From Polytrichum commune (lineage: Eukaryota; Streptophyta; Polytrichopsida; Polytrichales; Polytrichaceae), in NCBI GenBank assembly GCA_950295325.1, contig OX485805.1, positions 41,374,258 to 41,438,257 of the forward strand: 64,000 nt of DNA, read 5' to 3'. Below, piece after piece: positions 1 to 64,000 of this stretch. Position 1 is the first letter of the stretch. The number at the start of each line of letters is the position of its first letter. Under the pieces are notes generated by a model. It was not told the origin of the DNA and searched no databases. It saw only the letters and a program-made list of their open reading frames with translations. A program made the translations under genes and the position numbers.

Positions 1-1719
1 TATGGGTTATATGCACAATATGGGTTATATGATCAAAGTCCTTTAAGAATGCAAGGGCAATTTTATTTTTCGAAGTCGGGCAAAATGGACTGGGACCATG
101 GACTTCATCCAGGCAGTGAACCAAACGTACCCAACGAGGGACCCAACCCTGGGCACGTTTTGGGCATATGTGATCTAGCCCGAGGTGTATTTTGAGAGGA
201 GATGCTCAAAGTATAAGATGGGGAGGGGTGTAACTTAATGTGCAGGTCCCTGCCCTTTAGTTGTTTACCTCAATAAGCTTTGGAACAAGTGTGAATGGGA
301 GTAGCTCATACACGTGGAAGTAATGATGAAGTAGAGTGAGAGGCATAGATGATTGGGGGAGGTTTAACCGAGGAGGTCGAGAGAACAAAGTCCGTCCTCG
401 TGATCCTAAGGACGGGCTTGCTCATTGTTTGTATTTTTCTTATAGCTCATGGTTGGGAAGAACAAGCTTTTGAAAAATACACGTCACTGTATTTTGGTGA
501 TAGTTGCACCCAAGGGGAATGCTAACCTGTTTACCACATAGCTTTGAGTTTGTTCAAGGATTAAGCACCACATACAATCAAGAATTAGATCATAGAACTA
601 TGTGACTTATCCCCAAATGTTCTATGTGATCATAAGCTGGCTGAGAACAATTTGTTTTGACCTCTTTGACACTCGTTTAGATGGTTTTTCGACTGTTTCA
701 ACTATTTTTCTTGTTCATGTTAGGTTCTGCATTGTCATGGCACATGGATAATTTTGATTCAACAAAGTTAGCTATCTTTGGATGAATTCAAATCTAGGAG
801 TGTTCTCTCAACAAGTTTACAGTGGAACCGGTCTACGGATGCCTGCTTGACATATGTCACCTCCGTGGTTTAGGGACGACATATCCTAATCATGTTTTAT
901 TGTTGATCCCTATGTGCAAATGCTTCCAATTGATTTGAGAATTTGAATGACCCTCAAACAAACAATATCCTTACCATCTACTGTTGGATTTTTGAGTTTG
1001 ACATGTCTTGGTGGTGTAATGTGCAAGGTGCACAGTTGTGACACCGTTGCCTCAAATTGCAAAGCTTCCCAAAATTCACAAGATAATGGTTTTAAGATTT
1101 GAGTAGGTGTGTTGCCCCTCTTTTTAATGAGGGTAACATTTTGTCATTTGGAGATAATTTGAATGGAGGTTTGATAAAAAAAATCAGTGCCAATTTAATT
1201 TCTAAACTATTGCCCCCCAAGTCACTATATTTATCTCCTACATAACAAAATTTCATAATTTACATTCGAACTTTGAAGTAGTCACCTTTGAGTCGCAAAC
1301 ACCTAAATGGTTGGATTTGTCAAAGAAACTTAGAATGTCAAATACGGTCAATAAAATGGATGTCACATTTTGTGGGCAGATTTGAGGGAAATTGGGAATG
1401 GGAAGTTAGGGGGTTAACAAATGGTTTTGAAACACACAATATAAATCTCCAATATTCTTTGGAAAGGTCACGAAATTAATTGATAAATTAATTATGTGAC
1501 ATTTTGAAAACTCCATGTAAAGGCATTTATTGAACAAATAAATCATTTAACCATATATGTCTAGCCTAACTTCATCTCCCATCCACATAATCACCTCATG
1601 ATGATCTTCCATAATGGTCAAATACACTACCTAGCCAAGTATAAAATCAACACTAAAATCAAAACGCAAATTCAAAAGCCTTAAATACCTCTACAATGAA
1701 ATTCAAGTACTATCTACCA
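1..1719. other. 3' flank of Roco copy A, no gene seen
   Basis: The first about 115 bases are the right-hand part of an R1 repeat. The remainder aligns with 39430-41100 downstream of the intact Roco gene, with small indels and a G-run at 353-357 that has expanded to about 15 G in copy B. Short ORFs here are not conserved between the two copies. Confidence 0.6.
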
Positions 1720-4700
1720 TCAATTGTATAACGTGCAACCAAGACAGTCAATTTCGTCTTGACTCTCCTCAAGATCCTTGCATTTCTTGCAGATCCAGGC
1801 TATTCTCCCATTGATACCATCTTCACAATTCTTATACTTGACCTTATACAATCCAAAAAGATCTTCAATATTGTGGTTGCGTAGGAGACCTTCAAGCCAT
1901 TTTCTTCCTTCTTTGTTTGCATGCAAAATGGTGTCATGTGGATTTGAGACACTTGGTGTGATGGCGTTCAATCCACCATCTAAAAGCCCTGGAGTATCAA
2001 GTACTAGTAGAAAGCCCTTAGCTAGGTCAGGTACCAAGCTTCCAATTCCGGGTGCAACAACGTGAGCACCAATTGAAATCAAAGTGGACAACGTTACTAA
2101 TGTGTACTTTAGAATCTTCTTGACTCTTGCACTAGATTCACTTTCTACCTTGATTTCAATTCCTTGTTGGTTTTCTACCTCATGCATATGCTTTCCAATC
2201 AAGGTTTCACAAAGAATGTGAACCGTGTATTTTGTGCCACGCAAGTCAACGTGATGTTTCCTCTTGTCTTCCATCCCTTGTTTCGAGCACTTGAACCACA
2301 CAAATTTGGGGCATCGTGTTCTTTCAAGCTCCACACCAAAAGTCAAGGATTCTTGCAATTTGTTAGACAAATTTGAGATTGATGCGTCCGATTGCGATGA
2401 AATCTCACGAAACTTGTTTTGGACCAAGAGAGTCAAGTCCTCTAACTTACTGTCAGCGAGTATTTGTGTCTCACTTCTTTGCCTTTCATACAACTCCATG
2501 ACAACTAGCTCCGTCGACTTGAATGTTGACATCAAGTTTCTCTCCATCTTGTCCATCCTCTTTTCCGTGGCTTGATCAATCTCTTCCACTAACCTTCTGA
2601 GGTCAAGTTCATGTCCTGGAAGCTTCATCAAACTTTCTTTTGTGACCATGATCAACTTCGAGAAATATCCAATTACATCATTTTTCTCGGTATCACTCAA
2701 TAACGACAATGCTTCATCATATTCAACGTTCAAAACACCTTCTTCTTGATTCCATGCCTGTGTGAATTTCAAACTGTTGCTCTTTTTGATATTTTCCTTC
2801 AATATTTGTACAGAGATTGTTTGGTTCGACCTGTTTTTGCACAAAACCAAATCTTTCACACAAGAGGGCCGTATGATGCTTTCTTCAAGAACGACCCCAG
2901 GGCACCCCCTAATCGGATGTGAACATTCTTGGAAAATGTGTTTTATGATGCGGTTTGCCAAAAACTCATAGACATCACTCTCATTGGTGTCTTGGGATCG
3001 GATGAATATATCAATGTGGAAACCAATGTGCCCGCTATACTCCAATATGATTTCCATCTCATTCCATACGAAGCCAATCATGTTCTTCTCAATGATGTAT
3101 CCGTTTTGTTCGAACAAACGTTGAAAAGACACCTACAAGTTACCACACAATGGTTAGGCCCGTTTCGTATGCTGAAACATTGCAACCCATGTAATTTTAA
3201 AATGAAGGTACCAAAATACACACATAGAAGAAGGAATCAAATGATCGTCTAGATTTTGTGATTATCACATTCCATCAGTATGTACGAGGATCCTTGCCAT
3301 TGCTTTGAAAACAACCTGCAAACAAAGATTTACTTGCAAACGCGGGAAGAAACCCAAGGTCAACATTGTACGATCTGTGTCCACAGGGGCCACTCTTCAT
3401 CCCACGTGAACACCTTCGTCAAAACTTTTCCTTCTGCGCCAAGACAATTTTCTTTCACCGGAATCCGATGGATTGTTTTCATCATCGCACAAGGATGCGG
3501 GAATCAAAATACCGTCATTGACGTGCTCGATGCATAAATCCAATTTTATCATGAGTTTCAACAAATCTCGGCGGGTATCCTCATCGAATTCTTGATGTTG
3601 AGACTCTCCTAGAAAAGACATCAAACTTCTCGAACGCAACACACCTATTTGAGGCTCGAGTACGCCACATTCCTTACAAGAGATGACTTGCCCAATGACA
3701 TCATGACAAAACCAATGAGGATCCAAAATCACAAAGGTCAAGCCTTTGTAAAAAATCACTTCACCCGCCTCATGCAAAGATGTTGCCACAATCTCCCTTC
3801 TTTTTGCGGCCGCTTCAAAACTGATTTCCTCCCCGGCCACCAAAGTTGGAACCTTCTCACATATAGCTTGGAATACTTCCCATTTCACCAACGTATGTGT
3901 TGGATTCATCTTTTTATATTCGTCCAAAAATTTCCGCAAATCCTCACATGCTTTAAAAACATGAGGGAGAGTTCGTAACAACTCTAACAGTGTTGCTTCC
4001 AATTCCTCCAATACAGGTCGAATACTCTCGGTGTCGTGAGCATTCACATAAAATGGTTCCTCGTTGATATTAAGAGTGCCTTCGAATTGCTCTAGCAAAG
4101 GTTGCACATGCCTTTCAACTTCCATCTTGATGGTCTCAACATAACTTTTAACTTTATCAAAACCTGTGAAAACCAATTTGACGCATGGATGGTACACAAT
4201 TGATTTTTTGGTGTTTGATGCAATGAACTGCAACCAATATTTGATTTCCTTAGCCATTTGCTTATACCCTTTCCTTTTGGTAGGATTTTCCGGCTCGAAC
4301 ATATTACAAAGGAGAAGAAAACAACATGAACTCCCACCACCATCTATGTTTGAGATCACAAGGTCATGAAAAGGATGGTATGCATCGTGACCGGCCATGT
4401 CCCACATAGTTAGATGCAAATTGTTGAGGGTTGTAACTGCTTCCACTTCAATTCCTCTAGTGCGATTATGCATGTCCCCTGTGTCCATCGCATCGCATGG
4501 ATTCATACAAACATCATCGGTGAATTGATTGTGAGATATTTTTCTTTTTTTTGATGTTGATGTAGGTTCTTCCATTTTCTCCCTCAAACTCTTGACTATA
4601 GTATTCTTCAAAGTGGTCTTCCCTAATGACATTCAACAATGCATAAAGTTAATGTCAAAGGCAAAACTCCAAATTTGGTATTGTCCACACTTATAATATA

Positions 4701-6530
4701 TCATATGTAACATGTCATAGCCTAGCCTCCTAAGAAAACTCAAATCACATAGTTTGTCATATAGGGATGCGTTGTCACGTGGAATGCACAAGTTCTCATC
4801 TAGGATTAAAGTTCAATAAAAAAAACTATACTTCTAGGATCATGTGGTATTTAAGCTCCAAATGTCATGTTATTGACATCGTTTGGGTTATTAACAAGGA
4901 ATTCCTACTTGAGAATTATGTTTGGCCCTTTTCTTTTCGTAGAACTTTCCAACTTTGATGGATTACACATGGATTAATTGGTATAGAATGGAACATAGAA
5001 ACACACTCGGAGAATATATCTTTTTGTATTAAACTCATTAAATATATAACCCCCAAAAAGGACATCAATAAATCATTTGTACGTGACATGTAACTTTCGT
5101 CTACAATTGCTTTGGAGTGGCATCATGATTTTTCATATTTACATCGAATGAATGAAGGAGGTTGTATTTTCATATCCCATACGTGTACATGGAGAGGTCC
5201 AAAATGAGACATCTAAATTTTAATTTATTTTTTAATATATTTTAAATCGCTTACAACAATAAGTTCATTGTGGTTGTATTACAATTTTAACAAATTGAAC
5301 TCTTCAAGAATCAAATGTCCATGTTTGGAATTTGCATCCAATTGATCAAACTTATGTTAAGATTCTCTAAGTGATATCAACACGATAACACATGTGACAC
5401 TAGACACTACATGTGACACTACATGTATCACAAGTTGATTCACTCGAACAAATGTCAACCCATGTTTCCCAATATAACTCATTTAATCATAGGCCTTGAT
5501 TTGTTTTTAATGGAAAGAGTGTACTTAGTCACGATTTCACATATTGCATGCATAGTAGTATAAGACCTATGCAAGCCAGAGAAAGTCACCTGCGTGTGGA
5601 TAACCACAAAAGAACAATCGAGCTGACGTTGAAGGAACAAGAACCATGTCCTTCATCACCTCCCATGGCTTGTTGGTTGCCCTCTCCTCAAATAACATTG
5701 TTAATGCCTCTGCGTAATAATTGTTCCTCCATGGATACACGAAATCCTTGAGCTGATAATTCACTCTCAGTGCGTCCATGATTGTTGAAAATAAAACATC
5801 TTCATCAGCATAAACATCTTCATCAACATAAAAGTTACTTTCCAAAGTAAAGTGTTCCAATCCATGATTGAATTTCAAGGCTTCAATCACCTCAAGCATT
5901 AGAGCTTCCTGATCCTGATCAATGTAGATGTGCAAGGCATTTAGACATTCAGTTGTTTTGATGAACTCACATATGAGAGTTCCAATCCAGTCCTGGGAAT
6001 ATTCAAGGTGTAGGCAGTTGAGGGCAGTGATGGGATGTTGTCCTTGCGAGTCACGCATCAACACTCTCATCACAGCCTCTTTCAATTTTGTAAAAGGCTT
6101 GTCAAATCGAAGAGTGTGGACTTGATTGTTGAGACACAGAGCCTCTGCCATCCTCTCAGCGAGCGACCCCTCCAAATGATCATCATATAAAGAATTAAAA
6201 AGAATTTCCTTGATGGAAGGGGTGCGTTGAAGGAACTCGCCAAGACGCTCAACTGATGTACCATTCCACTCGAGCTGGCTCTCGAATGTTAATCTTTCAA
6301 GAGCCGGGCATGATCCACCCGTCTGTGCTAAAAGCATCTCTTCAAGTACTGCACACTGTGGCGACGGCCTACCACATGGCTCAAAAGCCTTGTGGCTGGG
6401 ACGACGTACCTCGATCGACTTTACGGTTGAGCTTGGTGCGACAATCAAGCCACATACGGCCTTGAGCTTCTGTGGTGGTGGCTTACCCCTTATCACTATG
6501 TCTGTGAGAGTACGATTATTCAGTTGAATT
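1720..6530 (-). pseudogene. Roco (LRR-Roc-COR) pseudogene, copy A
   Basis: Direct duplicate of the intact gene at 41101-46315, with the same intron positions: exon 1 remnant 6530-5590, intron 5589-4623 (967 nt), exon 2 4622-3286, intron 3285-3133, exon 3 3132-1720. Two lesions are visible. First, the promoter, start codon and first 148 codons are missing; the break lies at 6530, where copy B continues upstream. Second, the codon at 3399-3397 reads TGA where B has CGA (Arg) in the COR region, a typical CpG transition, which would truncate the protein just after the Roc/COR boundary. The rest is still open, including GFFPRLQ after the stop, and exon 3 has 14 extra codons in the coiled coil relative to B. 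The open frames have survived long enough that inactivation is probably recent. A shortened Roc-only product from another promoter cannot be excluded. Confidence 0.85.
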
Positions 6531-6689
6531 ATTCAGTACAATCCCTCGAAGCAGGCTTCTTCCAGGAAGTGGCGGTCCACATGGAAGAAAGATTGGCAGA
6601 CGCGGGGAAAATGCCGACTGACTTACAGTCAACGATGACCCTTCCGAATTCAGGAAGGGCACTCAGCATTTCCGAAGCTCGTCCTTGAG

Positions 6690-7215
6690 ATGATGCTTCC
6701 CCCGAAGTCAAAAATCATACAAAATTCATTATTAAAGTTCTTGGCCGCCAATAGAGGGCCTCCATAAAGACGGTGCACTATTACCGATGGGGGACGTTAA
6801 AGTTCCCCCCACAAACGTATAGGGGAGGTAGATTCGGGCATGGCCAGTCGCCTGGTCACAAATTTCAGATTTTCAAGACCCGACTGAAAATTGTTGCCTG
6901 TCCGTCCGACTTTCAAAAAAATCATTGTGCTTGAATTCTTGAAGACCAATTATTCACAAATCACACATTGAGTGCACTTCACCTTCAAGGTCCAAAATCC
7001 ATTATATATGTTTACTTTCATTGAGTAAATAAGCAATTGACTGGGATTTCATTTTGAAATTGAAACCGTCATTAAAGTATGTAAAGACCTTGGAAGTCAA
7101 AAATATTAGACAACCCTCATTAGCACCGAGGTTATGATTTTTGGGACTTGCCACTGCAAGCGTCTTTCTCATTATTAAAACTTCAGTTGAATTGGGCTGA
7201 AATGACACGTATTAC
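6690..7215 (-). repeat. R1 repeat family copy, minus orientation
   Basis: About 400 bp of a dispersed family seen elsewhere at 10640-11015, 16690-17062, 26010-26405, 39155-39430 and 47120-47610. Recurrent landmarks are a TGTCATTT start, CACTCAATATGGG, and a GC-rich end with GGGGGACnTTAAA and a short hairpin of G and C runs. No coding capacity is seen. A further about 85 bp (6690-6775) links it to the sequence also present at 16440-16500. Confidence 0.7.
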
Positions 7216-7362
7216 TAGGTTACTTAAGTACTATAAACTGCAGTTCAAGTATCTGGAAAGCATAACCCATAACATTAGGAGAACTTCCCAAACTCACTTA
7301 CATACTTGAGTTCAGCCTTATCCTGTAATTTTCTTTGTGATCGGAAAGGCTCTACAGCTAAG

Positions 7363-7470
7363 ATGGTGATGAGAGAGGTGCTGGAAGGTAAGTACAAGGC
7401 CGACAAGACCATTGTTCATGGTCTCTTGCGGATGTATTTCCACAATTGTTTTGTGCATGCATGTGAATGA
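7363..7470 (+). pseudogene. Class III peroxidase exon fragment
   Basis: Thirty-five codons and a stop read ...GKYKADKTIVHG then LLRMYFHNCFVHAC. This matches the distal-histidine region of plant secretory peroxidases, whose consensus is LLRMHFHDCFVxGCD. The catalytic His is kept; the Asp after it (a calcium ligand in the family) is Asn, and the frame stops one codon after the CE that replaces GCD. No other peroxidase part (signal peptide, proximal His) is nearby. Likely a captured or relic exon; a duplicate is at 47786-47881. Confidence 0.6.
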
Positions 7471-7651
7471 ACAATCTGCCCCAACAAATCTCGAAAAGTG
7501 ATGTTTTGGCTAGTTAAATAATGGGTTAATTATGAGGCGTCTTAGCTTGACATAAGGATGATTTTAGGTAGACTTTGTAAAGTGCATAGATCCCCTCCAA
7601 ATTGAGTATAATGTACAATGTACATTTTACAATGCATGAAATGAAGCTAGA

Positions 7652-7954
7652 TTGGAAGCATTAATGTTGTTGGGGTCTGTGATTTCAATGCCATCAATTT
7701 GGATTGGCACGCAAACTGGCTTAAATTATGCAACTTTGGCACTCATTCCATCAAGTATAGCTATTTGTGAGAGAGGATTCTCCAAACAAATTGCAATCAA
7801 AAGCCACTTGCACAATAGGTTGAACTTGAAGACCCTTGATGCTCTTATGCGGGTCTCTCCTTGTGGGCTTGAAGTGGATGCAATGGATTGGGCTACAATG
7901 GCCAACATTTGGAGAAACATGCGAGACCGAAGGATCCTTATGCTCGATTCATAG
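7652..7954 (+). pseudogene. hAT transposase C-terminal fragment
   Basis: One hundred codons ending in a stop show the hAT C-terminal dimerisation signature: ALIPSSIAICERGFSKQ, then NRLNLKTLDALMRVS, then DW near the end. The family uses this region for dimer contacts; the DDE core and BED finger are absent. TGTCA-type motifs follow at 8040-8130, as in the subterminal regions of such transposons. Confidence 0.65.
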
Positions 7955-9002
7955 ATTTTTTGTTTCAAATCAAGATTATATTGTGATTTTTCAAAACATG
8001 AGGTTTTCTAAAATATTGTGTAATCCGAAATTGAGGGGACATTTTAGAATAAAATGGATGTCAATTGACATTCGTTTTTGTTTTTGGAAACGTCACGTCA
8101 CACTTTGGATTTGAAGTTGAACGTCAAATAAAATTTGTCAAACAAACACATTGTCTGGAACTATCGAATTCATATATTTTTTTGTTGTCCAACACATTTA
8201 GGAACTCATTGTTTGGATGTCATATGGATAGGTTACAAGGCATTAAACTTCTATTTGTACATGACCTAAATTAAAACCAACACCCAAATCACATGTTCAA
8301 GTAGTGTACATTCTCATAATCGCTATATACCTATTGCACAAGATTTCTAGGTGTTGATTTCCTGTCAATGTTGGTGATGAATGTACATACATTCAATTTT
8401 AGATTATGTTGATTATCCTAATTAGTGTGTGTTACCACATAAAGTTACGCAGTGCAATAATGCCATACTCAGGAGTTGGTTTCTACTAACTAAAGCTCAA
8501 TTGGTTGTTTGGACATGACAAGACATAAATGTCTTTCCTTGGTAAAAATGTTACATTCTCATTGACTAGTTGTAGGACTCCATAACTCCGAATAGTGCGA
8601 TGCACTAATTGGGATAATCGATGTACATAATTGGGGAGCGGAGAGTGGAAGACGTAGGAGTTTAGGCCCGTGGTAGAGACTATTGGTAGAATAAGAGCCT
8701 CCACAAGGCATAGCCACGTGTTGGGCCCCTACCAAAGGTACAACTACTTTCTTTCTTGAAAATCTTGAATTGTGGCAAGCAAGAGTAATCCATGTATACA
8801 AACGTATGTTTAGGAATGTCTTAATTGATACTAAGTGGACTACTTAGATAAGGTTGCTTGGTTTAAGTACATGATGTGCGTATTTGTAGAATTTTCTCTT
8901 GTGTTAGAGAAAATAAGGGTCGGTTAACCCCCCTAAGCGTCTAAGAGATGCACATTGAGCCTTCTACAAGAAAAAAATAGCATACATTAGCTACGTACTT
9001 TC
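7955..9002. other. Unassigned DNA between hAT scrap and MITE
   Basis: Includes a TGTCA-rich stretch (8040-8230) related in inverted orientation to 38545-38645. The rest aligns to 48331-49392 in block B and shows no gene. Confidence 0.5.
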
Positions 9003-9412
9003 CACGGGGAGGTCACTTCATTGTCAAGTTGACACCACGGGCGGACAAAGTTTGCTACCCCTATATTACATGCCATATATAATTTTAAAATTTATGATAT
9101 TTTTTCTACATATACATAACCATTGATAGTATCTTTTGTATACTTTTTTGAAATTTTTAGTCATCTTTATTTTTTTAAGTAATTTTTTTAGTTCAATTCT
9201 GTGCCATTCTAGTTAGAAATGGTATGTTTTATGAAAAAAACAAATCATCAAATTTAGTTACCACTTTTGACTATGTCATAGGTACTGTGTATATCTACTC
9301 ATGATAAAATTTAGATAAAATTTTGACGCATTTTGGTGGTGCAACATACCAAAAGAAGATTTTTTTTGGTCGCACGTGGTGTTCAACTTGACAATGGAGT
9401 GATCTACCCGTG
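9003..9412. mobile_element. 410-bp hAT-like MITE with 8-bp TSD
   Basis: Flanked by GTACTTTC at 8995-9002 and 9413-9420. Its ends form an inverted repeat of about 37 bp starting CACGGG and containing CATTGTCAAGTTGA. Block B has the uninterrupted target once, at 49393-49400, which proves both the boundaries and an insertion after the A/B duplication. An 8-bp TSD and CA-starting termini fit hAT. It has no coding capacity. Confidence 0.88.
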
Positions 9413-10054
9413 GTACTTTCCTGTTTAGTTGATCACGTCAAAAGTGATATTGTCTAAAATTAGTTTATTTGTGTGAGTGCCCTATTTAAATAAGTTGAAC
9501 ACTTGGATGAAATTGAACATTCAAGTTCATTATGTAGAGTGGGTGCCTTTGGGGCCAGGGATTCGTGGCACTTAAGTAAAGTCATCCGGTAACAAAAATT
9601 GGATGAGTCCATCAAGAAGCTCAGATGGAGCTTACTTTAGTGAAACGCCTCCGAGTTGGCATGTAAGACCTATTTTCTCCCTCATAGCTATTGTGAGCTA
9701 CTAATTATTTTGTAAATATCAATTAGTTGGCAAGGGGCAATGATGTGGCCTTGGATGTTGTACGCCTATTTTCTAACCTCCCATGAGTTGTTTCCAAGGC
9801 CATGATGTGAATTTGAATTCCACATGGTTATTTTGATAAATATCACAAGATATTATTGTGTGCAACATATAATTATGACATATTGTTATAGACATTTTTT
9901 TGTTTGTTCATAATTCATTTATATTGCACGGGTGTGATTGCTCAAATATTTGTAATATGTCAAAATAATATATATCACCTTATGGTAAATTGGTGAACTA
10001 CATAAATAAATTCAATATTATTATTATTATTTTCTTTTAATATAATGAAATTGA

Positions 10055-10665
10055 TTAGATAATACAATATATGATGAGGATAAAATATTACAATAATTTA
10101 GATAGGTTATTGTCAGAAACTTGTGATTTTCTGAGTATACCCCATGCATAACATTGTCCCACAAGTCTAATTCCAAAGAACATACCATCTAGTTATACCT
10201 CATATTCTATTACCTAATAATAAAACTGATTGTTATATAATATTTTTTGTTATATGTTGTATATTCTATCTTCATTGTTTCATTTTGGTTATCTTATGAA
10301 CACTTGCACTAATGTATCATTAGAATGACAAAGATAATTTTAATGACAAAGACAATATACATAATGTGATTTCAAAGATAATACAATATATGATGAGTAT
10401 AAAATATTAAAATAATTCAAGATAGGCTATAGTCGGAAACTTATGATTTTTTGAGTATACCCCATCCATAACATTGTCTCACAAGTCTAATTCCAAACAA
10501 CATACCATTTATTTATACCTCATATTATATTACCTAAAAAAATGAATTGATTTTTAAATTTAATAATATTCTATGTGCTTTATATTCTATCTTCATTGTT
10601 TCATTTTGGTTATCTTATGAACACTTGCACTAATCTATCATTAGAATGACAAAGATAATTTTAAA
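10055..10665 (+). repeat. Tandem duplication of about 325 bp inside the Mutator-like element
   Basis: Units at 10055-10380 and 10380-10665 share AATACAATATATGATGAG at the start and ACACTTGCACTAAT near the end, with scattered substitutions. Present only inside the 9553-11310 element. Confidence 0.75.
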
Positions 10666-11015
10666 TAATAAGTCACACAATTATAATTTCAATGTTATTG
10701 AGTATTTTGCAATGTTTTTCGACCTCCGAGTTAATTATGTGCTTCATTGATGGTTTCACTTGCGGAATGAAATCCTAATAAGTTGCTTATTTACTTATTC
10801 GAAATGCACATATAGATTGGATTTAAGACCTTGAAGGTGAAGTGCACTCAATATGGGATTTGTAGTCAAGCGGCTTCAAAAATGCAAGGGCAATGTTTTT
10901 TTCAAAGTTGGGCGGGATGGGCAACATATTTTGGCCAGGTTGAAAAAAAAATTTGGAGGGTTTCCCCAACCCGGATTTGTCACCCCGAAAATTTGTGAGG
11001 GGGTATTTAACGTCC
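10640..11015 (+). repeat. R1 repeat family copy
   Basis: Carries the CACTCAATATGGG landmark and the GC-rich end (GTGAGGGGGTATTTAACG). It lies entirely inside the 1.76-kb Mutator-like element. Confidence 0.65.
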
Positions 11016-11780
11016 ACCCATATTAATTTCTTAAAAATAACTGGACTAGTAATGATAGGTTGGCAACGCATGATGCACCCACTTGCTTTTATATGAGACA
11101 TTTTAAAAAAAAATTTATGTCTAACCCCCTTTGTATTATTGCCTCAAGTATTAGATTAGACTAGGATTATTTAGAACTACTAGAACTTGGTATTTTTGAA
11201 ACCCTTGAGACAAGGAGCCGACTACGTAAGTTAGTGTCTAAAGTGATTCATCTCATCCACAAAGATGAATGAACTCTCACTAAGTTCATGAGTGCCACGA
11301 ATCCCCGGCTTGCCTTTGGATGCAAATACATACATTGTATTTTCGCCATCAATGTCTAGTATGAATATATTTTAATTTTCTCCTTGACATAAGACAATGT
11401 ATAAGATAAGGTTACAAACAAATACATATATAGAATATGATATATGAACTTGGCAAAATTCATATAAATTGTGTACATGGCCGTATATTGAGACCCCAAG
11501 TCCTTTAAGGGCTAAGAGGGGTGAGCTACTTCAAGTTGCTTTCAAATAAATGTCATTACTTCTTGAAGGACATTAAAATCATCCTTTTAAGTAGATATGG
11601 GATTTCGTCAAGAGGTGGTACCCTATGGTTATAGTTGTTGTTGTTGGAAGTATGTAACTTAAAGCAGCAGCTTCGAGTTCATGGGGGTTATCATTTTCCA
11701 TCTTCCAGGCTGAGTCCCTTTGGTTATGGACCCTACCACCCACTGCACGACTGCACACGTAGAATGGCTCATTTCCACTA

Positions 11781-11997
11781 CACCAAATATGATATTTAGT
11801 GTGACTTACTGTTTGGATTTACACGGTGCTATATCTTCTTACTATTGGAATAGTTTTTTACCAAATAAAGTTGTCAATGTTCTATAATGTCCAAACTACC
11901 ATTTTAACACTTGTTGGTAAAATATGAGATGTACAATAGATAAATATAGCATTGCGTAATTCCAAATAGTAAGTGACACTAAATGTCATATTTAGTG
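11781..11997. mobile_element. 217-bp MITE flanked by TA
   Basis: Flanked by TA at 11779-11780 and 11998-11999, with TIRs of about 40 bp. Each end is itself near-palindromic (ACTAAATATG then ATATTTAGT). Related ends occur at 22755, 26545-26760, 34163, 35960 and 50154. A TA duplication fits the Tc1/mariner class; no coding sequence is present. Confidence 0.7.
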
Positions 11998-12001
11998 TAC
12001 T

Positions 12002-13762
12002 CACTTTTTGCAACAGCAACTGCTAGTAATAGCGTTGTGGTTGGTTTCCTAACACTTAACAAGGGGTAGTGAAGAGTGAAATTAATATCTTATAAGTCGG
12101 TTGTTGATTCATCCCAATTTGAGTTTATTAGACTAACTTTGGGTATGTACTTTTGATTTATATTTTATTGTAGCCAAAATGACAATTACCCGGGCTCTAT
12201 AACAATAATCAACATTTTCACCCCGCTCTTGCCGAGTTTGTCCGACCCCTCGGTAGATTTTATGAACGTTCACCCAATGTTGGGTCGGGGCTATGTAGTT
12301 GCATTGTTTATAGTAAAATTGGTGGGCACACTTTTGGGGTGACTTACTGTTCATTGTATTGTATTGTGGCTCATTAGCAATCATCGTCACTCATTGAAAT
12401 AGCATGGAACTTTATATTTGGGTGAAAGTTTTATATTTTGTGCATCTCCATATTCTTGAGTTACACATGAGACTTCAATGGAGTCTGTGTGATTTCATAC
12501 CATACCCAACTTTATGGATTTTCCTATTTTTCGTTTTTACCAATTATAAGATTCAACGAAGAGAATTCCTAACAATGGCGATTTCCAACTTTGTTGACGT
12601 CTTAGAAAAAACATCTTGAATTTTAGATTCAACGTTGTCCATGTCGGACATATTTGAACTAGATATAACTTTGTTGCGAATCTTTTAGATGCACAACATT
12701 TTTCATTCATCTTTATTAGTGTAATTTACAACGCAAACCTCCAATGTTACATATTGTGGGTTGGAATATCCAAAGAAAGTATCCATGATGTTTTTAAACT
12801 CAGTTTCCTCATTTATAGTACAACCCACATTCTTTACAAGAAACAATGTACATGCCTTGCTCGGATTTTGTTTCCCCTCACCTCCTAGGGGTTACATTGG
12901 GAGAGAGTGCACATGAGGTATTTATAGGCTTGTTGTTGATTCATCCAAATTCAATCCCGACTAAATCAGGATTTTTGTTTCACCGTTATTTGGATTTGAA
13001 ATTGCCTAAAACTAGAAATCTATGCTCTCTACATAACAATCAACATTTTCACCCTCTCACTTGGTAGGTGCTACGAAACATCACCCTCCCCCACAAATGT
13101 CTTGTGGTAGTTCACAATTAAACAAATTGGGTCGTTAATCTTAAACATTAGATTAGGGCCATGGCTAGATTTTATGTCTATTTTCCTTTGAGTCCCCCCC
13201 CCCCCCCCTGAATTTGTGATTGATTTATCTCACTTAAGTTTCACTACATTGATTGTGGGCCACATTATTAACAAAGTATTCAATAAAAACAATTGGGGAT
13301 GTATTATGAAGCATTAGATATGAACATTGTAGGTTACGATATTTATATTGGGTTGAAGTAGTGTGTGTGGAGAGCATTTACAACAACTCCTTTTAAGCTA
13401 TTGTATCCATGGAAAGAGCATTTCAAAGATAGACTTCGGTTTTGGTCCTCGAACAAGTTAGTTGTGTTTCATAAATGACCTGAGTAGGTGGATGAATCGA
13501 TCATTGTCACATCGTTTATGACATGAATATGAAGCTAATTAAGTGTCCACTTTTGTGGACCATTAGGGAGGAGCTACACGGTCTATTGTATTGAGTGTTA
13601 TGGATTCTTTTTGTCTTGCTTAGTACTAATTATAAACTGCCCGTGTAGTGTCACCAATACTAAATGTAAACCTAACATTATTTGTCATTCCTTGTAAAAT
13701 TTTTGGGGGATATAGATCTACGATGTTACAATTATTGTCACTGACTAAGTGATTTGCATCCA
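12002..13762. other. Non-coding part of block C
   Basis: Aligns to 28634-30394. It contains a C-run of about 15 at 13194-13208 (10 or fewer in copy 2). The 85-codon ORF on the minus strand at 12133-12390 has an equal-length counterpart, but conservation is that of the whole block and no domain is recognisable. Confidence 0.5.
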
Positions 13763-13888
13763 AATTTTAAGAAAGAATTTAATTACATAAATGCCAGGAT
13801 TGCAAAATATACCAAAGTCAAAGTCGTTGAACCGAAAGTAAGTTGGGATGACGGTACTTGCAAACTTATTCATAAGGAAGATCCTTAG
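13763..13888 (+). pseudogene. Recurrent 41-codon exon-like segment, copy 1
   Basis: Reads NF..EFNYINA..AKYTK, then EPKVSWDDGTCKLIHKE and a stop. Four other copies in this window keep the same frame and length. The source protein is not recognised; probably a relic exon carried by block C. Confidence 0.45.
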
Positions 13889-14468
13889 AAAGGTTACCAC
13901 ACTGACATAAAACACCATACGGCATTAAATACAATATTTAGTGTACTTACAACCCGCCCCTTACCAATATTCCCATCATTGTTGTTCCTTTTGTGGCTGG
14001 CAAGTCCACATAGGTGGTGTTTGAGTGGAGGTTTGTGTTTTGGTTAGTGGGTGTTGGTGTTTGCGGGTGGAGGTTACCACAAAGTGTTATGATGATTGGT
14101 TCTGGTTGCTATGGCTTTCTCTGCGGTAGTATGAGCCCAAAATGGTTGCTCATATTTGTTTTATGCTTAGAATTTACTTAGAATTGCATTTGGAGTGTTA
14201 TTGAAACAATCAAAAGTATAAAAAGAGTGAGGCTTGGTGTGGATTTATGTTTAGGCCTTAAGCCTATTTTGTGTGGTGAAGTAGAAGCTTAGTGACATTA
14301 GGGAGTGTTTTGGTTAAGTGAGTAGTGTTTGATGAAGCAAGGGGAAGGGCCTTGGACTTTAATGTTTGATTTAGAACATGTTCTTGTTGGTTTAGGGGGT
14401 GAGGGTTTAGTGGATAGGATAAGGTCCTACTAAGTAGGAGAAGGTGAAGGGGTTGTGGTCTTGGGTGT

Positions 14469-14504
14469 CCCTCTCCTCTCCTCTCTCTCTCCCTCCTCTC
14501 TTGG
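14469..14504 (+). repeat. CT-rich simple repeat
   Basis: Pyrimidine tract of CTCTC and CCTCT units within the solo LTR. Confidence 0.8.
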
Positions 14505-14612
14505 AGTGTGAGCTCTTAGAGCTAAGAATATATGTGGGAATTAAGTAAGGGCTTAGGGGAATTAGTGGGCTTAGGTGGGTTAATTAGTTAGGAGTTTTGT
14601 TAGAATTAGGTA

Positions 14613-14866
14613 GACAGCCGAGCTGCTGTGGTGTGGACTGGGCAGAAGCTGCTGTTGTGGGACTAGGCAGCCGAGCTGCTGTGGTGTGGACTAGGCAGAA
14701 GTTGTGTTGTGGGACTAGGCAGAAGCTGTTGTTGTGGACCGGGCAGCCAAGCTGTTGTTGTGGGATTGGGCAGAGCTGCTGCGGTGTGGACTGGGCAGAA
14801 GCTGTTGTGGTGTGGACTGGGCAGCCAAACCGTTGTTGTGGGACTGGGCAGCCAAGCTGCTGGAAT
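14613..14866 (+). repeat. Minisatellite, units of about 27-30 bp
   Basis: About nine imperfect units of the type GGGCAGCCGAGCTGCTGTG then GTGTGGACT. The array opens long ORFs in several frames on both strands, which is a composition effect and not evidence of coding. Confidence 0.8.
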
Positions 14867-15515
14867 TGGTGGACGGGTATGGAAGCGAGCATGGACCATT
14901 GGCGAATTGGCCGGGCTTGGGGAAGGCCCAAATGCACTAATGGCGTTTTAAATGGTAGGCTATGTAATTAGGGATTTACATGTTGGTTTGTAATTAGCTT
15001 AGGAATAAGGAGAAGAGCATTTTTCAATGCTTGTATTCTTATTATGAAATAAAATAATGTGCAAGAATTAATGGGAATCGAAATGGAGTTTTACGAAGAT
15101 TGGTAAAAGGGAGTTATGTGAACATGAATGTGATCCCCATTCCCTCACCCGGAGTAGGACGCTTAAGGGTGGGTGGTTTGGCCTCACAGGTAGGCAAGGG
15201 TCTCCTTCAGTTTATGTTGGTTGGTATGGGTTGTTGTTCGGCTAATATGCCGTGTTGTTTGGTTGGTATGGGGTGGCTTAAAACCAAAACCACTAAAAAC
15301 ATAGCATTTGCGATTCAAAATATGCATCAAACATTCAATGTCAGCACACATTTGTCCTCGTATACCTTTTAAAAGACCAAAACCCACAAAAAGAAAGATG
15401 TCCATCAACAATCAAACAACACCACACGTTTGACCTTCTACTCTTCATAAGGCCAAAAATCAAAAAAGAAGAAGCTTGAAGGCCTCTTCTTTATGCTGCA
15501 AACAAATATTGTCCA

Positions 15516-15659
15516 AATTTTATGAAAGTATTTAATCACATAAATGTTACGATTGCAACATATACCAAACTAAAAGTGGACGAACTGAAAGTAAGTTGGG
15601 ATGACGGTGCTTGCGAAGTTATTCATAAGGAACATCATAAGAAAGGTAATGACACTTAA
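15516..15659 (+). pseudogene. Recurrent 41-codon exon-like segment, copy 2
   Basis: Same segment as at 13763, reading VKVSWDDG-like residues (LKVSWDDGACEVIHKE). Here the usual TAG is AAG, so the frame runs six codons further to TAA at 15657, inside a MITE end. Confidence 0.45.
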
Positions 15660-16560
15660 TACAATATTTAGTGTACTTCGTGTGAGAGGGTCACCGAGTA
15701 AGTGACAAGTTCTCATTTATGGTAAGGTATAAATTTGGAAAACAATGATTGATTGCTACTCGTGCACCAGTAGACTAGGAGTAGAATGATTCTTATGTAG
15801 ACCCTAACTGACTAATGGTAAAATAAGTGATCTGAAAAGGATGCACTGATTGGTCGGATACGTCCTATTTCACGCCACTTGAGATCAGTTTTGGGTGCCA
15901 TAGAGTTAATTGTTTTATGAGCATTCCTATGCAAAGTAGGATATAATAATGTTGAAATTAGGGAGACTCTATTATACAACTAGGGAGTTCGACTTACTTG
16001 TGTTGTTGAGAAAATGCAACAAATTATTTACAGGGAATAAAACTACGAAACAACTTGCCAATTCCTCATCATTTCCTCACCTCCGTCTCTGCAAGAAGAT
16101 TGCACAAATCTCAGCTTCTTCTCACCGTCAATTGTAGTTGTCCCTTGAGATTCACTTTCAGTCTGGAGCATTCTTGATTACACGCAAGCGTGGAGTGCAG
16201 CATAGCCTACCTTGAATTTGATGCACAAAAGTTTGTTTTGGTGTTTCCAAGGCAGACGGTGTCGCATGCCAAGGCTTTTTCAATGGCCTTACACCTTCGT
16301 GTTGCCTGGCAATGACCAGGTCGTCAACACAGGTCTCTTGCGGATGAGATGAGCTTGAGGACCAGGTCCGGCGGAGATGGAGATGCTGTGTAACTTACGC
16401 CTAATTACTGGGAGTGGCAGTCGGCAACACTGCCCTGTGTTTATCGAGGCCCTGTGATGGCGGCCAAGAACTTTCCTGATGAGTTTTGTATGATTTTTCA
16501 CATCGTGGGAAGCCTCATCTCGATCGAGGAGCAGGTTTGGAATTTGCTACGGTGGGTGGC
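15660..16560. other. Non-coding end of block C copy 1
   Basis: Aligns to 31210-31780 and 32764-33445; the empty site of the pogo element lies near 16225. A stretch at 16497-16596 reads GSLISIEEQVWNLLRWVAEN in one frame and is preserved in copy 2, so it may be another exon relic of unknown origin. Confidence 0.45.
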
Positions 16561-16689
16561 AGAGAACACTCAACAGAGGCTGAATACTCAATTAGTTTGA
16601 ATGCGTATGAATACATGTGAAAGTAGACAACATTACCTAAAATATTATGAAATATACATACTAAATCAGCACATTAATTTAAGTGTCAT

Positions 16690-17062
16690 TTTAGAACGAC
16701 GAAGACAAATTCAAATTGTAACTCACAAAAATTATATCCTCAGTGGTACTGAGGGTTTTGTAATATTTTTGACTTCCAAGTCAATTACATGCTTTATTGA
16801 GGGTGTCACTTTGATAATGAAACCCCAAATAATTGCTTATTTACTCAATGGAAGTGAACATATATATATTGGATTTTGAGCCTTGAGAGTGAAGTGCACT
16901 CAATATGGGATTTGTAGTCAAGCAACCTCCAAGGATGCAAGGGCAATGTTTTTTTCAAAGTTGGGCGGGGCGGGCAGTAGAGTTCGGTCGGATTCAAAAA
17001 TATCCCAAGAGGGCTGCCCCCGCCCGGATTTGACACCCCCCAAAGTTCGTAGGGGGGTGTTT
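16690..17062 (+). repeat. R1 repeat family copy
   Basis: Carries GTGCACTCAATATGGG and a GC-rich right end with GGGGGGTGTTTAATGTC. It lies between blocks C and D and is absent from the equivalent junction at 33445-33490. Confidence 0.7.
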
Positions 17063-18176
17063 AATGTCTGCCCGAGACAACCCATACATTGGTTTCTTGG
17101 AGACAAGGGTTTAGGAATCCAACAAGGATCGAGTGTATTGTTGGGTTCGCCCAAATCGTGTGTTAGCCAACCTCTTGTCATGGCCAAAACTTAGGACTAA
17201 TCCTGCTCTCTTTCATCATCTAAGGTAAATGTGCCTAATTCGGTTACTTATCTTAATTGCACACCTTTGTGTGGGTGGTATGTGGTAAGGTGGGACTTTT
17301 CAAAAATGGATACCAAAATAATTAACAAGCGCTTCAAAGAGATTGGACTACGTGTTCTAAATATGATAACCATTTTAAGCTCAGTAGTCAACATAATTTG
17401 TGTGCTTGGGGAGGGGGGGGGGGCTATATGACCATTTAATGCGCACAAGTATGACAACTGCAAGTGACCACTAGAATCTTGTGTAGGCCTTGATTTTGCT
17501 ATGAGATTGAGAAGGGTTGATTGCCAATGCTTTCGTAAATACAAAAAAAACTCCCTATGTCTTTTTGTGAATTTAGATAGGCTCTCTCAATTACCAATTA
17601 TAGTAGTAGGTAGTCAGTTTGTAGTGACAATGAGTGCATAAGAATATGTGCATTTTGAAGTTGAGGTTGATCTAAGTCATCCTTATGTTCAATTGAGGAA
17701 GATATATTGAATGTACCTGGTGCATCATAGGTTTCTAAAATCATTGAGGATGATTAAGAAATTAGTAAAGTGGTAGTTCCTAATGTTTTATTTTCTCAAG
17801 TGCGAGAAGCAATGGCAACCCTATCTACACCTATAGAACAACGTCAATGAACTCAAGACAAAGCTTTTGTCTTTACAAAAATCCATCATTGTTTTATGTA
17901 CTCAAGAGTCTCATCAAACAACAATAGACTCTTATTTTGGTCACTAAGTAAGTGTAAGTTTTCAAAAAAATCAAAAAATAAAATAAAAATGTGAAGACAT
18001 TTAGAAGTGTTACTAATGAATTTATTTTCATCATGTAATTGTTACTCTCATAAGTGTTATTGTTTTTATTTTAAAAATCCATCCTCTATAACTAGTATTG
18101 TATTAGAATTCCATAAGTGTTACAAATTATATACTCGTGAAAGGTAACATTTAGAGAGGCAAGATCTCATCTGTAG

Positions 18177-19497
18177 CTCGGGGGGGGCACTCCCTTGTAT
18201 ATTTTGCATACACCTGCGATAATGACCTATTAAAATGGGGGCTATTTACCTATGAGAAAGGATTATAAGGGATGCTAATTTTTGAAATAATGGTAAATTG
18301 TTGTGATTATTTGCACCCTATTGGTAATTATAAATTCTTGGATGGTTGATTTTATGGTACCCTATATTACTTATATGTAATCTTTTTCCCCTGATTGCCC
18401 CCATTCCTTAAAGTGTATGATACAGTAGAATTCTCGTTAGAAGCACGTGTACAGAGTAAGAGAAACAAACATTTACTAGGGTTTAGGATTCAGGGTCACA
18501 CTGAAGTCCGGGCAAAGCAAAACACTAAACAATAACAACAAAAGATTGTAATTACATGTCATTAAGCAACACGAGCCAACGAATAAAAGTTGTGTTGGAT
18601 AACACAATTAGAAACCTTGAGGTCTTAGGGAACAGGCCAACCACATTTGTCTCAAAGTCACATTTACAAGGTTTGCAGAAGCCCTACAATTGATGCCTTG
18701 ATCTTCCAATCCTACACATTGGAGGAAAATCCCACGCCATGCAAGCAAAATCCACCTAAACTAGCTAGGCTACCATTTACACATGTGGGAGATATGAGGG
18801 TACTCGAACTGAAATGACTACTACAGATTTCAAGGTATACTAATGATCATTCAGCCCTTTTTCCAAATTATATCTCCGCATGTGTGAGATAGTACAAATT
18901 TAGCAGGTTTTATTTTTTATTTGAAATGAACTCACTCAATGAGTTTGCATCTACCTCATCTAAGGTGTAGATTTTGCTAGTTGATTCATACACTAGAGAC
19001 ACAGTTGAGATAATAGCATCCACATCAACCCAAACACAGTCACTCTCAACATACTTATATTTGTTGAGACCTGGCAGTTTTTTGAACCAATGGAGGTAAG
19101 CCATAGCAGTTGGGAAGAGCGTTTCTCTATTTCCGTTCTAGACTGCACGTTTTCATCAAGTCAATGGGTTGCCAACAATTGCCCCACTTAGTACCAACCT
19201 TCACCCTTATCTTTTGAACCCTTCCTATATAGAACATGCCATATTTTGGTGGCAAAGTATTTAATTTTTGAAACTATCGCTTTTTCTCCATGCTATTTTA
19301 TATGTACCACTTAGGTAATTTAATCATGTTTTGTCAAATGCTATATTACATATAATCATGTTTCACAATCCCAGAGCACCCTATACTACATCTAATAATT
19401 TTACAAATTTTACGAGAAATTTTTATACAAGACCCTATATTTTATCGCACGTAGTTCCTACGTTTTTCGCCAGTGCCCCCCCCCCCCCCCCCCCGAG
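18177..19497. mobile_element. 1321-bp hAT-like element with polyG/polyC termini
   Basis: Flanked by the 8-bp TSD ATCTGTAG (18169-18176 and 19498-19505). The inverted block D copy has this site once and uninterrupted (51857-51864). Terminal inverted repeats are CTCGGGGGGGGCACT on the left and its complement on the right, where the C-run has grown to about 19. A minus-strand ORF (19104-18910) resembles one in the related element at 26765-28625. Confidence 0.9.
18910..19104 (-). pseudogene. Transposon-borne ORF remnant
   Basis: Sixty-four codons including W-F, VWVDVDAIIS and YESTSKIYTLDE. The pattern WxxxD..IIx..xxxY...S..Y.L matches the ORF at 28088-28303 in a sister element, at a similar distance from the right terminus (about 590 and 540 bp). 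Probably the last exon of the autonomous parent's protein; family not identified. Confidence 0.45.
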
Positions 19498-21110
19498 ATC
19501 TGTAGATTCTCACTATGTAAGTCAAGCCCAAGGTTTGTGAATCTTGTGTTCAATAAATTAGCCGTAAAAGGCATAGGTTGGCCAATGTTTTATTTGAGGC
19601 GTATGTATGGGGTGCCAACTTTGTATGGCCTACCTCCATCCATGAAGTTAAGTGAAGTGAAGTGAAACGATATTGATTTTAACGTTTAGGGCGTCAAAAA
19701 AGCTAATGTAATTGAAAGTACATCATGATGGTTCCAAACCAATTAATTGTCTATAGTGGGGGAATGCGGTAGCTTCCGTGACATAGAGGCTAATATCAAC
19801 TTGATGATTCAATTGAAAGAAAGACTTGAAACTCCCTAGAACTACACTCTTACACAATGATGAAAATTTATGTCTAATGAGATTATAAAAGAGCATTCCA
19901 TCACAAAATGTGCCATGTTTTCAATTGCATCATATGAAGTATGACCGTCATTCCTGATGGTAGATGCACTTGTCCATCACAATCATTAAGTGTCCATCAA
20001 ATAGAGCATCCCAACTTGGAACATTTGCTATGGGTTGTTGGGGGGGGGGGGTCAAGCAAATCCCAAAATGCGACCCTGAAGTGCATGGTGATACACCATC
20101 CAAGAGCTTACTACCCAACTGTAAATGGCGGCACTTGATACAATATTTGGTATGTCCCTCAAATTTGAACTCTTGGTCTTACCCAAGAAACTAAACATGC
20201 AATTCATCTCGGTACTAGGAATTAGGGAGAGAGGGAATTAATCATCCATCCAGCATAAAAACTTGATCTCTACATAGGTTTGTTGTCAATTCATCTCAAA
20301 TGACTCCCGAGTAGATTATTTTGGGGCCTTTGAAGCTAATTTCAGTGTCAAATCAATTAAACAAATGTAACCTCCATGTTGCAAATTATTTTAGGGCTTT
20401 TATGTTGGATGAATGAGTATACACTTATATACATAATTCCTTCTCTTCGGGAGTTTATGGGTAACTTCTATCATTTGTATCATTTTGTATCATAACATTA
20501 TAGAGCTCAGTATGTACAGTGGTTGGGCAGGAAATAACCCAAATTTTATCGTAATTATACTTGGTTTATTCACACATCATAGCACTGTACTGACAAATTC
20601 ATGCTAAAGACTTGGGTGAGGCAATGTATTGATATTATTAGAATGGAACAATTGATACCGGTTGAATAATGCTATGTGCCACTAGGTGGGGCCATGAATA
20701 AACCAAATTATATATGGAGTTATATTTTATTTATCCTATCAACACAACATATTCAAACTTGACAAACTCACTATATTCGTTAATCGGAGACTTTGAAAAG
20801 TCTCAAAATAAATGCAAATGGTTTAATATTTGGTCCAATTTCTTATTCTGATGACATATATTTGTGCCAAATTGGTTAGTGTCGCCCATGTGAATGAGTT
20901 TATTAAGTCACATTGAATATATATGTTTTTGTTTTTCTTGTTTTTTATTTGAAAACCATGCCCTTAAGTACTCTCAAAATCATTAGAAAGTGTCCAATTA
21001 CCATATATAGTGATTGATGCAATGCCATTATTATATTAGAACAGAATAATTGCTAGCATTTGAATTATATTATGTGATCTTCCTTCCTCAATATATCTAT
21101 ATATTGTGCT

Positions 21111-21317
21111 TGTGATGAGAGGCATCAATATGAGCACATCAAGCGGAGGGCTAGGCTATGTGGGGGGTCCAATGGCACCTTCATACATACACAATAGAAT
21201 TAATCAAAAAATTATGGGGATCAATTGGCATCACATTGTCTTAATGATCTCTTGTTTGAATGTAACTGGAAAATGTTGGAGGGCTTCTTTGAGTTTTAGG
21301 CGCAGACATGTTTTATC
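21111..21317. other. Short non-coding stretch left of polyG element
   Basis: Lies beyond the end of the inverted block D match. Its last eight bases are the left TSD of the following element. No gene seen. Confidence 0.4.
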
Positions 21318-21964
21318 CTCGGGGGGGGGGGGGGGGGAGGAGGGGGGGTCGATGCCTCTTATATTAATGCATACACGTGCGTTGAGGACCTGTTTATCCG
21401 GGGGCTATTTACTTTGTAAAAAAGATCACAAGGTATGGTATTCTTCAAAATAAAGGTAAATGCTTGTAATTTAATACACCCTATAAGTAATTATAATTTA
21501 TTATAGGAATCATTTAAAAATACCTTATTTTACTTATACTGCCAAAGAAAATTGGAAAGAAGATTGTGATTCAAACAATGTGTTGAAATTTTCCCTCCCG
21601 GCACATAGATAGAGAACACTAACTCCACATTGGATGCATTGGTTCAATAAAGTTAAGGCCAGCCAACCTGCGAAGTCATCCATCCAAGCTTCTTCAACAT
21701 AAAATTACCTCTTTTCATCCACTAGCACAAACCCTACCCTAGACCTGCTACCCCTAGGAATTATTTCCACGTTATTTTACATGTACTGACTAGATAAAAG
21801 AGCCCGTTACATGCCATGGTATTTTTCATGTAATCATGTTTCATTATTTAAAAACCCCCTATATTATATGTACGTTTTTGCAAAATTTATCTACAATGAA
21901 TTAATCAGACCTTATTTTTTTATCGCACGTTGTTTCTACGATTTTCACAGGTGACCTCCCCAAG
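21318..21964. mobile_element. 647-bp hAT-like MITE with polyG terminus
   Basis: TSD GTTTTATC at 21310-21317 and 21965-21972. The left end CTCGGG continues into a run of about 17 G; the right end is degraded (CAGGTGACCTCCCCAAG). Internal landmarks shared with 18177-19497 include CATACACGTGCG, GGGGGCTATTTAC and, near the right end, ATCGCACGT. No ORF of note. Confidence 0.82.
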
Positions 21965-21972
21965 GTTTTATC

Positions 21973-23576
21973 TTTGTATGTCTAAGAATATTCTCATTAT
22001 CTTTGCCATCTATGTGCACATGCATCTCTTTGCTCCTCTCACCACTTGTGTACTCCTTACATAGAATCAAACTTACGAAAGAACTCAACTTTTGTCAAAG
22101 TTTTTTGCCCCAAAGTAAAGAAAATTGACCTCCTTCCCTGATTTTGTTTTTAGCTTACTAACCCAAGTGTTGGAGTGGCAAATATGGAGACTCCATCAAG
22201 AAACTTGACTCGCTCCCCACTTTTGGTGAATGTTCAATTAACTCTTATGCACATGGAAAGCCCAGTGCTTGGTACATATGAAGCAGTTGAAGTTCAATAC
22301 CGCAATGAAATTAGAGGAATTAAGAGAATAACCTCAAATCAATCAAAAGAATACCCATAAAAATATCAACATGTAACCGGTTGGACTTGGAAACACTAGG
22401 ATCTTGACCAGTTATGCCCAAAAATCTCCTCAAATACTAGAGTTATCCATAAAGTCCCTCGAAGAGGTATGAAACCGTGCGTTTGGTCTCGTGCGTAAAG
22501 CTGTGATTTGGGCTCGGCATCATTAGGTGCCCCTTCTTAAGTGCTCCAGAATGTTCCGGGCCTAGGGAGATGTGTCCCTTATTAAAGTTACATAATATGT
22601 GTGAAGTCATGGGGCCAAAATCTGAGAGAGGGAATTATCGGAGACGAGCATACCCATCATTCATCCAACATAAGAACCTTGAAATACTATGCAGCATGGA
22701 GGTTACTTGTTTTAGTTGGTTTGAAACCGGAATCAACTTTAAAGACCCAAAATGCACTAAATATAATATTTAGTTTCACTTACTATTTGGAATTGCGCAA
22801 GGCTATATCTATTTATTGTATATCTCATATTTAGTAACTTTGTGAATGGTATGGCTTATTGTGTGGACTTGAGGTTCCAAGATACTACTCAAGAAAGTCA
22901 TATTCACTATTTGCCACCTGAAGAGATGATGGGTTGTGTGAACGTGTTTGTTATTGTTGCGTAAGTATGTGCTCTTACTTGTTTACTGTAATAAATTTGG
23001 TGCATTATTATAATTACTATTACAATGAAAGCCAATATATTGGATGTTTGAAATATGTTGGGAAACTATAATTTCTTTCTTTCTTCTCTTAAGTGTTAAT
23101 CTCATTGTTTAAAATTAATTGTTTATTGAGCCAATCATCATGTATCCGCTTACAGAGAACCTAATCATTTTGCGACAACCAATTTCAAACCCCAATGCTT
23201 GAATGACACATGCCCCCCCTCACAGTATTTGAATTCCCACAACCAAAGAGAAGAAAAAGATTATTGTTAGTGACACTAATGAGCTTGTTTAGTATAGACT
23301 CGGAGGTTGGAAGCTTGAAGAATTGGAGCCTCCATGTCAACATGGGAATCTTACTCGTGCTCACTTGCTCAAGTCCACTCCACCACTTGAGTTTTCAACT
23401 CATAAGCTTCACCTTTTTATGGGGCCTTACAATGCTTAGATGGTGCCTTGATGGATCCCATGGGAAACGTCTATGACAAGCACTTGGTCGAAATTTCAAG
23501 CTACCTCGTGGAGGTCACTTGGGAGGAGTATTGAGAGTTCAAGGTATTGTTTTGTGGGTAATGGGTAATGAGTAGT
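21973..23576. other. Unassigned DNA with a dispersed repeat
   Basis: 22610-22990 belongs to a dispersed family also at 35930-36370 and, partly, 20215, 38890 and 50945 (landmark TCATCCAACATAA). It contains one half of the TA-flanked MITE near 22755. The 88-codon ORF at 23210-23476 shows no domain. Confidence 0.4.
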
Positions 23577-24213
23577 GTGTGTGGAAAGCACTTACAATAA
23601 GCTAAGTGTCCACTTTTGTGGACCATTAGGGAGGAGTTACACTGACTATTGTATTGAGTGTTATGGATTCTTTTTTTCTTGCTCAATACTAATTATAAAC
23701 TACCCGTGTAGTGCATGTCACCAATACAAAATGTAAACCTAACATTATTTGTCATTCCTTGTAAAAACATTTGGGGATATAGATCTACGATGTTGCAATT
23801 ATTGTCAGTGACTAAGTGATTTGCATCCAAATTTTAAGAAAGAATTTCATTACATAAATGCCAGGATTGCAAAATATACCAAACTCAAAGTCGATGAACC
23901 AAAAGTAAGTTGGGATGACGGTACTTGCGAACTTATTCATAAGGAACATCTTTAGAAAGGTAACCACACTGACATAAAATACCATACGACATTAAATACA
24001 ATATTTAATGTACTTACAACCCGCCCCTTACCAATATTTCCATCATCGTTTTTCTTTTGTGGGGCCTTACAATGCTTAGATGGTGCCTTGATGGATCCCA
24101 TGGGAAACGTCTATGACAAGCACTTGGTCGAAATTTCAAGCGACCTCGTGGAGGTCTCTTGGGAGAAGTATTGAGAGTTCAAGGTGTTGTTTTGTGGGTA
24201 GTGGGTAATGAGT
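23420..24213 (+). repeat. Block C partial copy between 153-bp direct repeats
   Basis: 23420-23576 and 24061-24213 are near-identical (start GGGGCCTTACAATGCTTAG). Between them, 23577-24060 matches 13355-14010 and 29990-30625 of block C. This is either a partial tandem duplication or an insertion that duplicated its flank. Confidence 0.7.
23830..23955 (+). pseudogene. Recurrent 41-codon exon-like segment, copy 3
   Basis: Same frame, length and stop as at 13763, reading EPKVSWDDGTCELIHKE. It lies inside the partial block C copy. Confidence 0.45.
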
Positions 24214-25034
24214 CCCAAGGTAATGGGCTTTCCCTTTTTTGGGGGTTCGTTATATTTTTCCTTTGTCATCCCATTCGGCTCTCAACTTAATCTCTAGGGT
24301 AAAGGAAACTTGAGCCACCCATGACACGAGGCAACATCATACATGTGAAAGATGGGGAAAGGACCCTTCATTCATACTTGCTCATGTGGAGGCCAATGTT
24401 CACATTTCTCTTAGGTAAGTAGGCCTTGTGTGGTCATGCTTTTAAATTGGACACCCAATCTAAATGGTGAATGGCAAGGCTTATAGTTAAGAACGGACAC
24501 AAAAAGAGAGATATATTACAACGAGATTTGACATGTGGAAATCGGTTATGGTATTTAATGTCATTGGCAAAGTGTCACTTATTTAATCATGAGGCTTATG
24601 CTTAGGTGACATGAATCCTCATTAGTGCAAACACGTGACACTTGACAGCAATAGCTCAATAAATTTCTTCATTTTGCATACAAAAAACATAAAATTTTCA
24701 TTTCAAGTACCTTAATGTGCTACGCTACAAATTATACTCTAAATAACAATAAGAATACTTTGAGTAACTACTTACATTGACATATCGTTGTCCATAATAT
24801 TCATTCAGTTGCTATCAACCGTTCCATTCTAATAACATCAACCACATGACTTCACCCAAATTTACCAGGCCAAATCTGCCAGTGTTATGCTCTCCTGGGA
24901 GAATAAACAAAATAGAACTCCAAATAGAATTTGGCTCATTCCCGCGCCACCAATGTACAACCGCACTTGGATAATGTGATGCCCTCCACTTCCGCATCTA
25001 CGCCGCTCCCGTCTCATAGTCTCTCGTAATTTTA
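24214..25034. other. Unassigned DNA
   Basis: 24811-24960 is distantly related, inverted, to 20515-20650 in block D. No gene is supported. Confidence 0.35.
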
Positions 25035-25425
25035 AAGACCAAAAGGCGAATGGTTTTGTTAAAGAACTCATTGCGGCTGCCCCCCACCCATCCTTCCCAA
25101 TGAAAGTGAGGCCATTCACATCTTTCTCCATGAATCAAGTTCCCAAAGTCTGGTAAAATCAAAACATAAGCTCACATTACAGCTAATTCATAGTTTGGTA
25201 AATCAAAGTATATTCGGTTCCCAAAGTCTGGTAAATCAAATCTCAAATTATAGCTAATTTGAAGTTTGGCAGGCACGGACGTTGCCCATGTGGCAGCCAC
25301 ATGGCGAAATGCTGACTCATCCCTTTAGCCACTTGCCACACGTGCCCTTGAATCAAACTCAATAACCAATTCAGTCGCATACGTTAATTGCACTGCAATC
25401 AACAATGATTAGACTGGAGGTCCTG
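25035..25425 (+). repeat. Repeat E, copy 1
   Basis: Near-identical to 36728-37050 (landmarks CTCATTGCGGCTGCCCCCC and CCACATGGCGAA). Copy 1 has an extra internal duplication around GTTCCCAAAGTCTGGTAAA. No coding sequence. Confidence 0.75.
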
Positions 25426-25744
25426 TTCTCCCTCTTTAGTATGACACGTTTGGGAAACACAAAAAGTCGTATTATCGCGGTGTCGTCTTCTCATTAATAT
25501 GACAAATGGCGTAAGGTTGTCGTATTATCAAGAAAATGCGAAAATATAAGTAATATGAACTTAAAATTGTATACAACGAGTTTAAACAATATAGATGGTA
25601 TGAAGTAATAACTTCTAACTCCAAACAAATACAAATATTCTCAAGAACTCTTGAAATAGGAATCCAAAGATACCACCGCAATGCGTCGAACACAACTCCA
25701 TTGTTTAATTTCATGTCTTTTTTATAGCAACTACGGGAGTTGAC

Positions 25745-26405
25745 ACTTATTGGAATTAATCATGATTTGAATGGAATTAACTCCTATAAATATAATTTAT
25801 GATTAATTAGGCTTAATTAATTTGGTAAGCATATTTTCTGATTTAATTGGGCTTAATTAGGATTAATCATAATATATTAGACTTAGTTGCATTCAATCTT
25901 ACTTAACTAGTTTAAATGCATATGAAAACTTTGTGATAGTAGAAGGTATTAAGATATATTATATATTAAGATATTATTTTTTCTAATAAATTTTAGTTTC
26001 ATTTTAGAATGACAAAGTCTCTTTCAATTGTAAGTGACAAAAATCATAACCTCAGTGCTAATGAGGATTTTGTAATATTTTTGACATCCAAGTTAGTTAC
26101 ATGCTTTATTGACGGTTTCACTTTGAAAATGAAATCTAGTCAATAGCTTATCGTGTAGCTTATTTACTCAATGGAAGTGAACATATATATTGGATTTGAG
26201 ACCTTGAAAATGAAGTGCACTCAATATGGGATTTGTGGATAAGTAGCCTTCAAAAATGAAAGTACAATAATTTCTTCGAAGTCAGGCGGGCGTGCAGCAA
26301 TTTTCGGTCGAGTGCAGAAAAGTTGACGGGCGGCTGCCCCTGACATAATATTCCCCCACCAGCCCCCCCCCCTAAAAGTTCGTGGGGGAGTATTTAATGT
26401 CCCCC
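25745..26405 (+). mobile_element. 661-bp insertion ending in an R1 repeat
   Basis: Block B at 50000-50030 shows the uninterrupted sequence, so the insertion is delimited. It is bordered by GAC at 25742-25744 and 26406-26408, a possible 3-bp TSD. The right 400 bp are R1, ending in TTTAATGTCCCCC. The ends do not form an obvious inverted repeat, so the class is open. It contains a C-run near 26363. Confidence 0.7.
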
Positions 26406-26544
26406 GACTGGAAGTATGTAACTTAAAGCAGCAGCTTTGAGTTCATGGGGGTTATCATTTTCCATCTTCTAGGCTGAGTCCCTTTGGTTATCGACCCTAC
26501 CACCCACTACACAACTGCACATGTAGAATGGCTCATTTCCACTC

Positions 26545-26760
26545 CACCAAATATGATGTTTAGTGTGACTTATGGTTTAGATTTACACGGTGCTATATCT
26601 TTTCCCTATTGGAATTTTTTTTACCAAGTAAAGTTGTCAATATTCTATAATGTCCAAACTACCAATTTAACATTTGTTGGTAAAATATGAGTTGTACAAT
26701 AGATAGATATAACATTGCGTAGTTTCAAATAGTAAGTGACACTAAATATCATATTAAGTG
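26545..26760. mobile_element. TA-flanked MITE, block C copy 2
   Basis: Paralogue of 11781-11997. Its right terminus was the target of the next insertion, whose TSD AGTGTACT covers the MITE end and its flanking TA. Confidence 0.65.
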
Positions 26761-26780
26761 TACTCTCGGGGGTGCACCTT

Positions 26781-27856
26781 TGTCACCAAAAAGCCTCCAC
26801 CCTTCAATTTCGTCCTAGTCCGAATGGAGAAGTTTATAATGATATGTAGAGATTTCTCTCTTTGTAACACAATGTATGATTCCAATCTATCGTTGGAATA
26901 TACGCAACTTAGCCAAGTCTATACTATGTCTTCTTACACTCCTTAATCTCGAAGTTTGAAAGTTTGAAAGTTTGGACATAGTCTCGGTTTTTTGGCTCTC
27001 AAAAATTCATATGAAGTCCAAAAAATGAGTACTTGGTATCCATGGATAGGTAATAAAGTCTTCTACATGAATATGCAATAATATTTCTACTGCCACAAAG
27101 TATATGGTCGCAATTCTACGCTGTTCCCTTTGAACCTACACTTTTTCACTAGTTTTTGGAAGTTTGGACATAGTCTCGGTTTTTTGGCTCTCAAAAATTC
27201 ATATGAAGTCCAACAAAACTAAACGCTCCAATAAGAGACTTTGCACATCCGCATAAGTATAAGGCTAATCAATGTAAATCCAAGTATTCAAACAAAGCCA
27301 TAAATTGAACTTTAAATCATTCACGCCCAACTATTACTAACAAGAGGTCAAGCCCTCTTCAAGGCCAACTAGCCTTGGCTCCTAACCTTACATCCATGCA
27401 CACACACGTGCTCCTATCTTGCTTCCCACGCACCCACACTTATAACACGTAGAGTGCCAAGGAGCACGAAGGAAAGAGAGGATGAGTGAGGGAAGAATGA
27501 GGGATTATATAGTGAGTTTGAGGGGGTGAGCACCCTCAAGGCTCACGATAAGCCCTCGAGATTTCCTCCTACTTTGTAGGCTCTTATCTTATCTCCTAAG
27601 CCTTCCTCCCTCAAATGATCAACAAGGATCCTAATTCAAACATTCAACTAACCTTGGCTTTCTACCTACCACACTTTACCAAAGTTTGTCCTTCTCCTAC
27701 TTAAATACACTCCACAAAAGCCTAATGATTCAAACTAAGCTTTCTTCAAGCTTGACTCTTTTTATATTTTTGTGAATAATCATAAATCACCAAAACACCA
27801 CTTGTAATGTTTTACAAGTGTTAACAACCAATGTGGGCATCAATTTTGGGCTCACA
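26781..27856 (-). mobile_element. Solo LTR, 1076 bp, family L, nested
   Basis: TSD ACCTT at 26776-26780 and 27857-27861. On the minus strand it begins TGTGAGCCCAAAAT and ends GGTGACA, matching the LTR at 14130-15188 at both ends. Internally it holds a repeated segment of about 65 bp (26960-27027 and 27160-27220, landmark GGACATAGTCTCGG). No internal retrotransposon genes remain. Confidence 0.8.
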
Positions 27857-28087
27857 ACCTTTCATTAAAACCTAGAATCACGTGCGTTCACTGCATACTC
27901 TAAAAAACCCTTATATACAAGTTATTTTTTGTGAAATGAAGTGATACACATACAATTGCAACAATAAATATACAAGTGACAATATGTTTATACAAAAAAA
28001 CATCCATTCATATATAGTCATTAACATAAGTATACAAATATACTTTTGAACAATAATCAACCCCTATAATATGTATAACAAAATATC

Positions 28088-28303
28088 CTAGCTTTCATCA
28101 GCAAAGTCGTTGAAAACTTTTTCATCTCCCGGATGTAACTCATAAACATTTGATTCACCAATATATGTCATTGTAGCCAATGCAATTATTGTCTCTAAGT
28201 CTACCATCAAATGATCAGTAAGATCATATGTCCACTTATTGTTAGCCCCTTTTTGATACCAACATAAACCAATCTCCTTGTTACTTTGAGCTGAACAAAT
28301 CAT
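28088..28303 (-). pseudogene. Transposon-borne ORF remnant
   Basis: Seventy-one codons with CWYQKG, LMVDLETIIALATMTYIGE and YELHPGDE, alignable to 18910-19104. Position near the right terminus is the same in both elements. Function unknown; likely part of the parent element's protein. Confidence 0.45.
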
Positions 28304-30394
28304 TTCAAAACCCTAATACTGCCTCTTTCCCCAATATTACCTTGACACCTTGTACATGGTTCACACTACCCTATAAGGTTGCTAACGAAAATCGTTAATC
28401 CTACTTAATCCTTCATCCAATATGAAAACTTATGATATGTAGTATAGTAACAGTACCATACAAGTACAATTATTGTATACTTTTTAAAGGCCTTCCATAT
28501 ATGTACGTAACTATAAATTATAACATGTATACCATATGTATACGTAATAGGGCAAGGTCCAAATCAATACCCCTCCTGTGCACTCACACATACTCGTACA
28601 TGTTTAGTACAGTGCACCCCCCGAGAGTGTACTAACTTCTTGCAGCTGCATCAGCTAGTAACAACGTTGTGGTTGGTTTCCTAAGACTTACCAAGGGGTA
28701 TTGAAGAGTTAAAATTAATATCTTATAAGTTGCTTGTTGATTCATCCCAATTTGAGTTTATTAGACTAACTTTGGGTATGTACTTTTGATTTATATTTTA
28801 TTGTAGCCAAAATGACAATTACCTGGGCTCTATAACAATAATCAACATTTTCACTCGGCCCTTGCTGAGTTTGTCCTACCCCTCGGTAGATTTTGTGAAC
28901 ATTCACCCAATGTTGGGTCGGGGCTATGTACTTGCATTGTTTATGGTAAAATTGGTGGGCACACTTTTGGGGTGACTTACTGTTCATTGTATTGTATTGT
29001 GGCTCATTAGTAAACATCGTCACTCGTTGACATAACGTGGAACTTTATATTTGAGTGAATGTTTTATATTTTGTGCATCAATTTCTCCACATTCTTGTCT
29101 TACACATGAGATTTCAATGGAGTCTATGTGATTTCGTAGCATATCCAACTTTATGGATTTTTCTATTTTTCATTTTTACCAATAAGATTCAACGAAGAGA
29201 ATTCCTAACAATGGCGATTTCCAACTTTGTTGATGTCTTAAAAAAACATCTTGAATTTTAGATTCAACGTTGCCCATGTAGGACAATTTTGAATTGGATA
29301 TAACTTTGTTGAGAATCTTTCACAAGCACAACATTTTTCATTCATCATAATTAATGTAACTTAGAACACAAACCTCCAATGTTACATATTGTGGGTTGGA
29401 ATATCCAAAGAAAGTATCCATGATGTTTTTAAACTCAGTTTCCTCATTTATAGTATAACCCACATTTCTTACAAGAAACAATGTACATGTCTTGATCGGA
29501 TTTCGTTTCCCATCACCTCCTAGGGGTTACATTGGGAGGCAGTGCACATGAGGGATTCATAGGCTTGTTGTTGATTCATCCAAATTCAATATTGACTAAA
29601 TCGGGATTTTTTTTTTACCCTTATTTGGGTTTGAAATTGGCTAAAACTAGAAATACGTGCTCTCTACATAACAATCAACATTTTCACCCTCTCACTTGGT
29701 AGGTGCTACGAAACGTCACCCTCCCCCACAAACGTCTTGTGGTAGTTCACAATTAAACAAATTGGGTCGTTAATCTTAAACATTAGATTAGGGCCATGGC
29801 TAGATTTTATGTCTATTTCCCTTTGAGTCCCCCCCCCCTTGAATTTGTGATTGGTTTATCTCACTTGAGTTTCACTACATTGATTGTGGGCCACATTATC
29901 AACAAAGTATTCAATAAAAACAATTGAGGATGTATTATGACACATTAGATATGAACATTGTAGGTCACGATATTTATATTGGGTTGAAGTAGTGTGTGTG
30001 GGGAGCATTTACAACAACTCCTTTTAAGCTATTGTATCCATGGAAAGAGCATTTCAAAGATAAACTTTGGTTTTGGTCTAGGAACAAGTTAGTTGTGTCT
30101 CATAAATGACTTGAGTAGGTGGATGAATCGATCATTGTCACAACGTTTATGACATGAATATGAAGCTAAAGTGTCCACTTTTGTGGACCATTAGGGAGGA
30201 GCTACACGGACTATCGTATTGAGTGTTAGGGGTTCTTTTTGTCTTGCTCAGTTTTAATTGTAAACTGCCCGTGTAGTGCATGTCGCCAATACTAAATGTA
30301 AACCTAACATTATTTGTCATTCCTTGTAAATTTTTTGGGGGATATAGACCTACGATGTTGCAATTATTGTCACTGACTAAGTGATTTCCATCCA

Positions 30395-30520
30395 AATTTT
30401 AAGAAAGCATTTAATTACATAAATGCCAAGATTGCAGAATATACCAAACTCAAAGTCGATGAACCGAAAGTAAGTTGGGATGATGGTACTTGCAAACTTA
30501 TTCATAAAGAACATCCTTAG
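30395..30520 (+). pseudogene. Recurrent 41-codon exon-like segment, copy 4
   Basis: Block C copy 2 counterpart of 13763-13888, with the same frame and stop, reading EPKVSWDDGTCKLIHKE. Confidence 0.45.
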
Positions 30521-31069
30521 AAAGGTTACCACACGGACATAAATTACCATACGACACTAAATACAATATTTAGTGTACTTACAACCCGCCCCTTACCAAT
30601 ATTCCCATCATTGTTGTTCCTTTTGTGGCTGGCAAGTCCACATGGGTGGTGTTTGGGTAGAGGGTTGTGTTTTGGCTAGTGGGTGTTGGTGTTTGCGGGT
30701 GGGGGTCACCACAAAGTGTTATGGTGATTGGTTCTTGTTTGCTATGGCTTTCTTTGCAGTAGGCAAGGGTCTTCTTCATGTATGTTGGTTTGTATGCGGT
30801 GTTGTTCGGTTGGTATGGGGTGGCCTAAAACCAAAACCACTTAAAATTTAATATAGCATTTGCGATTCAAAATATGCATCAAGCATTCAATATCAACACA
30901 CATTGTCCTCATATATCTTTAAAAAGACCAAAACCCACAAAAAAAAAGTTCTTGTCCATCAACAATCAAACAACACCACACGTTTGACCTTCTGCTCTTG
31001 ATAAGGCCAAAAATCAAAAAAAAAGAAGCTCGTGGGCCTCAAAAATATGTTGCAAACCAATATTCTCCA

Positions 31070-31195
31070 AATTTTGTGAAAGTATTTAATGACATAAATG
31101 TTATGATTGCAACATATTCCAAACTAAAAGTGGATGAACAGAAAGTAAGTTGGGATGATGGTGCTTGCAAAGTTATTCATAAGGAACATCATTAG
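31070..31195 (+). pseudogene. Recurrent 41-codon exon-like segment, copy 5
   Basis: Counterpart of 15516-15659 with the TAG stop retained. The frame is open upstream to 30998 and includes a KIKKKEARGPQKYV stretch, which suggests the exon extended to the left. Confidence 0.45.
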
Positions 31196-31781
31196 AAAGG
31201 TAATGACACTTAATACAATATTTAGTGTACTTCGTGTGAGAGGGTCACCCAATAAGTGACAAGTTGTCATTTATGGTAAGGTTGAAATTTGGAAAACAAT
31301 GATTGACTGCCACTCGTGCACTAGATTAGGAGTAGAATGATTCTTGTGTGGACCCAAACTGACTAATGGTAAAATAAGTGATCCAGAAAGGATGCATTGA
31401 TTGGTCGGATACGTCCTATTTCACGCCACTTGGGATCACTTTTGAGTGCCATTAAGTTATTTGTTTTATGAGCATTCCTATACAGAGTAGGATATTATAA
31501 TGTTGAAATTAAGGAGACTCTATTATACAACTAGGGAGTTCGACTTACTTGCAATGTTGTGAAACTGCAATTAATTATGTACAAGGAATAAAACTATGAA
31601 ACAACTTGCCAATTCCTCATCATTTCCTCACCTCCGTCTCTGCAAGAAGATTGCACAAATCTTAGCTTCTTCTCACCGTCAATTGTATTTCTACCTTGAG
31701 ATTCACTTTCAGTCTGGAGCATTCTAGATTACAGGCAAGCGTGGAGTGCTGCATGGCGTACCTTAAATTTGGTGCACCATA

Positions 31782-32763
31782 TAGTCAAGACTCTATAAGT
31801 GTTACCCCAATAAGCGTTATAATTTCATATGTGTTAAGAAAATTTTACTGCCCTACAAAAACACATTTGGTCAGACTAGTGAGTGTTCTGTGTTAAGTGT
31901 TATAACACGCTCTACTCCTTTCTTTGTTAATTGCACCTCTATAAGTGTTAATTTTGAGAAAATCAAGATAATAATATATGAGAGCATACATTTAACACAT
32001 GTAATCACATTCATCCCATATTCTTTGGGAAGAATTCAAAATTGTTGGAGGCACACATGTGTTCTTTCGATCTTTATTGAGAGGGAGATTGAGGAAGCTA
32101 GGCGCTTGGTAGAGGTTGATGAAGTTGCTACTTTACTTCATCAATTGACGTTGTTGTCATGTGATAGTGAGGAGGGTGACGTGATGAATGCTCATGAATA
32201 CCTCAATTATGAGATGAAGTTTGATTTAAACAACCCCTATGAACCTACCAATGAGGAGTTTTTGGATATGTATTCCTCAAAACATCAAGAAATTGATGTT
32301 CATGAGGTTATGGCTGATGTGGTAGAAGAAGTTGTAGGATTTAGTGTTGTTGAGCATTCTCTAGAGACTTTGAAGAAATACTTTGAACAAAGACCAAATG
32401 GTGCCCTATCACACATCAAGAGCATTCAAGGACTCCAAAAGAAAGTTCATCCCATCATTTGGAAGCTTCTCGTCAAACTACTATAGACTCTTTCTTTCGG
32501 TTAGTTTAGTTGGAAGAATCTCGTCAAGTTACTACTATATAGATTATTTCATTCAAGTAGTTTAGTTGAATTATGTATTATAATTTCCACTTTCATTTTT
32601 ATTGTTATAAAACGTTATGTTCTTCATTTTCAAAAATTTGAAGTGTTATTTCTATAGATGTTATTAATCATCAGTATGAATTCTATAAGTGCTACTTGTT
32701 ATAATGTTATATATGTTATTGTTTTGCTACTCTTGACCTGTAACATTTATAGAGTCTTGACTG
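31782..32763. mobile_element. 982-bp pogo/Tigger-type element
   Basis: TA duplications at 31780-31781 and 32764-32765. Termini are (T)AGTCAAGACTCTATAA and its complement, of the CAGT...ACTG kind used by pogo elements. The matching site in block C copy 1 (about 16225) is empty, and so is the tandem copy near 33075. It carries the C-terminal part of a transposase (31890-32486), so it is an internally deleted, non-autonomous derivative. Confidence 0.88.
31890..32486 (+). pseudogene. Pogo/Tigger transposase C-terminal fragment
   Basis: From about residue 70 the frame reads as the acidic C-terminal tail of CENP-B-like (Jerky/Tigger) transposases: DEVATLLHQLTLL, then DLNNPYEPTNEEFLDMY, then EVMADVVEE and LETLKKYFEQ. 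The helix-turn-helix and DDE core are missing. The first about 65 codons look non-coding, so the listed start is only the frame limit. Confidence 0.6.
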
Positions 32764-33445
32764 TAATGTGTTTTGGTGTTTCCAAGGCAGACGGTGTCGC
32801 ATGGCAAGGCTTTTTCAAAGGCCTTACACCTTCATGCTGCCTGGCAATGACCAGGTCGTCAACACAGTTTCCATGTGGATGAGATGAGCTTGAGGACCAA
32901 GTCCGGCGGAGATGGCGTCATCACATGCTGCAAAACATTGTCTAACTTAGGCCTCAACATTGGGAGTGGCAGTCCGTAACAGCCCACCTTCTGTTATCGA
33001 GCCCCTGTAATGGTGGCCAAGAACTTTAATAATGAACTTTAACAATGAACTGCGTACCGTAATGTACATTAAATTTGATGTGCAAAAGTGTGTTTTTGTG
33101 TTTCCAAGGCAGACGGTGTCACATGGCAAGGCTTTTCAAAGTCCGGTCGGCCTTATACCTTCGTGTTGCCTGGCAATGACCTGGTCGTCAACGCAGTTTC
33201 CTTGCGGATGAGATGAGCTTGAGGACCAGGTCCGGTGGAGATGGAGATGCTCTGTAACTTAAGCCTAATTACTGGGAGTGGCAGTCGGCAACACTGCCCT
33301 GTGTTTCCCAAGGCCCTGTAATGCCAGCCAACAACTTTCCTGATGAGTTTTGTATGATTTTTCACATCGTGGGAAGCATCATCTCGATCGAGGAGCAGGT
33401 TTGGAATTTGCTACGGTGGGTGGCAGAGAACACTCAACAGAGGCT
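32764..33445 (+). repeat. Tandem duplicate of block C terminal segment
   Basis: Two units (32770-33040 and 33085-33445) share GTGTTTCCAAGGCAGACGG and TGCCTGGCAATGACC. Copy 1 at 16235-16560 has a single unit. Confidence 0.7.
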
Positions 33446-33449
33446 TCAC

Positions 33450-33895
33450 TTATTATGAAGATCAACTTATCTGGCAGGGTGTGTTAGCGGCTGGGGTGAG
33501 ACAACCCGTACACTGGTTCCTTGGAGGCAAGGGTTTAGGCATCCAACAAGGAATGAGTGTATGGCTGGCTTCGCCCAAATCGTGTGTTAGCCAACCCTCT
33601 TGTCATGGATCGTGTCCAAAAGTTAGGATTAATCCTGCTCTCTTTCATCATCTAAAGTAGACGTGTCTAATTCGGTTACTTATCTTAATCGCACACCTTT
33701 GTGTGAGTGGTATGTGGTAAGGTGTGACTTTTCAAAAACGGATACCAAAATAATTAACAAGCGCTTTAACGAGATTGGACTACGTGTTCTAAACATGATA
33801 ACCATTTTAAGCTCAGTAGTCAACATAATTTGTGTGTGTGTGGGGGGGGGGGGCCTATATGACCATTTAATGCGCACAAGAATCTCAATTTGATA
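33450..33895 (+). repeat. Block D partial copy
   Basis: Matches 17075-17455, up to a G-run of about 12 at 33842-33853, then diverges. Confidence 0.75.
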
Positions 33896-35364
33896 ACGTA
33901 TTCGATATTCACATATATGATGAGCTTCAAAAATCATAGAGGAAGTGGCTACAACATCTATTTTAGTTTGCTAACCATCTCATCCTAACCGCGTGTTTCA
34001 TATCTTAAAAGAAGTGGAGTAGTGGGGGAAAAAACACATTATCATTTATGACCCATCTTCCTTACCCAGACAAATCTACTAGACTCATCAAGTGGAACTT
34101 GAAAGAAATGTTCCAATTTGGCTCGGGAAGAGAGGATGATCCCCACATCGTTACACTAAATATTGTATTTAGTGTCACTTACTATTTGGAGTTATAGTAA
34201 TCACACTTGAACCGGAGTTGGTTCAAATGAACCGGAGCCGTTGGTGCAAACTTAGTTGGTAGGTGTGTACTTTACTCAAATTGCTTTCTAGACCCTTTGA
34301 TTTGATGAATTGCAATGGGAAATGGATGAAACTTGAGGCAACTTGCTTGACCGATGTGCAACGATGTGAAATCATTGTAAAGTTGAGCAAGCCGAACATG
34401 CCAAGCAACCATGCACTGGGGTGGGAGTATGAAGTTGGTGAAGGCACCATCCGGAAAGCCTGGGACAATTAGGAGAACATATTGCAAAGAAATCCAACCT
34501 AAAGAAGATCCCCACATCATTACACCTACTGGGAGATGAGGAATGAGGGTGCAAAAACATGCCCTCTATAGGTTATGGATAATTCAACCCAATTTAAATT
34601 CACTTTTCTAATTTGAAGACAAACCTAGCTCGGTGAAAACAAACCTAGATGAGTCACTTTAGACTAGTAGGCTATCGTTGGAGGCAAGTAAAACATTAAT
34701 GAATTGGGAAGATGGTAAGCCATGTAGCAAGCCACTTAGGATTAGTATGCTTGATGTGATTAAATATCATTTTGGCCACATAAGTGAGAAAAAACCGGAG
34801 GTAGAAGGGAATAAGAGTCAAGAACCAATTTCTTGGACTACTCTTAAAACTTCCCCGTATCTAGATAATAGTAGGTAGATCCTAGGATATAATCTCCCAC
34901 ACGATGGATGTAAAAGGAGATTGAGGAGATATGTTCTCTTTTTGAGGATTTCTAGAAGAGCATTACTCATCTACTTGGAAGAAATAAAAGTTATAGACAT
35001 CTAGGCGAGTGGTACATGTGAGGCACCACCTCCCACTATAGAGAGTTAGGATTAGTGTTAGCATACCTTTGTTCACGATAATAGGCTACGTAAGAGCTAG
35101 GTCCTTTGTATCTCTACCATTATGCATACAAGACTTTCAAGCTCAAACTTTCTCCTTACTTATTTGAGGTAGGCGCAAAGTAATTGATAACATAGACATC
35201 ATCAAGTTGATGAGTGCTATGAATAGAAACTCACATGATCCATTTATAGCTGAGATGATAATACAATTATTGTGAATGTGCTAAAAGTATATTATATCAC
35301 ATATATTTGCGATTTCCAAAACACTAAATGTCAATAATATGAGAGGGAATTTGCCCCTTCCGAG
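33896..35364. other. Unassigned DNA
   Basis: One MITE end near 34163 (ACTAAATATTGTATTTAGTG). Short ORFs at 34223-34560 overlap on both strands and show no domain. Nothing else recognised. Confidence 0.4.
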
Positions 35365-35717
35365 CTCGGGGGGGGGGGGGGGGGTAGTCATTGGTTGGAG
35401 TAGCAATATACGTGCGAACAAATGATAGGGTATTTTAAAAACATGGGGGCAAAAAATTATAAATGAACTTAAGAGTAATATAGGGTATCAAAAATGGCAC
35501 TGGATTTCTTTAAAGTACTATAGGGTATGGAATAATAGGTAATTTGGAATTATAAGTAACGCAAGCCATTTTTCTTTTAACCCAAAGTAGAAAATAACAT
35601 AATGATAGCATGTGAAAAAAAGAAGAGAATTGAAAGTAATACCCCCCCTATAAAATAGTGGTTGTTCGCACCTATATCCTTAACTTTTTAACACACTGCC
35701 CCCCCCCCCCCCCCGAG
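35365..35717. mobile_element. 353-bp MITE with polyG and polyC ends
   Basis: Begins CTCGGGG with about 18 G and ends with about 16 C followed by GAG, giving the same inverted termini as 18177-19497. Internal landmarks ATACGTGCG and ATAGGGTAT are shared with that family. I could not find a convincing 8-bp TSD, so the insertion may be old or the flank altered. Confidence 0.65.
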
Positions 35718-36727
35718 TTCTTCAAGAGTTGATAAGAAAATGGAAGGTTAGTAGAGATATTATTACACATGTAAAGAGGAAATCTTGTCTACATGGTAAG
35801 AGAGTGTCCAACAACAACTTGATCATTATATATAAAAAATTCCATACATGTTTCATCGAAAAGAAATTCCGATAACCAAGACTAACAATTAGGAGAATAA
35901 GAAGAGAGTAGAGAGATATTTTTTTTGAAACCGGAATTAACTTTAAAGGCCCCAAACTGCACTGAATATGATATTTAGTGTCACTTACTATTTGAAATCA
36001 CGCAATGCTATACCTATTTATTGTATATCTCATATTTAGTATAATGTATTGGTTTTGGACCCCAAGTTTCTCGGACATGGACCCTAATGTAAACCCTCCA
36101 TTATAGAGGTTGCGAGCTCAAAATTTGAATATTTGAAACCAATTGATCAACTATAAAGGTGCCATTGTCAGTACACTGAACATGCTTGTTGCTGTAACTT
36201 TGTGAATGATGTGAGTTCTTGTGTGGACTTGCGGGTCCAAGATACTGCTGAAGACAATCAAATTCACTATTTGACATATAAAGACGTTGTGTGAGCATGT
36301 TTGTTATTGTTGTGTAAGTATGTGCTCTTACTTGTTTACTACAATTAAATTGGTGCATTATTACAATTACTATTACAATGAAAGCCCATATATTGGATAT
36401 TTGAAATATGTCAGGAAATTATATAAATTGTTTTCCTCTCTTCAGTGTTAGCCATGATGATGTGCCTAAGACACTTAGGCACATCACAAAATCTATAACT
36501 TTGTTTATTTATTTGCATAGTAACCACAATAAACATAACCGTTATTCTTTTTACCTTTTAGTTAATACATAAAAATTGTAATGTTGAAAAATTAGTGTGG
36601 GGAACCTAACTGCATATATTAGTGTAGAGGGGGAACGTTTTACACACCCCCATGGCATGTGTAAGTTGGGAAATGAAGCCCGTCTTTTAGGGTTTAGATA
36701 GTCTACCCTCTCTAAGCGGTAACTCTT
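35718..36727. other. Unassigned DNA with a dispersed repeat
   Basis: 35930-36370 matches 22720-22990, including half of the TA-flanked MITE. No gene seen. Confidence 0.4.
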
Positions 36728-37050
36728 TAAAAAACCAAAAGACAAATGGTTTTGTGAAAGAACTCATTGCGGCTGCCCCCCACCCATCCTTCCCAATGAG
36801 AGTGAGGCAATTCACATCTTTCTCCATGAATCAAGTTCCCAAAGTCTGGTAAAATTAAAACATTAGCTCACATTATAGCCAATTTAAAGTTTGGGAGGCA
36901 GGGATGTTGCCCATGTGGCAGCCACATGGCGAAGTGCTGACTCATCCCTTTAGCCACTTGCCACACGTGCCCTTGAATCAAACTCAATAACCAATTCAGT
37001 CGCATACGTTAATTGCACTGCAATCAACAATAATCAGCTACTGGAGGTAC
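36728..37050 (+). repeat. Repeat E, copy 2
   Basis: Direct copy of 25035-25425 without its internal duplication. Confidence 0.75.
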
Positions 37051-39154
37051 TGAGATTTTATTGTGCTGTCTGGACCACTGTCAATAATCACGCTCCGGCC
37101 ACCGGTTCGGGTAGTTCGGAAAATGAGCACGAAAACTAAAGCAGTCTTACCCCCCAAAAACTTTGTGATGCGGTTGAATATTGTTAGGCTACACCCTTCA
37201 TGGTCTTTAGTGTCATTTATTTTCCAAATATGAAGTGGCACTAAGTACCATAAACGGTGTAGCAGTAAGTATTGAGTGTAACTTAACATTTGAGTTTCAA
37301 AACACTGCAACTTGTGATAGTAATTATAGTTGAATCCCAATTTGATCAATGAAGTCTTACTTTATTGAGTTAAGTCAATGTAGAAGTATTCCTTCATTTA
37401 AATTATCGACATGTCCTACATCTAGTGTCCATGGGTATTTGTGGGCATGGATAATCGGCTGAGATCCTAGTGGTGTTCCCAAGTCCAACGAGTCACATGT
37501 TGTGATCTTCCGGTTTTCGTTATTAATTTGAGGTACATTCCGTAGAGTCCTCTAAGAGGATTGATAATTTTCTTGAAAGTCTTGAACTTCAAAAGGTCAT
37601 TTCTCAAACTCAACCAATTTATTTGTAAATATAGGTCAGTTCAACCTGTGCATTGCATGCATACATAGGAGGCAAGGACTTTTTTTATGCGGACGGAATC
37701 GTCTCCCGATTGTAGACAAAAAACACTGCCCCTTCATGTATTGGAGAGAGAGAGAGAGAGAGAGAGCTCTTTGCAGGCTCCAAAGCACTTACTTATAAAC
37801 AACATGGAGTTTTGAAAGGGTGTACTAGACCAAAGATGTGACTTGTACCATCTAGCAATCAACCCAAAAGACTTGAAGACTCAAAAGATAGCAAGACTAA
37901 ACAAACATAACAAAGAAAATGCTCAGGAACATCATGGCCGCATGTTGAAGAAACAAAACAAAAAGGAAAACTGCAATAGCAACGTAAAGTTTTCTTTCTC
38001 CAACCGACTCATTGTAGGGACCAATAAAATTATCATGAAGTTATAAATACAATCTCATCTACATAATTTGAGTTGAGGAAAGAAACTGCAATCACTATGA
38101 ACATAGGAGTTGTGGGCAACCTGCATCACTAAAAACATGTCCTATGTCAATAGAAAATATGCAAATCTATCACTATCATAGATTTGCAAATGTCTTGGAG
38201 TGACAAGTAACGACTGCCTAGGACTCGTACGTTTGTAAGTAGTGCGAGTTTGGACAATCAAAAGGCCCGAGTTAGGTGAGGTGAAAGACAAGAATGAAAG
38301 GAAAAGTGTTCTCCTTTGATTTGCTTTGGTTCCAGGGATTGACAGCACAACACTGGATGCATCTCTGAGAGGGCTACAACACTCGAGGAAGGGAAGAAAA
38401 TTAAAGAAGAAGAAGAAAATAAACGGACCCAGAGGTTCATTTAAAGGGGAGCCTGGGAGAGGATGGCTCATAATACTAGTAAGCACCCGGATCCCCTTTG
38501 TGGAGGTCGGAGTGGATAAAGCGTATGCAGTGTGTATGTTTGACAAATTTCATTTGACGTTCAACTTCAAATCTAAAGTGTCATGTGACATTTTCAAAAA
38601 CGAAAATGAATGTCAATCGACATCCACATTTTCTTTTAAAATGTCATTTCAATGTCACGTGCCTAGTAGTATGTGTCATTTCAATTTTTTTAAATGTCAA
38701 TTGATGTGTGGTTTTTTTCTTGACAAGTCACACTACATGTCAAAATCTAAATTGTGCGTGTCAATTGACGTGCATTTCATTTTTGTGCAAATTTTTGTGT
38801 GTCAAATGCCAAAAACTTGCAATTTTTTTTGTCACACATATACATTGAGTGTATGTTCGTAATATGAAGTGGTGTTCACAAGGCCATGGTTGTAGGAGAG
38901 AGGGGGAAATTATCGTATGTGAGCGTACCTCATTCATTCAATATAAAAGCCTTGAAATATCGCAATACCATTACCACTTTGGCACTTATTAAATTATTTG
39001 AAGGAAAACCACATATTTGGAAATGGTAAATTTAAAATATAAAAAAATAATATGGGAAATTTGATTTTCCTTTGAATCCGGGATTGTCGAATTTAAAAGA
39101 GAAATGACAATGAATAGTTGCCTACAAAATGGTCAAGTGGTAAAGGTACTACAG
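37051..39154. other. Unassigned DNA with simple and TGTCA-rich repeats
   Basis: A (GA)n microsatellite sits at 37744-37767. 38540-38850 is dense in TGTCA and its complement and partly inverts 8040-8150. The 178-codon ORF at 38326-38862 spans this low-complexity DNA and is not credible as a gene. Confidence 0.45.
37744..37767 (+). repeat. (GA)n microsatellite
   Basis: About 12 uninterrupted GA units. Confidence 0.9.
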
Positions 39155-39430
39155 TAATATGTGCGCTATGTCCCTTTCAATGGTAAGTCACAAAAATCAT
39201 AAACTCAATGCTAATGAGGGCTTGGTAATGTTTTTGACTTCCAAGTTTATTACACGCTTTATCAACGGTTTCACTTCGAAAATAAAATCCCAATCAATTG
39301 CTTATTTACTCAATGGATGTGAACATATATATTGGACTTTGGACCTTGAAGATGAAGTGCACTCAATATGGGTTATATGGTCAAGCGACCTTCAAGAATG
39401 CAAGGGCAATTTTATTTTTCGAAGTCGGGT
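39155..39430 (+). repeat. R1 repeat family copy at the left edge of block B
   Basis: Carries GTGCACTCAATATGGG. Its right end corresponds to positions 1-115 of the window, so the A/B duplication starts within or left of this repeat. Confidence 0.65.
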
Positions 39431-41100
39431 AGAACGGGCAGGGAGCATGGACTTCATCCAGGCAGTGAAGCGAGCGTGCCCGGCGAGGGACCCAACCCTG
39501 GACAAATGTGATCTAGCCTGATGCGTATTTTGAGAGGAGATGCTCAAAGTATAAGATGGGGAGGTCTGTAACTTAATGTGCAAGTCCCTGCCCAATCCAT
39601 GAGATTTAGTTTTTGACCTCGATAAAATTTGGAACAAGTGTGAATGGGAGTAGCTCATACGTGTGGAAGTAATGATGAAGTAGAGTGAGAAGCATAGATA
39701 ATGCGGGGGGGGGGGGGGGAGGTTTAACATAGCAGGTCGAGAGAACAAGGTGCGTCTTCGTGATCTTATTGCTCATGTTTTTCTTATAGCTCATGGTTGG
39801 GAAGAACCAGCTTTTGAAAAATACACGTCACTCCATTTTGGTGGAAGTTGCACCCAAGGGGAATTCTAATCTGTTTACCACATAGCTTCGAGTTTGTTCA
39901 AGGATTAAGCACCACATACAATCAAGAATTAGATCATAGGATTATGTGACTTATCTTCAAATACCCTATGCGACCGTAAGCAAGCTGGATGTGAATAATT
40001 TGTTTTGACCCCTTTGACACTTGTTTAGATAGTTTTGAGATTGTTTCAACTACTTCTTTTGTTCATGTCGGGTTCCGCATTGTCATGCCATGTGGATAAT
40101 TTTGATTCAACAAAGTTAGCTATCTTTGGATGAATTCAAATGTGGGAGTGTTCTCTCAACAAGTTTACAGTGGAACCCGTCCACGGATGCCTACTTGACA
40201 TTTGTCACCTCTGTGGTTAAGGGGCAACATATCTTAAACATGGTTTTCTTGTTGATCTCTATGTGCAAATGATACCAATTGATCTAAAAATTTGCATGGC
40301 ACGCAAACATACAAGATCCTTACCATCCAATGTTGGATTCTTAAGCTTCACATGTCTTGGTGGTGTAAATTCATGTGGATGGTGCGCAGTTGTGACACCA
40401 TTGGCTCAAAAATTGCAAAGCTTCCCAAAAAATCACAAAATAATGGTTCCAAGATTTGTGAGCAAATATTAGTAGGTGTGTTTCCCTTCTTTTTTTTATG
40501 AGGGTAACTTTTTTCATCTAGAGATGATTTGAGTGGAGGTTTGATAAAAAAAAATGAACTCCAATCTAATTTCTAAACTATTGCCCCCCCCAAGTCACTA
40601 TATTTATATCCTGCATAACAAAGTTTAATCATTTAAAATTTGGACTTTGAAGTAATCACCTCTAAGCTGCAAACATCTATACAATTAGATTTGTCAAAGA
40701 AACTTTAGAACTTCAAATACAATCACTGAAATTGATGTCACATTTTTTGGGTAGATTTGATTAAAATTGGGAATGGGAAGTTAGGGGGTTAACAAATGGT
40801 TTTGAAACACACACTACAAATGTCCAATATTCTTTGGAAAGGTCACGGAATTAATAGATAAATTGATTATGTGACCTCTTCAAAACTCCATACAAAAGCA
40901 TTTATTGAACACAAAAAAGATTAAACTATATATGTCTAGACTAACTTCATCTCCCATCCACATAATCACCTCATGATGATCTTCCATAATGATTGAGTAC
41001 ACTACCTAGCCAAGTATAAAATCAACACTAGAATCAAAACGCAAATTCAAAAGCCTTAAATACATCTACAATGAAATTCAAGTACTATCTACCATCAATT

Positions 41101-44100
41101 CTATAACGTGCAACTAAGAAAGTCAATTTTGTCTTCACTCTCCTCACGATCCTTGCATTTCTTGCAAATCCATGCTACTCTCCCATTGATATCATCGTCA
41201 CAATTTTTATACGTGACCTTATACAATCCAAAACGATCTTCGAATTTGTGGTTGCGTAGGAGATCCTCAAGCCATTTTCTTGCTTCGTTGTTTGCATGCA
41301 AAATGGTGTCAGGTGGATTTGAGACATTTGGGTTGATGGCGTTCAGTCCACGGTCTAAAACCCCAGGAGTATCAAGTACTAATAGAAAGCCCTTAGCTAT
41401 CTCAGGAATTAAGTTGCCAATTCCAGGTGCAAGAACATGAGCACCAATTGAAATCAAAATTTGCAACGATAACATTGTGTACGTTGCAATCCTCTTGAAT
41501 TTTGCACTAGATTCACTTTCTACCGTGATTTTAATTCCTTTTTGGTTTTCTACCTCATGCATATGCTCTCCAACCAAGGTTTCACAAAGAATGTGAACCG
41601 TGTATTTTGTGCCATGCCAATCAATAAGAGGTTTCTTCTTGGCTTTCATTTCTTGTTTTGAGCACTTGAACCACACAAATTTGGGGTATTCTGTACTTGC
41701 AAGACCCACAGTCAAATTCAAGGATTCTTGCAATTTGGTAGACAATTTTGAGACCGATGCGTCCGATTGTGATGAAATCTCACGGAACTTGTTTTGAACC
41801 AAGAGAGTCAAGTCCTCTAACTTAATCCCAAGGAGTGATTGTGTCTCACTTCTTTGCCTTTCATATGATAACATCAAGTTTCTCTCCATCTTGTCCATCC
41901 TCTTTCCAAAGGCTTCATCAATCTCTTCCACTAACCTTGTGAGGTCTAGTTCATGTCCTGGAATCTTCATCAAACTTTCTTTTGTAGCCGTGATCAACTT
42001 CGAGAAATATCCAATTACATCATTTTTCTCGGTATCATTCAATAACGACAATGCTTCATCATATTCAAGGTTCAAAACACCTTCTTGCTTCCACGCATGT
42101 GTGAATTTCAAACTATTGCTCTTTTTGATATTTTCCTTCAATATTTGTACAGAGATTGTTTGGTTCAACCTGTTCTTGCACAAAACCAAATCTTTCACAC
42201 AAGAGGGCCGTATGATGCTTTCTTCAAGAACCACCCCTGGGCACCCTCTAATCGGATGTGAACATTCTTGGAAAATGTGTTTTATGATGCGGTTTGTCAA
42301 AAACTCATAGACATCCCTCTCATTGGTGTCTTGGGATCGAATGAATATATCAATGTGGAAGCCAATGTGTCCGCTATACTCCAAAATGATTTCCATCTCG
42401 TTCCATACAAAGCGAATCATGTTCTTCTCAATGAGGTATCCGTTTTCTTCAAATGAACGTTGAAAGGACACCTACAAGTGACCACATAATGGTTAGGCTC
42501 GTTTCATATGGTGGAATTTTGCAACGCATGTAATTTTAAAATAAAGCTACCAACATAAGAACATACAAAAAGGAATCAAAAGATCGTCAAGATTTGTGTT
42601 TATCACATTCCATAAGTATGTACGAGGATCCTTGTCATCGCTTTGAAAACATCCAACATACAAAGACTTACTTGCAAACGTGGGAAGAAACCCAAGGTCA
42701 ACATTGTACGATTTGTGTCCACAGGGGCCAATCTTCGTCCTACGTGAACACCTTCGTCAAAACTTTTCCTTCTGCGCCAAGACAATGTTCTGTCACCGGA
42801 ATCCGAGGGATTATTTTCATCATCGCGCAAGGATGCAGGAATCAAAATACCGTCATTGACGTGCTCGATGCACAAATCCAAATTTATCATGAGTTTCAAC
42901 AAATCTCGGCAAGTATCCTCATCGAATTCTTGATGTTGAGACTCTCCTAGAAAATACATCAAGCTTGTGGATGGCAACACACCCATTTGAGGCTCGAGTA
43001 CGCCACAATCCTTACAAGAGATGACTTGCCCAATGACATCATGACAAAACCAATGAGGATCCAAAATCACAAAGTTCAAGCCTTTGTAATAAATCACTTC
43101 ACCCGCCTCATGCAAAGATGTTGCCACAATCTCCCTTCTTTTTGCGGCCGCTTCAAAACTGATTTCCTCCCCGGCCACCAAACTTGGAACCTTGTCACAT
43201 ATAGCTTGGAATACTTCCCATTTCACCAACGTATGTCTTGGATTCATCTCTTTATATTCGTTCAAAATTTTTCGCAAATCCTCACATGCTTTAAACACAT
43301 GAGGGAGAGTTGGTAACAAATCTGAAAGTGTTACTTCCAATTCCTCCAATACGGGTCGAATACTCTCGGTGTCGTGAGCATTCACATAAAATGGTTCCTT
43401 GTTGATATGAAGAGTGCCTTCGAATTGCTCTCGCAAAGGTTGCACGTGCCTCTTAATTTCCTTCTTGATGGTCTCAACATAACTTTTTACTTTATCAAAA
43501 CCTGTGAAAACCAATTTGACGCATGGCTGGTACACAATTGATTTTTTGGTGTTTGATGCAATGAACTGCAACCAATATTTGATTTCATTAGCCATTTGCA
43601 TATACCCTTTCCTTTTGGTAGGATTTTCCGGCTCGAATAGATTACAAAGGAGAACAAAACAACATGAACTCCCACCACCATCTATGTTTGAGATCACAAG
43701 GTCATGAAAAGGATGGTATGCATCGTGACCGGCCATGTCCCACATAGTGAGGTGCAAATTGTTGAGGGTTGTAACTGCTTCCACTTCAATTCCTCTAGTG
43801 CGATTACGCATGTCCCTTGTGTCCATCGCATCGCATGAATTCGTACCAACATCATCGGTGAATTTATTGTGAGATGTTTTTCTTTTTTTCGATGTTGATG
43901 TAGGTTCTTCCATTTTCTCCCTCAAACTCTTGACTATAGTATTCTTCAAAGTGGTCTTCCCTAATGACATTCAACAATGCATAAAGTTAATGTCAAAGGC
44001 AAAACTTCAAATTTGGTATTGTCCACACTTATAATATATCATACGTAACATGTCACAGCCTAGCCTCCTAAGAAAACTAAAATCACATAGTTTGTCATAT

Positions 44101-46315
44101 GGGGATGCGTTGTCACGTGGAATGCACAAGTTCTCATCTAGGATTAAAGTTCAATAACAAAGTATATTTCTAGGATCATATGGTATTTAAGTTGCAAATG
44201 TCATTTTATTGACATAGTTTGGGTTATTAACAAGGAATTCCTACTTCAGAATTATGTTTGGTTTTTTTTTTTCGTAGAACTTTCCAACTTGGATGGATTA
44301 CACATGGATTAATTGGTATAGAATGGAACATAGAAACACACTCAAAGAATATATCTTTTTGTATTAAACTCATTAAATATATAACCCCAAAAAGGACATG
44401 AATAAATCATTTGTACGTGACATGTAACTTTCATCTACAATTGCTTTGGAGTGGCATCATGATTTTTCATATTTACATCAAATGAGTGAAGGAGGTTGTA
44501 TTTTCATATCCCATACATGTACATGGAGAGGTCCAACTTGTGACATATAAATTACAATTTATTTTTGAATATTTTAAATCGCTTACAACAATAAGTTCAT
44601 TGTGGTTGTATTACAAGATTAACAAACTGAACTCTTTAAGAATCAAATGTCCATGTTTGGAATTTGCATCAAATTGATCAAACTTATGTTAAGATTCTCT
44701 AAGTGATATCAACACGACAACACATGTGACATTAGATGCTCAACATGACATTTGTTAAATATTGAAAATATATCGTACGTATCACAAGTAGATTCACTCA
44801 AACAAATGTCAACCCATGTTTCTCAATACAACTCATTTAAGCATAGGCCTTGATTTGTTTTTAATGAAAGAAGTCTACCTAGTAACGATTTCACATATTG
44901 CATGCATAATATAAGACCTATGCAAGCCATGGAAAGTCACCTGCATGTGGGTAACCACAAAAGAACAATCGAGCCGACGTTGAAGGAACAAGAACCATGT
45001 CCTTCATCACCTCCCATGGCTTGTTGGTTGCCCTCTCCTCAAATAACATTGTTAATGCCTCTGCGTAATAATTGTTCCTCCATGGATACACAAAATCCTT
45101 GAGCTGATAATTCACTCTCAGTGCGTCCATGATTGTTGAAAATGCAGTATCTTCATCAGCACCATCAGCATCATCTTCTTTCCAAGTAAAGTGTTCCAAT
45201 CCATGATTGAATTTCAAGGCTTCAATCACCTCAAACGGTACTGTAACAAAATGCTCAGTGAAGGTGATGCACAAGGCATTTAGACATTTAGTTGTTTTGA
45301 TGAACTCACATAGGAGAGTTTCATTCCAATTATCGCCCTGAGAAAGGTGTAGGCAGTTGAGGGCAGGGATGGCATGTTGTCCTTGCGAGTCACGCATCAA
45401 CACTTTCATCACAGCCGCAGGCAAATCTGCACAAACCATGTCAACTTTAAGAGTGTGGACTTGATTGTTGAGACACAGAACCTCCGCCAGCCTCTGAGCG
45501 AGTGACCCCTCAACAGTCCTGTCCTCATTATCATCATCTGTGGTAAAACCAATTTCCTTGATGGAAGGGGTGCGTTGAAGGAACTCGCCAAGATGCTCAA
45601 CTGATGTACCATTCCACTCGAGCTGGTTGTCGAATGTTAATCTTGCAAGAGCCGGGCATGATCCACCCTTTTGTGCTAAAAGCATCTCTTCAAGTACCGT
45701 ACACTGCAACAGCGGCCTACCACTCTTAAAAGATATGCCCGTGGGACGTACCTCCATCGACTTTACGGTTGAGCCTGGTGCGACAATCAAGCTACATACG
45801 GCCTTGAGCTTCTGTGGTGGTAGCTCGCCCACAATCACTATGTCTGTGAGAGTACGATTATTCAGTTGAATTTTGTGTGTGCTAGAAACCGCTGCCTCCA
45901 TCAAGTTGCACTCCGCCTGGCCGTTTTGTGGTTTGCCATCACCGACGACATTTGACTCCTCCGCAACAAGGGTCGGGTGTAGTGCCTTTATGATCTCTGC
46001 TATGTCCTCACTGAGAGTTGCGTGCCCATGAGGGAGCTCAGCCAAATCACCCTCTAGAAAGGTTTTAAATTCTTCATCCTCTACATAAATGTCCTTGATA
46101 GCTAACGAGGATATGTCGGCCAATCTAAGCTTGTGGATAAAGTCTTTCCTAACATGGCACGGGTACTCCTCAAGGTTAACACTAGCCTTAACATATCTCT
46201 TATCAACCAATGTTAGCTGAAGGTAGGAATTGTAAAAGAATACGTTCCAAACAGTACTTTTCCCTTGGCCTATTGCCGCAAGAAACTCCTCCATATTGTG
46301 CTGCACTATTGCCAT
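41101..46315 (-). CDS. TORNADO1-like Roco protein (LRR-Roc-COR), intact copy B, three exons
   Basis: Predicted model: exon 1 46315-44941, intron 44940-43961 (980 nt), exon 2 43960-42624, intron 42623-42472 (152 nt), exon 3 42471-41101. All junctions obey GT-AG; exons 1+2 total 2712 nt, so exon 3 starts in phase 0 and the frame stays open for 1360 codons, close to the length I know for Arabidopsis TORNADO1 (about 1380). Residues about 150-445 are ribonuclease-inhibitor-like LRRs. The Roc GTPase P-loop GYPHAGKT is assembled across intron 1; switch motif WDMAGHD and a T-G-F-D guanine motif follow. COR begins near GFFPRLQ. Exon 3 adds a coiled coil (KRMDKMERN region), a hydrophobic segment and a C-terminal C-x15-C-x2-C-x13-C knuckle. 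No kinase domain is seen. The role is inferred as a GTP-regulated signalling scaffold. The start is the first ATG, 122 nt from a TATA motif. Splicing is inferred from sequence, not from transcripts. Confidence 0.85.
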
Positions 46316-47119
46316 TTCAACCTGTTACAACCAAATATTCTGTACGAAATTTCCCTAACCAAGAAGGTCGTACATACTTCTCGGGACAAGTGCCAAGTTG
46401 TCATTCCACACTGCTTTGAGATGCTCAAGGCTACACCTATATAGCTAGTAAAGGGGGAAATCGGGTCCAGTTTCAATTGAGGAAGGCGCCTTCATGCTTG
46501 ACAAATTAAGGTAAGACGACAAACTCACACGTGTTTGCACTTGCAGGCACATAGGAGACCGAAGAATATCTTATGGCTATGTCCATATGCTCCAAGTGGA
46601 CATGGTGAGAAACCCTTCCACAAATAACGGATTATTGAGGTAGGCGTGGATGCACTTGTAGCGGCGAATTCCTACCGTCGATCAAAATGAGCATGCAAGA
46701 GAAATACAGAGATGCAGATTCCTCATTCATTCCATGGCGCCAGAGAAATTACAAAACTCGAAAATCTGCCATGCATACGAGACCCACCATCAAAATTGTT
46801 GAACTCATGGGGAGGAGGCTAGCGATTCATGTGCAAACGACAAAGAGCATCACATCACATCTCCTCTCCTCTCCTCAACTCTGCCGCCCAAGCCCACTCC
46901 AACTCCAACTCCTTGGCTTCAGCAGAAGTTACTTGGTGAAGTGTGAGCACAACATTCATGGACTACTACATACACAGCCCCTCGAAGCAGGCTTCTTCCA
47001 GGAAGTGGCGGTTCACACGGAAGAAGCAGACATGGGGAAAATCCAGGCGACTTACAGTCAACAATGACTCTTCCGAAATCAGGAAGGGCACTGAGCATTT
47101 CTGAAGCTTCCCCCAAAGT
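46316..47119. other. Upstream region of the intact Roco gene
   Basis: Holds the candidate TATA box. The part from 46316 to 46978 is deleted in block A. A minus-strand stretch around 47100-47050 reads EASEMLSALPDFGRVIVDC and is preserved in block A at 6690-6620; it looks protein-like but is not recognised. The 126-codon plus-strand ORF at 46687-47067 lies partly opposite that stretch and is unsupported. Confidence 0.4.
46437..46444 (-). promoter_or_regulatory. TATA box candidate of the intact Roco gene
   Basis: CTATATAG lies 122 nt upstream of the ATG at 46315. The same motif stands 122 nt upstream of the ATG of the third copy (53092), so motif and spacing are both conserved between two diverged copies. 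The transcription start itself is not visible. Confidence 0.5.
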
Positions 47120-47610
47120 GAAAAATCATACAAAATTCATTATTAAACTTCTTGGCCACCAATAGAGGGCCTCAATAAAGACAGTGCACTGTTACCGATG
47201 GGGGACATTAAAGTTCCCCCCAGGTACTTATAGGGGAGGTAGGTTCAGGCAGGGCAGCCGCCCGGCCACAAATTTCAGATTTTCAGGACCCAATCGAAAA
47301 CTGTTGTCTGCCCGTCCGACTTCAAAAAAATCATTGTCCTTGCATTCTTGAAGATCACTTACCCACAAATCTCATATTGAGTGCACTTCACTTTCAAGGT
47401 TCAAAATCCACTACATATGTTTACTTTCATTGAGTAAATAAACAATTGACTCGGATTTCATTTTTAAATTGAAACTACCATTAAAGTATGTAAAAAACTT
47501 GGAAGTCAAAAATATTATAAAACCCTCATTAGCACCGAGGTTATGATTTTTGTGACTTGTCATTGCAAGGGTCTTTGTCATTATTAAAACTTCAGTTGTA
47601 TTGGGCTGAA
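47120..47610 (-). repeat. R1 repeat family copy in block B
   Basis: Orthologous within the duplication to the copy at 6690-7215. It inserted before the A/B duplication because both blocks carry it at the same place. Confidence 0.7.
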
Positions 47611-47785
47611 ATGACACGTATTACTAGGTTACTTAAGTACTATAAACTGTAGCTCAAGTATCCGGAGAGCATAACCCATAACATTAGGAGAACTTCCCAG
47701 ACTCAGTTGCATAATTAAGTTCAGCTTTATCCTATAATTTTCTTTGTAATCGGGAAGGCTCTACAACTAAGACGGTGATGAGAAA

Positions 47786-47881
47786 GAGGTGGTGGAAGGT
47801 AAGTACAAGGCCGACAAGACCATTGTTCATGGTCTCTTGCGGATGTATTTCCACAATTGTTTTGTGCAAGTATGTGAATGA
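47786..47881 (+). pseudogene. Class III peroxidase exon fragment, block B copy
   Basis: Duplicate of the fragment at 7363-7470, reading VEGKYKADKT then LLRMYFHNCFVQVC and a stop. Two extra bases upstream break the frame relative to copy A. It has the same Asp-to-Asn change, so the change predates the duplication. Confidence 0.55.
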
Positions 47882-48063
47882 ACAATCTGCCCCAGTAGAT
47901 CTCGAAAAGTGATGTTTTGGCAGGTTAAATAATGGGTTAATTATGAGGCGTTTGAGCTTGACACGAGGATGATTTGAGGTAGACTTTGTAAAGTGCATAG
48001 ATCCCCTCCAAATTGAGTATAATGTACAATGTACAATTCACAATGCATGAAATGAAGCTAGAT

Positions 48064-48330
48064 TGGAAGCATTAATGTTGTTGGGTCTATGATCTAAATG
48101 CTATCAATTTGAATTGGCACACAAATTGGCCTAAACTTATGCAACCATGGCACTCATTCCATCAAGTATATCTATTTGTCAGAGAAGATTTTCCAAACAA
48201 AAGCCACTTGCACAATAGGTTGAACTTGAAGGCCCTTGATGCTCTTATGCGGGTCTCTCCTTGTGGGCTTGAAGTGGATGCAATGGATTGGGCTACAATG
48301 GCCAACATTTGGAGAAACATGCGAGACTGA
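48064..48330 (+). pseudogene. hAT transposase C-terminal fragment, block B copy
   Basis: Duplicate of 7652-7954 with a lost G near 48085 and a deletion of about 12 bases around 48200, which break the frame. Only the last part (NRLNLKALDALMRVS to NMRD) remains readable. Confidence 0.6.
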
Positions 48331-49954
48331 AGGATCCTTACACTCGATTCATAGTTTTTTTGTTTCAAATCAAGATTATATTTTGATTCTTCAAAACATT
48401 AGGTTTTCTAAAATATTGCGTAACCCAAAATTGAGGTGACATTTTAGAATAAAATGGATGTCAATTGACATTCGTTTTTGTTTTTGAAAACGTCACGTCA
48501 CACTTTGGATTTGAAGTTGAACGTCAAATAAAATTTGTCGAACAAACACATTGTTTGGAACTATCGATTTCATATACTTTTTTTGTTTTCCAACACATTT
48601 AAGAATTCATTGTTTGGAAGTCATATGGATAGGTTACAAGGGATTAAACTTCTATTTGTACATGACCTAAATTAAAACCAACACCCAAATCACATGTTCA
48701 AGTAGTGTACATTCTCATAATGGATATATACCTATTGCACAAGATTTCTAGGTGTTGATTTCGTGTCAATGTTGGTGATGAATGTACATACATTCGATTT
48801 TAGACTACACTGATTATCCTGATTTGTGTGTGTTACCACAGAAAGTTACGCAGTGCAATAATGTTATACTTGGGAGTTTGGTTTTCACTAACGAAAGTTC
48901 AATTGGTTGTTTGGACATGACAAGACATAAATGGCTTTCCTTGGTAAAATGTTACATTCTCATTGAATAGTTGTAGCACTCCATAACTCCGAATAGTGCG
49001 ATGCACTAATTGGGATAATCAATGTACATAATTGGGGAGTGGAGAGTGGAAGACGTAGGAGTTTAGGCCTGTGGTAGAGACTATTGGTCGAAGAAGAGCC
49101 TCCACAAGGCACAACCACGTGTTGGGCCCCTACCAAAGGTACAACTACTTTCTTTCTAAAAAATTTCAATTGTGGCAAGCAAGAGTAATCCATGTATGCA
49201 AATGTATGTTTAGGAATGTCTGAATTGATAGCAAGTGGACTACTTAGACGAGGTTGCTTGATTTAAGTGCATGATGTGCGTATATGTAGAATTTTCTTTT
49301 GTGGTAGAGAAAATAAGGGTTGGTTAACCCCTAAGCGTCTAAGAGACGCACATTAAGCCTTCTGCAAGGAAAAAATAGCATATATGAGCTATGTACTTTC
49401 ATGTTTAGTTAATCACGTCAAAAGTGGTCTTCTTTTAAATTAATTTATTTGTGTGAATGCCCTATTTGAATAAGTTGAACATTTGGATGTAATTCAACAT
49501 TCAAGTTCATTATGTAGAGTAATGCCTTTGGATGCAAATACGTAATTGTATTTTCGCCATCAATGTCTAGTATGAGTATATTGTCATTTTCTCCTTGACA
49601 TAAGACAATGTATATGATGAGGTTACAAACACATACATATATAGAATATGATATATGAACTTGACAAAATCCATATAAATTGTGTACATGGCCGTATATT
49701 GAGACCCCACGTTTTTTAAGGGTTAAGAGGGGTGAGCTACTTCAAGTTGCTTTCAAATAAATGTCATTACTTCTTGAAGGATATTAAAAGTCATCCTCTT
49801 AACTAGATATGGGATTTCGTCGGGAGGTGGTACCCTATGGTTTTGCACTAGTTGTATTGTATAGAGAACCAACAACACCTTTATGTCGACTTGTGGTGTG
49901 CGCTTGATTGGAGGTGGTGTTTGAAATTGAATGAAGGGCAACGTATTTGTTCAA
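48331..49954. other. Non-coding part of block B
   Basis: Aligns to 7955-11645 of block A minus its two transposons; the empty target sites are at 49393-49400 and 49523-49531. No gene seen. Confidence 0.6.
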
Positions 49955-50254
49955 AGCGCCGAACACAACTCCATTGTTTAATTTCATGTCTTTTTTATAG
50001 CAACTGCAGGAGGTGACTGGAAGTATGCAACTTAAAACAACAGCTTTGACTTTATGGGGGTTATCATTTTCCATCTTCCTGGCTGACTCCCTTTGGTTAT
50101 GGACCGTACCACCCACTGCACAACTGCACATGTAGAATGGCTCATTTCCACTACACCAAATATGATGTTTAGTGTGACTTACTGTTTGGCTTTACACAGT
50201 GCTATATCTTCTCTCTATTGAAATATTTTCTTACCAAGTAAAGTTGTCAATATA

Positions 50255-52825
50255 TGTAAAGTTAAATATATATATGTCTCAATATATAGATATATTGAGG
50301 AAGGAAGATCACATAATATCATTCAAATGCTAGCAATTATTCTGTTCTAATATAATAATGGCATTGCATCAATCATTATGTACGGTAATTGGAGACTTTT
50401 TAATGGTTTTGAGAGTACTTAAGGGCATGGTTTTCAAATAAAAAAAAGAAAAAGAAAAAATATATATATTCAATGTGACTTAATAAACGGATTCACATGG
50501 GCGACACTAACCAATTTGGCACAAATATATGTCATCAGAATAAGAAATTGGACCAAATATTAAATCATTTGCATTTATTTTGAGACTTTCCAAAGTCTCC
50601 GATTAACGAATATAGTGAGTTTGTCAAGTTTGAATATGTTGTGTTGAGAGGATAAATAAAATATAACTCCATATATAATTTGGTTTATTCCCGGCCCCAC
50701 CTAGTGGCACATAGCATTAGTCAACCGATATCAATTGTTCCATTCTAACAATATCAATACATTGCCTCACCCAAGTCTTTAGCATGAATTTATCAGTACA
50801 GTGCTATGTTGTGTGAATAAACCAAGTATAATTACGATAAAATTTGGCTTATTTCCTGCCCAACCACTGTACATACTGAGCTCTATAATGTTATGATACA
50901 AAATGATACAAATGATACAAATCATCCGTAAACTCCCGAAGAGAAGGAATTATGTATATAAGTGTATACTCATTCATCCAACATAAAAGCCCTAAAATAA
51001 TTTGCAACATGGAGAGTACATTTGTTTAATTAATTTGACACTGAAATTAGCTTCAAAGGCCCCAAAATAATCTACTTGGGAGTCATTTGAGATGAATCGA
51101 CAACAAACCTATGTAGAGATCAAGTTTTTATGGATGGGAGATACTACACTCGTATACGATTAATTCCCTCTCTCCCTAATTCCTAGTACCGAGATGAATT
51201 GCATGTTTACTTTTTTGAGTAAGACCAAGAGTTCAAATTTGGGGGACATGCCAAATATTGTGTCAAGTGCCGCCACTCACAATTGGTAGCAAGCTCTTGG
51301 ATGGTGTATCACCATGCGATTCATAGTCACATTGCTAGCAAATGTTCACAAGTTGGGATGCTCTATTTGATGGACACTTAATGATTGTGAGGGACAAGTG
51401 CATCTACCATCGGGAATGACGCTCATACTTCATATGATGCAGTTGAAAACATGGCACATTTTGTGTTGGAATGCTCTTTTATAATCTCATTAGACATAAA
51501 TTTTCATCATTATGTAAGACTGTAGTTCTAGGGAGTTTCAAGTCTTTCTTTCAATTGAATCATCAAGTTGACATTAGCCTCTATCTCACGGAAGCTACCG
51601 TACTCCGCCACTCTAGAGAATTAGTTGGTTTGGAACCATCATGATGTACTTTCAGTTTCATTAGCTTTTTTGACGCCCTGCACTTTCAAATCAATATCGT
51701 TTCACTTCACTTCACTTCATGGATGGAGGTAGGCCATACAAAGTTGGCACCCCATACATACGCCTCAAATAAAACATTGGCCAACCTATGCCTTTTACAG
51801 CTAATTTATTGAACACAAGATTCACAAACCTTGGGCTTGACTTACATAGTGAGAATCTACAGATGCAATCTTGCCTTTCTAAATGTTACCTTTCAGGAGT
51901 ATATAATTTGTAACACTTATGGAATTCTAATACAATATTAGTTATAGAGGATGGATTTAAAAAAAAAAACAATAACACTTATGAGAGTAACAATTACATG
52001 ATGAAAATAAATTCATTAGTAACACTTCTAAATGTCTTCACATTTTTTTATTTTTTTTATTTTTTTTGAAAACTTACACTTACTTAGTGACCAAAATAAG
52101 AGTCTATTGTTGTTTGATGAGACTCTTGAGTACATAAAACAATGATGGATTTTTGTAAAGACAAAAGCTTTGTCCTGAGTTCATTGACATTGCTCTATTG
52201 TTGTTCTATAGGTGTAGATAGGGTTGCCATTGCTTCTCGCACTTGAGAAAATGAAACATTAGGAACTACCACTTTACTAATTTCTTAATCATCCTCAATG
52301 ATTTTAGATACCTATGATGCACCAAGTACATTCAATATATCTTCCTCAATTGAACATAAGGATGACTTAGATCAACCTCAACTTCAAAATGCACATATTC
52401 TTATGCACTCATTGTCACTACAAACTTACTACCTACTACTATAATTGGTAATTGAGAGAGCCTATCTAAATTCACAAAAAGACATAGGGAGTTTTTTTTG
52501 TATTTACGAAAGCATTGGCACTCAACCCTTCTCAATCTCATAGCAAAATCAAGGCCTGCACAAGATTCTAGTGGTAACTTGCAGTTGTCATACTTGTGGG
52601 CATTAAATGGTCATATAGCCCCCCCCCCACGTACGCACACAAATTATGTTGACTACTAAGCTTAAAATGGTTATCATATTTAGAACACGTAGTCCAATCT
52701 CTTTAAAGTGCTTGTGAATTATTTTGGTATCCGTTTTTGGAAAGTCACACCTTACCACATACCACCCACACAAAGGTGTGCGATTAAGATAAGTAACCGA
52801 ATTAGGAACATCTACCTTAGATTAA
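50255..52825 (-). repeat. Block D, inverted copy
   Basis: Reverse complement of 17220-21110 lacking the polyG transposon, whose empty site is at 51857-51864. Junctions: left in the truncated MITE of block B, right in the third Roco fragment. Contains a C-run near 52619. Confidence 0.85.
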
Positions 52826-52832
52826 AATATAT

Positions 52833-53092
52833 GTAAACCTTTCAAAATCTTCATCCTCTACAAAAATGTACTTGATAGCTAACAAGGATATGTTGGCCAA
52901 TCGAAGTTTTTGGATGAAGTCTTTCCTAACATGGCACGGGTACTCCTCAAGGTCAACCCTAGCGTCAACATTTGTCGTATCATTAGCTCTCATGATAATC
53001 TTTGAATTGCAAAATGATACGGTCCAAACAATACTTTTCCCTTGGCGTATTGCCGAAAGAAACTCCTCCATCTTGTGTTGCATTGTTGCCAT
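52833..53092 (-). pseudogene. Roco gene 5' fragment (third copy)
   Basis: From the ATG at 53092 the first about 85 codons match the N-terminus of the intact Roco protein (MEEF...QGKS, then LEEYPCHVRKDF, then VEDEDF). Homology stops near 52833, where an inverted copy of block D begins, so LRR, Roc and COR are absent. Upstream sequence to about 53222, including the TATA motif, is also homologous to the intact gene. It is a promoter-plus-start fragment created by a rearrangement junction. Any transcript would run into unrelated DNA after a handful of foreign codons. Confidence 0.8.
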
Positions 53093-53213
53093 TTCAACCC
53101 GTTACAACCAAATATTCTCTATGAAATTTCCCTAACCAAGGAGGTCGTAGATACTTCTCAGGACAAGTGCCAAGTTGTCATTCCACACTTCTTTGAGATG
53201 CTCAAGGCTACAC

Positions 53214-53220
53214 CTATATA
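53214..53220 (-). promoter_or_regulatory. TATA box candidate of the Roco 5' fragment
   Basis: The motif CTATATA is in the same context (ACACCTATATA on the plus strand) and at the same 122-nt distance from the ATG as in the intact gene. It suggests the fragment retains its core promoter. Confidence 0.4.
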
Positions 53221-53232
53221 GGGACGACACTT

Positions 53233-53270
53233 GTATGTGAGCGTAGAGCGGAGAGCGGAGAGCGTAGAGG
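53233..53270 (+). repeat. Short GAGCGGA minisatellite
   Basis: Four or five units of (GT/A)GAGCG(T/G)A directly at the end of the Roco 5' homology. A similar GTGAGCG array lies at 56288-56322 at the truncation end of the nearby MULE. Confidence 0.6.
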
Positions 53271-53713
53271 AAATAAAAATAGAAAACTTGACAGACTAAA
53301 ATAAGGGGTTTCCAAAAATATCCAAAAATATACCTAGAATATTCCAGATTCTACCAAGAATAGTAAAAAAATGGACCTATTTCCGTGGGATGTATAGGTC
53401 ATAAAATAAGAAAAAGCCTTGAATTTGAAATAATCTCATTAAGTTTGGAAACCGTGAGGTGGTTGAATTATTAAAACCAAGGATGATTACAAGGAATAAT
53501 CAATGAAATTGGATTTTCTGAGATTGGCATAATTGAAGAATGGGTCAATCAAAATATAAAGGAATCAAAATAATCAATTTCCTTCGTTGTTATTCATCAC
53601 TTTTCTCTTTGTCTTATATGTGAGTCTACTCTATAGCTTGGACTTTAGCAATTATCATTTGTGCCCGAATAGATATAAATTGGACTCATAAATTGTATAT
53701 ACACTTGCACACA

Positions 53714-54181
53714 ATGGGAGAGAAGAGAGACATGTTTGCTGGATTAGGATGGGAGAAGGAGATAAGAAGTCCAGGAGATCTCCATATTCCCGTTAATTCA
53801 TCGCCGGAATTTGAGTTTAGGCCTGGAAATCGAGGTAGTGATGACTACGAGCTGACTCCATTTTCGCAGTCCACACAAGCATGGAGGTGGAGGGTGCAGG
53901 AGGAGCAGAAACAATATGAGAAAAACGAAAAAATGCAAGAAGATGTGCCGGAGAAGGATGCTGATTTGGATGAAGACAAATCGAACGAAACGGAGCAGGA
54001 GGTTAAGGTGGAAGGCGAATCTTCAAAGTCTCTTTCATTTCGCCAAAGGATGAGAGGCTTGCCGCCGCATCATCTTCCGCTGAAGGATCGAATGAGAGAT
54101 AAAATAGTTTCTTATATGGATTTGCTTCGACCGGGTCCACCTCCCTCGGAATCATCAAAGAAGTATGCAAAACGGAAATAG
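53714..54181 (+). CDS. Predicted small hydrophilic protein, unknown function
   Basis: 155 codons from the ATG at 53714, chosen over an in-frame ATG at 53693 because its context (ACACAATGGG) is favourable. The protein opens MGEKRDMFAGLGW, then has a charged glutamate/lysine-rich middle (about residues 65-110) and an RQRMRG...LKDRM basic segment, and ends KKYAKRK. No signal peptide or membrane segment. An AATAAA-like sequence (GAAATAAAAATAATC) follows at about 54221. It is the only gene in its surroundings without homology to a repeat seen here. Composition and start context favour a real gene; the family is not recognised. Confidence 0.5.
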   Translation: MGEKRDMFAGLGWEKEIRSPGDLHIPVNSSPEFEFRPGNRGSDDYELTPFSQSTQAWRWRVQEEQKQYEKNEKMQEDVPEKDADLDEDKSNETEQEVKVEGESSKSLSFRQRMRGLPPHHLPLKDRMRDKIVSYMDLLRPGPPPSESSKKYAKRK

Positions 54182-54342
54182 AGTTGATAGACATAGAAAA
54201 CATTGTAATACGATCTTTTGAATGAAATAAAAATAATCATTGAAATTATATCTTTATTATAGCAATCAATTATTGCTTCACAAGAGGTCCAGAAATGGAC
54301 ACATATATCATATTCCAATGTAGTGCTAAGCTGAGAGGAAAT

Positions 54343-56259
54343 CTAGGAAGTAGATTGTGTCAAGAGGCCTCCCTCTAGGATGAGTTTGACCTCATTGAAG
54401 CTAAATGTGGGGGCGTGTATGAACGAATTCACATTTGCATCCAAATTAGAAACCTTGACGAATATGTAATACAGATGCTTACAATTCATATACGAATTTC
54501 GTTTGCGGCCGAACTTGGAAATCATATCCAAGAAGTATGCGCAGTTGCACTCTGGAAGAGAACTCACTGTCACTTGGTAGATGGGTGGTTGCGGTTCTAA
54601 CTTGGACTGCAGTGTGATAATGCAACCAAATCCCGGTTGAGGGATCATAGTTAACTTCTGAACAGTAGCATGCATAGCTTCAGCAAAGGCCACCATCTGC
54701 CTCTGCTTTGCCGAAGGTGCGCTGCTGGATCGCCGAACAAGCTTGGACAGTCTTGTCGTAGGGATGAAGTCGGGATTATCTGGAACATGGATTCGAGACA
54801 TATCCAGCGGGATCGCAGAGTTGGTGAAGAGTCGAGACGGTGTGATGCGCTGCTTTGGTGGGAGTTGAAAACCTGCGTTCTCAAGCGCGAAGATCTCTGA
54901 GCGGGTGAGGTTGGTACCAATCTTCACAGGCCAGATTGGGGGAATAGGTGGCTTCTGGTCATCAGTAGAGAACGGCATGACCCATTTCCGACAAGGGCCC
55001 TTGACGCAACGCTCGATGTCGTCTGGGCAAAAGACGAAGTCTGTGCGCTTCATAGATTGGAGTTTGTAATGATGCCACATACCGGTGTAGGTGGGCGCAG
55101 GGACGCTCTTGTTATTGGTGACGATTCTTGCGGTGCATTTTTTTTTCGTGCCCGCATGATTAGCCCAACAAGACTTCCCAGAGGTATAGGGTATGCGGGC
55201 AATATGCCAAAGAGAGACATCTACTTTGGTTTCTTGCACGGCGGTGACACGCTGGAAACCAAGTCCTGCAGGTGAAGGCACTTGAACCTCTTGTACAGAG
55301 GGGGAAGACTCCTCAATGATAGTAGGCAGTGTTTCAGGTTGAGAGCGAGTGACTCGCTTACCGGGGGGAGGGCGAGAGAAGTTCATGGTATCGGGACGGT
55401 GGGTCTCGCCATCATCACCAATTGGAGTGTCTGGTCTTCGCTTCTGCGATCCAAACACCTCGGCGCCCTCAAGGTGGGGATCGCGAGTGCAAAACTCTTC
55501 CCCACCGGGCATGTCAAGCAAGACCTTCTGCAACACCGTGGGGTCGCCAGTACGCTGAGCTCGACGTTGAGCACCCCTGAGCTTTAGTTCTTCTTTGCTT
55601 GAACCATTTCCGCCAATTCCACCTTTAAGGAACTGGTAGTATGCAACAACTTGTAAAAATGCCCGAATGTAGTCGTCCACCGTAGCCACGTATAGATCTC
55701 CACCCTTGTTGCCGGAGGCTTGAAGCCACTTGTTGTGGACGGACTCCGCAAGATTGCACGACGGCATCTCGGCCAACTGGTCTTGGGTTAAAACCTTTTC
55801 CTGCTTGGAAAAATCAAGTGTTAGGATAGGTACAGAGAGAGGAAACTGAAACCATGAAAAACCAACAATGAATCATGAAGGAGATGTACCAGTTCCATGA
55901 AACCACCCCATTGAAGGTAGCGGAAGTGCCAGAAAGCAAGCCAGAGTTGAAGATGCTTGAGACCGTCCTCACTCGTACAATTCGATGACGCCCACCAAGC
56001 CTTGATAGCTAGGTACCTAGTCTCCGCCTCTTGCATAGAAGAAGCATTACGATATTGAAGGCAAAGGTGTCTATGTTGGTCTTGTAACTCATGCTTTATG
56101 TACGATTTCGTATGTTTCTCGAGCGACTGTGTCCAATGAAAAAAACAAGTGCGCTCACGACCCTCCATTGGAACTTTGGGATCCCCTGAACCATACACAA
56201 TGCGAACAACGTTCCAATTGGCTTGGGCACTGTCGGCCATGAAGCCTATAAAGTTTGGA
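54343..56259 (-). pseudogene. MULE transposase with SWIM zinc finger, 5'-truncated
   Basis: Two exons: 56259-55890 and 55800-54343, separated by an 89-nt GT-AG intron (55889-55801). Homology to the longer element at 57953-63091 begins at PNF.GFMADSA and stops abruptly upstream, so the N-terminal region and first catalytic Asp are missing. Retained are FMADSAQANW (second catalytic Asp candidate), ERTCFFHWTQSLEKHTK, WLAFWHFRYLQWGGFME, CNLAESVHNKW and a C-terminal SWIM finger (CNCAYF...NCKHLYYI, pattern CxC...CxH). SWIM fingers bind DNA in Mutator transposases. The remaining frame has no stop or frameshift, so this copy is younger or less decayed than its neighbour. An expressed C-terminal product is conceivable. 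Confidence 0.75.
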
Positions 56260-56287
56260 TGTAGGAGAGCGACGCTATTTTGCGAAC

Positions 56288-56322
56288 AGTGAGCAGTGAG
56301 CGGTGAGCGGTGAGCGATAAGT
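56288..56322 (+). repeat. Short GTGAGCG minisatellite
   Basis: Four or five units of (A)GTGAGCGG/A just beyond the truncation point of the MULE at 54343-56259. Confidence 0.6.
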
Positions 56323-56874
56323 TTTTCTTTTTTTAGTTAAAATAATAGTTTAATGTGCAGGGTATATTAAAAAAATCAATGTTTTGCAAATATATTTCCA
56401 ATTATAGTAAATTTTAGGACCTATGCCCGTGGAAAATTCCTCCACAGTGATCGTTGCAAAGTTGTTTTTGGGATGTTTTTAGGGTTTAGGGAGTTGAAAT
56501 CAATATTGACAAACATTGTGGAGTATTTCTATGCAGCAAAATTAAATTACATTGGCATCTTTTGAGATCCGCGAGATTGAAAATGAATTCAAGAAAAGTG
56601 GAGATATCAGACACCTAAGGTTTCTAGACTATCAGAAAGAAAATTAAATGAAGCTTCGAGGTCAACAAAAACGTTGATACATCAAATACCTCAAAGTGGC
56701 CCTTTTAATCTCACTAGTTCATGATTAAAACAGAGGTTGCATACATACTTTTTCTGAGAAGACAATGAACTCAACATCTTTACACAAGATTTTGTGTAAT
56801 GAAGGAAACAGTAATTGATGAGTATTAAAACTAAACCATTCAAATTCAATACTGTAGCGCTTTCAAAGAGTGAC
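56323..56874. other. Unassigned DNA
   Basis: AT-rich and without a credible ORF. The last five bases are the left TSD of the following LTR. Confidence 0.5.
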
Positions 56875-57847
56875 TGTCGCAACCCTTGCTAAGCCCCCTC
56901 GACAATCTTGCCAATTTTCAATTTTAGCAAAGGTTACGAGCGCTAACCATTCGCATTCCGCCATGCTAATGGTTAGCTCCTCCTACCCCGGACCTTATAG
57001 TTCATAGGAGGGAACCAACCCTCCTACTTTGCTTTCGGGACTCACCCCTTAATCGGTAACTCATTCCTAGATGTGGACTTCCATCCATGGAAGTCCAATC
57101 CCATGTTGATCATCGCATTGCCGGAGCAACACTACAACAACCCGAACCATACTAGGCAACTATGGCCTCACAATGGGCCAATGCCCATGGAGGCCTTGCC
57201 GTTCGGCCTCGGGTGGGTGAGGCCACACCACCTCACCCATATAAGCCTCTAGGACTTCACGCGGGGCCCCTACCCCACCGTCAACCAACCTCTTGTCTCT
57301 CTACCAAGAGTTGGGGCCAAGTGGACATTTTCCTTTAGCTGCTGGGCCTAGAACCCCCCAGCAGCTTCAGACCATCATAACTTCCTTGTATGATGTCTGA
57401 TCATAACATCCAACCACTCCATCCTCATCTACGCTTCACGTAAATGCCGATGCACTCCTCACTTGCCCCATTTGAGCAAGTCTTGAGGAAGTTATGCCTA
57501 TTTGAACCTTGGCAGTCCCGGGAATCACTCCCAGGCACTGCTGTACCAGGGCGCTGTCCCGGGACAGCGCCCCACTCAAATGGCCATAACTCCTAGCTCA
57601 CACCTCCGATTGAGGTGTTCTTGAGCTTTCTAGAATCACTACGCCATGAGCTACGCATAACTCATGGCCTTACCCTTGTGCCTCCTAATCTTTGTGGGTG
57701 GGAGGCGTTCCCAACGCCCGGGGCCCTCACCCACACTAGGATCACTTGGGCCCTCTCACCAACGGCGCCACAAGTCCCGGGTGTCACTCCGGGGTCCCCC
57801 TTGTGCCCATGGTGTTTCAGGCACTCCTCATGGAGAGGTGCGCGACA
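56875..57847 (+). mobile_element. Solo LTR, 973 bp, family G (GC-rich), copy 1
   Basis: Starts TGTCGCAACCC and ends GTGCGCGACA, with TSD GTGAC at 56870-56874 and 57848-57852. Clearly more GC-rich than the surrounding DNA. No primer-binding site, polypurine tract or coding region adjoins it. The related LTR at 59230-60174 has a different TSD, so the two are separate insertions and not the two ends of one retrotransposon. Confidence 0.85.
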
Positions 57848-57952
57848 GTGACGGTATAAAAATAATGCACTTGGTAGTGGCTCTTTCCGTCTCACTACTT
57901 CAATTTCATTGATGTGATTGAAATGAAATTACAAGAGTACTTCATCCAAAGC

Positions 57953-60900
57953 CTAAGAGGTTGTCTGGGTCAACAATCCACTCTGAAGGATTTGCTTGAC
58001 CTCATTAAAGCTAAAACTAGCAGCATGAATAAAAGTATCAGAATCAGGATCAAGTCCACAAATTATCGTAAACACATAGTATAGGTGCTTACAATTGGCC
58101 CACTGACCGCGCTTTCCAAGTGCCTTGGTTGCCATTTCCTTGAAATTGTGACAAGTGCACGCCGGAAGCTGAGAAATAGTCAAGTGATACTGGTGGATAT
58201 TGGGAGGAGAACCAGAATCCAAGGTAACAATACAACCAAGAGCTGGGGCAGGGACCATGCTAATGTTGCAAATGCAAGCTTTTAACGTGAGAGCAGAGGC
58301 GCAATTGTTGGCGTGACGTGTGGAAGGGGCCTTACTCATGCGACGGATATTCTTTCCGAACCTGCGCTTGGGGAACTCATCCGGAGATGCCGGAGTAATA
58401 TACGAAGTCAAGTCCACGTGGGAGAGGTTGTCTTGGAACAATCGTCTTGGAGAGATTTCTTGTCGTTGAGGAAGGTGAAATCCAGCAGTCTCCAATTGGA
58501 GGATCTCCTTGCGGGAAAGGTTTGTCCCCATCTTGACAGGCCAAGTCTCAGGGACTTCAGGCCTTGATATAACCCACTTCCTGTGAGTTCCTTTAACACA
58601 CCTTTCAATATCATCGTTACAAAAGAAGAATTGCAAGAGTTCTTGCTTATTCTTTCGGTAATTGGTCATCATCCCGGTGTACGTTGGCGCAGCGGTACTC
58701 TTCCCGTCTTGAACAATACGGGCCACACACTTCTTCTTTGTCATCGCTTGTATAGCAAAGCAAGCCTTTGCAGACGTCTTAGGAAGACGTGCGATGTGCC
58801 ACTTACTTTCGTCACAAGCGGATTCTTGAACTGCTGTAACATGCTGCAAAGGAGAAAGTGGGGTGACATCACTTACTCGAGTATTGCCGTTCGATTGCTG
58901 CGGTGCAATTGGAGTTGCAAACATTTCAGGAGATTCTGAATCAGCGGTTGGTGAGGCCGTTTGAGAATTTTTGATGGAAGACCGCGTTTGCACTCGGGGA
59001 CGAGAGATGGAGATCTTGTCAGGTCAGTGAGAGTCAAGTTCCGAACCTGGAGGAAGGTCAGCCTTCCGTTTCAAGGATAGGAAGACTTCTTCACCTTCTA
59101 AGTGTGGCGTGCGGATGCAAAACTCTTGCGCTCCGGGCATTGCTTCGTGAAGGGACTTGGTGTTGCCGGTAATCTCTGAAGAACGTTGTGCGGCACGTAA
59201 CTTCAGCTCTTCCTTGGACGGGCCAGTACTGTCGCAACCCTTGCTAGCCCCCTTAGCAATCTTGCCAATTTTCCTTTCTAGCAAAGGTTACGAGCGCTAA
59301 CCCTTCGCATACCGCCATGCTAATGGTTAGCTCCTCTTACCCCGGACCATATAGCTCATAGGAGGGAACCAACCCTCCTACTTTGCTTTCGGGACTCACC
59401 CCTTAATCGGTAACCCATTCCTAGATGTGGACTTCCATTCATGGAAGTCCAATCCCATGTTGATCATCGCGTTGCCGAAGCAACACTACAACAACCCGAA
59501 CCATACTAGGCAACTATGGCCTCACATTGGGCCAATGCCCATGGAGGCCGTGCCGTTCGGCCTCGGGTGGGTGAGGCCACACCACCTCACCCATATAAGC
59601 CTCTAGGACTCTACGCGGGGCCCCTACCCCACCATCAAGAAACCTCTTGTCTCTCTACCAAGAGTTGGGGCCAAGTAGACAATTCCCCTTAGCTGCTGGG
59701 CCTAGAAGCCCCCCAGCAGCTTCAGACCATCATAACTTCCTTGTATGATGTCTGATGCTAACAACCGACCACTCCATCTTCATGTACGCTTCACGTAGAT
59801 GCCGATGGACTCCTCACTTGTCCCATTCGGGCAAGTATTGAGGAAGTTATGCCGGTTTGAACCTTTGCAGTCCCGGGAATCACTCCCAGGCACTGCTGTA
59901 CCAGGGCGTGTCCCGGGACAGCGCCCCACTCAAATGGCCATAACTCCTAGCTCACACCTCCGATTGAGGTGATCTTGAGCATTCTAGAATTGCCACGCCA
60001 TGAGCTACGCATAGCTCATGGCCTTACCCTCATGCCTCCTAGTCTCCGTGGGTGGGAGGCGTTCCCAACGCCCGGGGCCCTCTCACCAACGGCGCCACAA
60101 GTCCCGGGTGTCACTCCGGGGTCCCCCTTGTGCCCATGGTGTTTCGGGCACTCCTCATGGAGAGGTGCGCGACAAGTACCAGCACGATCTCCTTTTAAGT
60201 ACTGGTAGTACGAGACACATTGCATAAATGCGCGCACGTAGTCATCAACTGTTGCAACGTATAGATCCTTACCACGGTGGCCGGATTGTTGGAGCCACTT
60301 ATTGTGCACGGTCTCGGCCAAATTGCACGAAGGCATTTCAGCCAACTCAACTTCGTTCAAGTCCTATGGAGAAGGAGTTTAGAAATAATCGATTAGGAAA
60401 CATGTAGGAGACGATTGACGATTGCTTTATCAATGGATGGGTACACGTTCAATGAGCGAAGAACTTACCAATTGCATGAAGCCACCCCATTGGCGGTAGC
60501 GGGAATGCCAAAAAGCAAGCCAGAGGTCGAGTCGGGATATGGCATCCTCAGATGCGGCACCGGACGAAAGCCACCACGTGCGAATGGCAAGGTAGCGCAT
60601 TTCAGCTTCAGAAATGGTCTTGGCGTTCTTGTATTGCTTGCAAAGCAATCGGTGCTGATCTTGAAGGTCGAGTCTAATGTAGGCCTTTGTGTGCTTCTCG
60701 AGGGACTGAGTCCAGTGAAAGAGGCACGTTCTCTCCTTGTTTTCCATGGGCATAGATGCATCTCCGTTTCCGTAGACAATACGGATAGCATTCCAATTGG
60801 CATGAGCGCTATCTGCCATAAACCCTTTGAAGTTTGGTTGAGAAACGTTGTGGCGAGCCATAACAGCGTTGAGGTTTTTCCAAACCACAATTTGAGCAGC

Positions 60901-63091
60901 GGTATCCTCGGACTGCATGTCGCAGACGGCAATGGTCATTACTCGACAAAAGGTGGCATCATAAACATGGCACGCCATTGTAGTCCAACTTTGCACACGC
61001 TTAACATGGTCAAACATGAGCCAAGCGTTTTCGAGGTCTCCACCGGCTTGCATCCGTTTCACGAGGTCGACTCCACTACCCGGTCCTACCTCAGACATTT
61101 TGAACACAAAGACCTTGTCAGTTTCCGCTCCTTGGCCTGGAAACTTGTTCTCCTGGACATAAGGCCAATTGCTTGACCCACGAAGTTTGGTGATGCTATC
61201 CATAACCCCAAATCTACGGATGTATTTGAAACCCGATACAGTATTACGGATGCTAGGCGAAGTAAGGTGCTTACAACGATCAAACAAAGGCAGGAGGTCA
61301 TCTACAGAGAGGGATTTTGGTTGTGAACCTCAGGCGCTAGGAGCATGTCTCCAACTAAGTCTTTGCTAGCTTCCAAAACTAAAGCGGAGTTGGTAGCTGT
61401 AGGAGTGCTTTGAATTTGTTCACTCAGGAAGCTGGTAGTATGCTCAATGGAGTCGCGATAATCACCAGTTTTGACCGGATGGGCATGGATTCCGAAGTGA
61501 ATACAAGCCCGAGACATAGATTCTGATCCAACTACATAATAAATCCTAGCCGGACACAAGGCAACACAACTCAGCGAAACCTTACAAATGGAACAGACGA
61601 TGGTTGAATCCTTGGGAGGCACGGTACCACACTCAAAGGGCAAAGATGAGTTGCCCTCCCACTCCGTTTCATTAATAGGTGTGGTGCGGTGTACTCGAGT
61701 AAGGAACTCACAGTCAACATTATCGCACCGCAAATGACCTAAACAAGAAGAGGTACGAAAAGTGAGACCAAAATCGTTAGAGATGTTGGACGTGATAGTT
61801 CGGGTCCAGGCGTGGCCATCGAAACGTTTGTCCATACCACGAAGCTGTTTCGCTACAGTCTGCCTAGCGTGACACCCGAGTGGCGGAAATTCAAAAATGA
61901 TATCTCCGTCAAATGTAGGCGGAAGGTACTCAACCCTCTCTATTGTAATGGTATCATAATCGATTTTGGAAAGAACGTTCTTTGACCTCTTTCTGGATGC
62001 AAGTTGTTTCAGTGAATCTATGACACTATTAGACTTGCTAGTAGAATTGCCAGTAGAATTGCTAGTAGGTTGTGAATCGGGGTCTTTGGGTAGATATTTT
62101 GTGCTACATTTCTCAAACATGTGGCTGACATCGACATTTGGAAGAGGGCAAGAGTCTCTCAATTCATAGATAGTACGGAGTCCAGGCTCAATCTTCACTT
62201 TTCTAAGAGATGGTGTCTGAACGGATGACATGGACGACTCTCTGGAAGTAAGTAACTCGGTAGATGCATCCATGAGAGAAATAGAGATTCGTAGGCCCGA
62301 AATTTTCCTGGCTTCAAGAACCAAACCTTCCCGTCATCATTCCTGAAAGAGAGTTGTCCAATACTTTGACTAGCTTGAGGGGATTTGAATTCAAAAATTT
62401 CTTCCTCAATGTGGATAGACTCCTTTTTGAACAGAAATTGGAGAGCAAGACTTCGCTCACTGACGGTGGCATAACCAGCAGGACCAACTGGAAAAGTGAC
62501 TGGCACAGGATGATCATCAGCACGAATGAATGCTAAAGCGGAGGGCTGCACAGGGGTACTCATCTCAAACAAATTTGAGTCTGAAACAAGGATGTCCTCA
62601 CTATCGGAATCGTCACTGAGATTATGGATGGTATGATGATCAGGTTCTACTTTGACTTGTATAAGAACGAAGGGATCAATGCTAACAGTGGACGACTGTC
62701 GAGGAGTGAGTATTTTAGTGGAAGCAGGCATAACAGAATCAGGAAGTCCGTATGCTCGATACTTTCCGGGTTTAAGCGACCAAAACATACCGGCATCGTT
62801 CGTACTATGCAACTGACCAATTGCGTGCAAGAGGATTCCAGAGTCATTGTCAAAAACCTCCTCCTCGACATACAGTGCATCTTCACGAAATTGGAACCTC
62901 AGACTAAGCGTAGTTGAGCTAACGATGGCATAACCATTCGCACCCAAAGGAAACGTAACAAGCACAAAATGCGAATCAGCACGAATGAAGGCCATTGAAC
63001 CGTAAACAACAGAGGAAGAAGAAGAGATTGGATCAAAGAGGGAATTCAAGAGACGATCTGAAGCGAGAGTTCTAAAATTTATAAGCACCAA
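57953..63091 (-). pseudogene. MULE transposase with SWIM finger, decayed, interrupted by an LTR
   Basis: The coding path runs 63091 to 57953 with one GT-AG intron (60468-60364). The N-terminus has two tandem copies of an about 90-residue unit (AFIRAD...VTFP.G..GYA...KPGK.RAY). Next come a Cys/His-rich region (LRCDNVDCEF, CSICKVSLSC, CIHFGIHAHP), catalytic candidates HVYDATFC/DMQSED and FMADSAHANW, then CNLAETVHNKW and a C-terminal SWIM finger (CTCHNF...NCKHLYYV). Lesions: a frameshift near 62285-62293, another near 61302-61312, an LTR at 59230-60174 and a TGA at 59026-59024 where the sister copy has CGT. Removing the LTR and one TSD copy restores the frame. Terminal inverted repeats were not located. 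Confidence 0.8.
59230..60174 (+). mobile_element. Solo LTR, 945 bp, family G, copy 2, inside MULE
   Basis: TG...CA ends as in copy 1, with TSD AGTAC at 59225-59229 and 60175-60179. It splits the MULE coding sequence between YLKGDRAGT and GPSKEELKL, where the sister MULE at 54343-56259 is continuous. Orientation is the same as copy 1. Some minus-strand ORFs cross into the LTR, but only by chance. Confidence 0.9.
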
Positions 63092-63646
63092 AACACCGGT
63101 TTAGGGATACCCTGAATCCAGGCTACCAAACTTTGTCTAATCATGTGGTGGTATACATCAGCCTAAATAATTATAATTAATGTGAAACGTGGTAAGGAAT
63201 CGCACTTAAAAAATGGATATGCATTAATATGAAACTCTCAACAACGATATGCATTAATTGCCCGCAGCTTGAAATGAGCAACTTGACATGTCAGACATTG
63301 AGTGGAATAAGACGTGGGCTTCGGAATTAGAAATTGACTGGAATAAGACGTGGGCTTTGACGGCGTAGGCTCTATAATACAACGCAGCCAGCTGAGTTTA
63401 ATGGTAGACGTCAGACGCATGGTATCTAGGTCCAGCATGGATGATCCACATGTTCATCTATATATGGTTAAAAACCCACTGGAATAATTCAGAGAATGGA
63501 TGGATTTCGGTAGTCGTTAAAATCTTCCCAGGTAATAAATGTATATTTTGAAATGTAATAAATGGGTTTAGGGTTTAAGAAGAGTCTTCTAAGGCTCGAA
63601 AATGTAGACCTTTAAATCATATAAGAGCAATCTGAAGTAATTTGTA
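63092..63646. promoter_or_regulatory. Intergenic region between the MULE and a divergent gene
   Basis: Contains a plausible plus-strand TATA element (CTATATATGG) at about 63458-63467, some 190 nt before the first ATG of the next ORF. A doubled short segment (AAGACGTGGGCTT) occurs at 63308 and 63346. The MULE's left terminus and promoter must also lie here but are not delimited. Confidence 0.4.
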
Positions 63647-63949
63647 GTGAGCGAGATCAGAATGCTGGGAGTGAGTTCAAGAAAGAGACGCAAGCGTGGT
63701 CTCCTCTTTACAAGTGCAAAGTCTTTGAAGCGCAACAAAATGGTGCGGACGAGGCGTTCAAGCGAGGAGAGGTGTGACATTACCGATATTGCGAAGGTGC
63801 TCAGCTACAATGATGAAGGACAAGAGAACCAACTAGAAGGCATACCAGAAACGCAAGAAGGGGGAAGCTCCGACAGTGAAGCTCATGATGCCCCAAGGAG
63901 CGATGACAGGGACGACAGAGAGGAGGACTCGGTAAGTCTCGAAACTTAA
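63647..63949 (+). CDS. Putative first exon of an unknown gene at the window edge
   Basis: The ORF starts at 63647 (alternative ATG 63662), is very basic at first (SSRKRRKRG, KSLKRNK, a nuclear-localisation-like pattern), then acidic (SDSEAHDAPRSDDRDDREED). A good donor, GAGGACTCG/GTAAGT, occurs at about 63931, so the true exon probably ends there and the final codons before the stop are intronic. It is divergent from the MULE and may be either a host gene or a second transposon gene. Not recognised. Confidence 0.4.
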   Translation: MSEIRMLGVSSRKRRKRGLLFTSAKSLKRNKMVRTRRSSEERCDITDIAKVLSYNDEGQENQLEGIPETQEGGSSDSEAHDAPRSDDRDDREEDSVSLET

Positions 63950-64000
63950 AATTTTAGAACAAGAGTTGGGGCAAGCGGAATGGAAGAGTTGGAGGGTTTT

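What the first reader, a model, noticed from the sequence alone, without database searches (positions are those of the whole stretch)
18177..28625. A hAT-like family whose terminal inverted repeats contain expandable polyG/polyC runs
Four elements (18177-19497, 21318-21964, 26765-28625, 35365-35717) share termini CTCGG(G)n followed in two by GCAC. Three have perfect 8-bp TSDs (ATCTGTAG, GTTTTATC, AGTGTACT). The G-run length varies from 5 to about 19, and the two ends of one copy differ (8 and about 19). Terminal repeats are normally recognised by transposase as fixed sequence; a homopolymer there would change spacing between copies. I know of no described family with this end. Two copies share a minus-strand ORF remnant that could identify the parent.
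Basis: partly seen in the sequence, partly recalled or inferred. Interest (0 to 1): 0.82.

Follow-up and report, generated by a model that had tools for sequence, protein, structure and literature searches.

The report
Jumping genes with growing G-tract ends
These are cut-and-paste jumping genes of a plant-like genome whose ends are most often found with a run of eight G's that seems to lengthen by copying slips after they land; they come from a large transposase gene that the protein-family library does not recognise.

Summary
Elements at 18177-19497, 21318-21964 and 26765-28625 have perfect 8-bp target duplications; 35365-35717 has none. I add a fifth at 9003-9412. Duplicated DNA inside the window supplies empty sites, each with a single 8-bp target, for three of the five. 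In 42 sources, perfect flank matches (lengths 5-12 tested) at 116 end pairs occur only at 8 bp (19 pairs).

The parent was found. The ORF remnants in two elements are the C-terminus of a ~1,500-residue transposase; 9 of 58 genome matches are stop-free frames of that size. One ends in the same terminus as the 35365 element, with 8 Gs instead of 16. Pfam has no model for it, and no end fits the hAT rule as I recall it. "hAT-like" is not supported beyond the 8-bp duplication.

The G tract is variable but explicable. In the 18177-type subfamily both ends have a mode of 8, little below it and a tail to 22-23; the two ends of a copy are uncorrelated (63 copies). Tracts outside these ends also differ between duplicates. 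Best explanation: an 8-G tract is delivered and lengthens by slippage afterwards. Structure prediction, other species and one control census were not obtained.

The parts
18177..19497 (-). Element E1 (subfamily B), 1321 bp; ends CTC-G8-CACTCCCTT and CTC-G19-CACTGGCG; TSD ATCTGTAG at 18169-18176 and 19498-19505
   Evidence: empty site; sister copy in L026 is 98.1% identical between the tracts (1215 of 1239 aligned bases, 50 gap columns) with tracts 20/7
18910..19137 (-). 75-aa remnant of the transposase C-terminus inside E1
   Evidence: 39% over 74 aa to the L038 protein, E 2e-20; 41% over 71 aa to the L037 protein, E 3e-20
21318..21964 (+). Element E2, 647 bp; left end CTC-G17-AGGAGGGGGGG, right end CTTGGGGAGGTCACC; TSD GTTTTATC
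   Evidence: parts near its ends are 71-73% like E1
26765..28625 (-). Element E3 (subfamily A), 1861 bp; ends CTC-G5-TGCAC and CTC-G6-TGCAC; TSD AGTGTACT
   Evidence: empty site
28088..28312 (-). 74-aa remnant of the transposase C-terminus inside E3
   Evidence: 98% over 65 aa to the 796-aa frame of L036
35365..35717 (+). Element E4 (subfamily C), 353 bp, ends CTC-G17-TAGTCATTGG and CTC-G16-CAGTGTG; no TSD
   Evidence: bases 177-342 of E4 are 82.5% identical to the 3' end of the transposase copy L037/L039
9003..9412 (+). Element E5 (subfamily D), 410 bp, ends CACGGGGAGGTCACT / CACGGGTAGATCACT, no long G run; TSD GTACTTTC
51857..51864 (-). Empty site of E1 in a duplicated stretch: single ATCTGTAG
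11994..12001 (+). Empty site of E3 in a duplicated stretch: single AGTGTACT
49393..49400 (+). Empty site of E5 in a duplicated stretch: single GTACTTTC
19445..19452 (-). Subterminal ACGTGCGA of the E1 right end (others at 9370-9377 -, 21923-21930 -, 35410-35417 +)
   Evidence: 4 of the 6 exact copies in the window lie near element ends; positions

Best explanation
The elements are non-autonomous deletion derivatives of a cut-and-paste DNA transposon group that makes 8-bp target duplications (shown). The group encodes a ~1,500-residue transposase with two zinc-finger-like motifs near the N-terminus and a putative D-D-E core: D of AEDET, D of SDGD(S/A)RRR, E of GSDxCExFFS (motif reading, inferred). 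The terminus is C-N-N-G(3 or more) then a CAC-like box, followed by an ACGTG motif 23-29 bp past the G tract in 29 of 47 ends (shown). In subfamilies B and C the stretch has become a pure tract of about 8 Gs (inferred from ends with interruptions). In subfamily A it is held at 5-6 Gs by a T. The transposase most likely cuts and inserts ends with about 8 Gs (inferred from the mode). After insertion, replication slippage in the pure tract lengthens each end independently, with an upward bias and little shortening below 7-8 (inferred from the distribution and the lack of left-right correlation).
For: 8-bp TSD: 19 of 116 end pairs, no other length 5-12. Empty sites with a single target for 3 of the 5 window elements. 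Parent: remnants match the C-terminus of a large protein. Nine of 58 rows are stop-free frames of 1,493-1,549 codons. Copy L037, open over 1,506 codons, ends 3' in CTC-G8-CAGTGTGTTA...GGTGCGAACAACC, the same terminus as E4 (82.5% over 166 bp). Tract: B right ends 149 genome-wide and B left ends 185, reversed-pattern control 0 for both. Of the 100 listed for each, 30 and 37 are exactly 8 and only 3 and 2 are shorter; tails reach 22 (one 31) and 23. Sixty-three paired copies give Spearman 0.009, p 0.94. E1 and its 98.1% identical sister in L026 have 8/19 and 20/7. Interrupted tracts stay short: of 78 right ends shown in letters, 6 of 8 with a non-G letter are 8 or shorter against 17 of 70 pure ones (hand count; Fisher p 0.007). 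C left ends: 1,018 genome-wide; of 100 listed, 24 are <=8 and the rest spread to 19. G/C tracts outside these ends also differ between duplicates: 15 vs 10; 11, 12, 10; 15 vs 5; 8 vs 6 (7 of 9 such tracts had a duplicate, 2 had none). In one search (L001-L036 and the window, 349,732 bases) 43 of 58 G/C runs of 8 or more are not at TIR-like ends. T-interrupted subfamily A: 17 of 17 ends in hand have 5 or 6 Gs (see the selection noted under evidence against).
Against: Right ends of subfamily B are longer than left ends (mean 12.5 vs 10.2 in 63 copies, Wilcoxon p 0.0008); plain slippage does not predict that. Subfamily C has a second, larger mode at 12-14 (41 of 100), which could mean that long ends are themselves mobilised; C ends were not paired. 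The subfamily A comparison is biased: loci were chosen by a pattern that fits G5-N-GCAC, so one end was picked for being G5 or a pure 7-G tract. Two of 8 interrupted B tracts are still long (10 and 20). Of 35 fetched loci only 14 gave a perfect 8-bp pair; for the other 21 I did not find out why. No complete element with an open transposase frame and both ends was obtained. The sequencing method of the assembly is unknown. The D-D-E reading has no structural test.
Confidence: 0.72

Rival explanations
1. Long tracts are part of the mobile unit: the transposase tolerates variable spacing, and long-tract copies breed long-tract daughters.
For: Three C copies (95-96.5% identical between tracts) have 13-17 at all six ends, two of them with perfect TSDs; the C left-end distribution has a second mode at 12-14.
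Against: Sharp mode at 8 in both B ends and no left-right correlation in 63 copies; a transposase-bearing C relative has G8.
Confidence: 0.17
2. The tract variation is mostly an assembly or base-calling artefact of long G homopolymers.
For: The sequencing method is unknown; poly-G is hard for sequencing platforms (general knowledge).
Against: Tracts of 8 and 20, or 19 and 7, at the same end of 98% identical copies; a lower mode at exactly 8 is resolved; tracts outside these ends also differ between duplicates, though that too could be miscalled.
Confidence: 0.1
3. It is a divergent hAT family.
For: 8-bp TSD, short TIRs and zinc-finger-like motifs fit hAT in general; PMC10741241 (passages seen) gives 8-bp TSD and 5-27 bp TIR for plant hAT.
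Against: No Pfam hAT model matches three homologues at E<=1; no PDB sequence by profile at E<=10; 0 of 47 ends fit YARNG (rule recalled). Pfam also gave no match above its cut-offs for ten other ORFs of the window, some transposon-like, so its silence is moderate evidence.
Confidence: 0.15

Closest known systems
hAT superfamily
   Same: 8-bp TSD, short TIR, many short non-autonomous derivatives, subterminal motifs
   Different: Transposase of ~1,500 aa unmatched by Pfam hAT models; ends CNNGG rather than the recalled YARNG
Zisupton / KDZ (Pfam PF18758)
   Same: Zisupton makes 8-bp TSDs (PMC12730594, passages seen) and related proteins reach about 1,400 aa (PMC9297572, passages seen)
   Different: No PF18758 match; the open frames here run uninterrupted over about 1,500 codons, whereas the Zisupton genes of PMC9297572 are described as multi-exonic
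P superfamily
   Same: 8-bp TSD and an E-x-FF-S-like motif near the putative third catalytic residue (both recalled, from no call)
   Different: No Pfam match and no PDB match by sequence
Mononucleotide microsatellites seeded by transposons (recalled, e.g. poly-A tails of retroposons)
   Same: An element delivers a pure tract that then changes length
   Different: Here the tract is G and lies within the terminal inverted repeat itself, at both ends

Membership tests
hAT superfamily | 8-bp target site duplication | tested here: met
   19 of 116 end pairs at 8 bp, none at 5-7 or 9-12; three empty sites
hAT superfamily | hAT transposase (Pfam hAT models) | tested here: not met
   No Pfam family at E<=1 for the L037 and L038 proteins; only AT-hook (E 0.18) and Sushi (E 0.41) in the three L036 pieces
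hAT superfamily | Terminal bases YARNG (recalled rule) | tested here: not met
   0 of 47 ends; the term was not found in the paper library
Zisupton / KDZ | KDZ transposase domain PF18758 | tested here: not met
   no match
Zisupton / KDZ | 8-bp TSD | tested here: met
   Zisupton value from PMC12730594 passages
P superfamily | P-type transposase domains | tested here: not met
   no Pfam match; no PDB sequence match
hAT, P and other DDE groups | Fold of the catalytic core and insertion domain | not testable with these tools
Cut-and-paste TIR transposon in general | Inverted ends, fixed-length TSD, single-target empty site, linked transposase | tested here: met
   the link to the transposase is through the shared 3' terminus of L037/L039 and the remnants; no copy was obtained with both ends and an open frame

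The most novel reading that the evidence does not exclude
An undescribed superfamily of DNA transposons with a ~1,500-residue transposase and CNNGGG ends, in which copies start from a near-identical tract of about 8 Gs and so form hundreds of datable, replicated trials of how a mononucleotide tract grows in a plant genome.
Probability: 0.33. Interest if true: 0.6.

Novelty: new variant of a known kind. Interest (0 to 1): 0.47.

Why it matters
If right, more than a thousand end tracts (149 + 185 + 1,018 ends counted) are repeated trials from about the same start length, so the direction and threshold of G-tract growth could be measured against insertion age. The lower edge at 7-8 suggests the length the transposase needs. 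The transposase itself is unmatched in Pfam and sits in a genome with intact-looking frames.

Tried and rejected
hAT, KDZ and P assignment by Pfam and PDB sequence: no match. Relatives in viral contigs and prokaryote genomes: none confirmed. Empty sites for E2 and E4 within the window: only one flank of each has a duplicate, none across the joint. L018's 4,484-bp copy looked full-length but holds C-terminal remnants at both ends with other sequence between. Rows dropped before end counts: L014:8130-9350 and L020:9079-9434, each with a perfect 8-bp flank but unlike ends. The constant G5/G6 pairing in subfamily A was considered and rejected as a signal, because the search pattern favoured it. 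Papers (listings only unless said): no peptide motif, no paper with CTCGGG, TSD, transposase and 'terminal inverted', three papers for the tract terms, none of them on this by title, no Polytrichum genome paper, moss genome listing not followed. A census of subfamily A ends and of C right ends (asked once) did not complete.
Full report
OBSERVATION. TSDs ATCTGTAG, GTTTTATC and AGTGTACT are exact; the element at 35365-35717 has no TSD. A scan for 8-bp repeats next to inverted ends added 9003-9412 (TSD GTACTTTC, ends CACGGGGAGGTCACT/CACGGGTAGATCACT). The window holds large internal duplications. Three of the five insertions fall in one copy of a duplicated stretch only. The other copy has the target once: 51857-51864 for 18177-19497, 11994-12001 for 26765-28625 and 49393-49400 for 9003-9412. 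This shows insertion with 8-bp duplication directly.

GENOME. The window lies in a 408-Mb assembly of 64 contigs. CTCGGGGGNGCAC has 58 matches against 10 for the reversed pattern. I obtained DNA around 35 of the 58 matches, besides the window's own; 14 of the 35 loci gave at least one pair with a perfect 8-bp flank. I did not find out why the other 21 gave none; eight of the 35 reach only 1.5 kb to each side. Over all 42 sources (363,127 bases), 116 pairs of C[TA][CT]GGGG ends 80-9000 bp apart were tested for perfect flank repeats of 5 to 12 bases: 19 at 8, none at any other length. A looser end definition gave 24 rows; I dropped two with unlike ends. With three further ends (two of the 35365 element and one of L039) this makes 47 ends. 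ACGTG is found in 30 of the 47, 29 times 23-29 bases past the tract and once 37 (the interrupted left end of 21318-21964); it is absent or altered in 17. Ends without a long tract, such as CACGGGGAGGTCAC, CTTGGGGAGGTCAC and CTAGGGTAGGGCAC, suggest that the pure tract arose where the interrupting bases became G (inference).

PARENT. The remnant in 26765-28625 has 150 scored relatives in the genome (2,226 candidates at first look). One lies at the C-terminus of a 796-codon open frame (L036), preceded in the same frame by two more open stretches (392 and 260 codons) separated by single stops; its 3' end is CTC-G6-TGCAC. Searching with the 796 residues gave 58 rows, nine of them stop-free frames of 1,493 to 1,549 codons. 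Two such copies were fetched: L037 (1,506 codons) and L038 (1,502 codons). L037 is 49% and the L036 piece 41% identical to L038. The remnant in 18177-19497 matches the last ~75 residues of L038 and L037 at 39% and 41% (E 2e-20 and 3e-20). The 3' end of L037 is CTC-G8-CAGTGTGTTAGAAATTTAAGGATATAGGTGCGAACAACC, and 166 bp of the 35365 element match it at 82.5%. So the 353-bp elements look like derivatives of that kind of copy. Neither copy was obtained with both ends; for L038 no end was found in the stretches fetched. The N-terminal part of the L037 frame may come from another repeat (its letters resemble window 57531 on; not tested further).

CLASS. No Pfam family matches the L037 and L038 proteins at E<=1, and the three L036 pieces give only AT-hook (E 0.18) and Sushi (E 0.41). 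A profile of the three finds no PDB sequence at E<=10. Two zinc-finger-like motifs (residues 204-245 and 318-349 of L038) and the candidates AEDET (705), SDGDSRRR (825) and GSDSCE (1063) are read from sequence; the D, D and E of the last three are invariant in the three proteins. 'D-D-E' is my inference. Pfam also gave no match above its cut-offs for ten other ORFs of this window, so its silence is moderate evidence. The ends do not fit YARNG (0 of 47; rule recalled). Zisupton also has 8-bp TSDs (PMC12730594, passages seen), but its domain PF18758 does not match. I therefore place the group as a DDE-type TIR transposon of unassigned superfamily.

THE G TRACT. For subfamily B (the 18177 type) the right end has 149 and the left end 185 matches in the genome, with 0 for the reversed controls. 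For the 100 listed of each, lengths from coordinates give a mode of 8 (30 and 37 of 100), only 3 and 2 below 8, and tails to 22 (one 31) and 23. One left end is listed twice with different starts; it and the 31 stayed in the counts. Letters were shown for 78 right ends and one left end. Eight of the 78 carry a non-G letter in the tract; six of those eight are 8 or shorter, against 17 of the 70 pure ones (hand count; Fisher p 0.007). Sixty-three copies could be paired from the two partial lists (contigs 1 to 4), giving Spearman 0.009, p 0.94. The right end is longer on average (12.5 vs 10.2, p 0.0008), which I cannot explain. The 18177 element and its sister in L026 are 98.1% identical between the tracts, yet have 8/19 and 20/7. 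For subfamily C, 1,018 left ends were counted with 0 for the reversed control; 100 listed, all on contig 1, range over 6-19 with 24 at 8 or less and a larger second mode at 12-14 (41 of 100).

CONTROLS. Nine G/C tracts of 8 or more in the window lie outside these elements. Seven of them have a duplicate in the window, and all four sets differ in length: 15 vs 10; 11, 12 and 10; 15 vs 5; 8 vs 6; two have no duplicate. The window has 14 such runs against 0.75 expected from a first-order model. In L001-L036 and the window (349,732 bases), 43 of 58 such runs are not at TIR-like ends. Growth of G tracts is therefore a general habit of this genome, not of these ends alone. Subfamily A, with a T after 5 or 6 Gs, shows 5 or 6 at 17 of 17 ends in hand, but these loci were mostly chosen by a pattern that favours G5; the unbiased census did not complete.

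VERDICT. The ends of this group are most likely delivered with a short, mostly 8-G tract that then lengthens by slippage; 'expandable' is right, 'recognised at variable length' is not shown. The new parts are the transposase group itself and the scale of the replicated tracts. Whether the group is already named in a repeat library outside these tools is unknown; the searches made for it in print were made, of which I saw listings, with passages of PMC12730594, PMC9297572 and PMC10741241.

Noticed in passing
window 16-9002 vs 39364-49400; 11645-14129 vs 26409-30762; 17218-21106 vs 50280-52822: Large internal duplications at 88-95% identity; one pair carries ROCO-like genes (COR-A E 1.5e-7 and Roc E 6e-4, both below Pfam's cut-offs).
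   Followed up: partly
window 54343-63100, minus strand: Several open frames that look to me like MULE/SWIM-type transposase genes (label recalled); none of the 10 window ORFs scanned, these six among them, reached a Pfam cut-off.
   Followed up: no
window 30553-30580, 31205-31232, 34152-34179, 26738-26765, 35958-35985: A ~25-bp near-palindrome (GACACTAAATACAATATTTAGTGTA) recurs; element 26765-28625 inserted at the edge of one copy.
   Followed up: no
window 6887-7160, 10641-10923, 16714-16977, 26002-26290, 39170-39441, 47308-47571: A dispersed ~260-bp repeat in both orientations, about 74-82% identical between copies.
   Followed up: no
G000 contigs C1-C7: About seven large contigs seem to hold nearly all of 408 Mb; with the gene content I guess a moss with n=7 such as a Polytrichaceae (recall only, no test).
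   Followed up: no
L006:1501-2316: A copy with subfamily B ends but a different-looking interior (816 bp); 14 of 63 paired copies round to 800 bp, suggesting an internal replacement that spread.
   Followed up: no
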